Assembly: GCA_016647705.1 (NCBI GenBank)
Contig: CM028336.1
Coordinates: 14,516,880-14,580,879, forward strand
Direction: 5' to 3'
Length of the DNA stretch: 64,000 nt
DNA from: Eucommia ulmoides
Taxonomy: Eukaryota; Streptophyta; Magnoliopsida; Garryales; Eucommiaceae
Part shown: in pieces, positions 1-64,000 of the stretch
Numbering within the stretch: position 1 is the first letter of the stretch
Layout: each line of letters opens with the position of its first letter
The notes under the pieces: model-generated
The model's input: only the letters and a program-made list of their open reading frames with translations
What the model was told of the DNA's origin: nothing
Database searches by the model: none
Position numbers and translations under genes: made by a program

Positions 1-440
1 TAGAGAATCTTAGTAAATTTTCAAGATTTGGCTCACACCATGAAACTAAGAGATATTGAAAGGTTGCACCTAGACCAAACACCCTCTAAAGAATAGGCTG
101 GGTAGGCCAGCGCATTGGGAAATGTGCAAGCTCCCCGAGCCTATAAATAGGCGGTCTGTTTTCTCATTCCAAAGGGCTTGAACCAAGACTCTCTCTCTAC
201 TCTCGAATTTTTATCCCGGGTCAAGGGAATTCTCAAGCCTTCTACTTGAAAAACACCCTCAAATATTGTCAAAAAGGCTTCTTAAAGTTGTTCTTGAGAA
301 TCTTATAACAAGATCTCAAGAAGTTGTCAAGGAACGATCAAGAATAACCAAGAAAATTAACGAATGAGAAGAATGAAAACAATTAGGGAAAAACCACTCT
401 CCTAAATTAGGTAAGTCCTTTTAAACCGCCTTTTGATTTT
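1..440 (+). mobile_element. LTR-like promoter and leader fragment
   Basis: A TATA-type box (CCTATAAATAGGC, about 140-152) is followed about 30 bp on by a CT-rich stretch and then a purine-rich leader with repeated CAAGAA/TCAAGA motifs, as in the R-U5 part of plant LTRs. No TG...CA ends or target duplication are visible because the window starts inside it. It could also be an isolated promoter. The call rests on layout only. Confidence 0.3.
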
Positions 441-793
441 GTTTAAATATTGTTATATTGCTTGTATATAGCGTATTTGGTTAGTTCTTGAAAGCATAGT
501 TCGTGTACATAGTGTATATATATCAAACAATAATTAAAAAACATCAAAAATATGTCAAAAACATCAAAATATGTCAAGAACATCATGAACATGACAAGAA
601 TATCAAGAACACCATGAGTTATGCATAACATCTTTGATTCTCTCAATAACACATGAAACAAAACTCCAATGAACTCAAAACATGTCTCTGACAAAGGAGT
701 ACCAACTACTGAATACTAACAACTGATTTTACTTTTTTTTGCAATAGTCTATATCATAGCCTGGCACTAAGTCATCAGACTTGTAACCTGACA
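441..793. other. Stretch without recognised gene
   Basis: AT-rich sequence with short repeats of the type ATCAAGAACAT/ATGTCAAAAACAT near 540-640. The one open frame here is rich in Phe, Ile and Leu and looks like chance. I see nothing functional. Confidence 0.5.

Positions 794-869
<76 letters not shown>
794..869. repeat. (AT)n microsatellite
   Basis: About 76 bp of pure AT dinucleotides lying exactly at the outer end of the Athila-like LTR that follows. It has probably overgrown the LTR terminus and its target duplication. Confidence 0.95.
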
Positions 870-870
<1 letters not shown>

Positions 871-3391
871 CGTAATATTACGTCACTAACTTACACCTCA
901 AGTGTACGAGTCAAGTTTTAGTATAGATGGTAGAGTAGGGGTATCGTGTTCACAGGGATTGGTTGAGATTATTATCGAGTACCGTGTTTATCATGACCTA
1001 ACTTTATCTAGACAATAAAAATGTATATAAAATTAATATAAACTGAACTAATATAACTAAATTTAATCTATACTAATAATATCAGATATTTTAGGGAAAA
1101 GAATTGTCTAGGGATTAACTTGGTTTACAAATACGTGTTCAATCTCGTTTGACTTACGTTAATAGTGTTAAACCTATTTGATAATCTCTGTATCATAAAC
1201 TCGCTCGCTCCCTCTCCCAAGTGTCAAGCGAGTGAATATGTGATTTCGCATTGACGCCAAAGTCCCCCTTGAATGCCTTTCCTAACATATAATCACATGA
1301 GTCTCACCCCAACGTCATTGATTACACACTTTCTAACACCCTTCCTGGTTGTTAAATTGTTGTGTTGTGTTTAAACCCTAATTCGAATTCGGGGTTACCT
1401 CTCCTGAGTGTCAAACCACGTATTCTCAATATATCTAAACAAACATATATGCACAGAATAACGGCAAAAACAAAATAGGGAAGAACAATCATAAATGAAA
1501 CACTGAAATCAAAATAACCACATATTTATAAATGTATTGTTAATCCCTAAACAATTCACGTTTAGCTAACGGTCATAACCGTATATACAATAAAAAATGT
1601 GCTAAACATGCTCAACAACTACCAAAGTTAAAGAAATAAAAGAAGAAATGAAAAAACTTAGCCCATATCCGAGGATTTGGCACTTGAACCGTTCCACAAT
1701 CTCGTTTCCTTCTTCTCCTCCTCTCTTTGGATTGTGAGCTCTCCCTCTAAAATTTCTTAACCTAACCCTAAGCATATCCCAAGGGTAGTAGAAGGACGAA
1801 AATGAGAGAGGAGAGAGGATTAAATAGGAAAAATATCCTAAAAAATGTCTAAATCTATGCAAAGTTGGCTATCGCAACGGTGGGCATGTCGGCACAATGT
1901 TAGCCACAGCGATGGAAAAGGCGGTGAGATCAGGGACTTCTCTACAGTTTTACCACCGCGGTGGATATTACCACTACGATAGTAAATTTGCAACAACTTA
2001 AGCCCCTCTCTGCATATTCATCGCCGCAGCGGTGGTCTGGACGCCGCGATGGTGGGCTGTTGTTCTGAATATTGTCTCCGTGCTTGTTTTCCCATCATTC
2101 TTCTACCGTTCTTGATCCGATTTCATCATTATTGATCCGTTTAATGCATTTTCACCTCAACACCTGATTTATATAAAAACACATAAAAACATATTAAAAC
2201 GTACTAAACATACTCGAAAACTAATAATGTTCGGTTTGGAAATAGATAGGTAAATTATACCTATCAAATACCCTCAAACTCGGAATTTTGCTAGTCCTCG
2301 AGCAAAACACCCATACAATACAAGAAAATATAATAACTAATTATCAAATAATAACTAAAAACACTTAAATAAAAATATGCAAGTTTTGATTATCATCTAT
2401 CGGCCTAACGATTTTTCCCTCATCGGCCCCCAATCCTATCAAGTTCAAGCGTAAATCACATCATGTGGTGTTCTAGAATTTCAACGTTCAAAAATAGTAA
2501 GCACCATTCTAGATCCTGTTAAAATGTGTGTGATTAAACTCAAATATACAACTATCCATTGATTAGATGGGATTATCCCTCAATAAAGTTCATAACTAAA
2601 ACCTTTTAGGTATAGGGAATCCATACGTCTGGCCTGGGTTCTATTCTCCACTAATGTAGGTTCAGAAGTTCATAAAGATCAATAGGTCTTGGTTCGGTTT
2701 TGGGAAAATGGCCAAGGATAAATTGAAAGAGAAAACAGGTTAACGTCGTTAACTTGAAGTTACCCAAGGCATATCGCTTGGCACACTCACACTTGAAACC
2801 CCACAATTAAATTGGAAACAACCTTGAACATACGTTAAGACCGATGTACTCACTTGTCAAAAAGAAACGGAAATAAAACAATATTTACACAGGATTTTTT
2901 TTTTTTTTTAACAAACACACCCCCAAACTTATTTGATTTATACAATTTAAGGGGTGTGTGAAATATGAACGAAAAATGACGAGTACTCGAATACCGAACC
3001 AATTAATAGCTTGCCTAAAATCCAACCGTTCACATCAAGTAGCATAACGGATGCTAAATTGATTCACTCACATTGTGCCTTTGGTTTAGCAATATAGGCT
3101 TAGAAAAAGTTCAATCAGCTATAGTATTTGTTAAGTGTTCAGAATTGAAACGGTTTTTACGTTTCGACAGGGTAACGAGGAATAATGATATATCAGGGTA
3201 AGCTTCAAAGGCTCAAGCGACAAAATGACTACCTTCCTAAACTAACTTGCCTAGAATTTCGCCTCGAATTTCCCCCAAATTAAGTTCTAAAATCCCTATT
3301 GTCATGAATTTGAGTGAAGGATAATTGTTTTCAAATCAATTAGTTAGTGTTATATTGAGTTTACGTGCTCGTGCATTTAAGATTTACAATA
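870..3391 (-). mobile_element. Athila-like Ty3 element: 3' LTR plus internal part
   Basis: Read on the minus strand, 2266-870 is an LTR beginning TGATAGGTATAATTTACC. It is preceded at about 2267-2285 by a polypurine tract (GAGTTTGAGGGTATT). The LTR matches those at 54669-56087, 58750-60147 and 18389-19824. The internal part, 2267-3391, matches 56088-57255 of the fuller copy and has no recognisable pol. The element is broken: a Copia piece abuts it on the right at 3392, and the LTR at 6388-7432 is probably its other end. It is an old non-autonomous fossil. Confidence 0.75.
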
Positions 3392-6387
3392 GCATTCCAC
3401 TTTGGAAATGTTGATATTTCTTTTTCCCCAAAATGTGCGCTGAGTCATTCTTCTCTTGCTCACTATCAAGGCTTTCATCACCACTGTCATCCACTTCTTC
3501 AATTTTTTGAACTTTAGTGCCAAGGATTTCCTCTTGCTATTTCCGGTATCATCCTCGTAGCCTTTGATCGCTGATTCAAGAGTCATCAAATTACCAATTA
3601 GATCATCGATGTCGTATTTGCCAAGATCTTTGGCTTCCTCGATTGCCGTCACCTTTAACTCCCATATTTTCGTTAAGGACCTTAGGACCTTTCGTACTCT
3701 ATCCTCCATAGAGTACGGCTTTTCGAGTTGGTTCATACTGTTGCATATGTTGTTGAAGCGAGTGTACATCTCATGAATCGATTCATTCTCCTCTATCCTG
3801 AACAGCTCAAATTTTCTCATGAGTGCATTGATCTTTGACTGCTTCACTTGACTTGTCCCTTCATGGGTAACTTGTAGCTTATCCCACATCTCTTTCGCGG
3901 ATTTACAACCTGAAACTCTAGAATACTCATTGGCATCTAAAGAACAAAAGAGAATATTGATAGTTTGAGAATTAATAGAGAGTTTCTGCTTATCGGAAGC
4001 AATGAGTTGTTCCTTCTTCTTCTCAACTCCATTTTTCATTGGAATAAATGGACCATCCTCGATTGTTCGCCACATGTCATAATTTGTAGCTTGAAGAAAG
4101 GCTATCATCCTGTCTTTCCAAAACGAGTAACTTTCACCTGCAAACAAGGGTGGTCGGTGCATAGACTATCCCTCACCTAGTGTGTCTACTATGTGTGACA
4201 TGTGATCTTTGTTAACAAAATAGATTCGAACTAAACCAACTCTGATACCAACTGTTGGTCCAGTAGAATACCCAAGAGGAGGGGTGAATTGAATAATTAA
4301 AAATATTATCAGAATATACTTGAATAAATCAAATAATTAATTTTATGTCTAAATTAATTATTATCTTTATACCACAGCAGAATTAAAATAAATCTAAGTG
4401 CACATCCAAACAACAAAAATAAACAAATTAAGAAAGTAGCACACCATAGATTTATACTGGTTCACCAAGCTACTTTTGGCTAATTCAGTCCCCCGAGCTC
4501 TACGAAGGTCGCACCTACTAAAACCAAGATTCCTTTAAAGGTAGGAACCAAACCCGCACACCGATTCTTTTACAGGCTCAGAATTAACCTTTACAATTTC
4601 CTTTTCTCAGGCTAAGGAAGAATCTCTACTTTTTACAGGCTAAAGAATAACCTAATTCTTTTTAACACTTAGGCTCAAGAATCAACACCTCACCAAAACA
4701 CTCCAAATATCCTTTTACCTGGTAAGGATTGAACCGTTACAAAATCACTCAAAAAATACAATTCTTATCTAGGAAGAATCAGTATCTCAATCTCTTTATA
4801 GAAAGGGACTAAAACCTGTTACCCTTGATTAAATATCCTCAATGATATTTAATCCGTCACAACTTACCAATACAAAAATTGATAAGTAAATCTCACTTGC
4901 AACTTCTACCACCCTAGACAAATAAAAACTCAATTAATATCTCAACTAGTGATATAAATACGTGAGATTCAAAAATCTAATTCTAACAAGAATAAGGGTA
5001 GCAAATTGGAGCACATAATCAAATTCAAAAAATTATTTGAAAGAATATTTTCTTCAAAAATCAAAAATAATTTCTAAGGTCAATTTCTAAAATAAAATAA
5101 TAAATAATGTGGAAAGATCTCACCCAGAATCCATAGAAATAATTATTAGAACAGTATAGCTTCAAATCCGGTATCAACAAGAATATATCGTAGTTGATTA
5201 TCATAATCACTCTTAGAATAGTTCACAGTATCATAGAATGATAACTCTTATAAACGCTTTCTCAAAATGATATAAACTTATTTTCTCTCTTAGAATGATT
5301 GGTTTTTCTTAGAAAATTCACAGGTCTATATAAAGGCACATGTAATCAGCCTCCTAACTGCTAGTTTATAAGTGTCATGACAATAAAATACTCTTATATA
5401 CCCCTTATAATATAAGGACTTCATTTAGGTTCAATTTCACTTAAAAACATATTTCGAATCTTTCAATTAAACCCCCAAAGCTTTTCTCAATCAAAATAAA
5501 TAAGTATAGAACCTATTTCAAGTACCAAATTGAAAGACATTAACATTTAATAAATCATATTGAAAGGATTTAATTAGTATATGAACCATATCTTAAATAT
5601 CCTCGCAATCTCTCTCAAATCCTAACAAAAAATGACTACTTTTAGATTTAAAATCAGATCAAACAATATCCTGAACCAGCACATACGGTCGACTGCCCAA
5701 TCGACTGCCCAACATAGCTTGTAGCCAAGCCATCACTACAGCCAGCATGGGTCGACTACTCGGTTGACTTGCAGATTCAGAGAGTTAGTCATGCTTTCAC
5801 CGGTCGACCACTCGGTCGACTCACAGATTCAGAGAGTTCAAATGTTTTCACAGGTCGACCGTCGATCGACTCTTCAATTCAAGATGTTTCGTCTTCCTTC
5901 TCTGGTCAACTCCTTAGTGACTGCCTCCTTTTGAATCACTTCTCTGATCTTGTTTTTAACCTACTTTCTTTTATGATTTCGCCCCTTTATCCATTTTTAT
6001 ATTTAAATAAGCTCCACTAATATTCTTATATTCCATTTTAGTCATTCAAAAATATTTTTTTTTAATTCACATAGGAGCAAATAAATATACTTAACAAAAA
6101 CACACATAAAAGATAAGATTCATTTTGTGCCATGGGTGTGTTCCTAAATAGGATATTAAGAGTTAATATTTACCTGAGTTGTTTTCCCTAATTTCTTCAA
6201 ACTCTTAATACTTTTTCATCATCTTGATATATTCATTAAGTATCCATTCCATTTAACATCTTCATTTAGTATCCATTCAATTTGACATCTTCATTACATG
6301 AACTTTAAATCACTGAAACACTTGATTAAACATTAGTTCCACCAAAACATCAATACTTAATTGTTCATCAAAATCTTGAGATCAGCA
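3392..6387 (-). mobile_element. Sirevirus-like Copia fragment: 5' LTR plus gag
   Basis: On the minus strand a long LTR (6387-4253, about 2.1 kb, beginning TGCTGATC and ending GGACCAACA) is followed by a primer site (GTTGGTATCAGAG) complementary to initiator tRNA-Met, then by a gag-like frame at 4162-3377. That frame has a UBN2-type start (PPLFAGESYSFWKDRM) and a later segment FELFRIEENESIHEMYTRF, typical of Copia gag. The LTR matches the solo LTR at 44478-46710 in opposite orientation. The right LTR end abuts an Athila LTR, so the element inserted there. It is broken and only its 5' part remains. Confidence 0.8.
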
Positions 6388-7432
6388 ATGTGATTTCGCG
6401 TTGACGTTGAAGTCTCACTCGAACGCCTTTTCTAACACATAATCACATGAGTCTCACCCCAACGTCATTGATTGCATACTTTCTAACGCCCTCCCAGGTC
6501 GTTAAATTATCTTGTTGTATTTAAACCCTAGTCCGAATCTAGGATTATCTCTCCCGAGTATCAAACCTTGTATTCTCAATATATCTAAACAAGCATATAT
6601 CCATAGAATAACGGCAAACACAATCAAAATAGTGAAGAACAAACATAAACGAAACACCGAAATCAAAATAACCACATATTTATAAATATATTGTTAATTT
6701 CTAAACAATCCACGTTTAGCTAACGGCCATAACCGAACATACAATAAAGAATGAGCTAAATATACTTAACAACTACCAAAGTTAAAGAAATAAAAGAAGA
6801 AATGAAGAAACTTAGCCTATATCCGGTGATTTGGTGCTTGAACTGTTCCACAATCACGTCTCCTCCTTCTCCTCCTTCGGTTTGTGAGCTATCCCTCTAA
6901 AATCTCTCAACTTAACCCTAAGTATATCCCAAGTGTAGTAGAAGGCCAAAAATGAGAGCAGAAATGGGATTTAATAGGAAAAATATCCTAAAAAATATCA
7001 AAAAAAATATCTAAATCTATGCAGAGGTGACCACTGCGGTGGTAGGCATGTCGGAACAATATTCGCCGCAGCGGTGGAGAAAGCGGTGTGATTAGGGACT
7101 TCTCTGCAGTTTTACTACAACGGCGGTGGATATCACTGCTGCGGCAGTGAGTTTATAGCAACTTAAGCCCCTCTCTGCATATTCACCGCCACGGCGGTAG
7201 TTTGAACGCCGCGGCGGTAGGCTGTTATTCTCAATATTACCTTCGTGCTTGTTTTCCCATCGTTCTTCCACTGTTCTTGATCCGAAATCATTGTTATTGA
7301 TCCGTTTTCATGCATTTTCATCTCAAACACCTGATTTATACAAAAACACATAAAACATATTAAAACGTACTAAACATACTCGAAAACTAACAATATTCGG
7401 TTTGAAAATAGATAGGTAAATTATACCTATCA
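6388..7432 (-). mobile_element. Athila-like LTR, partial
   Basis: Same LTR family as 870-2266, in the same orientation. On the minus strand it starts TGATAGGTATAATTTACC at 7432. It runs up to the Copia LTR end at 6387. Together with 870-3391 it is most simply read as the other LTR of one Athila-like element that received the Copia insertion. It contains the family's GC-rich stretch of CCGC/GCGG motifs (about 7030-7220). Confidence 0.75.
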
Positions 7433-7760
7433 ATATATATACACACACATACATATATACTACTATGTTCAGGCCCTTGTGGCTAAAATTTAGAATAAAT
7501 GGAAGACCTTTATCTCTTCGAGGATAAGAGTGCACCTTCTTCAGAAACGTTTCAGTTTTCTTAGTTACAAGTAGGACTAGCACATATACAATATATTTTC
7601 TTTTCTTTTTGAACTAATAACCTAAACCTAAACACTAAACTTGTCTATGCAAGTGAGTTCAGTTGGAGTGTTCTTGACAAAATTAAAAGTGTATATCCAC
7701 TTTTCATCGGTACGATTCATGTCCTTATCTAATTAAAAAAAAACATCTCGAGATAAACTA
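7433..7760. other. Stretch without recognised gene
   Basis: A short TA/CA-rich repeat, then AT-rich sequence with no coding signal. It lies between the Athila LTR and the hairpin pair and probably belongs to the Tat-like element on its right. Confidence 0.4.
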
Positions 7761-7763
7761 TAT

Positions 7764-7914
7764 GTCGACCTGATTCTCAGCAATCTGAGATATGTAGGCA
7801 ACTCACACACGGGTTCGGTCACTGTTGAAACCAAATCATCTTGGAAAGACGAATTATGTTTCAACCTGATCTTTGTGAAAACTAGGATATGTAGGCAACC
7901 TTTACAGGTTCGGT
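7764..7914 (-). repeat. Two hairpin modules (minus strand)
   Basis: Two copies (7820-7764 and 7914-7862, read on the minus strand) of the module described at 60202-61270. Copy 1 reads GAACCCGTGTGTGAGTTGCC, then CCTACATATC, an inner stem CTCAG-attg-CTGAG, then AATCAGGT. The copies lie about 220 bp beyond a conserved block (8430-8140), the same spacing as in the copy at 47300-47986. Confidence 0.7.
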
Positions 7915-8099
7915 CGACATAAAACATACAAAAATATTTTTCATTTAATCTTTTTTATCTGTTGCTGCTGATATATAGTAAATTTTCTTCCTTCCTGACA
8001 TTAAAAATACATAAAAAATAAAAAAATAAAAAAGACAAAAACGTTAAAAAAGTAAAATACTATGTTAAACACAACCAAAGAAAATTACTTGAACTTTGT

Positions 8100-8430
8100 T
8101 TAAATGTGAACATCTATTTAGACTGAGGTACAGTCTTCGGACGAATGTCTTGGAGTGCCTAACACCTTTCCCGAGTATAAATGACCTCCGAACTTAAAGA
8201 AATTTATGGTAAAAGACCAAATGTTTTCCGAGTAAAAGTCTGGGTCATTTTCAAACAAAAAATGATTTTTTAAAATCCCGGCGATCTAGCACACTGTTTA
8301 ACTCCATGTTAGGTGACAACTCATTTTCTAACATAAATCTCAACCCAAACAACGTTTCAAAATCGACGCCTAGAAAAACCCCTAAAACTGTATTTTAAAA
8401 AATGAACAATGTTTTTAGGATTTTGAGAGG
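8100..8430 (-). repeat. Conserved noncoding block shared with 47270-47590
   Basis: The reverse complement of this block matches 47270-47590: both contain the phrase GTCGATTTTGAAA followed later by a segment around TTTTGGAGT and AAGACA(C/T)TCGTC. In both places a pair of hairpin modules follows about 220 bp downstream, so block and modules belong to one repeat family. Confidence 0.6.
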
Positions 8431-8779
8431 GAGGAACGAAATCTTGTTTTCTTCTTTTTCCTATTCGTTTTTTCCTCTACTTCCAAAATTCAAGGTGCGT
8501 CAATCTCCATTGCTAGAAAGATAAGTTGAAATCAAATACAGTAGATAAATGCAAACTCAAAAAGGCAGAAAAAGATAGAGACTCGGAATGGCCAAAAAAG
8601 TGCCCTGAGGACTTGCCCTTAAATAAGCGTCGAGAGAAGATAAAGACGAATGAAGGCAGAACGAATCGTCAAGAATATCAATAATATAAAAATAGCAAAA
8701 AAAGAATTGACGGCGTACACAAAAAAGATTAATCATTACAAAAAAAAGTCATAATTACAGATTACTGACAAAAAGTAAC

Positions 8780-11060
8780 GCTTGAAATGGCTGTTTGGAA
8801 TTTTAAGATGGCCTCTACTCTACTACTTCTTCTGGTTGAACAATGACTGTTGTTTGAGACTCTAAAAGAGTGGGCAGATTATAGCTAATGATGGGATGAG
8901 TTGGAACCAGGTCGACCATGGAAACATCTGTGGTCGGGTTAAGAGCACTGGAAGTGATATTCACCTCGGGCTCGACCATTTACACGTCATCATCGCCCAA
9001 ACCATCCACCAGGTCGTTGAGGTAACCGAGGTCAAGATCGGGGAATTTGTTCTTCATGGCATCCTGGCAATACTTATACCCAACTAGTTGAAGTTTTTAA
9101 GTTTTTCATTTGCTATGGTACCGGTCAGGGTATCTTTCTCTTGTTGGGCTGGGAACAACGCTTCGGCTTTCGTTGTTGCCTCGGCCTTCAAACTTGCAAT
9201 CTCATATGAGAATCGGTCTTTTTCTTTTGACAAGATCTCACATCGGCCATTCAACGTGATGAGGTCACTTGTACCATTTCTCCTGAGATGACCTCTCCAA
9301 AGCCAATTCAGTTTTCAGAGCACCCTTTTGGTTATGAAGAACAATATATTCCTCCAATTTGCTTGATTCACTGAGTTCAAATACTAGCTCATTGTCTAGC
9401 TCTGAAATTTCATCTACGCTCCCAACTAGGGCAGAGAATATATGAATGTTCTACAAGAAAGTAATTAAGGAATGAGGTGAGCGTTAAGTAAATAAATGAC
9501 TTAAAAACTAATGTTTGAAGAATATACTTGAAGGTTGGCATAGACGCTGGCTCTGAACAACTCCACTCTCGTACACGATCTAATTTTAGTTCAACCTCTG
9601 TCCCACTACTAATCCATCCGAGTACGGATGACGTCATCGAAATTCTATTTAGCATTGGTACAAAAGGACAAGCCTCACTCAAGATTTGGCGCATCTACTT
9701 ATGGGAAGACATGTGCCCGCCCGATAAAATGGCCTAAGTACCATAGGCAGGCGTTGTAGCAGGAGATATAGGAAGGAAATGTGGAATAGGGCTATCGGTC
9801 GCACGAGTGGCTTACTCAAGACCTCAAATTTTAGTAGAAGTACGTAGGTGAGCACTAGGTACTGGAATGGTGATAACTCCACCTCTATGTCTTTGGCTCA
9901 GAGGCTGGTCGTCGTCAGAGTCCAGTGTGATGAACTGAATTGGGTTGGCAAAAGTCTAAGGAACAAGCTGGGGGCCACCTTTGGTAGAAGATTCTTTCTC
10001 TTCCCAAGCGCAAGTGACATAAGTTTCCTCCACTTGTCTTGAGACATCTTCCGCAAGTAAAAAGGGAAGTAGGTCAGTGTTTTTTGAGATCAAACGTCCA
10101 AGGTTAAAATCTTTCTCAACTCAACAATGCTTCCTCGATTGAGGGAGATATTTTTACATGCCTCGCCAGCTATTGGCAAAACAGGCAATTAGAGTTCAAC
10201 AATTAAATAAGATCGGAACAAAAAAGAGAAAGGCAAAAAAGTTGGAAGATTAAAATACTTTAAAACTACGGGGATTGGCCCCTCCTCTTCTGGGAAGAAC
10301 TCCTAACCATCGCTAAAAAATAAGTAAGAATTTTTTCCACTTCGTCGTCGAAGTTGAGAGATTGGTAAGGAATTGGAGTTTGGATGGGATTGAAACATAA
10401 AACCTCCCAGTTGAATGAAGGAATTTCATTGAAAAAATGCTCCTTACCATATCAATGGTAAGGGTAACATCGTTGGCTTGAGAAAGAGTTAGGGCACCCA
10501 AGATTTTGTAGAAGCCATTAGGCGTTAATTGGGCAGGAGTAGTATGTATTTGGCTAAACAAAGAATGAATAACTGGAGAAAAAGGAAGATATAGACCGTA
10601 TTCAAATATCCAGACAAAGAAACATATTTCATTTGCCGCAGGCAAATAAGGACGTTCATCGTTATTTGGAACCCTAAAAGAAATTGATTCAAGAATCCTA
10701 TATTGTGCTCGGAGTTTAGGAATGTCTGATACTTTAAAGGATGAGAGTCCTTGGTCAACCCAATTTATGGGAGAATCAGTAGAAGGAAGAGCACCGGAGT
10801 GTGTGGCGATTTTAGAATCACATGGAGTCAACGAATCGACCTCCGGGAGACTATTTAATGGAGTAAAGGCCATAAGGAAAGTCCATAACGGAGAAAGAAA
10901 CAGAGGAAAGCAAGATAGAAAGATGAATAGACAAAGTAACAAGGAGATACACAGGCTGAAGGACAAGAGAACTTACTGGACTTCGAACATAGCGAATGGA
11001 AGGAGATGACTCTTCGATTTCTTACTCGGAAACAATACGCAGATCAAATGGGCAAATGAT
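8780..11060 (-). mobile_element. Tat-like Ty3 gag remnant
   Basis: A minus-strand frame at 10966-10313 encodes FEYGLYLPFSPVIHSLFSQI and TPAQLTPNGFYKILGALTLS, the pattern of the plant gag family often labelled putative gypsy-type transposon (PF04195-like). It is followed on the same strand (about 9700-8880) by frames rich in Glu, Leu and Lys that fit the coiled-coil tail of these gags. The remnant is broken in several places and has no pol nearby. Family placement is from remembered sequence pattern, not a search. Confidence 0.6.
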
Positions 11061-11065
11061 GGGGG

Positions 11066-11575
11066 TTAAATCCCCGTCAGCCATCCATCTACTAAAGCAG
11101 GCCTGTGACAAGGATGGGCCGAGAAATTGGGCCTAAGAACAACGCAAGCCCAAACGAACTAAAGGGAAATCAAGTAGCAACCCAAAACTAATTCGCGCCA
11201 ACCCAGTGTGGCAGCCAGTTCGTACAGCCCATTGCGGTAGTCCAATATGGTAGAATACCAAAGAACAACTAAATCAAACCCACCATCCCACTACTTACAC
11301 CTAGATTGGGGAGAACAACCCACAATCAAGTAAGAGGAGAGTGAAATAACCACGTCTTGAGTACCAATGTCCGTTACTCAACCGTCCAAGAACCAAATAT
11401 ATAAATAGGAAGTAGTATGTTATTCAGTTATGTACTCACTTTTTGTCCATCTCATATTAGATAAAATTATTCTCACTCTGGAGATTCTTTAATTGACACT
11501 ACATCGGTATCACCTTTAACGTTTTTTGGTATTGCATGTTTAGGAGTAAGATTCTTTCCAACAACACATAGGATT
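11066..11575 (+). mobile_element. LTR-like promoter segment
   Basis: A purine tract (GATGGGGG) precedes this segment. A TATA-type box (AATATATAAATAGG, about 11396-11409) is followed by a CT-rich start region and CATCGGTATCACC near 11504, resembling a gypsy LTR/primer-site junction. No second LTR or clear duplication is seen. It could be a solo LTR or part of the neighbouring Tat-like element. Confidence 0.35.
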
Positions 11576-12113
11576 TTTTTTTTTTATTAAAGTTAATAAA
11601 AGTAATTTTTAGTTAAATTAATTAATCACAACAATGTTTTATTCTTGACCCAAGAAAATAAAAATAAAACTCGTTTTTTTTTTTTTTTTTTAACAAAATC
11701 ACCCCCATGGTGGTGGTAAATTAGATGGGTCCCATCTCTTTGTGAGTGTGGTGAGGTGACGCACCGTTGCAACCAGACTACTGCACCAAATAATTGTGTG
11801 TATGCTCCTCAATGGCACAGTTGGATTCATTCAGCAAAGTGCTTTTGAATAGTAGGGGTGAGAAAAATTGAGTGAGATGTCACGTTCCTTAGTCCCACTG
11901 GTACTCTAGAAAGGGTACATAACAATCATGGTGATCATCCCCATCCACTACTTTCGTCCTTGAGGAATCCTTGTGTGTGCCACCACTTCGTCTATGTGGA
12001 AAAAGGGAATAGGAAACACATTTGAGCATTACCCTCTTTACAAATGCTACACTCATAGCAACTTATATACAGAAGGGAAAAATATATTTATATATACATA
12101 TATAAATGGTATG
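11576..12113. other. Stretch without recognised gene
   Basis: Contains T-runs (about 11576-11586 and 11675-11692) and a GT-rich middle but no coding signal or repeat ends. I see nothing assignable. Confidence 0.5.
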
Positions 12114-12746
12114 TCAATAATTGGGAAATTACCTTAGATACTACCTGATATTTTTCAAAATTCCACCGATATCCCATCAATTATCGAAATTACCATTGAA
12201 ACTTCCTACATAGGCAAATTGACCGATTTACCTTTATTTTAAATTGAATAAAAATATAATGATGCAATGACCATTGTGCCATAATTACCAACTTTTTTTG
12301 GATTCTTTTTTATTTTCTTTTTACCTTTTTTTCTTTTTATCTCTCTCTGCCTTTCCCACCGTCTCTCTCTAACCATCCATACCCACTTCTTCTGTCGATC
12401 ACCACCATCATCTCAACCCTTCCTTACCCACTTCCGCCGACCACCACCACCATGACCAATCTCCTCCAACAATCATTGTGGCCAATCTGCTCCACCATCA
12501 ACCACATACTCCTTTCTCTCAACCTATCCATATAACCACATCAGTCAAATCTCCACTACCATGTCCAATTTCCGCCATCAACTACCACATCACGCTCTCT
12601 CTCTCTCTCTCAACCCATCCATACCTATCCAATCTCAACCCAAAAAATGAAACTACAAAATCACAACATCAATTTGAAAATACAAATAAAAAAAATAGAA
12701 AATCTTAACAAAGGTCTAGATCTGAAACGATCGTGGGTTTGTGACA

Positions 12747-12998
12747 GTCTTTGACAACAACGAATAGAACAGTGTTATGATGGTCTTCGACGGAAATGAG
12801 TGGGATACTAACGTGGTGGTCAGAGATGGTAGTGAATAGAATAATGGCATGGTGGTCTTCAACAGTAGTGAATGGGACTAGTGTCTTGGTCGTCGACGAT
12901 GATAAATGGAACGATGGTGTTTGATTGTCGACGGCAATGAACTTGTCGATGGTGTGATCATTGGCGATGGCGGTAAATGGGTACCCAGCACCCTGTTC
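12747..12998. repeat. 36-bp minisatellite, about 7 units
   Basis: Imperfect units begin at 12747, 12783, 12819, 12855, 12891, 12927 and 12963, with a core like GTCTTCGACGGAAATGA. The period is a multiple of three, so the reverse strand stays open and encodes a 12-residue repeat with a VEDHH core. I read this as a by-product of the repeat, not as a gene. Confidence 0.8.
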
Positions 12999-13001
12999 TG
13001 G

Positions 13002-13658
13002 TATAGTGATCCGATTTTTCATGACCGCCACGCGATTTCTCCCTTCGGAGAATTAATGCTAAAATTGAATAACCAATAATTCATTTTATAAATATCTGAG
13101 AAATTTTACAAACTATAACGATAATTATAATTATCGAATCAAGTTTACCACAGTAAATAATAAATACAATTATTATAAATTAAATAAAAATTCAAATAAA
13201 ATTCTAATTTTTGGCGCAGCTCCATTTTTCATCGACTCTAAAATAAAAGTTGTGAGATTGTGAGTCAGCGTTCAGTTGAATTTCAACTCCTTTAATACAT
13301 GTATCTAATTAATACAACAAATAAACACATAGGCAGGTATTACACATAATTTTCATATAATCATAACTATTTTATGCGAACTAACATTTATAATTTAACA
13401 ACAATTATAATGTAAATAATACAATAGAGAGATTAAATACAAATATTAAAAGAGTTATAAATTTTACCTGAAATTCGAGCTAAAATCCAGCCGGAATAAT
13501 TTCTCTCGCTCAAAAAAAAATTCATAATAATATCCTGTAATTTTTCTAATATCTAAGCATATATATTATTATGTGTTCACTTTAATATTGATATCCCACT
13601 AATATGCATGCTAATCAGTGTAGGTATAGAATCATTATTCTTATTCTTATTCTTATTC

Positions 13659-13697
<39 letters not shown>

Positions 13698-14042
13698 GTG
13701 TCCATCACATATATATATTACATCAAATAAGGAAACATATACATATAAGCTTATGTGTTGTGTTCGTTAGATGACAACACATATTATTTTTTTTATTATT
13801 ATTATTTACACAAATCTCCCCTTTAAAATAAATAAATTATTAATTATATTTCAAAATTCTTAAAAGTATATTTTCAATAACAAAATAGTCCCAAAACTTT
13901 TAAAAGTAAATTTAAAATTAACATTTAACCTCAAAAATTATCAAATATTATTTATACCATAAATTTAAAAAATAATCCCAAAAAATTAAATTTATATAAA
14001 ATAATATTTTCAAAATATAAATTTCTCGAGATATTAAAATCT
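13002..14042 (-). mobile_element. Tekay-type LTR, type P, outer left
   Basis: Minus orientation. Its 3' end lies at 13002 (degenerate form of GGGTCGTTACA) and its 5' end near 14042, just after a Tekay-like pol end and polypurine tract (TCTCGAGGACAAAA, then AAGGGGTTAGA). It matches 17363-18381 in opposite orientation, including the AAGCTTATGTGTTG segment and a long trinucleotide repeat. Flanked on the left by TCTGG, which recurs right of 21837. Confidence 0.7.
13632..13695. repeat. (TTATTC)n/(TTA)n microsatellite
   Basis: Compound hexa/trinucleotide repeat inside the type P LTR. The inverted LTR copy carries the matching (ATA)n(AAG)n tract at 17674-17737, so the repeat predates the split of the copies. 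Confidence 0.95.
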
Positions 14043-16494
14043 AACCCCTTATATAAATTTTGTCCTCGAGATTTCGTTCGAAACAGTAATAATTCAGAAT
14101 CGCACCGCACGGTCATGTTAATCACACTTGATTATAAACCAATTGTTCTCTATGTAAGGTCCCGTAACCGAAAGTCGCCATTAATCCACATCCTACCAAA
14201 ATTCATACTACATATCGTCATTTCCGCATTTGCGGTGGCTTATACTTTATTCAATACAACATAACATGGTTCGCTTTGATCGGTAACTCCTATCACAGAT
14301 AACCAATTATCAAAGAATCTTATATTTTTGAACACTTCTATTACGCATTTTGATAAAAATAACAGTAATAATAATATATCATTAAACATCATGGTAGTCT
14401 TACTGAATTGGGCCTATCTCAATTTCAACATGTCTATTACCTCAATAATTTCTCATACTTGGCATGACATTTCAAGTCCATTATCATATCTTATAACTAA
14501 TATTGATCAATTTCATCCAACATTTAAGCCAACCTATTCACAACCAACATTATAACCAATAGATAGCCCAACTTCCTCATGGATTGTCCTGTGGGATTAA
14601 AAATAATCATCTCCAATATTCACTTAAAATTCAAATTATCTCGTAAATTTTTTCATAAATATCAACATAATCCAAACTTCAAATAACGGTTTCTCTGAAA
14701 TATGTCTAAAGACACATAAATACCTCTCAACCATATGAATATGTCTCAAACACATAAATACGTCTTAACCACATAAATATATCTCAAAACACATAAATAT
14801 GTTTCAAACATATAAATACATTTCAAACTACATAAATATGTGTCAAGCATATAAATACGTCTAGAAACACATATATACGTGTCAAACAACAAAAATCAAA
14901 TATGTCTCAAATATATAAATGCGTCTTAATCACATAATTGTGTCTTAAACATAGAAATACATTTTAAACACATAAAAGATATTCCATCTCAAAAATTCAA
15001 TACTCATGTAACATGACGAGTTCAATACTTAAACAAAATATGTGTATATAAAAATATTACATAAAGTTCGCCGAAAGTCTTAACAATTTCCCCATACTCC
15101 GACTCTACCTATTCTTAGTAGTGAATCAATATCTATCTGAATATTTTATCGATGTAATGTCTTCATACTATAAAAATAATTTTTATATATCAAGTATTTT
15201 TTTATTTTATTTTTATCAAAACCCATTTTTAACAAATATTACTACATTGAGAAATACCAAAATTCAACAATATCATAGAACAATCGAATTTAAATCAACA
15301 AATCAACCCACTTTTATATAATAAAATATCATACTTCCTTACTAGCCATATGATCGTTTTACCTCACGATCGAGAGTTATCATATCAACTACCTGCAGGA
15401 CTTTCCTTCCTAACAGGTTTCAACACAATATATTCAACCACCTGCAAGACTTGCCCTCCTACTAGATCACAACACAACGTCCTACAGGACATGCCCTCTT
15501 GTAAGGATCAACAACATCTCACAGGATATGTCTTTCTGACGAGACAACTAAGGCATAGCAGGACAATAAAAATTCACTATCTACCTTTAAAATTTTACTT
15601 GATCAATTTAACATCATAAAATCTGTTCATTTCCATCAACCTTTTTTTTTATTATTATTTTTATTTTTTATTTTTTTTTATTTTTACAATTTAATACGAA
15701 AAATATAAGTTAATAGTTTATATAGAAGACAGTAAATACCTTTAAACCAATATTTTTCAAAAACTTATTCTATGGTCCACAATACTCACCGGGCCAAAAC
15801 TTATCGATACAACAAATAGAAAGTTATCTATTTATGTATAATATATCTAATTTTCATTACATAAATAAGTCTCATAGCACAAATTAATTGTGCTACCAGT
15901 TTTTGGTAACATTGACTCTTTATTTTTTATTTTTATTTTTATTTTTTTTTTGTGGCAAAAAATTATTTTTTAAAGTTTTTATAATTTAATCCCAAATCTT
16001 GGTTCTCCTCAAATCAACATCAACTTTAACAAAGAGAAAAAAAATTTACAAAAATTTATTCTAATTTTTTAGGGGTTATCGCCCATGCATATTTATGTTG
16101 TTAAGTTTAATCACATAATTTCTCTACGAAAAAACTAAACATTATAGACAGAGTGACTATTTAGAGTGTGGTTGCGCATACATATAAACTTAACCAATAT
16201 TTAACTTTGTGGTTAAACTTAACCACACATAAAGACTAGTTATTATAAACTTAACCGAAAATAAGCATTATAGAGGCCCATAGGATTTCTCTACCAAAAG
16301 ACTTAAAAGTAACTTATCTGCCATGTTTAACTATAATATCCACCCACAATGTTTTTTTATCCACGTCAACTCCGCCTCGATGTTTCACCGTTTACCACAC
16401 TCTCGAAAGTTTTAATCATCATTCAAAATTACCCCTATCTTTTGAATAAATAACTAAGCCTAGGGTGGTCGTAACCTATACTCCGATACCACTT
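14043..16494 (-). mobile_element. Internal part of left Tekay-type element, with a further LTR-like segment
   Basis: The right end (about 16460-16494, minus strand) holds a primer site TGGTATCGGAG next to the LTR end. The left end (14043-14152) holds a Tekay-like 3' pol end. Most of the rest, from TGTAAGGTCCCGTAACC at about 14153 to about 16100, resembles another Tekay-type LTR: it shares the CCTCACGATCG(A/G)GAGTT motif (15360) with the solo LTR at 37964-40678. Little of any gag-pol can be recognised. Broken fossil. Confidence 0.5.
14695..14985. repeat. About 20-bp degenerate minisatellite
   Basis: A dozen or so imperfect units built on CACATAAATACGTCTCAAA, head to tail. It lies inside the LTR-like segment. 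No coding value is seen. Confidence 0.7.
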
Positions 16495-16892
16495 TGTAAT
16501 GACCCGGTTTTCCAGGACTATCACTCAATTTCTCCCATTTTACGGAGAAATATTGGTAGAACACAAACCACGCTACCACCACACTTCTGCTTCGCCACTT
16601 TGATAAAATTAATAATAATATATTCTTCCAACACAAAATTCAACGATTAAATATCACCAACTATTTCATAGCAAAACTACAAAATTCAAATACTTTCTGA
16701 TCAACATCTGTCCTGATTGCCCCAAACTGTCACACCACTCCCTGACTCTATCTAACGCCAGTAGTGAGCTTGTCTCTAACTCGAGTACCTGAGATAAAAT
16801 ATTTTATCGATGTACTGTTTTTGTAATATAAAAATAATTTATGGATCAAGTATAATTATCAAAAATCACTTTTCAAATTAATTTTTTTCCCC

Positions 16893-16943
<51 letters not shown>

Positions 16944-17182
16944 CATTATATACCTTATATAAAAATAAAAATAAAAATAAATAATGAGACTTACCTTCTT
17001 TAGGTTTGAAGAAAGGCTTGAAGAAACATTATGATACAAAAGAAACTAATGAGAAAGAGAGTGTGCAAAGTGGTAAAAGAGAAAGAGTAAAATAGTTAAC
17101 AAAAAGTAGATAAAATCGTTTGTTTATTTTTTTGCTTAATCACCCATGAGGATTCTTTGGAAAGGACATGTGTGTCCTTGTC

Positions 17183-17240
<58 letters not shown>

Positions 17241-17362
17241 CTATTTACACTAACTACCCTTTAAAATAACAAAAGTATTAACTATACCTTAAAATTATAT
17301 TTTAAATAACACAACAGACCCTATTATTTTTAAAATATTCTAAAATACGAATAAAAATACAC
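16495..17362 (-). mobile_element. Tekay-type LTR, type Q, inner left (5' LTR)
   Basis: Minus orientation: its 3' end is at 16495 (CCGGGTCATTACA on the minus strand), followed by a primer site. It matches the right-hand LTR 20122-21837 in opposite orientation, including TTTCTTCAAACCTAAAGAAG. It meets a type P LTR head to head at about 17362/17363. It contains an (AT)n tract at 16898-16940 and another at 17186-17237. Confidence 0.7.
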
Positions 17363-17699
17363 ATGAAAAATTTATTTTATATAAATTTAATATTTTTGGG
17401 ATTATTTTGTAAATTTATGGTATAAATAATATTTGATAATTTTTGGGGTTAAATTTTAATTTTAAATTGACTTTTAAAAGTTTTAGGACTATTGTATTAT
17501 TGAAAATGTACTTTTAAGATTTTTGCGAGATAATTAATATTTTTTTATTTTAAGAGCGAGATTTGTGTAAATAATAAAAAAAAAAATATGTGTTATCATC
17601 TAACGAAGACAACGCATAAGCTTATACATATGTGTGTCCTTATTTGAACTAATATATACATGTGATGAACACGTATAATAATAATAATAATAATAATAA

Positions 17700-17730
<31 letters not shown>

Positions 17731-18381
17731 AAGAAGAATGATTTTATACCAACATTGATCAGCATGCATATTAGTGGGATATCAACATTAAAGTGAACAC
17801 TTAATAATATATACGCTTAGATATTAGAAAAGTTACAGGATATTATTATGAATGTTTATTTTTGAGCGAGAGAAATTATTTCGGTTGGGTTTTGGCTCGG
17901 ATTTCAAGTACAATTTATAACTCTTTTAATATTTGTATTTAATCTCTCTATTGTATGATTTACGTTATTATTGTTGTTAAATTATAATTGTTAGTTCACA
18001 TAAAATAATAATGATTAAGTGAAAACTATATGTGATATTTGCTTATATGTTTACTTGTAGTATTAATTAGATACACGTCTTAGAGGAATTGAAATTCTAC
18101 TGAGCGTGGGCTCACAACCCTATAATTTTTATTTCAGGGTCGATGAAAAATGGAGTTGCGCCATAAATTATAATTTTATTTAAATTTCTATTTAATTTGT
18201 AATAATTATATTTATTATTTACTGTTGTAAAATTGATTAGATGAATCGATAATTATAATTATTACCGTAGTTTATAAAATTTCTCAGATATTTATAAAAT
18301 GAATTATTGATTATTCAGTTTTAGTATTAATTCTCCAAATGGAAAAACCACGTAGCAGACCTAAAAAACCGAGTCGTTACA
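17363..18381 (+). mobile_element. Tekay-type LTR, type P, inner right (5' LTR)
   Basis: Plus orientation, ending CGAGTCGTTACA at 18381 and followed by AAGTAGTATCAGAG, a primer site for initiator tRNA-Met. It is the inverted partner of 13002-14042. The (ATA)n(AAG)n tract lies at 17674-17737. Confidence 0.7.
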
Positions 18382-18388
18382 AAGTAGT

Positions 18389-19824
18389 TGATAGGTATAA
18401 TTTATCTATCTATTTTCAAACCAAACTTGTTAGTTTTCAGGTATGTTTATTGTGTTTTATTACGTTTTAATACGTTTTTATGTATTTTTATATAAATCAG
18501 GTGTGTAGGGTGAAAAGGTATGAAAACGGAACATAAAAGATCAAATTGGATCAAGGACGATGGAGGAACAGTGGGAAAACAAGCATAAGGGCAAAATTCA
18601 GAATTGCAGCCCACCGCCGCGGCAGTCAAGATGCAGAGAAGAGCTTAAATTGCTGAAAATCCACTGCCGCAGTGGTCAGATCCACCGCCGCAATGGTAAA
18701 ACAACAGAAAGGTCTCTGATCCCATCGCCATGTCCACCGCTGAGGCCGTGACCAGCTGACATACCCACCGTCGAGGCTGTGAAATCCACCGCCCCGGCGG
18801 TCACTCTGCACACAGTTTAAATATTTATTTAGATATTTTGGCTCCCTATTTATTCCCCCCTCCTCTATATTCGGCAAATGAGAGCCGATTAGAGACCTCT
18901 TAGGGTTCCTAAAATTTTGAGAGTGTTTTGAGGAGTGCTCAACCAAATCCGAAGGAGAAAAACACATTGCAAAGAAAGAGAAGCGATCGTTAAACAATTT
19001 TAGCGGCAAATCTTCGGACTACAGCTAAGTTCTTCCATTTCTCTCTTTATTTTCTTAAGTTCAGTAGTTTGTTGAGCATGTTTAGCTCTATTCTTATTGT
19101 ATAAATGGTTATGGCCATGAGCTAAACGGATTTTATCTAGGGATTAATATATTTTATGAAATCGTTATTTGTTTGAGTTGTGTTTCGTTAATGGTTGCTC
19201 TTAGCTATTCGATTGTGTTTACCAATATTCTTTGATTATATGTTTATTTAGATATATAGAGAATACGGGGTTTGACACTTGGGAGAGGTAACCCCGAATT
19301 CGGACTAGGAAAAACACAATACGACAATCTAATAACCCGGGAGGGAGTTAGAAAGTGTGCAATCAATGACGTTGGGGCGAGACTCAAGTGACTTAGTGTC
19401 GTTAAAACGTTGAGGAGGATTTCTTCGTTGACGTGAAGTCGCATATTCACTCATCTTACATTCGGGAGAGATGGCGAGTGAGTTTACGATACAGAGATTC
19501 TCAGATAGGTTGAACGTCGTTATTGTAAACTAAACGAGACCAAACACGTTTTTTATAAACGAAGTTAATCCTTAGATAATCTTTTCCCCTAAACATCTCA
19601 ATATAGTATAATTGTTTAATTAGTTTAATTAATTTAGTATTAGTATTAATTAATAATAAACTCATTTTATATCGTCTAAATAAAGTTAGGTTATAACAAT
19701 CGCGGTACTCAATAATAATCTCAACTAATCCCTCTGGATACGACAACCCCTAATCCTTCCTATCTATACTAAAACTTAACCCGTAGGCTTGCGGTGAAAG
19801 TGACGGCGTAATATTCCGCCACCA
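18389..19824 (+). mobile_element. Athila-like solo LTR
   Basis: A 1,436-bp LTR running TGATAGGTATAATTT...CCGCCACCA, flanked on both sides by an exact 5-bp duplication GTAGT (18384-18388 and 19825-19829). No internal region is attached, so this is a solo LTR left by LTR-LTR recombination. It inserted in the primer-site region of the Tekay-type element. It belongs to the family of 54669-60147 but lies in the opposite orientation. Confidence 0.9.
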
Positions 19825-20121
19825 GTAGTATCAGAGTTTAGGTTATAGGTTTTGTAAACTTGGTGTTAGTGTTGTGTCAGTAGTAGACCATAGGATAGAT
19901 CGTTGAATTGAGAGGCCAGTTTAGAAGTAAGTTCGGAAACATGTTACTTAAGTCGAGAGTAGTACATATGTATTAGGCACTGTATTAGATTCATTGGTGT
20001 TCATATTACCTAATTAATAGGTAATATAGGTGCTCTATATATTATTATTGACATTTTATGCATCATTTGTTTATTTAATGTAATTGAATTTCGGTACGAA
20101 ATTCCTTTTTGGGAGGAAGGG
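19825..20121 (+). mobile_element. Reduced internal region of right Tekay-type element
   Basis: Starts with the rest of a primer site (GTAGTATCAGAG) and ends with a Tekay-like 3' pol end and polypurine tract (CGGTACGAAATTCC, GGGAGGAAGGG). Only about 300 bp lies between, with no coding domain. It is a strongly reduced, non-autonomous or eroded element. Confidence 0.6.
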
Positions 20122-21837
20122 TTATAAGACTCGATGTTTTGTATGTGTATTTTTATTTGCATTTTAGAATATTTGCCTATTGTGTTATTTAAAATATAAT
20201 TTTAAAAATTTTAAGGTATAGTTAATACTTTTGTTATTTAAAGGGTAGTTAGTGTAAATAGTTAATAAATATATTAAATTATATATATATATATATATGA
20301 TGACAAAGACACACATGTCTTTTCCAAAGAATCCTCATTGGGTGATTAAGCAAAAAAATAAACAAACGATTCTATTTAGTTTTTGTTAACTATTTTACTC
20401 TCTCTTTTACCATTTTGCACACTCTCTCTCTCATTAGTTTCTTTTATATCATAATGTTTCTTCAAGCCTTTCTTCAAACCTAAAGAAGGTAAGTCTCATT
20501 ATTTTCTATTTTTATTTTTTATATAAGTTATATAATGAATTTTATATATATATATATTGAATTTAAAATTTAAATTGCGAAGATTTTCAATTTAAGGGAA
20601 AAACAATTAATTATAAATTTTATTATAATGATATTTTTAGTATTCCATTAACTAGTAATATTGTTAATATTTTTATTTACAGTAAAATTAATATTGGGTT
20701 GAAAACATAGAATGTTTAATTTTAATAAATTTTGTATAATTAATAAAATTGGGAATAGGAAAAATTGCATGTAGTATCATGTATTTCATTACATATTAGA
20801 TTTATTTAGTTAAATTCTTAATTTATGCCCTATCGTTGTTAGGATCATAGGCAACGTCGACACCGTCAGTGTTACGACGTTAGCCTAAATATCGTGGTAA
20901 ATATTTTGTCTTCTATGTAAATTGCCTAATTATATTTTCGTACAAAAATGTAAAAAGAAAAGGTTAATGAAAATTTTGATTATTTTATAACGTTAAATGG
21001 ATCAAGTAAATGGTTAAATTTGGAAAGTGGTTTCTATTATTATACCTATATGCCATAGTGTGATCCTAACAAAAGGGCATATCTTGCAAGATATTGTTAA
21101 TCCCAACAGGAGGGCAAATCCTACAAGTGATTATTGTTATTGTTGTTGTTATTGTTGACGATGATTATCATCATCATGATATGGTAGTTTATACCACGCG
21201 TTGACTTCTACCATTGGAGATATTGAATGGTCTTGACATTGATGGCAACCTTAGATTATGTAGTTGTACAGGTTACAACACCATTACAACTCCTGATCGT
21301 GAGGTGAAATGATCTTATGGTTAGTATAGAAATATGTGTGCAGTATTTTATTACATATCAAAATAATTTGATTGGTTAATTTAAATGCATTTATTCTATT
21401 GGGATGATAGCTGTGCAATTTTATTTCAGCTCAGTGTACAATCTTTATATTATGTTTTGAAAAGTGGTGTTTGATAATTATACTTAATCCATAAATTATT
21501 TTTATATTACAAAGATAGTACACCGATAAAATATTTTATTTCAAGTACTTGAATTAAAGACGGTCCACTATTGGTGTTAGATAAAGTCAGGGAGTGGTAT
21601 GACAATTTGGGGTAGTCAAGACAGATATTGATCAAGAAGTGTTTGAATTTTGTAGTTTTGTTATGGAATAATTGGTGATATTTAATCGTTGAATTTTGTG
21701 TTGAAAAAATGCATTATTATTAATTTTATCAAAGTGGCGCAGCGAAAGCATGGCGGTAAAGTGATTTGTGTTCCACCAATATTTTTTCGTAGAAAGGAAG
21801 AAACCGAATGGTGGCTTTAGGAAACCGGGTCGTTACA
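20122..21837 (+). mobile_element. Tekay-type LTR, type Q, outer right (3' LTR)
   Basis: Starts TTATAAGACTCGATG after the polypurine tract and ends GGGTCGTTACA at 21837, followed by TCTGG (21838-21842). A CT-rich start region (GCACACTCTCTCTCTC, about 20418-20433) and a leader with AAAGAAGGTAAGT follow a TATA-rich tract. It is inverted relative to 16495-17362 and longer than it. Confidence 0.7.
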
Positions 21838-22402
21838 TCTGGTCTACCCACATAGAATTGTAGAAGGTATAGGCGGGAGAGAGACAGAGGGGGGGTGGAA
21901 GTGAAAAAGAAAAAAATAATAAAAAGAAGGGTACTTTTGTCTTATTTGTAAAATGTTAGGGTTAATTTTAGAAACTAAAATATACGGTTGATTGTCAAAG
22001 GGTATAATCGGCAATTACTTTATAAATTTAATGATAAAGTGATATTATTATGTGGGAGGTCTCATGTCATTTTTATACTAAATGAGATATCGGTGGAACG
22101 TTAAAAAAAGACAGGGAATGTCTAAGTTGTTACCACATCGATAATTTGATTCGTAGTATGTATAGTTTTTACTTTACAATTTTTACTTTAAATATTTTCA
22201 TTGCTCATGACGGCAATGATTAACAGAGTGAGCGAAAATATTATTTTCTTGCCACCAAATATATTATGAAATGATTGAGTTTTTATGCCATATAATCAAG
22301 TAATTATTGTAGAAATTTTTTTAAGTGTTAATGAAAAGTTGTAACTATTGATATAAATTATAAGTAAGAAAAATTGAAAAATATTAATGTTATGCACCCT
22401 AA

Positions 22403-23443
22403 CGGCATGTTTGATTGGATGGAATCAGGGGCGGAATGGAATCGCATTCCGCTCTCGATTCCTATTTCGTTGTTTGGTTCTCCAATTGAATCACTTTTGT
22501 GATTCCATTGGAATGAAATAGGGTGGAATAAGATTCCATTTGAGATGGGGTGGAATGGGATTCCAACCCAATGGAATGAACATCCTAAATTACATAATAA
22601 CCCTTATATTTAAGCCCTTGAAAATTGAGAACAAAAATTAAAAATTAAGGACAGAAACAAAAATTCGAAAACATAAATAAAAATTAGAGAACAAAAAATT
22701 AGGAATAGAAACAGAAATTGAGAACAAAAAATTAAGAACAGAAACAGAAAATTGAGAACATAAATATAAAATTAGAGAATATAACATTAAGAACGGAAAC
22801 TGAAAATTGAGAACAAAAAATGAAAATTAAGAACAAAAACAGAAAATTGAGAACATAAACTAAAAATTGAGAACAAAAACAAAAATTTAGATAACAGAAA
22901 ATTGAGAATGGAAACTGAAAATTAAGAACAAAAACAAAAAAATGAGAACAGAAATAAAAAATTGAGAACATAAACTGAAAATTAAGAATAAAAACAAAAA
23001 AATTGAGAACTGAAACTGAAAATTGCGAACAGAAACATAAATTAGAGAATAAAAACTGAAAATAGAGAACATAAACATAAATTAGAGAATAGAAACTTAA
23101 AATTGAATGGAATAGTGAAATATAATAAAATGAAGGAAGGAATGAAATAGTGAAATATAATAATTTTTTTTAATAAGGGCATAATGAGAATTTTATTATA
23201 TTTTATTTCATTCCTTCACTCTTTTCATACTAACTAAATAAGATAATGGAATAATAATTTCATAAGGGTATAATGAAAATTTTACTATATTTCACTATTT
23301 TATTCCTTCTCTCATTCCATACTAACCAAACAAGATAATGTAATAGCGATTCCATTGATAATTCCATTCCATTCATTTTCTCATTCCATTACTTCTTCAA
23401 TTCCATTCCACCCTCATTCCATTCCGTCCAACCAAACGAGTCG
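22403..23443. mobile_element. PIF/Harbinger-type MITE
   Basis: Its 1,041 bp are bounded by imperfect inverted repeats, CGGCATGTTTGATTGGATGG on the left and, reversed, CGACTCGTTTGGTTGGACGG on the right. The flanks carry an exact TAA target duplication (22400-22402 and 23444-23446). These are the signature ends and TWA target of Harbinger/Tourist elements. No transposase is present. The middle is an AT-rich minisatellite. Confidence 0.8.
22620..23110. repeat. Minisatellite inside the MITE
   Basis: Irregular head-to-tail units around AAAATTGAGAACAGAAAC, about 18-25 bp each, over nearly 500 bp. The minus strand stays open because of the repeat and yields a Phe/Ser/Cys-rich string, which I take as chance. 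Confidence 0.85.
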
Positions 23444-23446
23444 TAA

Positions 23447-24556
23447 GTACACATGAGACGAAAAATAAAGACTATATAAACAAACATTTTTGAACTGCAA
23501 ATAAAATCTTCCCCTCTCACCCCCAAAGAAGGACCATCTCCTCATATGAAAATAGAAATCGACAACCAATTAATTGAATTCTTTTTTTTCCAACGGATAA
23601 TTCCACAACTGAGGATTCATTAACATATTCAGTTTCTCCCAAATTTGAGCCAAAATGATAATTTCAGCACAATGGTCGATCTTCTATCTCGTTCTATGCC
23701 TCCTTGTGATTCTTCTCTTTTGCTTTGCCTCTACCTTGACTTAGAGTTAGTTGACATGCCACTTTCCACATCCGATAACACTACCACCAAAACCATAATT
23801 AGATTTGTTTTCCATACATTTTAATATTTCTGTTTCTCTATTTGTACTTCCAATAATGAGATGAAAATTATATATATTTGTTCTAGAAAACTCAGAGAAT
23901 AAAAATATATTTGGTAACAATAATTCTGTCAAGATTGCTTTATAATGAATCTTCAATTATAATATTGTTTCTCATATTTTTTAATGCTACTTTAAATATA
24001 AACAATAGACTTAAATGTTTCTTTTAAGCCATCCATTTTTATTTTTATTTTGTAAATTATAACAAAATTTTAAAACACATTTACAAGATTAATTACAACT
24101 AAAAATAATAATAAAAAAAATATACCATTTTATTTCTCTTACCTTAAATTGATGAATAGAAAGAAAGAAAAAAACCACTTCTCCATATTTCAGCCTGAAT
24201 AATTTACAAATTCTGAACTTGAATAAATTGAGAAGAAATATTTTTTTCCCTCAAAATCCCAATAATTTTGGAAATATTTTGTTCTTATATTTAAAAATTC
24301 TAAAAACATGAAATAATATAAAAATAATTAAAATTGGGAGCAGAAACACTAAACAAACATGACATACTGAGTCGAAACATATTTGTTCTCCATTTAAATA
24401 GTCAACACTCCGGAATGTGGCATAACGTATTTATGGCACAAGCAAAATCATCCCCCAATATCGAGCGCATAACCATAAAAGGAAACATATCGAACGCATC
24501 CCCATATCTTTTCTTCCTCTCTTTAAAGAATAGCTACACTTCGTTTTTTCCCCTCT
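23447..24556. other. 3' flank of the MATE gene
   Basis: AT-rich sequence downstream of the stop codon. It must hold the 3' UTR and poly(A) site; minus-strand AATAAA-like hexamers occur near 24127 but I cannot choose one. No further gene is seen. Confidence 0.4.
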
Positions 24557-27500
24557 CTATAGAGCATCACCCCCAATGTTGTCATTTCCGTTAACCAAGA
24601 ACCCTTTCTTCTCTTCATCAGCCTCACATTTCTCTCTCATCTCCAGCACATTTAACTTCTTGGCCTTCAAGGCCTCACCCTCCCAATCAGTTCGGACCAA
24701 CACAACATACATAATCGAAACCGCACAAGCAGCTTGAGCTGACAGAAGCCCGAACCAAAGCCCACTAAACCCTACGTCGAGCCAGAAGGCCAACCCAACA
24801 GCCACAGGAGTGCCCACAAAATAAAACGAACCGAGATTGATACGGGCACCCACGGCGGGCCTAGCAGTCCCACGTAGGATGCCGCAGCCAGTTGTTTGAG
24901 GGCAGTTTCCAAGCTCACAGAGGCCCATGATTGGCATAACTGATGAAACCAAGGCCTTGAGCATTTCATCTTTAGTGAAGAGGGCACCCCACTTCTCCCT
25001 GAATATCACCGTCCATATGACATTGATGAGACCTATCAAGAATGCACAAGCCAATGCAACCATTGCTGCCAGCTTGGCCTTGTAGGGCTTACCTGCTCCA
25101 AGCTCATTTCCTACCTAAATACACAACACCAAGGGTATTTATTTGAATTCGCCATCACCAAGTCACGCAATAGTAATTAGGCAGTGTTTGGTAAACATTT
25201 TTGGTGTTTTTTTTCTTCTTTATTATTATTTTTTTTTTTTTGGGTATTTGTGTGTGTGTTGAGGTTCAGAGGAAAACAAAATGACCAATTCAAAAACATG
25301 TCAGAAACCTAAAGCAAGCTGCCGAAAAACTCTTAATCTCCCGTAAAAAAATTGGTTAGTTATAGCCAGAAGGGAGACTTGATATTTGTGTGAAATTGAA
25401 CACGTGCAAAAATTCAGGAAACAATTGACGAAAATAAAATATTAGGGTGCAAAGTGAAGCTTGATTCATAATTCGAGGGTGTAGAGTACAACATGATTCA
25501 TAGTTCACGGGAGCAAAGGGTATTTATTCAAAACGAAACAAAAACATAAAAAATCTATTAGATGCGAAAGTACGGAACAAAATTCCAAAATCTGTCAAAG
25601 AAAACAGTTTATTTTTGTTTTGTTGTTTTCTTGATATTAGAACAAAAAATACATGTAAAAACAATCACGGAACAAATCTTTCTCAAAAGGGGGGATGGGC
25701 ATCCCATAACTTTATGGGTTCAAATCATATCATGTATATGGTTGCACAATATAACTATACTTTCACAGAATGAATATGAAATAAAAAATAGTGCACAGTA
25801 CCATTAGCCCTATTCATCCACTAATCCATAAATATCATTATTTTATATAGGTTGAGCATCTCTCATCCTATTATTCATACATTTTAAAATGGCAAGGAGA
25901 TTACCAAAAAAAATAAAAAAATAAGTAACAAATAAAAAACCATATAGTATCTTTGGAAGCCTTACAAATTCGAATTGTGATTCTAAGATAAACCTTGAAA
26001 CCATATTACTTTTTCCAAAAAAATAAATAATAACTTTAAAAATACGTTATTAATCTGTTCGTCAAATGAAATTTAACATTCAAAAACCTCAACGCATTGT
26101 TTGGAGATACAAAATTGTTGGCATCTCTAAAAGGTGCACAAACAGGTACTACACACTTGTTGGTAATAATTACTGGAATTGATAATTATATACTTAATTA
26201 ATTAAGAAATTGAATAAATAAATCAGAATTAAACAATTTTATTTAAAGTTATATTTAAAGATTCATGCAAAACAGAAAATTCAAACTTACAATTACAAAA
26301 TCGAAAACTGAAGTAGATCGAAACTAAAGTTTGAGTCTATGCCTTTAAAGCATATTTGTGCCCCCATGGGATGCTGATGGTTGAATGAACCACGGTCTCC
26401 TAGTATACAACGATCTTGAGTTTCTAGTAGTAGTATTTGAAACCCAAAAACTCCAACAAACTAACAAATGCTTGAACTCTCGAGACTTAGAGACTCTCTG
26501 TGTAACGTTCCTTGATAGTGAAAGTGAATTGAATAAATTAAAACCGAAATCAAGCCCCTTATTTATAGAAGACTGTGAGATACCACTGGAAAGGATATAA
26601 CATTTAGGAAAGGGCTAGAGCTACTCGCATGAAAACGAACTACTCGAGAGGCCTTAGGCCTCAATTCAAGAAAAAGATGCACCAGTTCAGGCATGACACT
26701 GGTTTGAATGCGTGCAACCAGTGGTTTGGATTGACACTCTGTTTCGCTACTCATTGGTTTGGGTTGCACAGAACATTGTTTCAGATTACAGATAAGGATT
26801 CAACAAAGGAATTAAAATTTATTTAAACATTTAAATAAATTTTGTCCAAAAAGATAATACTTTGTTGGGCCAAGGCCAGGCCAGACCCAACCCGACTCCG
26901 CAATAGGTTGGATGGACAACGGCAACGACACGTGTGTGGTTGATTGGGAGCGCCCACAAAGCAAAAAAAAAATTGTATGCCCAAAGGATTTGTCCTTTAT
27001 CCCCAAATTTGAACATTATATACTGCTCAATTTTTTTTCCTTCAACCGATGTGAGATTTTATTCCATTCATATCTTCAACTTACCTAAAGTGAGTATTTA
27101 GAGAATTAAAACCTCATTCAAAACTTAATGATTTTTGTCATGTGAATATACTATTTTAATCTCTAATTCAAGAGTACCATATTTGAATGGGTCCCACACT
27201 AATTAATCATTAAATATGTGAAAATTCTATTAAAACCCCACATGAATAAGATTGTCTAGATAAACGTGCTTATGAAGAATTCAATATAGGAAGCAACTAC
27301 ATCGAGATAGGTAATTTTTTACCTTGAACTCTTTCTAGTAAAATACACAGATTTACTTGGCTATCCAATGAACCCTCATCTAGGTTATTATCCATCAAGA
27401 GTATATTATATACACTATTTGAATTTTTCCCACAATAGAATGCGCCACTTGAATTTTTCACTCATCATAGGAATTGGTAGACGTCTTGTTGGCATTTCAA

Positions 27501-30500
27501 TGATCACTTAGTCGGCAAAAATTAGGTTGTCCCTTCAAACCTAGATCGTGGGATCTCCAGTCAGCTAGGCTAGGCTTCTATCAAGGTGACTATTTAATTG
27601 TAGGCTTTAAGTCTATTCCCCTCAATGAGTAGTATGTGCTCAATCTAGTAAACCCTTTGGTTAGCGAATTTGCTATATTATCCTTTAACTTATGCAGTCA
27701 ATAGTGATAACTCTACGCCCTATTAATTACAGATTGGCTATCGTAGTATATGAAAATAGTTGGCACAAGTTTTGTCCACATTAGAATGTCTTCTAGAACC
27801 CGAATCTGGCGTGGCAAGACTTGGCTTGTTGCAGTAGAGCGTGTGTGCATGTGTATAGTTAATTGGAAGCACCCACAAAGCACAAAAAAAAAAAAAAAAA
27901 TATGCCCAAAGGGCTTGCCCTTTATCTCCAACTTGAAGTTTTATATATTGTTCAAGTTTATCCCTTGCAAACGGTGTGGGATTACATTCCATTCATTTCT
28001 ACAATCAACCTCAAGCGGGTAGTTTAAGAATTAAAAAAGTCATTCAGAACTTGATGACTTTCGACATATAAATATACTACATTAATCTCTAATACAAGAG
28101 TACCGTATTGGATCGTTAACCCCCGGCCAAATTAATTAACAAGTTAATCATTGAATATGGGGAAAAAAAATGGAAAGAAACACTTCCAATCTGGGTTGGT
28201 TAAATGGTTTTGTCACATAAATATTGAAGTGGAGTTTGTTAATAGAAAGAAGAAATGAACACTTGTCTTATGCTAAGATTTTGTCCAACCACATTAGATG
28301 TGTGATATGGTTGGGTGTGTATGCGCTACAAGTGGAAATGTGATGCAACCAAGTAACGGACACAAAAAAAGGCATATAGTCTTTCATGCGTAGTGGATGA
28401 AAACAAATTCAATAACCGAACGGCATTGGCCTCCTTTGAGCAACCCTATTAGCTACTTTTGGACAAATAACAAATAACAAATAACAAACAAAAATGAGAT
28501 TTGGATATTTATTATTAATTTGTACCGTACAACCATAGAAAATAACTAGTGGATGTTGTTGGGCAAAGCACTATTTTATTTAAAAAATAATTAATTGATT
28601 TAATTAATAAAAACTTAATTAATTGTAATTATATATTTAATCTATCAATTCAATTCATAAATTCTTATTATATAATCCTCTATTTAATGTTTGTATTTTA
28701 TTTTTATTTTTTATTTTTTGTCTTTAGTCCTAATTGAATTTAACTAGATGGATTCAACTACTATTTATTTGAAAGACAGAAAAAAATATGGATAAAACTG
28801 ATAAGTTAATCATTTAAGGATAAATTAATTATTTTTCCTTAAAATTTATTTAAGGGATATTTATACATATTAAAAATGAAATTGGAAAGAATAGTATAAC
28901 GAAATTGAAATATTAAACTGCAAAGTAAAACATAATTTATACTTTAAATGTGAAAAACGTAATTTAATCCTTCTTCAAACGCTTGGGGTTGTATACCTGG
29001 TACATAAAGGGACTAATTTATATTCAGTATTTATCATAATAATACCAATAATGACGGATTAATAAATCTACAATTTTAACTTTATATTATTATAATTTCC
29101 AAAAAAAAAAAATGACTTCCTAAAAAGTTTATATATAAATCAAGACGGAAAGACATTTTAACGATGCAAATTTAATTTGGAAGATGAATAGCTGAGATTA
29201 AATTTGTACAACCTCTCAACCTACTAATTTCAAACTTCTCTACATCATTCAATGACTTAGATGAAGAGATGAATTATTTGGGAAAAATTCTCCTTTAAAA
29301 TTTCACACTTCCATTTCCAAATAGTTGAATTTAATTATACTTCACATCCTTTAAGTTTCATATACGTACTTTATTAGCAAAGTGTTATTATTTGTTATTT
29401 TTTCACATTTATATATTTAAAAATCGATATATTGCCTTTAGGCAATAGGAATCCATAATAATAAAATAAACCAAAAAAGACAAAAAGATTGCTCAATTCT
29501 CAAGATAATACAAGTTCTTCTAAGCTCACCCTCATTGTGCCCAAAGCTTCTCCGACTTTAACAAATCAACCTTGAAGTTCCTTCTTCTACCGATGATCCT
29601 GTAGCAACCGACATTGAGCCAATTTCTTTGACCAACCTAGCACCATCTCTTCAATCTACTCAAGTAACTCACCCTCCTTCATATCTAAGTGACTATCATT
29701 GTTTCTCTACCATTGTTAATCTGCATGAGCCTAACTCCTATCGGGAGGCTAGTACTAATTCTCTTTGGCAAAAAGCAATGAGAGAAACTCTATGTCTGAC
29801 CAAAACACACAAATGAGATCATGTTGATTTACCTTCAGGAAAAACTCCTATCAGTTATAAGTGGATTTATGAGATCAAAACTAATTATCATGGTTCTCTA
29901 GATCGGTACAGGGCTCGTTTGGTTGCTAAATGTTTCACACAGAAATATGACATTGGTTATAAGGTAACATTTGCTTATGTTGCTCGACTTACTTCTGTTC
30001 AGACCTCTTACTAAATAGAGGTCAACAATGCATTCTTTAATGTGGATTTACTTGAAGAAGTCTACATGCATCCTCCCCTGGGCCCAAATTCACCACCGCA
30101 CAAAGTTTGTATACTTCGTCGGGCATTATAGGACATCAGGCAAGCTTTGCATGCCTGGTTTGTAAATTTAGCACTACCATCCTTCAATTTCTTCTCTTTT
30201 TATTCATCGGACGACCAAGGGCATCATACTTCTCCTATTGTATGTTGATCATATGATTATCATTGATGATGATCTTGATGGCTTCTTGGAGAAGTCTACA
30301 TGCATCCTCCCCTGGGCCTAAATTCACCACCGCACAAAGTCTGTATACTTCGTCGGGCATTATAGGACATCAGGCAAGCTTTGCATGCCTGGTTTGTAAA
30401 TTTAGCACTACCATCCTTCAATTTCTTCTCTTTTTATTCATCGAATGACCAAGGGCATCATACTTCTCCTATTGTATGTTGATCATATGATTATCATCGA

Positions 30501-33500
30501 TGATAATCTTGATGGCTTCTTGGAGAAGTCTACATGCATCCTCCCCTGGGCCTAAATTCACCACCGCACAAAATCTGTATACTTCGTCGGGCACTATAGG
30601 ACATCAGGCAAGCTTTGCATGCCTGGTTTGTAAATTTAGCACTACCATCCTTCAATTTCTTCTCTTTTTATTCATCGGATGACCAAGTGCATCATACTTC
30701 TCCTATTGTATGTTGATCATATGATTATCATCGATGATGATCTTCATGGCTTCTTGGACCTATCGCCTATTTTCTTGGTCTTGAAGTCTCCTCTAGATTG
30801 GATGGTTACTTTCCATCTCACGCCAAATATGTTTCAGATCTCATTTCTAAGGCTGGTCTGTCTTGACCAAACGACTACAAATAGCCCTCTTGAACCTAAT
30901 ATCTACTTACACCATTACATAGTGCCCCTCTTCCTGATATTACGATTTATCGACAACTTGTTAGGAGCTTGGTATATCTTACAGTTACACATCTAGATAT
31001 TGCTTATGCAGTTCATCAAGTCAATCAGTATTTATTCGCTCCTCAAACCACACATTCCTTTGATGTGCTTCACATCCTTTGATATGTTAAGGGAACATTG
31101 ATTCACGATATTCATTTTTCCTCACACTCTACCCCTACTTTACATGTTTACTCTGACGTGGATTGAGCTGGTGATCCTACTAATAGATGGTTTATTGCTA
31201 AATATTGTTTGTTTCAAGAGGGGTCACTTATATTTTGGCATAATCAAAAAACAAACAGTTAGTTGCCCAATCCAGTACAAAAGTTGAATGTCGATACTTG
31301 GCTAATGAGACTCAAGAATCGTTATGGTTTCGTTGGTTACTAGTTGATATGGGGATTTTATCTACATCAATTGTTCTTTATTGTGACAGTCAAAGTGCTA
31401 TTTAAATTGCTCACAATGATATCTTTTATGATCCTACCAAACGCATCAGGTCTGATTGTCACTTCATTTGTCATCACCTTATTCAAAACACTGTTTGTCT
31501 TCACTCAGTTAGTTTCTCAGAGAAAACTGCAAAATTGTCTCCAAAGCTCTCCCAAGCATACGTTACGTGTTTTAATTTCAAAACTCAAGTTATTATCTAC
31601 TCTACCATCTTACGTTTGAGGGGATGCTATATATAGACCTTCTAGAATATTTTATAAGATATTATATCACGATCTTCTAGAATATTCTGGTGCATCACTA
31701 TGTAAACCCTAAGCCTATATACACATTTGCATACAGTTTTGGTCTAGAAAATAGTTTATATACTTCTCCATCATCTTGTTTCATTCTCTATATTTGAATA
31801 TTAATACATATTCTCTTTATTTTAAGCCCATCCGGGACCTGTTGGCTATTGTGTCATTTTAAAATAATAATAATAAATAATTGGACGAACTTTTACTATT
31901 TCGACACATTGTAGCCCTGTCTATGTCTGGCAATGGAGAATAAAAAATATTGAGAAGGGGCTAAAATTTTAAGATGTTCACTAGATTTTTATATAAATTT
32001 TGGGGGTTTTTGTTAAAATTTAAGGGTTTTAATTGATTTTTTTTTTTAATTATTAAAAATTATTAAGCGTAAAAGTGAAATTTGTCAAAAGTTGGTTTGG
32101 AGGTGGGGAGGCTTAAATCACTGACGCCCCACGTAGCTCCTATGTTGATGTCCGACATGTTTTCGTTGCGTTGTGTGTTCATATTTTGTATGTGACGCTT
32201 CCTTTTTCTTTTTTTTTCATCCCCCATCATATCCATTCCGCCAAACTCAATTTCAATTTTTAAAATGTCCCCAATTAAGAAATTGTGTTAAATCTGTAAC
32301 ACATATTTGATGTAAGAATTTGTGAGCTCCGATGGCGGCCCAACCCGTATCTGATGAACCCCAACTTAGTCCCCCCGATATGAGCGAGTTAGTGCAATTT
32401 TGATTGGTTTACGAGCTTGTGGTGGTAAAAAAATTCAAAACTCATCCCAAATCTGGAGCGATAAAAGAGTTATACATATCCAACACATCCCGTCCTTATT
32501 TTCCAACATGGTAAGTGATATATTTTTTATTTATTTTTTTATCTATTTTTTTATTTATATAAAATTTGATAAATGCTAACATAAAACTGCATTTTCTTTT
32601 TATTTAGCAGGAAGCTTAACGCATTGCTTGATTGCTACTATTGTTTAAGACGATGACGTACTCTTTTTTTTGACAAATTTTACGTGATGACAAATGTAAG
32701 GAAATTTAGACTAACATTATGTCAATGTTTTTGTGTTTATCTGTCGGTGTTTCACTACTATTGTTGTTCTCTTTTTTTTTTTTTTTTTGGCTATTTTGGT
32801 GATGTTTGTCTACCAGTTGTTTCTGCCAATTTTGGTGATGTTGTTCTATTGCTATTTTCTTGGTGGTTGCTTCAATTTTGTTCAGAACTTTATGTTGTTT
32901 TGCTGGTACTGTTTCATCCAAAAGGAAGTGTGTTTATAGATGCTGCTACATGTGTTCTCTTAGGAGTCTTTAATTGTTTCTGTATTTTTTTTATACTAAA
33001 TTTTAATAGCGTTGTGGTTTCTTCTCTATATTGTTTTTGACAATGTTGGAGGAAAGGAATTGCAGTTTTTAGTTTTGGGTGGTTAGAGAGCAAAATGGAA
33101 GTTCAGTTGATTTTTGTATTGGCTAGTAAAGATTGTTACATATCATTTTTGTTGTGGATTGTGATTTTTATTTTTCCAAATGTATGGTGGCGGCGAGGTG
33201 GTGGTAGTTAGGGGTGATTGTGGCTGCAGCAATAGTTTTGTGGAAGTGAATAAGAATCAACATTTTTTTTTTTTCTTAGATTATTAAGGAATTTAGGAAA
33301 TAGTCTAAAATTATTCCTAAAATTTTGAGAAACAAAAATGTATTTACAAAATGTGTTTCTATTAATTAATCCCAAAATTTTAAGAACGAGAATAGAAATT
33401 AGGGGCAAAAAACACTAACCGATCCGGGTCACCAGTAGGGGTGGGGATGGTTGCTTGTTAGGGTATTGGGGCATGATCGGACGGTGGAAAATTAGGCGGC

Positions 33501-35053
33501 GGATTCGGGTAATGTAAAACCCTGTGCATCCACCCCATTGCCATCCTACCTCCAGTTTTATTGCTTCTCAGCCCCAATTTAAAAAAATAAATAAAAAAAC
33601 AAAAAAACCCAAAACAAACATTCCTTATCCACTTTTTACATCTCTCACACTTGGACCACACGTATTTGGTACCAAATGAATAACTGACACAATGGTTAAA
33701 AAAGGCAGGAACGCCCCAAAAATAGAAAACTCATTAAAAATTTAGGTGAATTAAAAAAACACGCACACGACAATTTAGGTTCAAATTTTTAAAAATATTA
33801 TAAATTGGAAGAGTTTTTTTTTTATTTTTTAATTGGCAATTAAACTAGACTTTTTTTTTTTTTTTTTTTTTACCTACGAAAACTAAGCTTTCAATTATAT
33901 CCATAGCTTTATATTTGTTTTAAAAATAATTATTTTAAAAACGAAAAATGCAGCAATTCCTCATGCACGAATTAAACGCAAATATAAAAATATTATAATG
34001 TGCATTAAATGGGTAATTAGAGAGAGAGAGAGTTACCCGGGCAGAGACGCAGCCAGCCAAAGCCATGGGGACAGTATACATGAGACTAGTTGTCTGAATG
34101 AGTATTCCGGTGGCCGCCACCGCCAGGCGGGGATTGGCCAAGTACCCGGCCATCACCGTCACGATCTCGTACCACCACCACTCCAAACATATCCCAATAC
34201 AACTCGGAACCGCCAGTCTCATCAGTGGCCCCACCCCACCACACACCTTCCCAATCCCCGCCGTCCATCTCCCCTCCCACTTTCCCCAGCCGTACACGTA
34301 CCCCCCCATCAACACCACCATGTGCAGGTTCGTCAGCACCGAAGCCACTGCCACGCCTTGGACCCCCATCCCCATCACCCCTACCAACACATAGTTTAGT
34401 GGTACGTGGAAAAGCACCGCAACAAAAGTGCACCACATCTGGGGCTTCGTTACCCCCTGTGACCGTAGATAAACCCTCAGGGGTTGTAGAAAACAGTTTG
34501 TCAGTAGATCCGGGAGGGAATAGATACAGTACGTCGCGGCCATTGATGTGATCTCCCTGTCTTGACCCATCATCACCATGATTGGTCCGAGGTTGACCCA
34601 GAGAAGGCTGATGGGTACGATTGCGAGTAATAGTATCAAGATCATACGGTGGAGAGATAGTGAGAGTAGGTCCCAGTTTTTGTTACCGTAGGCTTGGCTA
34701 CAGACTGGCTCCAGGCCGGAGGCTAGGCCGACGAGAACAGAGTAGCCAGTGATGTTTGTGAAGCCTATGGAGAGGGCTCCGCCGGCGAGCTCCAGGCTAC
34801 CGAGCCGGCCCAAAAAGAGAACCGAGACCACGGCTCGGACGTAGACCAAGCAGTTCATTGCAGTTATCGGCAAAGCCATGGACCATAGCTCCTTAAGCTC
34901 TTCCACCACCTGGGTTGATGTAAATAATATGATTTAGAAGATTTTAGAAATAAATAAATAGATAAAATGCTTTGTGGATTGATTTGGAGAAATTACCTGG
35001 CAGGGAGAGGGGAGTTTGTGGGACAAAAAGTCAGGGTCTTTATAATCTGCCAT
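24557..35053 (-). CDS. MATE (DTX-type) efflux transporter, three coding exons
   Basis: Exons, minus strand: 35053-34997 (19 codons), 34909-34037 (291), 25114-24557 (185 plus stop TAG). All junctions are GT-AG and in frame; the protein is 495 residues, normal for plant MATEs. MATE proteins are membrane antiporters that export metabolites or hormones against H+ or Na+. Visible signs are about twelve hydrophobic segments, [15 protein letters not shown] (80-94), LEWWWYEI (261-268), the exon junction in [16 protein letters not shown] (305-320) and [16 protein letters not shown] (381-396). The WWWYE motif is typical of the plant clade that includes Arabidopsis DTX47-DTX56. Members act at the plasma membrane or endosomes; the substrate cannot be read here. 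The start is the first ATG before the conserved FLSHKLP segment; the frame stays open upstream but is Phe-rich and UTR-like. It looks intact and is the only likely host gene in the window. Confidence 0.93.
26120..28150 (-). mobile_element. Copia-type LTR remnant with two related arms
   Basis: Two related direct segments, about 26830-27230 and 27760-28150, share a core around CCCACAAAGCA, a poly(A) tract and GCCCAAAGG, then TTCCATTCAT and CAAGAGTACC. A minus-strand TATA-like box (TTCTATAAATAAGG, about 26560) lies further left, as in an LTR read on the minus strand. The spacer (27240-27720) resembles part of a Copia interior. It is heavily broken and the family is uncertain. Confidence 0.45.
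29500..31850 (+). mobile_element. Copia (Ale/Retrofit-like) pol remnant with 3' LTR
   Basis: Plus-strand frames show the Copia reverse-transcriptase start (EPNSYREAS, then WQKAMRETL near 29735-29800), a YVDHM box within [14 protein letters not shown] (about 30700), and an RNase H-like end. A polypurine tract (TTGAGGGGATG, 31616) leads into a short LTR-like segment with TTCTAGAATATT repeats and a TATA box (31628-31850). The 5' LTR, gag and most of integrase are not seen. It is broken, with several breaks, and sits inside the MATE intron in antisense orientation to the gene. Confidence 0.75.
30055..30756 (+). repeat. 234-bp tandem triplication
   Basis: Three head-to-tail copies start at about 30055, 30289 and 30523 with an exact period of 234 bp (TCTACATGCATCCTCCCCTG at 30061, 30295 and 30529). 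The copies differ at only a few positions, so the amplification is much younger than the Copia remnant it lies in. The period is 78 codons. Confidence 0.9.
34910..34996 (-). other. Small intron (87 bp) of the MATE gene
   Basis: Donor GCCAG/GTAATTTC at 34996 and acceptor CAACCCAG/GTGGTG at 34910, phase 0. It is T/A-rich, as usual for plant introns. It separates the short N-terminal exon from the main exon. Confidence 0.85.
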
Positions 35054-35499
35054 TGCTGATCTTGAGAAGGATGTTAAAATGGCATGTGGCCTCTGCAAAA
35101 AAATGGGAAAAAAAAAAAGAAAATAAAAATAAAATAAAAAGGGGAAAAAAACAGCCATCGAAACAATGAACAAATTTAAAATGAAAAACTTTCAAATAAG
35201 TGAAAACATGAAACCCATATTTTGGAATTTAAATTTCAATGGGTCTAGTGACTGCAGCCAAGAACCCACCTTTTCGTTTTTCTCTCAAAAATCACAGTGA
35301 AAGAGACCCGGGATTTTTGTTTTTTTTTTTTTTCAATGGGGGGTGGGGGGATCAGCTATTCAATACGGTTAGAAGGGGGTAGTTTGAAACTTAAAAATGA
35401 TGGCTAGTTGTATCAGTCCGTAAACCAGAGAAAGGGCGTACGAATTGCTTTATGTCTACTACCCTGTTGTCTAGGCTTGTAGTTTCGATATACGAGGAA

Positions 35500-35506
35500 A
35501 TTTATA
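35500..35506 (-). promoter_or_regulatory. Candidate TATA box of the MATE gene
   Basis: On the minus strand CCCCCCTATAAATTTCC lies about 450 bp upstream of the chosen start codon, which would give a 5' leader of about 420 nt. Other AT-rich sites (for example near 35695) are possible. No experimental support. Confidence 0.3.
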
Positions 35507-35992
35507 GGGGGGTAGGGGGCAGAAATAGAGACGAAAAATGGAAGAGTTTTGCTAATGGCGGCGAACCCGGCCGCAGAGGAAAGTAGAGAGGGCAGATGTG
35601 AAAAAAGGAAAGGCTTTTAAAGAGACTTGAGAAAACGACCTTTTAGAGAGAGACGCGGGTTTACCTCTGTAGTCTGTACTAATGCCTTTTGCAGTTATAT
35701 TATATCCCACAGACTGAGAGATGAAAACGGTGAAAAGGAAATGGGGAGGATAAGAGCAATATGGGGAGTCGCTTGGGGAAGGAGAAAGGGCCCGGAGGAG
35801 GAAATGGTTTCGAGTTTCATCCTTGATGAAATTGACAGTTTTTAATGCTGCTCCGGCGTGGTGAAAAAGAAGAATTTTGACTTCTCGATTCTCAATCTCA
35901 TGTCAAAGCAGTCTCTATATTCTTAAATTTTAATTAAAATAAAATAAAAATTAATTAAAATTTGATTTTCAAAAATATATGAAAAAAATTTA
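35507..35992. other. Upstream region of the MATE gene
   Basis: The part from about 35510 to 35850 has a more balanced base composition than its surroundings and no recognisable protein. It fits a promoter-proximal region. Short plus-strand frames here have no family signature. Confidence 0.4.
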
Positions 35993-36355
35993 GGGACAAT
36001 GGATAGGAGGTAATGTATTTAAGCTCTAATTGGTCAAAAGTCCTACATGTGGAAAATTTTTTTAATTTAGTCATATCTCTTTTAAAAACGCAGAAACCTT
36101 ACTCATGTGATAATCACTCGTTAGTTACATGGAACTATTTTCTGTGTAATATCACTATATTAGTTATAGGTAACTATTTTTTTATTTTTTTTTTCAATTA
36201 CATATTTCAATAATATGTAATTTTTTAGTTACATGTCTCTGATATATAACTAAAAAGTTTAATATTTTTCAGTTACATGTTTTAATAATATATAATTTTT
36301 TAGTTATATGTCTCTGATATGTAACTAAAAAGTTTGATATTTTTTCAGTAACGTC

Positions 36356-36424
<69 letters not shown>

Positions 36425-36722
36425 TGTAACATGTAACTAATATTATATAAACACATATAATTAAAAATTCTCAAATATATGTAAAAAGTAACAATTATGA
36501 AATTATAACTAATATTAGTTACATGTAACAGAATTCACTATAAAAAATAGAATGTACTCACTAAAAGACTCTCTACAATCCCTACAATATCCTTACAATT
36601 CCTGCAATGTGGGACTAAAACACAAGTAAAATCTAATTTAAAGGATTAAATCAAAACTTAATAACACAAAAGGATTTTTCACCAATTAGACTTAAAAAAA
36701 TGGATTTTTCATCAATTTTCCC
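35993..36722. mobile_element. MITE-like palindromic element, possibly MULE-derived
   Basis: The outer ends are inverted: left GGGACAATGGAT then CTCTAATTGGTCAAAAGTCC, and right, reversed, GGGAAAATTGAT then TCTAATTGGTGAAAAATCC. The flanks AAAAATTTA (35984-35992) and AAAAAATTA (36723-36731) match at 8 of 9 positions, but they are A-rich and weak as evidence. Inside are hairpin-forming 75-bp direct repeats and an (AT)n tract (36358-36420). No coding region. Confidence 0.45.
36198..36348. repeat. Two 75-bp direct repeats with a 10-bp stem
   Basis: Units start at 36198 and 36273. Unit 1 contains the perfect inverted pair TTTTTAGTTA and TAACTAAAAA around a 13-nt loop. Unit 2 has the same hairpin with one change in the stem. 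Confidence 0.8.
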
Positions 36723-37963
36723 AAAAAATTATATTTAAGACATGTCTATAATATGGACAAAGACCAAAATCATCACCTATCATTTTTTGGATTTACCATT
36801 TACCTCATTTTGCGCAAAACCTCATATCTTCTCATTTCAAAAATGTCAATCACCTTCTTTGATTAACTTTTTCTTGTAAAAAGATATAAATTCTTTTTTA
36901 TATTTAAAAAAAAAAAATATTCATTTATTTTTACAAAAATTCACTAACCCCCTCTATTTTTAAAATTATTTTTTTAATTAATTTTCTTAATTTTTTTTTA
37001 AACAAAACATATAAAAAATATATATATATTCTTCTTCCCCACCCCCTCTCCGCACCACCACATCGTCGGAACTCCACCCCTATTGCCGAAAACATTGTCG
37101 AAAAATCTACCACACCTCCTTCCCTTTTCTCCTCCCCCTCCTTTTTCCTCTCTCTCTCTCTCTCTTGTCATTTTGCAAATCACCCCATTTGTCTAACTTT
37201 TTCTTGTAAAAAGATATAAATGCCTTTTTTTTATTTTAAAAAAAATTAAAAAAAAAATTATTCATTTATTTTTACAAAAATTCACTAACCTCCCTCCATT
37301 TTTAAAATTAACTTTTTTACTTAATTTTCTTAAATCCTTTTTTAAAAAAAATATTTCTTTTTCTTCTCCCCCTCTCCGCACCACCACCTTACCAGAACTC
37401 CACCTTTATTGCCGAAAATATTGTCGAAACATTTACCACACCTCCTTCATTTTTCTCCTCTTCCTCCTTCCTCCTTCCCTGTCTCTCTCTCTTCCGCCCT
37501 ACTCCAGCGAAGGGAATCCAACAACCATCGTTGATATTGTCGGAAGAATGATGAAGATAATCGTTGCATTGGACTATCTTGGCTATGGACGTCACCAAGT
37601 TCTAATATACTATGTGCCAGGCCCGTTGCAACATGGGCTGGTGTTCCTTCTCATCTGATGACGGTACAAGGCTTTTCCAAAAGGTTAGCTTATCCTCTCC
37701 CAAAGGAAGTTCTTCAAATTCCAAGGCTGGGAGAGAAGGGAAAAGGTCCCAAGGCCTTTATTCTAAAGAAGGAAAAAAAGAGGGACAATTAGCTTTTTTT
37801 TCTTCTTTTTTTTCTTTTTGTGTACCCCTTCTTTCGTCATTCCTAAATGAAAAAATTCTTTCTATTTTATTGCTTTGTGGTTTCTTTCGATGCGTTATTT
37901 GCCTTTAATTTGGCGCGTATACCTACTCTCCTTCTTCTCCCAACCTTTTATTAGGGTCAAAGT
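36723..37963. repeat. 330-bp tandem duplication and flanking sequence
   Basis: Two imperfect copies of a segment start at 36864 and 37194 (TAACTTTTTCTTGTAAAAAG), each ending in a CT-rich tract after CACCACC and ATTGCCGAAAA motifs; the second ends near 37500. From 37600 to 37963 there is a short stretch of balanced composition that stops at the solo LTR. It may be one element with the sequence right of 40684. No gene is recognised. Confidence 0.6.
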
Positions 37964-40376
37964 TGTCACACCCCACCCCGGACTCCTGTCACCCTAGGGC
38001 CGACATGACGTCGACATGACATCACCTAACTGACTAGACAACCACAATAAAAAAAAATATAATACACTAACAAATGATATGTACAACATATACATAATTC
38101 CCATTGATAGGGACACACTATCTGAACTATAAGAATAATTAAAATTCGAATCCCATGAATCTCACTTAGATTCATCTCTGACACCTCGCCTCAAAATCCC
38201 TCTCTAATGACTCCATCACATGACCCGCATAACTTTATTGAGCGCCAGTAGGGGACCGACCGACTCTTAACTGTTTTACCTACGAGTGTACTGCCTTCTT
38301 AGTAAAAATATTTTGTGATAATAAATCATTCTACAACATCTAAATGGATCAAGCGTAGGTATGTAAACAACGCGTAACTAGTAAAATTTCTCCATAATAT
38401 AAGCAGTGGAAATAAACCCATAAGTATAAGTTTCATCCAAATCCATCTAATATAAAATCATACCAATCACTAGGGTAAATAATAAATTACCTAATACAAG
38501 TAAAACACCACATCTCAAACACACACACACACACTGGCCAGCCCTAGTGATCATTTTAACCTCACGATCGGGAGTTCGCAACAGTACCATACCATCCGTA
38601 GGATATGCCTTCCTACGAACACCCATCACTCTGCCGAAGCGGATAATCACTGCGCATTATAAACGTCTAATATCACTCTGCCGAAGCAGATAAACACCAC
38701 TCCGCTGAAGCGGATAACATCACTCTACCGAAATAGATAAATACTATGGCATCGTCAAATCAAATACAGTATCATCGAATCACAACTCAATAAATATCGT
38801 CTACTCAAAATCGTCAAATCACCACGTCTATCTCTTTTTCTCAAAACCAACTTTTAAATCCAAAAATCATATTTCATACTTTCTTTTAAAGAAAACGTCT
38901 GATTTTATTAAAACCACTTTTTCACCCTTTATTTTTTAGAAAACCAGGCATCTCTAGAAAACAGATGTTTTCTATTCTCTTTTAAAAATACCGTCCGATT
39001 TCACCAAATCCAATAAAAATTCATTTTCAACTTCATTTCGAAAACCACCGAAATCTTCCAAAAATCCAGTTTACCAACTCACCCACATCATGCTTGATCC
39101 ATATAATTTATAAAATTGTATGGTTTAAGTAAACCAACATTTCATCATATATATATATACAAAAATAATTTAGTAAGAAGACAGTACACTCACCTCGTTA
39201 TCCGCTCTCCCAAACCTTCCCTGACCATACTCTATCGGGATACTGGTGCCTGCGAACCTAATAGTAACAGAGCCTAAATTAATATCTTCTCTAAAACATC
39301 TTAATCGTGTAACGCAGACTCTATATTTCGAATCGTTATTATTTTATGCACCACGTAATTAAAAGTAATTAATCGTTACGAAATTATTAAAATTTTAGGA
39401 TTTGTAACGCTAGATAAAATTTAATTTCATGAAAATTATTCATTGATTGAAATTTCACTTGTTTCCAAGTCGTTTGGCGATCACGTGATCGGTTTTAGAT
39501 TTCCCTGGGGTAGTTTCTGCAAATTCCCCCCCCCCCTTTTTTTTTTTCCCATTTCCTATTTTTGCTTTCCGTTTCTGTTTGTTGTTCCCTGCAACCGCCG
39601 ACCTTTTCCATTCCTCCCGGCCACCGTCCTCCGACCAACCCACAACCGACCACCCGCCTACACTCACAGTAGCACACACACAGCACTCATACCGAGACAA
39701 CCACACACCCACATACACATACCCATTTTCCCTCTCTCTAACTCTCCGGCGACAACTCCGGCGATCCACACATACCGCCGAACAGCAACACCACCGAACC
39801 AAATACACCCTTTCATGTACAACACCCAAGCCGATTGCAAATCACACCCAGACATACACAAACACGAACGTCCGAAACACACCCACCCACACACTTGTCG
39901 GACCAACCGTACGTACGACCAAACCAAACCGATGAACCCCACCTCCGCACAGTGTTAGGGGTCACCGTCAATCGATCAGGAAACGCACACGCATACACAC
40001 TGTCCTAAACAGAAGAGCCGAACGGCACACCCGCGTATACCCACAAAAATCGCCGAAAGAGCAAATGACGATTCCACCCTGTCCCTCGCGACGTCGACCT
40101 GCACTGAACACACAAGCAACACACACATACCTACGCACCAACGACGACCAACACACCCACGTCGGAACAGCGTCGTCGCTCCGAACCCATCACCGCCGGC
40201 CAAGCTTCCTCTCTCTCTCTCTCTCTAGAATGTTGTGTTTTCCAATTTTCTTACCTCGTTTTTTATCATGATCCTTGCACAGATGGATTTATATGCATGA
40301 ATTGAGTGGTATTTGTTGATCATAACGCTGCCACGTTGTGAGCTCGATTTGCTCTGGATTCCACCGATGACATGTA

Positions 40377-40429
<53 letters not shown>

Positions 40430-40678
40430 GTGTGTGTGTGTGTGTGTTTATTAATTCATTTGCCAAAATTACATTATTCCCCCCTCAGTTTTCATTTGAT
40501 TCTTTAGTGGAACCCAAATTCAAATTTAATATTTTTGAAAATTGCAGATTGACCCCTACACTTTTGAATTCTAATTTAATTTTTTTTTTTTTTTTTACTA
40601 ACCAAAATTTATCCCAAATTTTCCAATACTTTAAAATACAACTATTAATGACGTACTTATTATAATTTGGGCCTTACA
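37964..40678 (-). mobile_element. Tekay-type solo LTR, 2.7 kb
   Basis: On the minus strand it runs TGTAAGGCCCAAATTATAAT to GGGGTGTGACA. Both flanks carry the exact duplication AAAGT (37959-37963 and 40679-40683). No internal region is attached. It contains a run of C (about 39527-39537), TA/TGTA/TG microsatellites (40378-40447) and four short repeats with CACTC(T/C)GC(C/T)GAAGC (about 38628-38740). The GC-rich part (39590-40200) is open in many frames without family signal. Recent enough to keep a perfect duplication. Confidence 0.9.
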
Positions 40679-40683
40679 AAAGT

Positions 40684-41870
40684 TATTTTGGCACGGGTGA
40701 AGGGTTTAATCACGATTAAATTTGGTGTTTGCGCTTCCAACGAATCCTTTTTGGTAAGGCTTCCCAGACATGCAATCTTTGCAGTCACGCGCCATTTTGG
40801 CGCATTTCTCTCTTCGTTGGGTTGCCTATGTAATCTCTACGATTAGTTTTTGGAGAATTACCTTTTGTAATTAGGGTTTTTTGTTTCCTCGCATAAAATC
40901 TTTCTTTTTTCTTCCTCTCGTCTCTTGATATTTTAGTGGACCCTCTAGTAAAGAACACTCATTGGGACCTTCAACGAGTGCTAAACTTTCCCTCCTCCAT
41001 TAAGACGACTCTAGCTCACCTTGGCAATGGGCTTGAAACCTTGGAGGAGGTAGAAATACTAATCTACCCCTAGTTTGTGACCAGGTGCGGCCTTCAGTTC
41101 CTATTTCCCTGCATTGTGCGTGAAATTTTGGGTTTTTGTAATCTACCGTTGTTCTACTACGCCTCTAACGTTGTTCGTATCATGATGGGGATTGTTACAT
41201 TGAACAAGTCGTTTGGGCTATCGCTCGGAGTTGGAAAGGTGCACAGCCAGTACATTCTTCAAAAGAAGAAAGAGTGTGACGGTTACTTCTTTCATTTTCA
41301 TCATGGTAACTACTCTGGTCTAGTGGAAGAATTTAACTTTACTGAAAAATGTTGGGACTAGGAGGTCGTCCTCCTTACTGGCCAGTGGGAGTTTGGAGTG
41401 ATGGAGGGATATTTTCCTGAGGTCCCCCACGGGAAGGTACACTCTCCAGGTAACTACAACTGCTTCCCCACTCCCCAGGAATATGATCATAAAAAGGTGA
41501 AAAGGGCATTGTCCCTGGTGGCTTTCGCATAGACCTTTTGGAGCTTGCTCGCTACTCTTCTGTTGGGTTACTCAGAAGAGGCACATGTGCAGGTGGATCG
41601 TTCATTGCTTCTGCATTCATCCATCAAGGCGAGACTTGCCATTATAAATGTATTGGAGGAGGATTGCCTTTCGAACAGAGTGGGATACATACCCTTTGGC
41701 ACTCTGAGTGAACCAGTGGAACGGTCTGGAGTGGTGCATGGTAGTAGGATTAGTGTGGCTCTGCCACATCGAGTGATTACAGTTATTGACTTCCCATTTG
41801 TTGGAGAAAGTAACCTAAAAATGACATGATCTATTTCTATTTATAAGCTCAACCTTGCAACTGGCAAAAT
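40684..41870 (+). mobile_element. Tat-like Ty3 gag remnant
   Basis: Plus-strand frames contain GLQFLFPCIVREILGFCNLP and VVRIMMGIVTLNKSFGLSLG, then a HFHHGNYSGLVEEFNF segment. This is the layout of the PF04195-like gag also seen at 10966-10313. The coding part is about 41060-41830 and the leader is 40684-41060. It is broken in several places. The Tekay-type solo LTR inserted just upstream of it. Confidence 0.5.
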
Positions 41871-43700
41871 CAATGTTGGATTAACTAATTATTGTTAAAT
41901 TAATACCCCAAGGACACCATAATCCTAAATCACAAGTTCTCTTCAAATATCGAAACATTCGTTTGACAGCAATTAAATGAGACCTTTTTTGGCAAGATTG
42001 GAATATCACACACAAACAAACACAAAACATGATATATTTTCAGTAAGATATAATAAATTGTCAATCATACCTCGATACATATTTCCATTCACACTTTTTC
42101 TTGTGTCATCCTTATCGATTTTTATAGCCGTTGCCATGGGAGTTTTATAATCGTTTGTACTGTCAAATCCGTATTTCTTAAGTAACTCTTTAGCATACTT
42201 GGCTTGATTGACAAATATTCCTTCTTTGGTTTGCTTAATTTGTAGCCCGAGAAAGAATGTAAGCTCTCCCACCATACTTATTTCAAATTCTACTTGCATT
42301 ATCTTGGTAAACTCTTGGCAAAGATCTGCATTAGTAAAACCAAAAATGATATCATCCACATAAATTTGTACTAAAATGATGTTAAAGTCATTTTGTTTAA
42401 CAAAATGTGTGATATCACTAATCCCATGTTGAAAATCATTCTCAATTAAATACCTGCTAAGTCTCTCATATCAGACTCGAGTAGCTTGTTTAAGACAATA
42501 CAGAGCTACACGTAGTTTAAAAACATGATCAGGTAATCTTTCATTTTCAAAACTAGTTGGTTATCTACGTAAACTTCTTCATTTAAAAAATCATTTAAAA
42601 AAGCACCCTTAACATTTATTTGAAACAATTTAAAATTACGAGAACATGCAAAAGTCAATAATATTCTAATAGCTTCTAATCAAGCAAGAGGGGCATAAGT
42701 TTCACCATAATCTATTGTCTCTTCCTGATTATATGCACGTGTTACTAATCTAGCTTTATTTCTAATTATCATTCCCGTTTCATCATTGTTATTGTGATAA
42801 ACCCACTTAGTACTAATAACAGGATGAAAATCAGATATTGGAACTAAAGTCCAAACTTTATTTTTATCAAATTGAAGTAATTCATCTTCCATAGCAAAAA
42901 TCCATGATTCAATAATTAATGTCTCATTAATATTTTTAGGTTCAAGATTAATAGAATCTCTAAGAGAAAACCTTGTACTTACACCCATTTTGAAGTTGCC
43001 AATGATCTCCTATACCGAATGTCATGGAATAGTCCTTATAGCTCCTAGAGTAGTTAATCCTTCATATGGTGTGACTTTTTAGGAGCATCTGATAATTTTT
43101 TTTCTAGATTTAGTTTCCTGATTCTCGTTGTCACTATACCTGCATCATTATCATCCAAATCCTTCATCGACACAAATGGATTAGACTCTTCAAAGATCAA
43201 ATGCATAGATTCTTCAACAAATAAAGATCATCTATTATAAACTCTATATGTTTTACTATCTGAAGCATACCCATGAAAAATACCTTGATCAGATTTGGCA
43301 TCAAACTTCCCCAATTATCCTTATCATTTAAAATAAAGCATTTACAACCAAAAACTTTGAAATATAATATATTTGGGGGTTTTTCCATTCTAAATATCAT
43401 AAGAAGTTTTGTTAACATATATTCGGATAGAAACTCAATTAATAACATGACATGTAGTACTTACCACTTCAGCCCAGAAATATGTAGAAAGATTATTCTC
43501 ATTAAGCATAGTCTTGGCCATTTCCTGAAGTGACATGTTCTTTCTTTCAACAACTCCATTTTGTTGTGAAGTTCTAGGAGTACAAAAATTATGAGAATAT
43601 TCATGCTCATCATAATAGCTAATAATTTTATCATTCTTAAATTTTGTCTTTCTCACTATGAATATTTATAATGCATGACAACTTCTCATTTTTCACACGC
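41871..43700 (-). mobile_element. Sirevirus-like Copia pol remnant
   Basis: On the minus strand, in order: an integrase piece (NFCTPRTSQQNGVVERKN, about 43590), a reverse-transcriptase start (ESWIFAMEDELLQFDKNKVW, about 42900) and the core (MDDIIFGFTNADLCQEF, then GELTFFLGLQIKQTKEGIF, 42359-42006). The motif style fits the SIRE/Maximus lineage, as does the gag at 3392-4162. It is broken, with multiple breaks, and no LTR is joined directly. Confidence 0.75.
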
Positions 43701-44477
43701 TTGTAGAACTTAGTAAACATGTATGTGATGATGTCTGGGAATAAATCATCGGACACACCGATTTCTAAGACTGGGGATAGTTGTCTGTGGAGAAGGTTAA
43801 CTCACTTTCTCTCGGTTTGGTTCTTGCAAAACGATACACTATACGTAGGCTTGCCAGCGTTGCACCTCTACTGTAAGAATCAATATAAGTTTATGAGGAG
43901 AAAGGTAGTGTAATACGGCTAAGAGTATACATTAGTGTATTACTTCACATTATATACCTAGAAATACTAGGGTTCTAACCTTTATATAGAAAGTGGAGGA
44001 AGACCCGTTTGGCAAGTCTTCCTTAATTCTTTGAGTATCGGTATGACAAAAGGTGTGGATCTCGCCCTTCTTACTAATAAGGTGGTAGGATTGTGGGACC
44101 ATTATGACAACGACACTTTCCTTTGAAGGAGAGGCAACTTTGACATCCTTTGGAAGTGGAAGCATAATGGTGCTCATGCCCTAGGAGTATTGACTTGTGT
44201 GGGATGTGGAGACCTGGACGCATACTGTGAACCAGAGCGAGCATGCTTAGGGGCCCATTTGATTTGTCGATTATGAAGATCCTAGACCGGTAGTGTGTTT
44301 GAGGCCACATGGTGCCCTAGTGTCTTTGGTTGAATTCCTCCTCATCAGATTCCCCCTATTCCCAAGGGTGTAATGATTTCATGCCTTAGGAATATTTGGA
44401 TGATATGTCGATGTTTTGACATTTTGTTTTTCGTGGGCCGCATCGCGTTAGAGCTTTAGTGGCGGTATAACGTCGCA
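43701..44477. mobile_element. Unassigned element flank, left of solo LTR
   Basis: Balanced composition with a promoter-like TTTATATAGAAAG (about 43980) and CCCCCTATTCCCAAGGG (about 44343). The solo Copia LTR splits this sequence from its continuation at 46716. It may be part of a Tat-like LTR and leader. No coding domain is recognised. Confidence 0.35.
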
Positions 44478-46710
44478 TGTTGATCATAAGATTTTGATAA
44501 ACATTTAAGTATTGATATTTTGGTGGAACTAATGTTTAATTGAGTGTTTCAGTAATTTAAAGTTCTATTAATGAAGACGTCAAATTAAATGGATGCCAAA
44601 TGAAGATGTCAAGATGATGAAGAAGAATTAAGAGTTCGAAGAAATTAGGAAAAACAACTCAGGTGAATCTTAACTCTTAATATCCCATTTAAGAACACAC
44701 ACAAGGCACAAAATGTATTTTATCTTTTATGTGTGTTTTGATTTAGTTAAATTATTTGCTCCTATGTGAATTGAGAAGAAATAATTTTGAATGACTAAAA
44801 TGAAATATAAAAATATTAGTGGAGCTAATTTAGATAAGAAAATGTGTTAAAATGGAATTTGAGAAAGTTAGTGGAACTAATTGAAATGAATTTATTTGCT
44901 CCTATGTGTATTTGAAAATAAATATTTATAAATGGTTAAAATGGAATTTGAGAAAGTTAGTGGAGTTAATTGAGAAAAGAAATTAGTTAAAGGGGCGAAA
45001 ATATAAAAGAGAGAGAGTTTAAAACGAATTTAGAAAAGATTCCAGTATTGGTGAGTCGACTGGTAAGTCGACCGTAGCGTAAGAAGAGAACTCTCTGTAT
45101 CTAGAAGTCGAGAGGTAGGTAAATCGGTGAGATTAAATGAAACTCTCTGAATTGACAAATCGACCGAGCGGTCAACCGATGAACACAACAGGCTATATCC
45201 TGAATCGAACAGTCGATTGACGAGCCGACTGGTGGCTCTGTTTCAGGATCATGTGGATTTCGAAATCATATTTAAAAGTAGCCATTTTTTATTAGGATTT
45301 GAGAAAGATTTAAGGGATTTGGTGATATTTAAGATATGGTTCATATATTAATTAAATCCTATTGATGGTACATTAAATATTAACGTTTCTCAATTTGGTA
45401 CTTTAAATAGTTTCTATTCTTATTAATTGAGATTGAGAAATACTTTGGGGATTTAATTGAGAGATTTGAAAGTTGTTTTTAAGTGAATTGAACCAAAATG
45501 AAGTTATTCTGATATAAGGGGTCTATAAGTGCCATTAATTATCATGACACATGTAAACTAGCTGTTAGAAGGCTGATTATATGTTCCTTTAAATAGACCT
45601 GTGAATTTCATTAGCAAATTTAAGCAGTAAAGAAGAGAAATCATATCATATCATAAGAGTGATATTTTCTAAGAGTTATCTTTCTGAGAGTTTGTGAGTT
45701 ATTCTAAGAGTGATCTTGAAGATCAATTGCGATTAATATTTGCTGCTACTGGATTTGAAGTTACATTGCTTTATCTGATTATTCTATGGATTCTGGGTGA
45801 CATCTTTCCAATTATATTCTTTCATTGCATTACTTGTTTATATTTTGAAAATTGATCTTAGAAATTGTTTCTGATTTTTGAAAATAATATTTTTACAAAC
45901 AATTTCTTGAATTTGATTACGTGCTCCAATTTGCTATCCATATCTTGTTAAAATCAGATTTTTGTATCTCACGTATTTATATCACTAGTTGGGATATTAA
46001 TTGAGTTATTGTTTATCTGGGGTAGTAGAAGCTCCGAGTGAGATTTACTTCATATCATTTTTTGTATTGGTGAGTTGTGAAGGGTTAAATACCGTTGGAG
46101 GTATTTAATCAGGGGTAGCTGGGTGTCAGTCTCTTTCTGTAAAGAGATTGAGGTAGTAATTCTTCTTGGATAAAAATTGTGTTTTGAGTGTTTTTGTAAA
46201 GGTTCCATTCTTACCTATGAAAATGATAGTTGGAGTATTTTGTGAGGTTTTGATTCTTGAGCCATAGTGATAAAAAAAAAATTAGGTTAAACTTTAGCCT
46301 GTAAAAAGATAGATTATTCTTTAACTTGTAAAAAGTATATGTTCTTCCTTAGCCTTAGAAAAGAAAATTGTAAAGGTTGATTCTGAGCCTGTAAAAGAAT
46401 CAGTGTATAGGTTTGATTCCTACCTTTAAAAGGATCTTTTGTTTTTGTGGGTGCAACCTCCGTGGAGCTCGGGGGACTGAATTAACCAAGAGTAACTTAG
46501 TGAATCAGTATAAATATTTTGTGTGCTGTATTACTACTTTGCTATTTTTGTTGTTTGGGTGTGCACTTAGATTTATTATAATTCCATTGTGGTATAAAGA
46601 TTATAATTAATTTAGGTATAAAATTAATTATTTAATTTATTCAAGTTTTATTTTGATATATTTTTAATTACCTAATTTACCCCCTTCTTGGGTATTCTAC
46701 TAGGCCAATA
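44478..46710 (+). mobile_element. Sirevirus-like Copia solo LTR, 2.2 kb
   Basis: Runs from TGTTGATCATAAG to CTACTAGGCCAATA and matches the LTR at 4253-6387 in opposite orientation. The flanks TCGCA (44473-44477) and TCGTA (46711-46715) form a 5-bp duplication with one mismatch. No primer site or internal region follows, so it is a solo LTR. It is long for a Copia LTR. Confidence 0.85.
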
Positions 46711-46715
46711 TCGTA

Positions 46716-47269
46716 GTTTTTCGTCTTTTGAGAATTTCGGGCATTAACTGTCGCTTGACTTGATTCGATGGCTGGTTGTTTTAGCTTCCCTCATGATGGC
46801 TGATGGGGAGCTGTGTTCGATCGATTTAAATGGAGAAGTCTGCAGGCTCTTCAAACATGTTTTTTGGAACGTTGCTTTCGTTGTCAAGCAGTCTGCACAT
46901 CCGCTTGCTACAATTAGTAATGGAAAAAGGTTTAGGATCTTCTTTTTTTCCTTCTAGAGGCAATGATGAGGTTGGGTCGTCATCTAGAGTCCCCAAAAGT
47001 AACGATGACATTGGGACATCATTCGGAATGTAAGGTGATGATGTCAATGGTGCCAAGACAGTAGGTTTGGTGATAGCTCAGAACGAAGGAACGAAATCGG
47101 CGGAGCCCCGTTACCAACCTATTTGTGACACTAATGCTATTGAGGCAGCGGCAGTGGGAGGGCAAAAATGGAAAACTGCTCATCGCTTGGTGAGTGACGT
47201 ACCTTGAATTTTTATAACAGAGGAATAAGATAATCTAAAACAAGAGGAAACAAGTTTCATTCCTCCATT
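46716..47269 (+). mobile_element. Unassigned element sequence, right of solo LTR
   Basis: Continuation of the sequence left of the solo LTR, of balanced composition, with short plus frames but no clear domain. By position it precedes the conserved block and hairpin pair, as the gag tail does in the minus-strand copy at 8780-9700, so it may be a degraded gag tail. Confidence 0.3.
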
Positions 47270-47590
47270 TCTAAGTTGTCCAAATTCGTTCATTTTGAAA
47301 ATGGTTTTTCTATGGCTTTTCTAAGCGTCGATTTTGAAAAACTTCTTTGGTTGGGATTTTATGTTGAAAACGGAGTCGTCACCTTTCATAGGATTAAATG
47401 GTGTGCTAGATCACCGGAATTTCAGAAATTCATTTTTCCTTTTAAAATGGCTCGTGTGTTAACTTCCAAAGGTCTGTGTACCAGAGATATTATTTAAGTT
47501 TTGGAGTCGATTATGCTTGGGGAAGGTTTTACGCACCCCAAGACACTCGTCCATAAAAGATACCTTGGTCTAAATAGATAGTCACTGTTA
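47270..47590 (+). repeat. Conserved noncoding block shared with 8100-8430
   Basis: Matches the reverse complement of 8100-8430 along its length, with phrases such as GAGTCGTCACCTTTCATAGG and GGGGAAGGTTTTACGCACCC. A hairpin pair follows about 220 bp downstream in both copies. It is short of coding potential and most likely an untranslated part of a Tat-like element. Confidence 0.6.
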
Positions 47591-47810
47591 AACATATCTA
47601 AGCAGCTTTCTTGATTTACTTAAACAAAAATAATTCCATTTTTTAAAACTTTTGCTCTTTTTATGTATTTTTCACATGATCCAATGATAAACAAGTAAAT
47701 ACTACAACTAATACTAGTCAGCGACATCCAATGACAATTTATATAGACAGAAATGTAAATATGCAAACTATATGAAATATAGACTAAGACTAATTTATTT
47801 GGATATGCGA

Positions 47811-47986
47811 TCGAACCCGCACGTGGGTTCCCTACGTATCTCGAATTAATGAGAATCAGGTCTTTAAGTAGTTTATTTGTGTTAGGTTAATGAATATGGT
47901 TTATGTTATTAAAGGTATAACCGAACCCCTATGCGTTGCCTACGTACTTTGGGTGGTTACCAAAGATCAGATCATCACGTAGTTCA
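47811..47986 (+). repeat. Two hairpin modules
   Basis: Units 47811-47872 and 47919-47986 follow the consensus described at 60202-61270. Unit 1 has AACCC-gcacgt-GGGTT, then CCTACGTATCTC and GAGAATCAGGT. Unit 2 has CTACGTACTTTGG with CCAAAGATCAGAT and CACGTAGTTC. Confidence 0.75.
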
Positions 47987-48402
47987 TTCTCGTTAAGTTG
48001 AAAGTTGGGCTGGTTTTAGTTGTTTATTAATTGGTTTTACTTGTGAACAACTTGAATTACAGCCATAACTAGTTATTATTAATAGTTTCTAAAGTTGTGA
48101 ACAACCAGAATCACAACCCAAATTATGTTTATTATTAATCACTTTTTAAGTTGTGAACAACCTGAATCAAAACATGACAACCTGGCTATGATCTTGACTT
48201 TTAACAGAAAGTAAATCCAGTTATTAGTAGTTATATAATTACTATTAAATGTTAGTAAAGAGTCGGTGTAAAGTTTTTTAGAGAATCGTAAAGAGTATGT
48301 ACAACTCATGGTGTGATTGAAGTTTTGTTTGAATCCTCACATGTTCTTAATATGTTCTCGGATGATTTAGGTCCTCATATGTTATTAACATGCTTGTAGG
48401 GG

Positions 48403-49278
48403 TCAGCATTCTTGAGATGCTTGTTCTTGTTGCCTCTGCTCCGCAAGTTTCCAATCTTTTAGACATATCAAAACTTTCACAGTATCTGGATTAAGACTGC
48501 AACGGGTTACTGATATAGTTCTACCACCAGCACTAAAAGCTGCTTTTGATGTAACAGTCGAAACTGAAACTGTTAGTATGCTATGGGCAATGGTGGAAAG
48601 AATGAAAATTTTTGTTGTTGAGATTTCCACCAAGCCAATATATTAATTTTTTTGTCATCACTATCAATAAGTTGTGCATTAAGGTAGCATTGCAATTCAG
48701 TTGAGTTACTGTTAGCAGATATGTTAGATTGTGATTTTTTGTATTTCCATATTGCTAGGGCTCCTCCTGTCATATTATTAGATGATGGAATAGGAGTAGA
48801 GTCTGAGGCATGTACTGAAGTTACATCAGTACCAACAATTCTTTTATAATGTTTGTATATATTAAAAAGTGAACTTCTAACAGTAGCCAAATACTGCTTG
48901 GAAAAATCAAGAATATGTTTAAAAATTGTTTCTAACCAACCTTCTAAGGCTTCAAATTTATATCTAGGGTCTAAAACTGTGGCAATTCCGTAAATTTTGG
49001 GTAATTCTTCTCCCCAATAATCCGTCTTGTACAATTATATTTAAAATATGAGTACAATATCGAACGTGAAATAAAAGACCATTAAGCAGCAAATCTAAAT
49101 AATTTTTAAGATATCTTTGAGCAACATCATTGTTAGAAGCGTTGTCAAAAGAAATTGAAAATATCTTGTCTTTAATACCCCAAGAATTCAATTCTGCAAG
49201 TATTTCATTAGCTATTATATAACTTGTGTGAGGAGTTTCAATCATTTTAAAAGAAATAATTCTTTTATTTATACACAC
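48403..49278 (-). pseudogene. hAT transposase pseudogene (RICESLEEPER type)
   Basis: Minus-strand pieces cover parts of a plant hAT transposase. The catalytic-core piece (49278-49035) holds KRIISFKMIETPHTSYIIAN and SISFDNASNNDVAQRYLKNY, with a FHVRYCTHILNIIVQDGL motif. The next piece (49034-48573) starts YWGEELPKIYGIATVLDPRYK and ends in CYLNAQLIDSDDKKINILAW, the hATC dimerisation region. The last (48633-48403) holds AFSAGGRTISVTRCSLNPDT and VLICLKDWKL. The first two join with a shift of frame and most of the middle domain missing; another shift lies near 48610. The BED zinc finger is absent. So no active transposase. Left inverted end may be TAGGGGTCAGCA at 48398. Confidence 0.85.
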
Positions 49279-49434
49279 AAATGGTCAATTCTTTAATGGG
49301 CTAAATGACTAATGACTTTAAAAAAAAACAAAAAAAAAATCTTACACTTACCTAAATTAGGGGGACAATTCAAGAAATTTTCTTAAACATTTGTCATGTC
49401 ATGACAACTATGTATACTTTTTTATTAAAATAAT

Positions 49435-49497
<63 letters not shown>

Positions 49498-49739
49498 ATT
49501 GTTATATTAGATATTTTTTATATTAAGTGAATAATATATATATATATATATGAAGTAAAAAAAAAAATTAAGTCTTATATTAATAATGTCAAAAAAATAT
49601 TTTTGACAATTGAACATTACTCTTTAACTCTTTCAACTAAATATTTATGCATAACCAAGATTTGTAGCCTAATGGTTACTTGGTTAATAAGATTGATTTT
49701 CTACTGAGAGGTCTAGTGTTCAATTCTCTTTCTCTTCAA

Positions 49740-49784
<45 letters not shown>

Positions 49785-50199
49785 CTATTTTGAAATCCAA
49801 AAATCCAAATATAATATATATAGTTATGGGCTTTGAAAGTCAAGCTTCAGGCTTAGATCTCGGGTAGCCCAAAAATCGGGTTTCAGGCTCGGGCTTCGGG
49901 CTGAGTTTCTATAAAATATTCAAAGCCCGAGCCCAATCGGAAGCCCTATGGTCTCAAGCTCGGGCTCGAGTCGGGCCAAGCCCGACGGGCTTCGGGCAGG
50001 CTTCCTGTAGCCTAGGGGCTTCAGGCTTTTTGGAGAGGCCTAGATGCTTGGAATGATTTTGTATTATTTAAACATAGTTTGGTTGTTATAGTAAAAAATT
50101 AAGTGTTTGTTTAGTTGTTATGACAAAATTAACTGTTTGTTTGATTGTTTATGGGTTTTATGTGTTATGTACATAAAATTAAAGTTGCTAACTATATGA
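49279..50199. mobile_element. Probable hAT flank with microsatellites
   Basis: Holds (AT)n(GT)n at about 49434-49494, a shorter (AT) tract near 49534, and (AT)n at 49742-49780. At 49856-50045 it is dense in GGGCTTCGGGCT and GCCCGA motifs on both strands, a pattern common in subterminal parts of plant hAT elements, so the hAT element may extend to about 50045. A clear right end was not found. Confidence 0.4.
49656..49745 (+). mobile_element. Possible tRNA-derived SINE
   Basis: An A-box-like TAGCCTAATGG and, about 45 nt later, a B-box-like GGTCTAGTGTTCAATTC stand in the order and spacing of a tRNA-type RNA polymerase III promoter. An (AT)n tail follows. It has no cloverleaf, so it is not a tRNA gene. 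No target duplication was found. Weak call. Confidence 0.3.
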
Positions 50200-50273
50200 T
50201 TATTCTATGTAGAAACAACATACACACGTTTAACTAAGATCAAAGGGGATTTTGAAGAAACATACCTACTTAG

Positions 50274-50517
50274 GGGATGTGGTCTTCCCCAAATGGTTAC
50301 CTCCTTTTCCTCCTCGACATTCTTGGTTGGAAGTTGATCAGTGATCGTCGATCTCTTGAGTTCTTGCTCCAAGAACCTCAAGAACACCCTAATTAAGGGA
50401 TGTGGTTGTCCCTAAGTTGCTATCTCTCTTCCTTCTTGATCCTCTTAGCTTGGTGTTGATTAGTGATCATCGATCTCTCCATTTCTTGCTCCAAGAACTT
50501 CAAGAACACCTTCTGAG
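50274..50517. repeat. 123-bp tandem duplication
   Basis: Two imperfect units start at 50274 and 50397 (GGGATGTGG), each ending CTTGCTCCAAGAAC and CAAGAACACC. Confidence 0.85.
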
Positions 50518-51088
50518 ATTGGATTTTAGCAGAATAACAGTGTGTTATTTGATAAACTTTCTTGAAAAGCGTAGCATCTGATAGATTTTCTCGTGCACCC
50601 CTATTTGTAGGTTAGGGGCTTATGCATTTATTAATGTGCAGGCCAACCCAACCTTTTCCTTGGGGGGTGTTTGGCCTAAGGGACATGCTATCTTGTATTG
50701 ATCTTATTCTGTGTTGAACAAATTTAAGGTGAAAGGCAATATCTTCAAAGATTTGGTAATGATTACAAATATTTTCAAAGATTTGGTAGTGATTGAAAAT
50801 CATTACCAATCATTACCTCCCCTCTAATCATATTTCTTTTATAAGGTTTCATTAATGGCTCGATGTGACTCATCCGGTTTGACCAAGGGACTAAGCACTA
50901 GTTAGTTTCACTATTTCGGTTTAATTGTCATTAATGCTTTCCAAATGCATTGAACCTAATCTTGATGTGTCACCATTGTATTTAATGCTCTTCGAAGAGT
51001 CATTGCTTGGTGAGCACTCATCCGGATGGTTGCGGATTGAATCGGGTTAACTTGCCTAGTAACTGGCAGTTGGTTTTCAAGTTCCTTA

Positions 51089-51660
51089 GGCCCCGTTTAG
51101 TTAGTGTTCCCAACCCAACCCAACCCAAAAATTTTGGATTTGATTTTTGGGAACATGTTTGGCAAACACAAAACTCAACTCAACTCAACCCAAAAAATAG
51201 GATTTGATTCTCAAAATCCTAAAGAAATCAGAAACAAAAAAAAAGTTATTTCTTTTTGTACCCAAAAAACTCAACCCAAAGTTCTCAACTTCCGTCTTCA
51301 TCTGCCGGCCAACCACCACTACCCGCTGTCGTCCGTTGCCGTCGGCCACCGTCCGGCGACCGACCGCCATCTCCAGCCACCGTCCGGCGACCGACCGCTG
51401 TCCTTAGCCACCTCTGGCGACTGTCGCCGCCCGCCGGCAGTCGGCCCACCGCCGCCAAACACAAAAAAAATAAAAATAAAAAAAAAAAAATAGTTTTAGG
51501 ATAAAATTATTACCAAACACATTCTGTTCTCAGCACAAAATAAGAATTGTCGTTACCAAACGCAATTCTGTTCCCCAAATTCTCAACCCAACCCAATTCA
51601 ACTTAACCTAACCCATTCCAGTTGGGTTCAAAAAAGTGGAAACACTAACCAAATGCCACC
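51089..51660. mobile_element. PIF/Harbinger-type MITE
   Basis: A 572-bp element with imperfect inverted ends, GGCCCCGTTTAGTTAGTGTT on the left and, reversed, GGTGGCATTTGGTTAGTGTT on the right. The target duplication is TTA (51086-51088) and TTG (51661-51663), one mismatch. Inner copies of CAACCCAACCC-type words are inverted too. The middle (51300-51460) is unusually GC-rich with CCGTCCGGCGACCG repeated, unlike the rest of the element. No transposase. Confidence 0.75.
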
Positions 51661-52302
51661 TTGGTTACCCTGAGATATTTTGATGAAAATATCTAGATTC
51701 GTTGAACCTAGACCTTAAATATCATCCGAATAATTTATTGCTTGATGGGATGTGCATTTAATGCATTGTCTAGGTAGCAAAACAATTTAAGTTGGTTTCG
51801 GTAACGAGTAGTCACAATTCAAGGTTTTCAATCATTCCTAAGCTATTTTGCTAAAAATATATAGATCCCTTTGAATGTGGCCTACCCATGCTATCCCAAG
51901 CATTTAATTTTTTATGGAAAAGGAATTCAATGCTCATTAAATGCCTAACTTAGGTGGTGAAAGGAATCGGTTTAATTTCGATAACGGTTTGTTATATCTT
52001 AAGTGTCTTGGTGCCCTTCTTATATATTTTGTAGGAAACTTCTAGGAAGGTTCCTTGGTAATTTCATAGCCTTTTTTGAGGGCCTCTAATGATGTCTAGA
52101 CCCTTAATTCATTGGTCCTAGGGTGGTTTGTCAAGACAACTTAGTTTTGGTGTAAATCTAAAACAGCCCAAGTCCTTAATCACCTTGGTGATTTAGGGCT
52201 TGTCATGACCTTTCCAAGACTTGATTAAGGTATCTTGGATTGTTTCTTGGTGATATTTGATATAATATATACATAATTGAAATAATTATTTTTTGGGCTA
52301 CA

Positions 52303-53000
52303 CCGACAAGATTCAGTGATTGTAAATGTTTCAAGGCCAGGGTAGATAACTGGAGTAATTCAATTTAAGGGTAGTGGCTAATTTTTATCTATACTAAAGA
52401 TGATTTCATGAAAATCAAACTTTAATAAAGTCATTTTAGACCCCCCTTAAATTACAGAATTTTTGAGGTTGACCCAAAACTTTTAGTTAATTGCATTTTG
52501 TCAAATTTAACATTTTTGTGTTTTTCTCATGATTTTTGGTATTTTTGTATATTATACAGTGTAATCTCATGTAGAAATTCATTCCTTTTAAACCCAAGTT
52601 TAAAATTTATCTGTAATTGTACTTGATTTGACACTGACTGGGCAGGACAAAATGCAGTGTCTGCAACTGCTCCTATTTGTCATGCAAGTTTACTCATAAT
52701 GACAAAGAATGAGACATTAACATTTTTTTTTTCTCTAGACATGAAATAAAAAGTCATGTATTTAAATCTATCCTAAAGGATGAAGACATACCTGATCCTT
52801 GAGGATTCGACGAAGATGGCGATTGGTCACTTCTACTATTCTATACTTCAAAGGATGATAACCTTAGAAGATTACTACTGGAAGGATGGTGACACATCTG
52901 ATTCTTGTCTATCTGCATTCCTGGAGGATGGCGATATATCTGATCCTATAGGGCGTGGTGAGGATGACACTTTGTACAAGCCCTCCTAAGCATTATACTA
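52303..53000. other. Stretch without recognised gene
   Basis: AT-rich at first. At 52770-52990 short repeats of the type GATCCT(T/A)(G/T)AGG and GATGGCGAT appear, which also occur near 53450, so this is probably the degraded start of the hairpin array on its right. An open plus frame of 69 codons here has no family signal. Confidence 0.4.
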
Positions 53001-53115
53001 TTATATTATACTACTGGCTGGCCAAATTTTAAAATAAAACTATACTACTGTCGCATTACACTACTATCGCATTACATTACCATTGCATTATACTACTGGT
53101 TACATTACACTACTA
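53000..53115. repeat. Short minisatellite
   Basis: Irregular units built on TACTACT and GCATTACA, about 18 bp each. No coding value. Confidence 0.65.
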
Positions 53116-53170
53116 TATCTCAAGATGGTGTTCACATTACCTGACCCTAAAGACTCGACTCCTAGTTGTG

Positions 53171-54585
53171 ACCATACCCAAAGAGGTCTCCTATATATCT
53201 CAAATTAATAAGAATCAGGTCATGTGTAATTCTAGTAGGTAAAGTAAATTATACTACAACAATATATTATTATCCAAAATTATTAAAATGTTGTTTGGTT
53301 GGTTGTTTGCTTTACACTACGAAATTAAAATACACTGGCTGGCTGTCTGCTTTACATTACAAAATTAAAATACACTAGTTGTCTGCTTTACACTACAAAT
53401 TTAAAATGCACAGGATGGAATTAGTAAAATATAGTTCCTAAAGGATGATTCACGGTCTATCCTATAGGAGGTAGGGAGGATGGCACTTGGTCAATCGGCT
53501 CCTAGTTGTGACTGTACCCTAAAGGATTCTCCTACACATATCAAATTATTGAAAATCAAGTCACATATAGTTCTAACATGTAAAATAAATCATGATTTAG
53601 TGGAATGGTTCTAGGTTAGAGAAACCAATTTCGAGGTGTCTAATCAATCTGAGACTGAAGTCGATTATATATTCAACTATTGATTTTCATGAGTTAGCTT
53701 GACCGAACCCCATTGGGATGCCTATATGTCTCAGACATGACTGAGAATCAGGTCAAATGTAGTTCGATCTGTTAAAGTAACTCAATATTTGGTGGAAAAG
53801 GTTTTTGGTTAGAAAAACTAATTCCTGGGTCATCATATCAATACATGATTGAAAATGATTGAAAGAATTCACATGGGCGATGACCCTCGGGGAAAATCAA
53901 CATCTAGTGGAGTTTTTTTGCCACATCCCACCTGGACTGCCCGACTAAGACTAGAAAACTTCTTGGGGGAAGTTTATTCTCAGATAAAATGTTCCCCAAT
54001 CATAGACTCAGGCTTTGTGATGCTTGTTTAGGTCTAGGATTATAGTTTTCACTTGGTGATTGGTGCGAGTCTTATATCAAGAAACTCTCTAAGGAGAAGA
54101 CCTAATATAATGTGCCCCAGCTCTAGTTGGGGTAACTCCTATTACAGAATCTCAACGGAGAAACTGGATATAATATGCCCCAGCTATAGTTGGGTCGAGT
54201 CCATCACAAATTCTAAATGAAGAAATCGGATATAATGTGTTCCAACTCTAACTGGGGCATAGGACTATATCCTGAGCATTCAAAAGATGCAGTAGAGCCC
54301 ATGCAAGTTGCCTTTATGACTAAACTGAATGCGAGATTGTAATATTTGTTTTAGTCTGGAAACCATATTGGGTTGTTTATGTATATTAATATTATTGTTT
54401 TGGTTGATGATCGCTAGATGATCGAAACCCACCTGAGTTATCTAAATACATTGACTTCTTAGGTTAGGAATACAGTTGAAATGTCGTTTGGCCTTTGATG
54501 TGCTATGTAAGATTCTCAACTATACCCAAAATGGCTTCCTACGTACCTTAGTAATCTACCAAGGATCAGGTCAATGCTTAGTTCG
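53171..54585 (+). repeat. Hairpin-module array, left part (about 4 units)
   Basis: Recognisable units lie at 53171-53234, 53510-53575, 53701-53766 and 54516-54585, more degraded than those at 60202-61270. In 53701-53766 the inner stem is TCTCAG/CTGAGA. In 54516-54585 it is CCTTAGT/ACCAAGG with one mismatch. The Athila-like element at 54669-60147 has separated this part from the right part of the array. Confidence 0.7.
54067..54259 (+). repeat. Three 63-bp repeats with a CCCCAG...TTGGGG hairpin
   Basis: Three head-to-tail units end at about 54132, 54196 and 54259. Each carries GATATAATGTG or similar, followed by a self-complementary segment such as CCCCAGCTCTAGTTGGGG. In the third unit the left arm is changed while the right arm (ACTGGGGC) is kept. 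Confidence 0.75.
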
Positions 54586-54668
54586 AGTACAGGTATCCTT
54601 TGTTGTCTGCTTAACAAAAGGATTAACTTCTCTAAGAAGTCAAGGGACTTCTCGGGAAATGCGCCCTG

Positions 54669-57600
54669 TGGTGGCGGAATATTACATCGCCACTTTCACC
54701 GCAAGTGTACGGGTCAAGTTTTAGTATAGATGGAAAGGAGTAGGGGTTGTCTTATCCACAGGAATTGGTTGAGATTATTATCGAGTACCGCGATTGTCAT
54801 AACCTAATTTTATCTAGGCGATACAAAAATAAAGTTTATAATTAATTAATACTAATACTAAGTTAATTAATCTAATTGTACTAATATTACTAATATGAAA
54901 TATTTAGGGGAAAATATTATCTAGGGATTAACTTCGTTTACAAAAACGTGTTTAGTCTCATTTAGTTTACAATAACGGTCTTTTACCTATCTGACAATCT
55001 CTGTATCGTAAACTCACTTACCACCTCTTTTGAGTGTAAGATGAATGACTATGAGACTTCGTGTCAACGAATAAGTCCTCCTCAATGTCTTAATGACACT
55101 AGGTCGCACGAGTCTTGTCCTAATGTCATGGATTGCACACTCTCTAACTCTCTCTCGGGTTATTAGATCGTCGCGTTGTGTTTACCCTAGTCTAAATTCG
55201 GTGTTACCTCAAACCCCGATTTCTCACTATATCTAAACAAGCATATAATCATGATAAACCAATAAACACAATCGAAATAGCGAAGAACAATCATTAACGA
55301 AACACAACTCAAACAAACAACGATTTTATAAATATTATTAATTCCTAGACAAAATCCATTTAGCTCATAGCCATATCCATTTATACAATGAAAAATAAGA
55401 TAAACATGCTCAACAAACTACCAAAGTTAAGAAAATAAAGAGAGAAATGGAAGAACTTAGTCGTAGTTCGAAGATTTGCCGCTAAAATCATTCAACGATC
55501 TCTTTTCTTTCTTCGCAACGTGTTTTTCTCCTTCGGAATTGGTTGAGCACTCCCCAAAACACTCTCAAAATATTAGGAACCTTAAGGGGTCTCTAATGGG
55601 CTCTCTTTGCTGAATGGAGAGGAGATGAGAATATATAGGGAGCAAAATATCTAATAAATATCTAAAATTGTGTGCAGAGTGACCGCCGCAGTGGTGGGTA
55701 TGTCAGTTGTGTCTTCGCTGTAGCGGTAGATGAGGCAGTGGGAGCAGAGTCTGGCTGTTGTTTCACCGCCGCGATAATGGATCTTACCGCTGCGGTGGTA
55801 GATGTTTAGAGTTTTTTTAGGCATTATCTACATCTTGACCACCTCGATGATGGTTTCACCGCCGTGGTGGTGGGCTGCAGGTTCTGAATTTTAGTCTTTA
55901 TGCTTGTTTTCCCACCGTTCTTCCACCATTCTTGATCCTATTTGATCGTTTATGATCCATTTTCATCCATTTTCACCCCCACACACCTAATTTATACAAA
56001 AAGAATAAAAACGTATTAAAACGTAATAAACATACTCGAAAACTAATAAGTTCGATTTGGAAATAGATAGGTAAATTACACCTATCAAATACCCCCAAAC
56101 TTGAAATTTTGCTATTTCTCGAGAAACACCCACACATTACAAGAAAATATAACAACTAATTACAAAATTAAAAACTAAAAATGAAAAACACTAAAAACAA
56201 TAATATGCAAGTTTTGAATATCATCTACCGGCCAAATGATTTTTCCTCATCAGCCCCCAATCCTCTCAAGTTCAAGAATAAAACACACCATGTTGTGTTT
56301 TAGAATTTCAACATTCGATGATAGTAAGCGCCATTCTAGATCTTGTCTAAAGTGTGTGTGTTAAAACTCAAATATACAACTATCCATCGATCAAATGAGA
56401 TTATCCCTCAAATAAGCTCATGACTAAAACCATTTAGTTATAGGGAATCCATAACCCTGACCTGGGTTCTATTCTCTACTAATGTAGGCTCGGAGGTTCA
56501 CAAAGATCAATAGGTCTTGGTTCGGTTTAGGAATATGGCCAAGAGTATATCGGAATAGAAAACGGGTTAACGTTGTTAACTTAACGTTACCCAAAGCTCA
56601 ACACTTGGCACAAAATCACTCTCGAACCCCCATATATAAATTGAAACAACCCTGAACATACATTTAAGAACGACGTACTCACTTGTCAAATAAATAGAAA
56701 TTTAAACAATATTTACATATGCTTTTTGTTTTTTCAAACATACCACACCCCCAAACTTATTTGATTATTAGAATTTCACAGGTGTGGTTAAAACTAAAAG
56801 AAAAAAAAAAACGACAAGTGAATACTCAAATACCGAACCAATTAAAAGTTCGCCCTAAACCCAACCACTCACTTCAAGTAGCATTTGCAACTACTAACTT
56901 GATTAACTCAAATTGTGCCTTTGGCTCAATGATAGAGGTTTAGAATGAAGTTTTATCGGCTAGGGTATCTGTTTAAGTGTTTAGAATTGAAACAGATATT
57001 TGGCTTCAACAGAGTAATGATAGATAAATAATATTACATGGTAGGCTTAAAAGGCTCAAGAGATCAAATGAATGCCTAAATCATATCTCCCGAACTACCT
57101 CACCTAGAATTTTGCCTCGAATTTCCCCCAAATCAAGTTCTAAAATCCCTATTGTCATGAATTTGGGTGACAGATAATCGTTTTCAAATGAAATAGACAG
57201 TTATACATTGAGTTTACGTGCTCGTGCATTTAAGATCTACAATAACTTTTACTAAAACGATAACTTAAGTACACAAAACACACATGAATAAGCTTTACAC
57301 TCGACCTCAATAAACAATCAGAGGACAAACTCATCATTGGGTAATGGCCCAGATGAAGTCAAAACTCAGCACATAACAACAACTAAGTTAAACAAACTAA
57401 TCCTAAACAAACATGCATACATAGAAAATAAAAAAACATACTACACATCACCACCAAACTTAAAACGAACAATGTCCTCAACAACCCATCAACGATCCCA
57501 ATAGAAGCATATAGCATGATAATGAAGATGGGGGTTTAGAACACGTACCTGGAAGGCGAGAGAATCTCGCCTCTGAATTAAATCGACAGTAATATATCTA

Positions 57601-60147
57601 ATTATTTTTTTTCCTTGGGTTGCCTCCCAAGAAGCGCGTGGTTTATTGTCCTCGGCCCGACATGGAGAAGTACTTATCAAAGAGCGGTTTCGGCCTATAG
57701 TAAGTGTCGTACAATACCACATATGGGTCTTGATTTTGTACACCCTCAAGACTGGTGAGATAAGGCTCTAATTGGCCCAAGCTTTCAACGAAACTCTCCA
57801 CCGGCTCAAGTGCTTGTTGGGCATGAAAGAACATTGCTTTCGGCGGCGAAGGACAAGTGAGCCGTATCAGATCCTCCTAAATATGAGTGTCTGAGATCGA
57901 TGGTGGCATCACGATTTGGATCTCCAATGATGACGAATCATAATCATCGATCCATGCTTGGGTTCCCGGCTCATTTGAATAATCATAGTTGAACTCTCCC
58001 AAGCTCCTTCCATTCATTTTCGGCTCCTTATGGTGGCTTTCATTGAATGTGGCTTGTGAATTTCCCAATGCCACCACGTTTGACCGATTTGCGTCTGAAG
58101 AGATGTTACGGTCGTATCGACTTCAGTGCAGATCATCTCAATATTGTCAAGACGATCTTCATGCTCATTGATCTGGTCATTCGTCTCCCTCCAAAACGCT
58201 TGAGTCTCCCCAATCAAATCAACGAATATTTCTTCCAGGGCGGGGGAAGACTCAACATATTGGTCCAGTGTGTCAATCTATGGCGCCGAAAGGTTGAAAC
58301 TATCCCCCAAGCTTTTATAACTTGGTGAATAATTCCAATACTGAAAATCGAACTCGGCCATGTCTTCCAATAACTGATAGGCTCCGTCCGTGGTTAATTG
58401 GTTGAAAGAGGTGGTACTGTTTCCTCTTTCAACCCAACTTCTTATTGTGGCTAATAACCAATCGAATAAGTTTAGTAGTTGACACTCTCTTTGGAAATCA
58501 TGGTTCGAAAATCGGAATAGAAATTCCTTGTATTGATCGCAAGTACTATAAAACGGCTCAGAATCCTATTGAAAAAAATGCAAGAGTACCTGTTGATCTA
58601 ACATCTTCAAGCACCCTGCAAGAAAACAAAAACAAAACTAGAAAGAAAAAAAATTATAACAAAAGAAATGCCTAAATTAAAATCGAGTCATCTACTCACA
58701 ATATCGACAATAATCTAAAACACAATCCCCGGCAACGGCACCAAAAACATGGTGGCGGAATATTACGTCGTCACTTTCACCACAAATATACGGGTCAAGT
58801 TTTAGTATAGATGGGAAGGAGTATGGGTTGTCGTATCCACAGGGATTGGTTGAAATTATTATTGAGTACCGCGATTATCATAACCTAATTTTATCTAGGC
58901 GATAAAAAAATAAAGTTTATAATTAATTAATACTAATACTAAGTTAATTAATATAATTATACTAATATTACTAATATGAAATGGTTAGGAGAAAATATTA
59001 TCTAGGGATTAACTTCGTTTACAAAAACGTGTTTGGTCTCGTTTAGTTTACAATAATGGTGTTCAACCTATCTAACAATCTCTGTATTGTAAAATCAGTC
59101 ACCACCTCTCCCGAGTGTAAGATGAGTAAATATGGGATTTTGCATCAACGAAGAAGTCCCCCTCAACGTCTTAACGACAATAGGTCTCATGAGTCTTATC
59201 CCAACGTCATGGATTGCACACTTTCTAACTCCTTCCTGGGTTATTAGATCATCGTGTTGTGTTTACCCTAGTCCGAATTCGGGGTTACCTCAAACTCCGA
59301 TATCTCACTATATCTAAACAAGCATATAATTATGACAAACCGATAAACACAATCGAAATAGCGAAGAACAATCATTAACGAAACACAACTCAAACAAACA
59401 ACGATTTTATAAATATTATTAATCCCTAGACAAAATCCATTTAGCTCATGGCCATAACCATTTATACAATGAAAAATGAGCTAAACATACTCAACAAACT
59501 ATAGAAGCTAAGAAAATAAAGAGAGAAACTGAAGAATTTAGCCGTAGTCCAAAGATTTGTCGCTAAAATTATTCAACGATTGCTTCTCCTTCTTCGCAAC
59601 GTGTTATTCTCCTTTAGAATTGGTTGATCACTCCCTAAAATACTCTCAAAATATTAGGAACCCTAAGGGGTCTCTAATGAGCTCTCTTTGTCGAATAAAG
59701 AGGAGAGGAGAAGATATAGGAAGCAAAATATCTAAGTAAATATCTAAAACTATGTGTAGAGTAACCGTCGCTGCAGTGGGTATGTCGGTTGTGTCTTCAC
59801 CGCAGTGGTGGATAAGGTGGTGGGAGCAGAGACTGGCTGTTGTTTCACCGCTGCAATGGTAGATCTTAGCACTGCGGTGGTGGATGTTCAGAGATTTTTT
59901 AGGCCTTCTCTGCATCTTGACCACCTCGACAATGTACTGTAGGTTCTGAATTTTAACCTTAATGCTTGTTTTCCCACCGTTCTTGATCCGATTTGATCGT
60001 TTATGATTCGTTTTCATACCATTTTACCCCACACACCTAATTTGTACAAAAAGAATAAAAAAGTACTAAAACATAATAAAACTTAATAAACATACTTGAA
60101 AACTAACAAGTTCGGTTTGGAAATAGATAGGTAAATTACACCTATCA
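54669..60147 (-). mobile_element. Athila-like non-autonomous Ty3 element, nearly complete
   Basis: Minus orientation. The 5' LTR is 60147-58750 and the 3' LTR 56087-54669, both TGATAGGTGTAATTTACC to CCGCCACCA, about 1.4 kb. The primer site (58743-58726, TGGTGCCGTTGCCGGGGA) fits the 3' end of plant tRNA-Asp with one change, the Athila/Tat habit. The polypurine tract (AGTTTGGGGGTATT) lies at about 56088-56101. The flanks CCCTG (54664-54668) and CCTTG (60148-60152) form a 5-bp duplication with one mismatch. The 2.7-kb interior has a gag-like minus frame (58217-58014, TSLQTQIGQ) but no pol, so it never moved by its own enzymes or is a reduced form. The LTRs differ at about 7 in 100 sites in the first 330 bp, mostly transitions, implying a few million years. 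Confidence 0.9.
58726..58743 (-). promoter_or_regulatory. Primer-binding site (tRNA-Asp type)
   Basis: TGGTGCCGTTGCCGGGGA on the minus strand, just inside the 5' LTR of the Athila-like element. Its complement ends CGGCAACGGCACCA, against CGGCAACGGCGCCA in plant tRNA-Asp. Confidence 0.8.
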
Positions 60148-60201
60148 CCTTGATATTGATTTGAGAAAATGTCATGATGCTGACATCTCTATGACTTCGA
60201 T

Positions 60202-61270
60202 TCGACCCACTTGGGCTTCCCGCGTACCTTGGTGATCTACCAAGGACAGGTTAAAGCATAGTCTGCTGGGGATGGAGAAATTTTGTTTAAGGTGACGACC
60301 CAACCTATAAAGGTTTCACGTATCCTAGTATTTACCGAGACTCAGGTCGACACCTAATTCCTCCTTGGCTGGTTAAAGCTTAGCATGGTTAAATCTGAAT
60401 TAGTGGGCTATTGTTATATTTGGTATGGTTCAATTCCAATTGATTGGGAGATTTATTATCGAGCAACTATGTGGGAATTTTATTGTTTGTCACGATTCAA
60501 TCTCAATTGGTGTGGGATTTTGTTAATGGCGACCAAAGAAGGTTTCCTACGTATCTTGGTAATTTACCAAGAAAGTCGGAACAATAGTTCAGCGCTTATT
60601 GGTTTCTCAACCAAACCCACAGGGTTTTCCTATATATCCAGGGCTTTGCTAAGAGTCAAGTTAACATATAGTTCCTAGTTAAGCATCCTCTATTGTTTGG
60701 TAAACAAGAATGGTGCATATAGCTTTTCTCAGGAGAGTTAAAGGACTATTCCTAGCGATGTTCCCTGGTCTAGGGCTGAGAAAGTGTAATAAAGATGATA
60801 CCCCTCTCCCTTTTTCATTTCGATCGAACCCACTTGGGTTTCTTACGTACCTTGATGATGTACCAAGAATCTGGTTTAAACATAGCTGGGTATTCTTGGT
60901 TGTCAACCGAACCTTGTAAAGGCTTCCTAGTTTCCTAGGTATCCTTGTTTTCACAGGAAATCTGGTTGACACCTAGTTCAATGCTCATTAATGGTTTATA
61001 ATTTAAAGGGCACAACCAAAACTTGTATATGGGTTGCCTACGTATCTCAGATATCTGAGAATCAGGTTGGCACGTAGTTTATCGCACATGGTTGGGTTTA
61101 AGTTTGTCAACCGAACTCGAAAGGGTTTCCTACGTATCCCTGGCTTCGCCGGGAATCAGATTAACACGTAGTTCCTGCACAATTGATGAGTTTGTGGTTG
61201 TTAATCGAACCTTGTAAAGGTTTTTTACGTATCCCGAGCTTCGTCAGGAATCAGGCTGACACGTAGTTCC
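60202..61270 (+). repeat. Hairpin-module array, right part (9 units)
   Basis: Units: 60202-60264, 60297-60360, 60531-60590, 60611-60676, 60823-60886, 60906-60979, 61013-61080, 61109-61174, 61203-61270. Consensus: hairpin I (AACCC-loop-GGGTT), then TTCCTACGTATC, an inner hairpin II, AATCAGGT, and CACGTAGTTC, whose ACGTAG pairs with CTACGT as an outer stem. Stems vary in a paired way. Hairpin I: ACCCA/TGGGT at 60823, AACCTT/AAGGTT at 61203. Hairpin II: CCTTGGT/ACCAAGG at 60202, TCTTGGTA/TACCAAGA at 60531, TCTCAGAT/ATCTGAGA at 61013, TCCCTGGC/GCCGGGA at 61109. Spacing is 80-235 bp. There is no coding frame through the array. Confidence 0.8.
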
Positions 61271-62129
61271 CACGCTTTTGGTTTAATGAAATTTGTTAAG
61301 TTCATTATGATTTGAGTATTTCATTTCACGTCATGAGACATGATGAACGTTGTTTCTATCAAGAAAACAAGGATATGATTAAATGTGCCCCTGTCGTATA
61401 TTGAGGCAGCGATTGGATAAGTTTTGTTGGGGAATTTAATCTGACACTTCTTATTGTGCGACTTGCTGTTATTAATAGTGTGAAATATACCCTAGCCTGC
61501 AGGATGGGGAGGAGACTGATTAGTTACTGGATTGAGAAGCTTAATCGGTTTGTCTCACTATTTGTCGGGGTGATGAATTCTAGATTTCATTGATTTAAAT
61601 CCCAAAATATACCTGCCAATGGGTTTGTTATTATATTTATGTATTCTATGAGAGTCTTGAATGTCATCTTTTGTTACACTAGATTGATAGTGTAATTTAA
61701 TTAATTTATCTCTTGTATATCATTGTTTATTCTTTAAAGTATATTTGTTTAGTATGTTAATATTTCTCCTAAGAGAGATAGGTTTGTAAATTTTGGTATA
61801 TCGCATTTTTAGGGGCGGGATTTTTCGGCTCGATTTTCTTGATTATACCTTGGTTTAAGTAATAAACATTAAATTTTTTAAACTAAAGAATGTAGAATCC
61901 TACCCGTTGATCTTGAAAGGATGAAATCAATCTTTTACCACTAGTGCTCGGCTAGCGATAGATAGTTAGAGATTAATCCTGGCTGTTTATGATTGTTTTT
62001 ATAGAATAATGGTAGCAGTGAGTCTGACATATCTTTTAAAGTCACGTAATAATCCTAAAAAATTCAAATTGTATCCTTAAGTTGAAACCCTAGTGATAAG
62101 ATTTTGACTTTTATTTTTTAGTAAATATT
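61271..62129. other. Stretch without recognised gene
   Basis: Follows the hairpin array and precedes the 172-codon open frame. It contains AAATGTGCCCCTGTCGTATA (about 61381), reminiscent of the NATGTGCCCCAG word in the 63-bp repeats at 54067-54259. It may be the leader of the gene that follows. Confidence 0.4.
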
Positions 62130-63245
62130 ATGTCAGCCATGGGTTCTTTAAGTGATAGTGATCATCATCCTTCCCGCTCTGGTAGGAAGGGAAAAGCTCC
62201 TAATACCTCAATCAAAGGGAGTGATTCAAAGCGCTCTGGAGGTCAACCCAGGATGTCGGCACTCAGGATTTCTGATGATGTGCCTAGCCTTTCCACTTTG
62301 ATTGTTGAGAAGTTCTTCAGAGCTTCTAGAGTTGATGACTCGACGATGGCTGGTTTATTAGATGCTCCTATCGATCAGGATTCTGCTGGCCATTCTGTCA
62401 CAGCTGAGATGGCAGTAGATCTAGACTACGGCCCTCCAGAGGATAAAATGCCCATGTGTGGCATTCCTGATGATTTCCCAGGAGACAACTTCAAGCCTAG
62501 AGATCTTATTCCTAGACCCTTTCAAGATAGAATCCTTACATTTTATGCAACACGGCTTCATCCGATAAAGCTTGAGAATCAGACCTTAGTAGGAGATCTT
62601 CATGACCATCCTTCTATTTACCTCAATTCTGCTCAAGTTCGCTATTAAAACCTTTCTTAATTTTCTCCTCTTTCTAAAAGAACAATGTCTTATATTTTTA
62701 TAGGTCGACCCCCATTATAACGAGGTTTTCAAGGGGTCATGGTTGACTTTTACACATTCTACTTAAAGATGATGCATTTTGAATACCGCTTATTCCTCTA
62801 GGGATACGACTTCAAAGATTTTCTCAGCATTCAGGCCTCTCACATGGATCATGGTTATCCTAATGCCCAGATTGAGTGTTGGTTTTTCATGACGAATTCT
62901 CTTCACCTAGTCTGCAGAGAGTTGGTACCGATGCCCCTTGACTGGGCGCTAATCACTGGAGTTAGGTTCCGAGGTGGAGCCGTTCCTTTGAGGGAGACAT
63001 CATAGGTAGATGTGAATACTATACCAGTAAAGGCGAGGAGCGAAACGCGTATTCAACAAAACAGCTTAGTGCCTGAGTCGGTCTTTACATTTCTAGCTCC
63101 AAAGGACTCGGTGTTGAAGGATCAACGCTATCGTGTCCTACTGCTCCTATTATTTGGTGGGATTTTCATGGCTTCCTTCTTTAGAATTTTGGCAAATCTT
63201 CCTTTGTGGATGGTCTTCTTCTCTTGTCAAAAGATCCACTCTTAA
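62130..63245 (+). pseudogene. Broken gene, possibly plant-mobile-domain-like
   Basis: An open frame of 172 codons (62130-62648) starts MSAMGSLSDSDHHPSRSGRK, a charged, Ser-rich N terminus with no recognised domain. A plausible 67-bp intron (GTTCGC at 62637, TTATAG ending at 62703) leads to a second coding stretch. Around 62890-62990 it encodes HLVCRELVPMPLDWALITGV, and at 63120-63180 RYRVLLLLLFGGIFMASFF. The order of these two segments recalls the plant mobile domain (PF10536-like), found in MAIN/MAIL proteins and many transposons. The frame after the intron is interrupted more than once, so I call it a pseudogene. It could instead be a retroelement gag. It lies directly downstream of the hairpin array. 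Confidence 0.4.
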
Positions 63246-63516
63246 GGTAACTCTAAAGTGTACCACAATTGTCTCGTAAATAAAAACCAAGCATTCTATG
63301 GTGCACGATGATTTTTCTGGGTCTATGGTTTTTAATGAATTTGTATCACAAGATAGTATTTAATAAGGCTTTATTATTGATAGTGGGAATCATGGGAATT
63401 TGTTGTATTGTGTATAATTGGTTCAGTTATGACTGTAGGCATACCAAACTGGTTTTGAAATCGACTATCGTTGATCAAGATCGTAAGTTATCATGAAGGT
63501 ATGATGATAAGGTAGA
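63246..63516. other. Stretch without recognised gene
   Basis: Sequence of ordinary composition with no family signal, between the broken gene and the short repeat array. Confidence 0.4.
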
Positions 63517-63842
63517 ACCTTCGATCATTTGAGGTAGGATGGTATGGTAGAATTACCGACTACTTAGGTTGGATAAAATGTATTTCACCGACCCATGTGA
63601 GGTGGGTATGAATTGTCTATTTCTTTGACCAATTGAGGCAGGCGATGATGTACTCTTCCAACTACTTAAGGTTGGACCACATGCTGCAATCTCTGTCTAG
63701 GATAGTATGTAAATTCTCTGACTACTTAAGTGGCTAGTAGGCATTCTTTTCCGAAGGCTTGAAGTAGGTAAGAAAGTTGGTTTTCTGACCCCTTAAGGTT
63801 GGGCAGTAAGTAAATTTTCTGACCACTTAGGGTTGGACAGTA
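63517..63842 (+). repeat. Array of about 9 degenerate palindromic repeats
   Basis: Units of about 25 bp, spaced 30-45 bp, follow TTCTCTGACYACTTAAGGTTGG. Clear ones start near 63519, 63553, 63583, 63623, 63656, 63715, 63748, 63783 and 63817. Several hold an ACTTAAGGT-like palindrome flanked by partial CC/GG pairing (for example CCCCTTAAGGTTGGG at 63790). No coding frame is conserved across the units. Confidence 0.7.
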
Positions 63843-64000
63843 TTTCTCTTACCTTTTCCTTTTTCCTATGTCGTTTGTTCTCTCAACTATCAACCTAGAG
63901 ATGAAGGAAGAACATAGACAATTGAAAGGTATAGCTTGCTATGTAGGTTTGCTAGATTTCTCGCAGTTTTTTTACTTTCATTCCTTCTAATCCTGAAGAA

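Follow-up and report, generated by a model that had tools for sequence, protein, structure and literature searches.

To our knowledge, covarying RNA structure has rarely been shown for plant LTR retrotransposons. HDV-like ribozymes have their helices in the order P1, P2, P3, P1', P4, P2', with the catalytic C in the joining segment between P4 and P2. Non-autonomous plant retrotransposons with hammerhead ribozymes, namely the retrozymes, have been described (PMC4918200, available in part), and in the Retand lineage, according to the available part of PMC11963269, an LTR element can contain antisense ORFs as well as tandem arrays. The LTR element of Eucommia ulmoides that we describe here likewise has an antisense ORF and tandem arrays; however, no TRP28 ORF was found inside it. 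It resembles the retrozymes, as far as the available part of their description goes, as a putatively non-autonomous plant retrotransposon with a structured RNA motif, but neither the window nor eight unit-bearing loci gave a hammerhead match. Like the LARDs it has long LTRs, of about 3 kb, around an extensive interior in which no gag-pol was found, but it differs in its conserved antisense ORF and in its tandem modules with covarying helices. Finally, it shares with Ogre/Tat Ty3/gypsy elements the LTR edge with the primer site TGGCGACTCC...TGGGGA, a purine tract and an antisense ORF, but it is without gag/pol in the internal regions examined, and no named counterpart of the tandem structured module was found among Ogre/Tat elements. 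Since no gag-pol with an Ogre/Tat reverse transcriptase was found, we class the host element, by its ends alone, as an Ogre/Tat derivative rather than as one of that group. Titles and abstract beginnings in the literature, together with the available parts of PMC11963269, PMC7264820 and PMC8794818, hold no description of such modules that we recognised, and the listed titles of papers containing unit words look like chance primer matches.

The window is the whole 64,000-nt stretch C12:14516880-14580879 of a 946.7 Mb assembly, the one genome sampled. The original prediction placed nine tandem units near its end and counted 17 in all. We found the nine at 60200-61269 on the + strand, and a covariance model (R1) built from 13 window units recovered 17 in the window, each with an E-value of at most 5.9e-5; 13 of these match by construction, the other four being A1, A2, A3 and A6. 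The 17 form groups of nine (A1-A9), four (D1-D3 and D5), two (C1 and C2) and two (B1 and B2, on the - strand), while an 18th unit, D4, was recognised by eye and missed by R1. The stem sequences quoted in the prediction are present, TCCCTGGC/GCCGGGA needing a bulged T, but the units extend far beyond the kilobase for which they were described. In the following list, all units except D4 were found both by eye and with R1.

7755..7823, - strand: unit B2, within the family's second LTR copy, whose left edge lies near 8502
7851..7919, - strand: unit B1, in the same LTR copy as B2
47807..47874, + strand: unit C1, inside the LTR
47915..47985, + strand: unit C2, inside the LTR
53165..53232, + strand: unit D1
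53505..53573, + strand: unit D2
53696..53765, + strand: unit D3
54417..54489, + strand: unit D4, decayed and doubtful, by eye only
54515..54584, + strand: unit D5
60200..60264, + strand: unit A1
60291..60360, + strand: unit A2
60528..60590, + strand: unit A3
60606..60674, + strand: unit A4
60822..60888, + strand: unit A5
60901..60979, + strand: unit A6
61011..61080, + strand: unit A7
61105..61174, + strand: unit A8
61199..61269, + strand: unit A9

Two further units lie past the end of the window (L062, 293-554), and the median spacing of units is 99.5 nt (60 spacings under 160).

A unit is about 70 nt long and runs, on the strand as read, through H3a (GTCAACC), one nucleotide, the S1 hairpin (approximately AACCC/GGGTT), two nucleotides, Oa (CTACGT), an A, the S2 hairpin (6-8 bp, highly variable in sequence), ATCA, H3b (GGTTGAC), Ob (ACGTAG) and TTC. 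The hairpin-in-hairpin architecture that had been predicted agrees with our result that hairpins S1 and S2 and the outer stem O (CTACGT/ACGTAG) covary, but its set of helices was incomplete, since a fourth covarying helix, the previously unreported H3 (GTCAACC/GGTTGAC), crosses the outer stem (in the order H3a, Oa, H3b, Ob, with no linker between H3b and Ob). Because H3 crosses O, the unit can form a pseudoknot, and we predict that the two helices probably do so, or otherwise give two alternative folds. In the genome-wide alignment of 150 units described below, pairing is mostly intact in H3 as well as O in 105 units, and in all four helices in 60. The unpaired ATCA, the A before S2 and the TTC are fixed in 91-99% of these units, the most fixed letters including parts of Oa and Ob, the tail TT, ATCA and the A before S2. 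The folding energy is modest, with a mean z of -1.10 that is equal on both strands (150 units). We also observed that H3b of A8 (GATTAAC, 61159-61165) is perfectly complementary to H3a of A9 (GTTAATC, 61200-61206), so pairing between units is possible.

On the complementary strand, which is the strand of the host element, the helices follow in the order O, H3, S2, O', S1, H3', the same nested order as in HDV-like ribozymes. However, the equivalent of the joining segment is here one variable nucleotide, and column 10, the equivalent of the catalytic C, is not conserved (on the read strand, G in 99 and A in 42 of the 150 units). Rfam 15 gave no match at the gathering score in the window, and five matches in eight unit-bearing loci, with E-values of 1-7.8 and all below the gathering score. 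Since the column at the catalytic position varies and no ribozyme match was found in Rfam, reading the units as ribozymes would be a weak proposal.

The pairing of these helices was examined among the 18 window units. When the 3' arms of S2 were exchanged among units, none of 200,000 swaps attained the hairpin energy observed, and when Watson-Crick and G-U pairs were counted in registers set by hand, the observed count was reached in 3 (S2), 113 (H3), 4,429 (S1) and 4,951 (O) of 100,000 permutations. S2 also came first when all 1,596 pairs of 6-column windows were scanned, and among the 25 window pairs listed, only S2, H3 and O had at least 3.5 of 6 positions paired. We then compared double-changed pairs with a tree null, using three variants of the set and tree and 2,000 replicates. 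Here S2 showed 22-26 such pairs against 6.5-8.2 under the null (reached in 0-1 of 2,000 replicates), H3 16-17 against about 7 (5-11), S1 7-9 against 2.5-3.3 (15-144), and O 8-9 against about 4 (98-157). No single pair was significant among the 18 units in an R-scape-like test, the best being O_5 with E = 1.59.

To extend the analysis beyond the window, we scanned the genome. It contains 3,197 occurrences of the word CCTACGTATC, compared with 648 of the same word reversed, and 430 of a strict unit pattern, compared with none in the control. Among the 100 strict matches listed, we used the 87 with cores of at least 16 nt (13 were dropped), and arm swaps matched the pairing at their five free S2 pairs in 0 of 100,000 trials in each of four variants. 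Searching 55 sources with R1 (overlapping L003, L005, L037 and L038 omitted) yielded 197 units at an E-value cutoff of 0.001, the best 150 of which make up the alignment, the 47 weaker ones being omitted; as the loci were fetched by exact motifs, the sample leans to intact units. The strict pattern is matched by 3 of the 98 units not counted as fetching targets, where all strict units in L039-L058 are counted as such targets. Scaling the 430 strict occurrences by this ratio gives about 14,000 units, an estimate that is wide, biased, based on three counts and good for the order of magnitude only. Motif sequences of this type presumably also occur, without a name, in other plants; prokaryote and viral contigs searched for stray plant DNA gave 0 and 0 matches.

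The alignment was fitted to S1, O and S2, while H3 was absent from its model. Over the four helices, 84.4% of cells are paired in the 150 units, against 28.8-40.0% when the partners are slid. Cells changed on both sides number 390 against 181.5 in shuffled alignments, and the covariation score is 0.317 against 0.223, neither value being reached in 500 shuffles; two weaker measures, namely pairs with a both-side change (19 against 17.4, reached in 100 of 500) and further pair types (52 against 48.4, reached in 30 of 500), stand closer to the shuffled values. H3 has both-side changes in all seven of its counted pairs, and its fraction of paired cells, 76.0%, is the lowest of any helix.

We then used a maximum-likelihood tree and a null in which the changes of each column are preserved, with 300 replicates. 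Branches on which a pair was co-substituted and stayed paired numbered 12.5 for H3 against 4.3 under the null (highest null value 11), 15.0 for O against 2.7 (highest 8), 12.0 for S2 against 3.5 (highest 9), and 7.0 for S1 against 2.0 (highest 8, so that at least 1 of 300 replicates reached the observed value), a 2.9-5.6-fold excess across the four helices. The three highest z values among 2,346 column pairs belong to the proposed pairs S2_1, O_5 and S1_5, while many other proposed pairs are unremarkable singly in this test. Under a branch-preserving, R-scape-like null, S2_1, S1_5 and O_5 again rank first to third, but no pair in the 150 units has E below 0.05, the best being 0.14 for S2_1. 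Thus, the predicted covariation, once the phylogeny of the copies is considered, holds for whole helices, which exceed the tree null, but not for any single pair at E < 0.05.

The alignment contains 59 units from LTRs and 60 from internal regions, 31 of the 150 being assigned to neither. Treated apart, both sets support S1, O and S2, with at most 3 of 20,000 arm swaps reaching the observed pairing. H3 is significant within the 60 internal units (0 of 20,000 permutations) but not within the 59 LTR units alone (2,153 of 20,000). Mean pairwise identity is 0.62-0.66 inside the units against 0.28-0.34 in their flanks.

The units had been suggested to belong to a retroelement, and an LTR edge, a primer site and a purine tract indeed define a host element, whose parts in the window are as follows.

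47195..52665, - strand: 3' LTR of the host element, bounded by TGACGTACC on the left and ...ACAAAATGCAGTGTCTGCA on the right
47195..47680, + strand: conserved LTR-edge module, about 485 bp long, ahead of the units
52666..52677, - strand: purine tract adjoining the 3' LTR, AATAGGAGCAGT on the - strand
52666..64000, - strand: internal region of the host element, running on to 70059 outside the window
54669..60147, - strand: younger LTR element inserted in the array, LTRs 54669-56087 and 58750-60147
61271..62130, + strand: 860-bp conserved stretch after the internal arrays
62133..62645, + strand: first part of a conserved ORF antisense to the element

The LTR ends in TG...CA. Its left edge, TGACGCACC or a variant, is common to 15 of the 16 copies compared and absent in L027. 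The sequence before this edge differs among copies, except that it is common to L020, L024 and the copy at 70060, as expected if these three are 5' LTRs read from the interior side. The right edge, at 52665 in the window, is common to L008/L060, L014 and L035 and diverged in L063. Three LTR copies measured 2748, 3454 and 3656 bp, the longest including an insertion of about 580 bp and having flanks (CTACC and TTATC) that are not an exact target duplication. In the window, later insertions interrupt the 3' LTR between about 48.17 and 50.04 kb. A second LTR starts at coordinate 70060, 6 kb past the window end, and is the closest relative of the 3' LTR among the copies compared (83.9% over 968 columns).

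Beyond the far edge, purine tracts lie on the opposite strand (AAGAGAGGCAGT, AAGAGGGGCAAC and AATAGGAGCAGT in L014, L035 and the window, respectively), and the near edge is followed, on this same opposite strand, by GT and the primer site TGGCGACTCC. When up to 3 mismatches are allowed, this LTR-primer junction is present at 1,189 places, compared with 9 in the control; 22 are exact, and in 7 of the 8 exact copies examined the site continues ...TGGGGA. We take it to be a primer site of the tRNA-Arg type, and presumably of the Ogre/Tat type; in the window's own element it is degraded. Since both the primer site and the purine tract are on the opposite strand, the element strand is opposite to the strand read, and the units, which had been interpreted on the strand as read, lie antisense to the element. 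The LTR module also contains a word resembling the primer site in reverse complement (window 47372-47383, GGAGTCGTCACC; L081 1826-1836), which makes a second primer-site-like word on the element strand inside the LTR. Other observations in the LTR are 30-bp repeats around TTTGGTAATGATTAC beyond the units (50738-50794), with similar words in other copies, and a hAT-like transposase fragment (PF14372, 1.7e-7; 48576-49034, - strand), which is a later insertion.

LTR copies examined hold one to four units, roughly 530-920 nt from the LTR end on the primer-site side. Three of the eight exact primer-site copies (L077, L078 and L079) have units in their own LTR part, those in L081 are part of another copy, in opposite orientation and at a distance of about 130 nt, and the other four have none at E 0.1 within 3 kb. 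Because five of the eight are thus without units in their LTR part, the unit-bearing copies form only one section of a larger group.

Without the inserted element, the internal region is about 11.9 kb long and holds D1-D5, A1-A9, the 860-bp stretch and the antisense ORF. The younger element, which we take to be Athila-like, has LTRs that are 86% identical and flanks CCCTG/CCTTG, a likely target duplication with one mismatch; this 5.5-kb insert separates D5 from A1. The 860-bp stretch was matched at 13 places (overlapping L036 and L059 counted once), 12 of them without a match to the LTR module and one, L012, with a weak match (64% over 185 columns). LTR and interior units have near-zero similarity in their flanks, again with L012 as the one weak double match. 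We had accordingly considered two host families, an LTR-module type and an 860-bp type sharing flanks only, and weakly, at L012, and replaced them by a single element, because the former is its LTR and the latter its interior.

The antisense ORF has 49.7% identity over 171 aa to L059/L036 and no Pfam match. Gag and pol pieces of L061 had no match in the window, L059 or L062 at E 1e-4. The gypsy pol of L061 was also rejected as the units' own, lying on the wrong side for the orientation, with no unit in L060/L061. Separately, L080 carries an ORF matching Transposase_32 (PF20167, 2.3e-14; 881-1414, - strand) about 100 nt after an exact LTR-primer-site junction, possibly a lead to an autonomous partner, or a nested insertion.

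Near locus B, an ORF at 10316-10972 (- strand) resembles TRP28 (PF04195, E 6e-5, below the cut-off) and lies beside an LTR-like stretch at about 11056-11550 (+ strand), the two apparently being what remains of a Retand-type element; the same arrangement of ORF and LTR recurs in a relative, L065 (62.8% over 549 columns). An identity of the units' host as Retand POL-3'LTR, suggested by this ORF, was rejected, since the LTR edge separates it from the units and the neighbourhoods of four other TRP28 ORFs, searched over 40 kb, gave no unit at E 0.1. Elsewhere in the window, three tandem copies of a 234-bp unit (30051-30758) match at 97% and are probably recent, and a MatE-type transporter ORF (33938-34933, - strand; 9.3e-45), together with a second ORF that by eye resembles the C-terminal part of a transporter (24560-25114, - strand), is perhaps a host gene.

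We propose, with a probability of about 0.55, that the units are structured modules of about 70 nt in a non-autonomous LTR retrotransposon, whose fold is kept at the RNA level as a cis-acting signal. Selection on RNA would keep this fold, a pseudoknot or two alternative folds, in active copies, while the present-day copies would be decaying neutrally. Since the element seems to be without its own gag-pol, it would depend on a helper. The likeliest role would be that of a repeated signal in genomic RNA, serving recognition or packaging by the proteins of an autonomous helper, or RNA export, and repetition would raise avidity. Packaging or recognition as such, which position and repetition suggest, is a tentative assignment. 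The original prediction had named packaging among the possible roles, together with translation and a Pol II pause. Units in variable number, on the primer-site side of the LTR and near the 3' end of the interior, are more easily reconciled with an array for recognition or packaging than with a device acting at one site. Against the proposal stand the five of eight exact primer-site copies that have no units in their own LTR part, and the LTR units may lie upstream of the transcription start.

How the pairs change bears on this proposal. In one reconstruction, 44 changes from one Watson-Crick pair to another are spread over 43 branch-helix combinations, 42 of which have a single such change and one of which has two; 42 of the 44 changes are of transition type, about 29 running from GC to AU and about 14 from AU to GC, and the commonest changes, C>T and G>A, are those of transition-rich decay. 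This looks like stepwise compensation rather than the copying of arms by template switching, and the stems do not look like the few converted palindromes that the original prediction had named as its alternative. G-U and A-C mismatches on the read strand number 295 and 264 in the 150 units, and are about equal at inferred ancestors too, so that neither strand shows the G-U tolerance that selection on RNA predicts. As the folding z is also equal on both strands, the strand that folds is not indicated; a preference for the element strand hinted at by 18 units (mean z -1.30 against -0.94) was lost with 150. We read the parity of the strands as neutral decay of dead copies, and it equally fits a process at the DNA level.

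Such a process is template-switch (quasi-palindrome) mutation, which copies one arm of a hairpin onto the other with no selection on RNA, and which is able to create and maintain hairpins according to the available part of PMC8794818. The near-equality of G-U and A-C and of the folding of the two strands is what it predicts. However, arm copying should replace several neighbouring pairs at once and produce changes of any type, while only one combination has two double changes and nearly all are transitions; moreover, the arms of H3 are about 46 nt apart with other helices between, and H3 crosses O. We therefore consider template switching unlikely as the source of the pairing. Also rather unlikely is that the units are an unnamed pseudoknotted fold with an HDV-like helix order, tandem in LTRs and interior, whose repeated modules jointly form an array for recognition or, in a bolder version, a processing element for genomic RNA.

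The units might also act in DNA or in nascent antisense transcripts, as protein-binding palindromes, as signals for pausing or 3' processing that serve the antisense ORF, or as a cruciform. The read strand is the strand of this conserved ORF, and units on the same strand flank it on both sides at two loci (the window with L062, and L059). Nevertheless, a protein site would need fixed letters, yet the stems vary while pairing holds, and crossing helices could not be extruded together as a cruciform; a role of this kind seems doubtful. Least probable is that a few founder palindromic units spread and that independent C-to-T and G-to-A decay turned C-G into T-A pairs, since, for all the abundance of transitions and of GC-to-AU changes, the column-preserving tree null gives less than half the observed co-substitutions for every helix, the AU-to-GC double changes run against deamination, and S1, O and S2 beat arm swaps within LTR and internal units alike, H3 doing so in internal units only.

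This genome holds at least hundreds of copies of the unit, with its four covarying helices, and their number is perhaps of the order of ten thousand. So many natural variants of one fold would permit a sharp test of how defective retroelements recruit helper proteins, and they would also allow selection at the RNA level to be tested against correction of arms at the DNA level.
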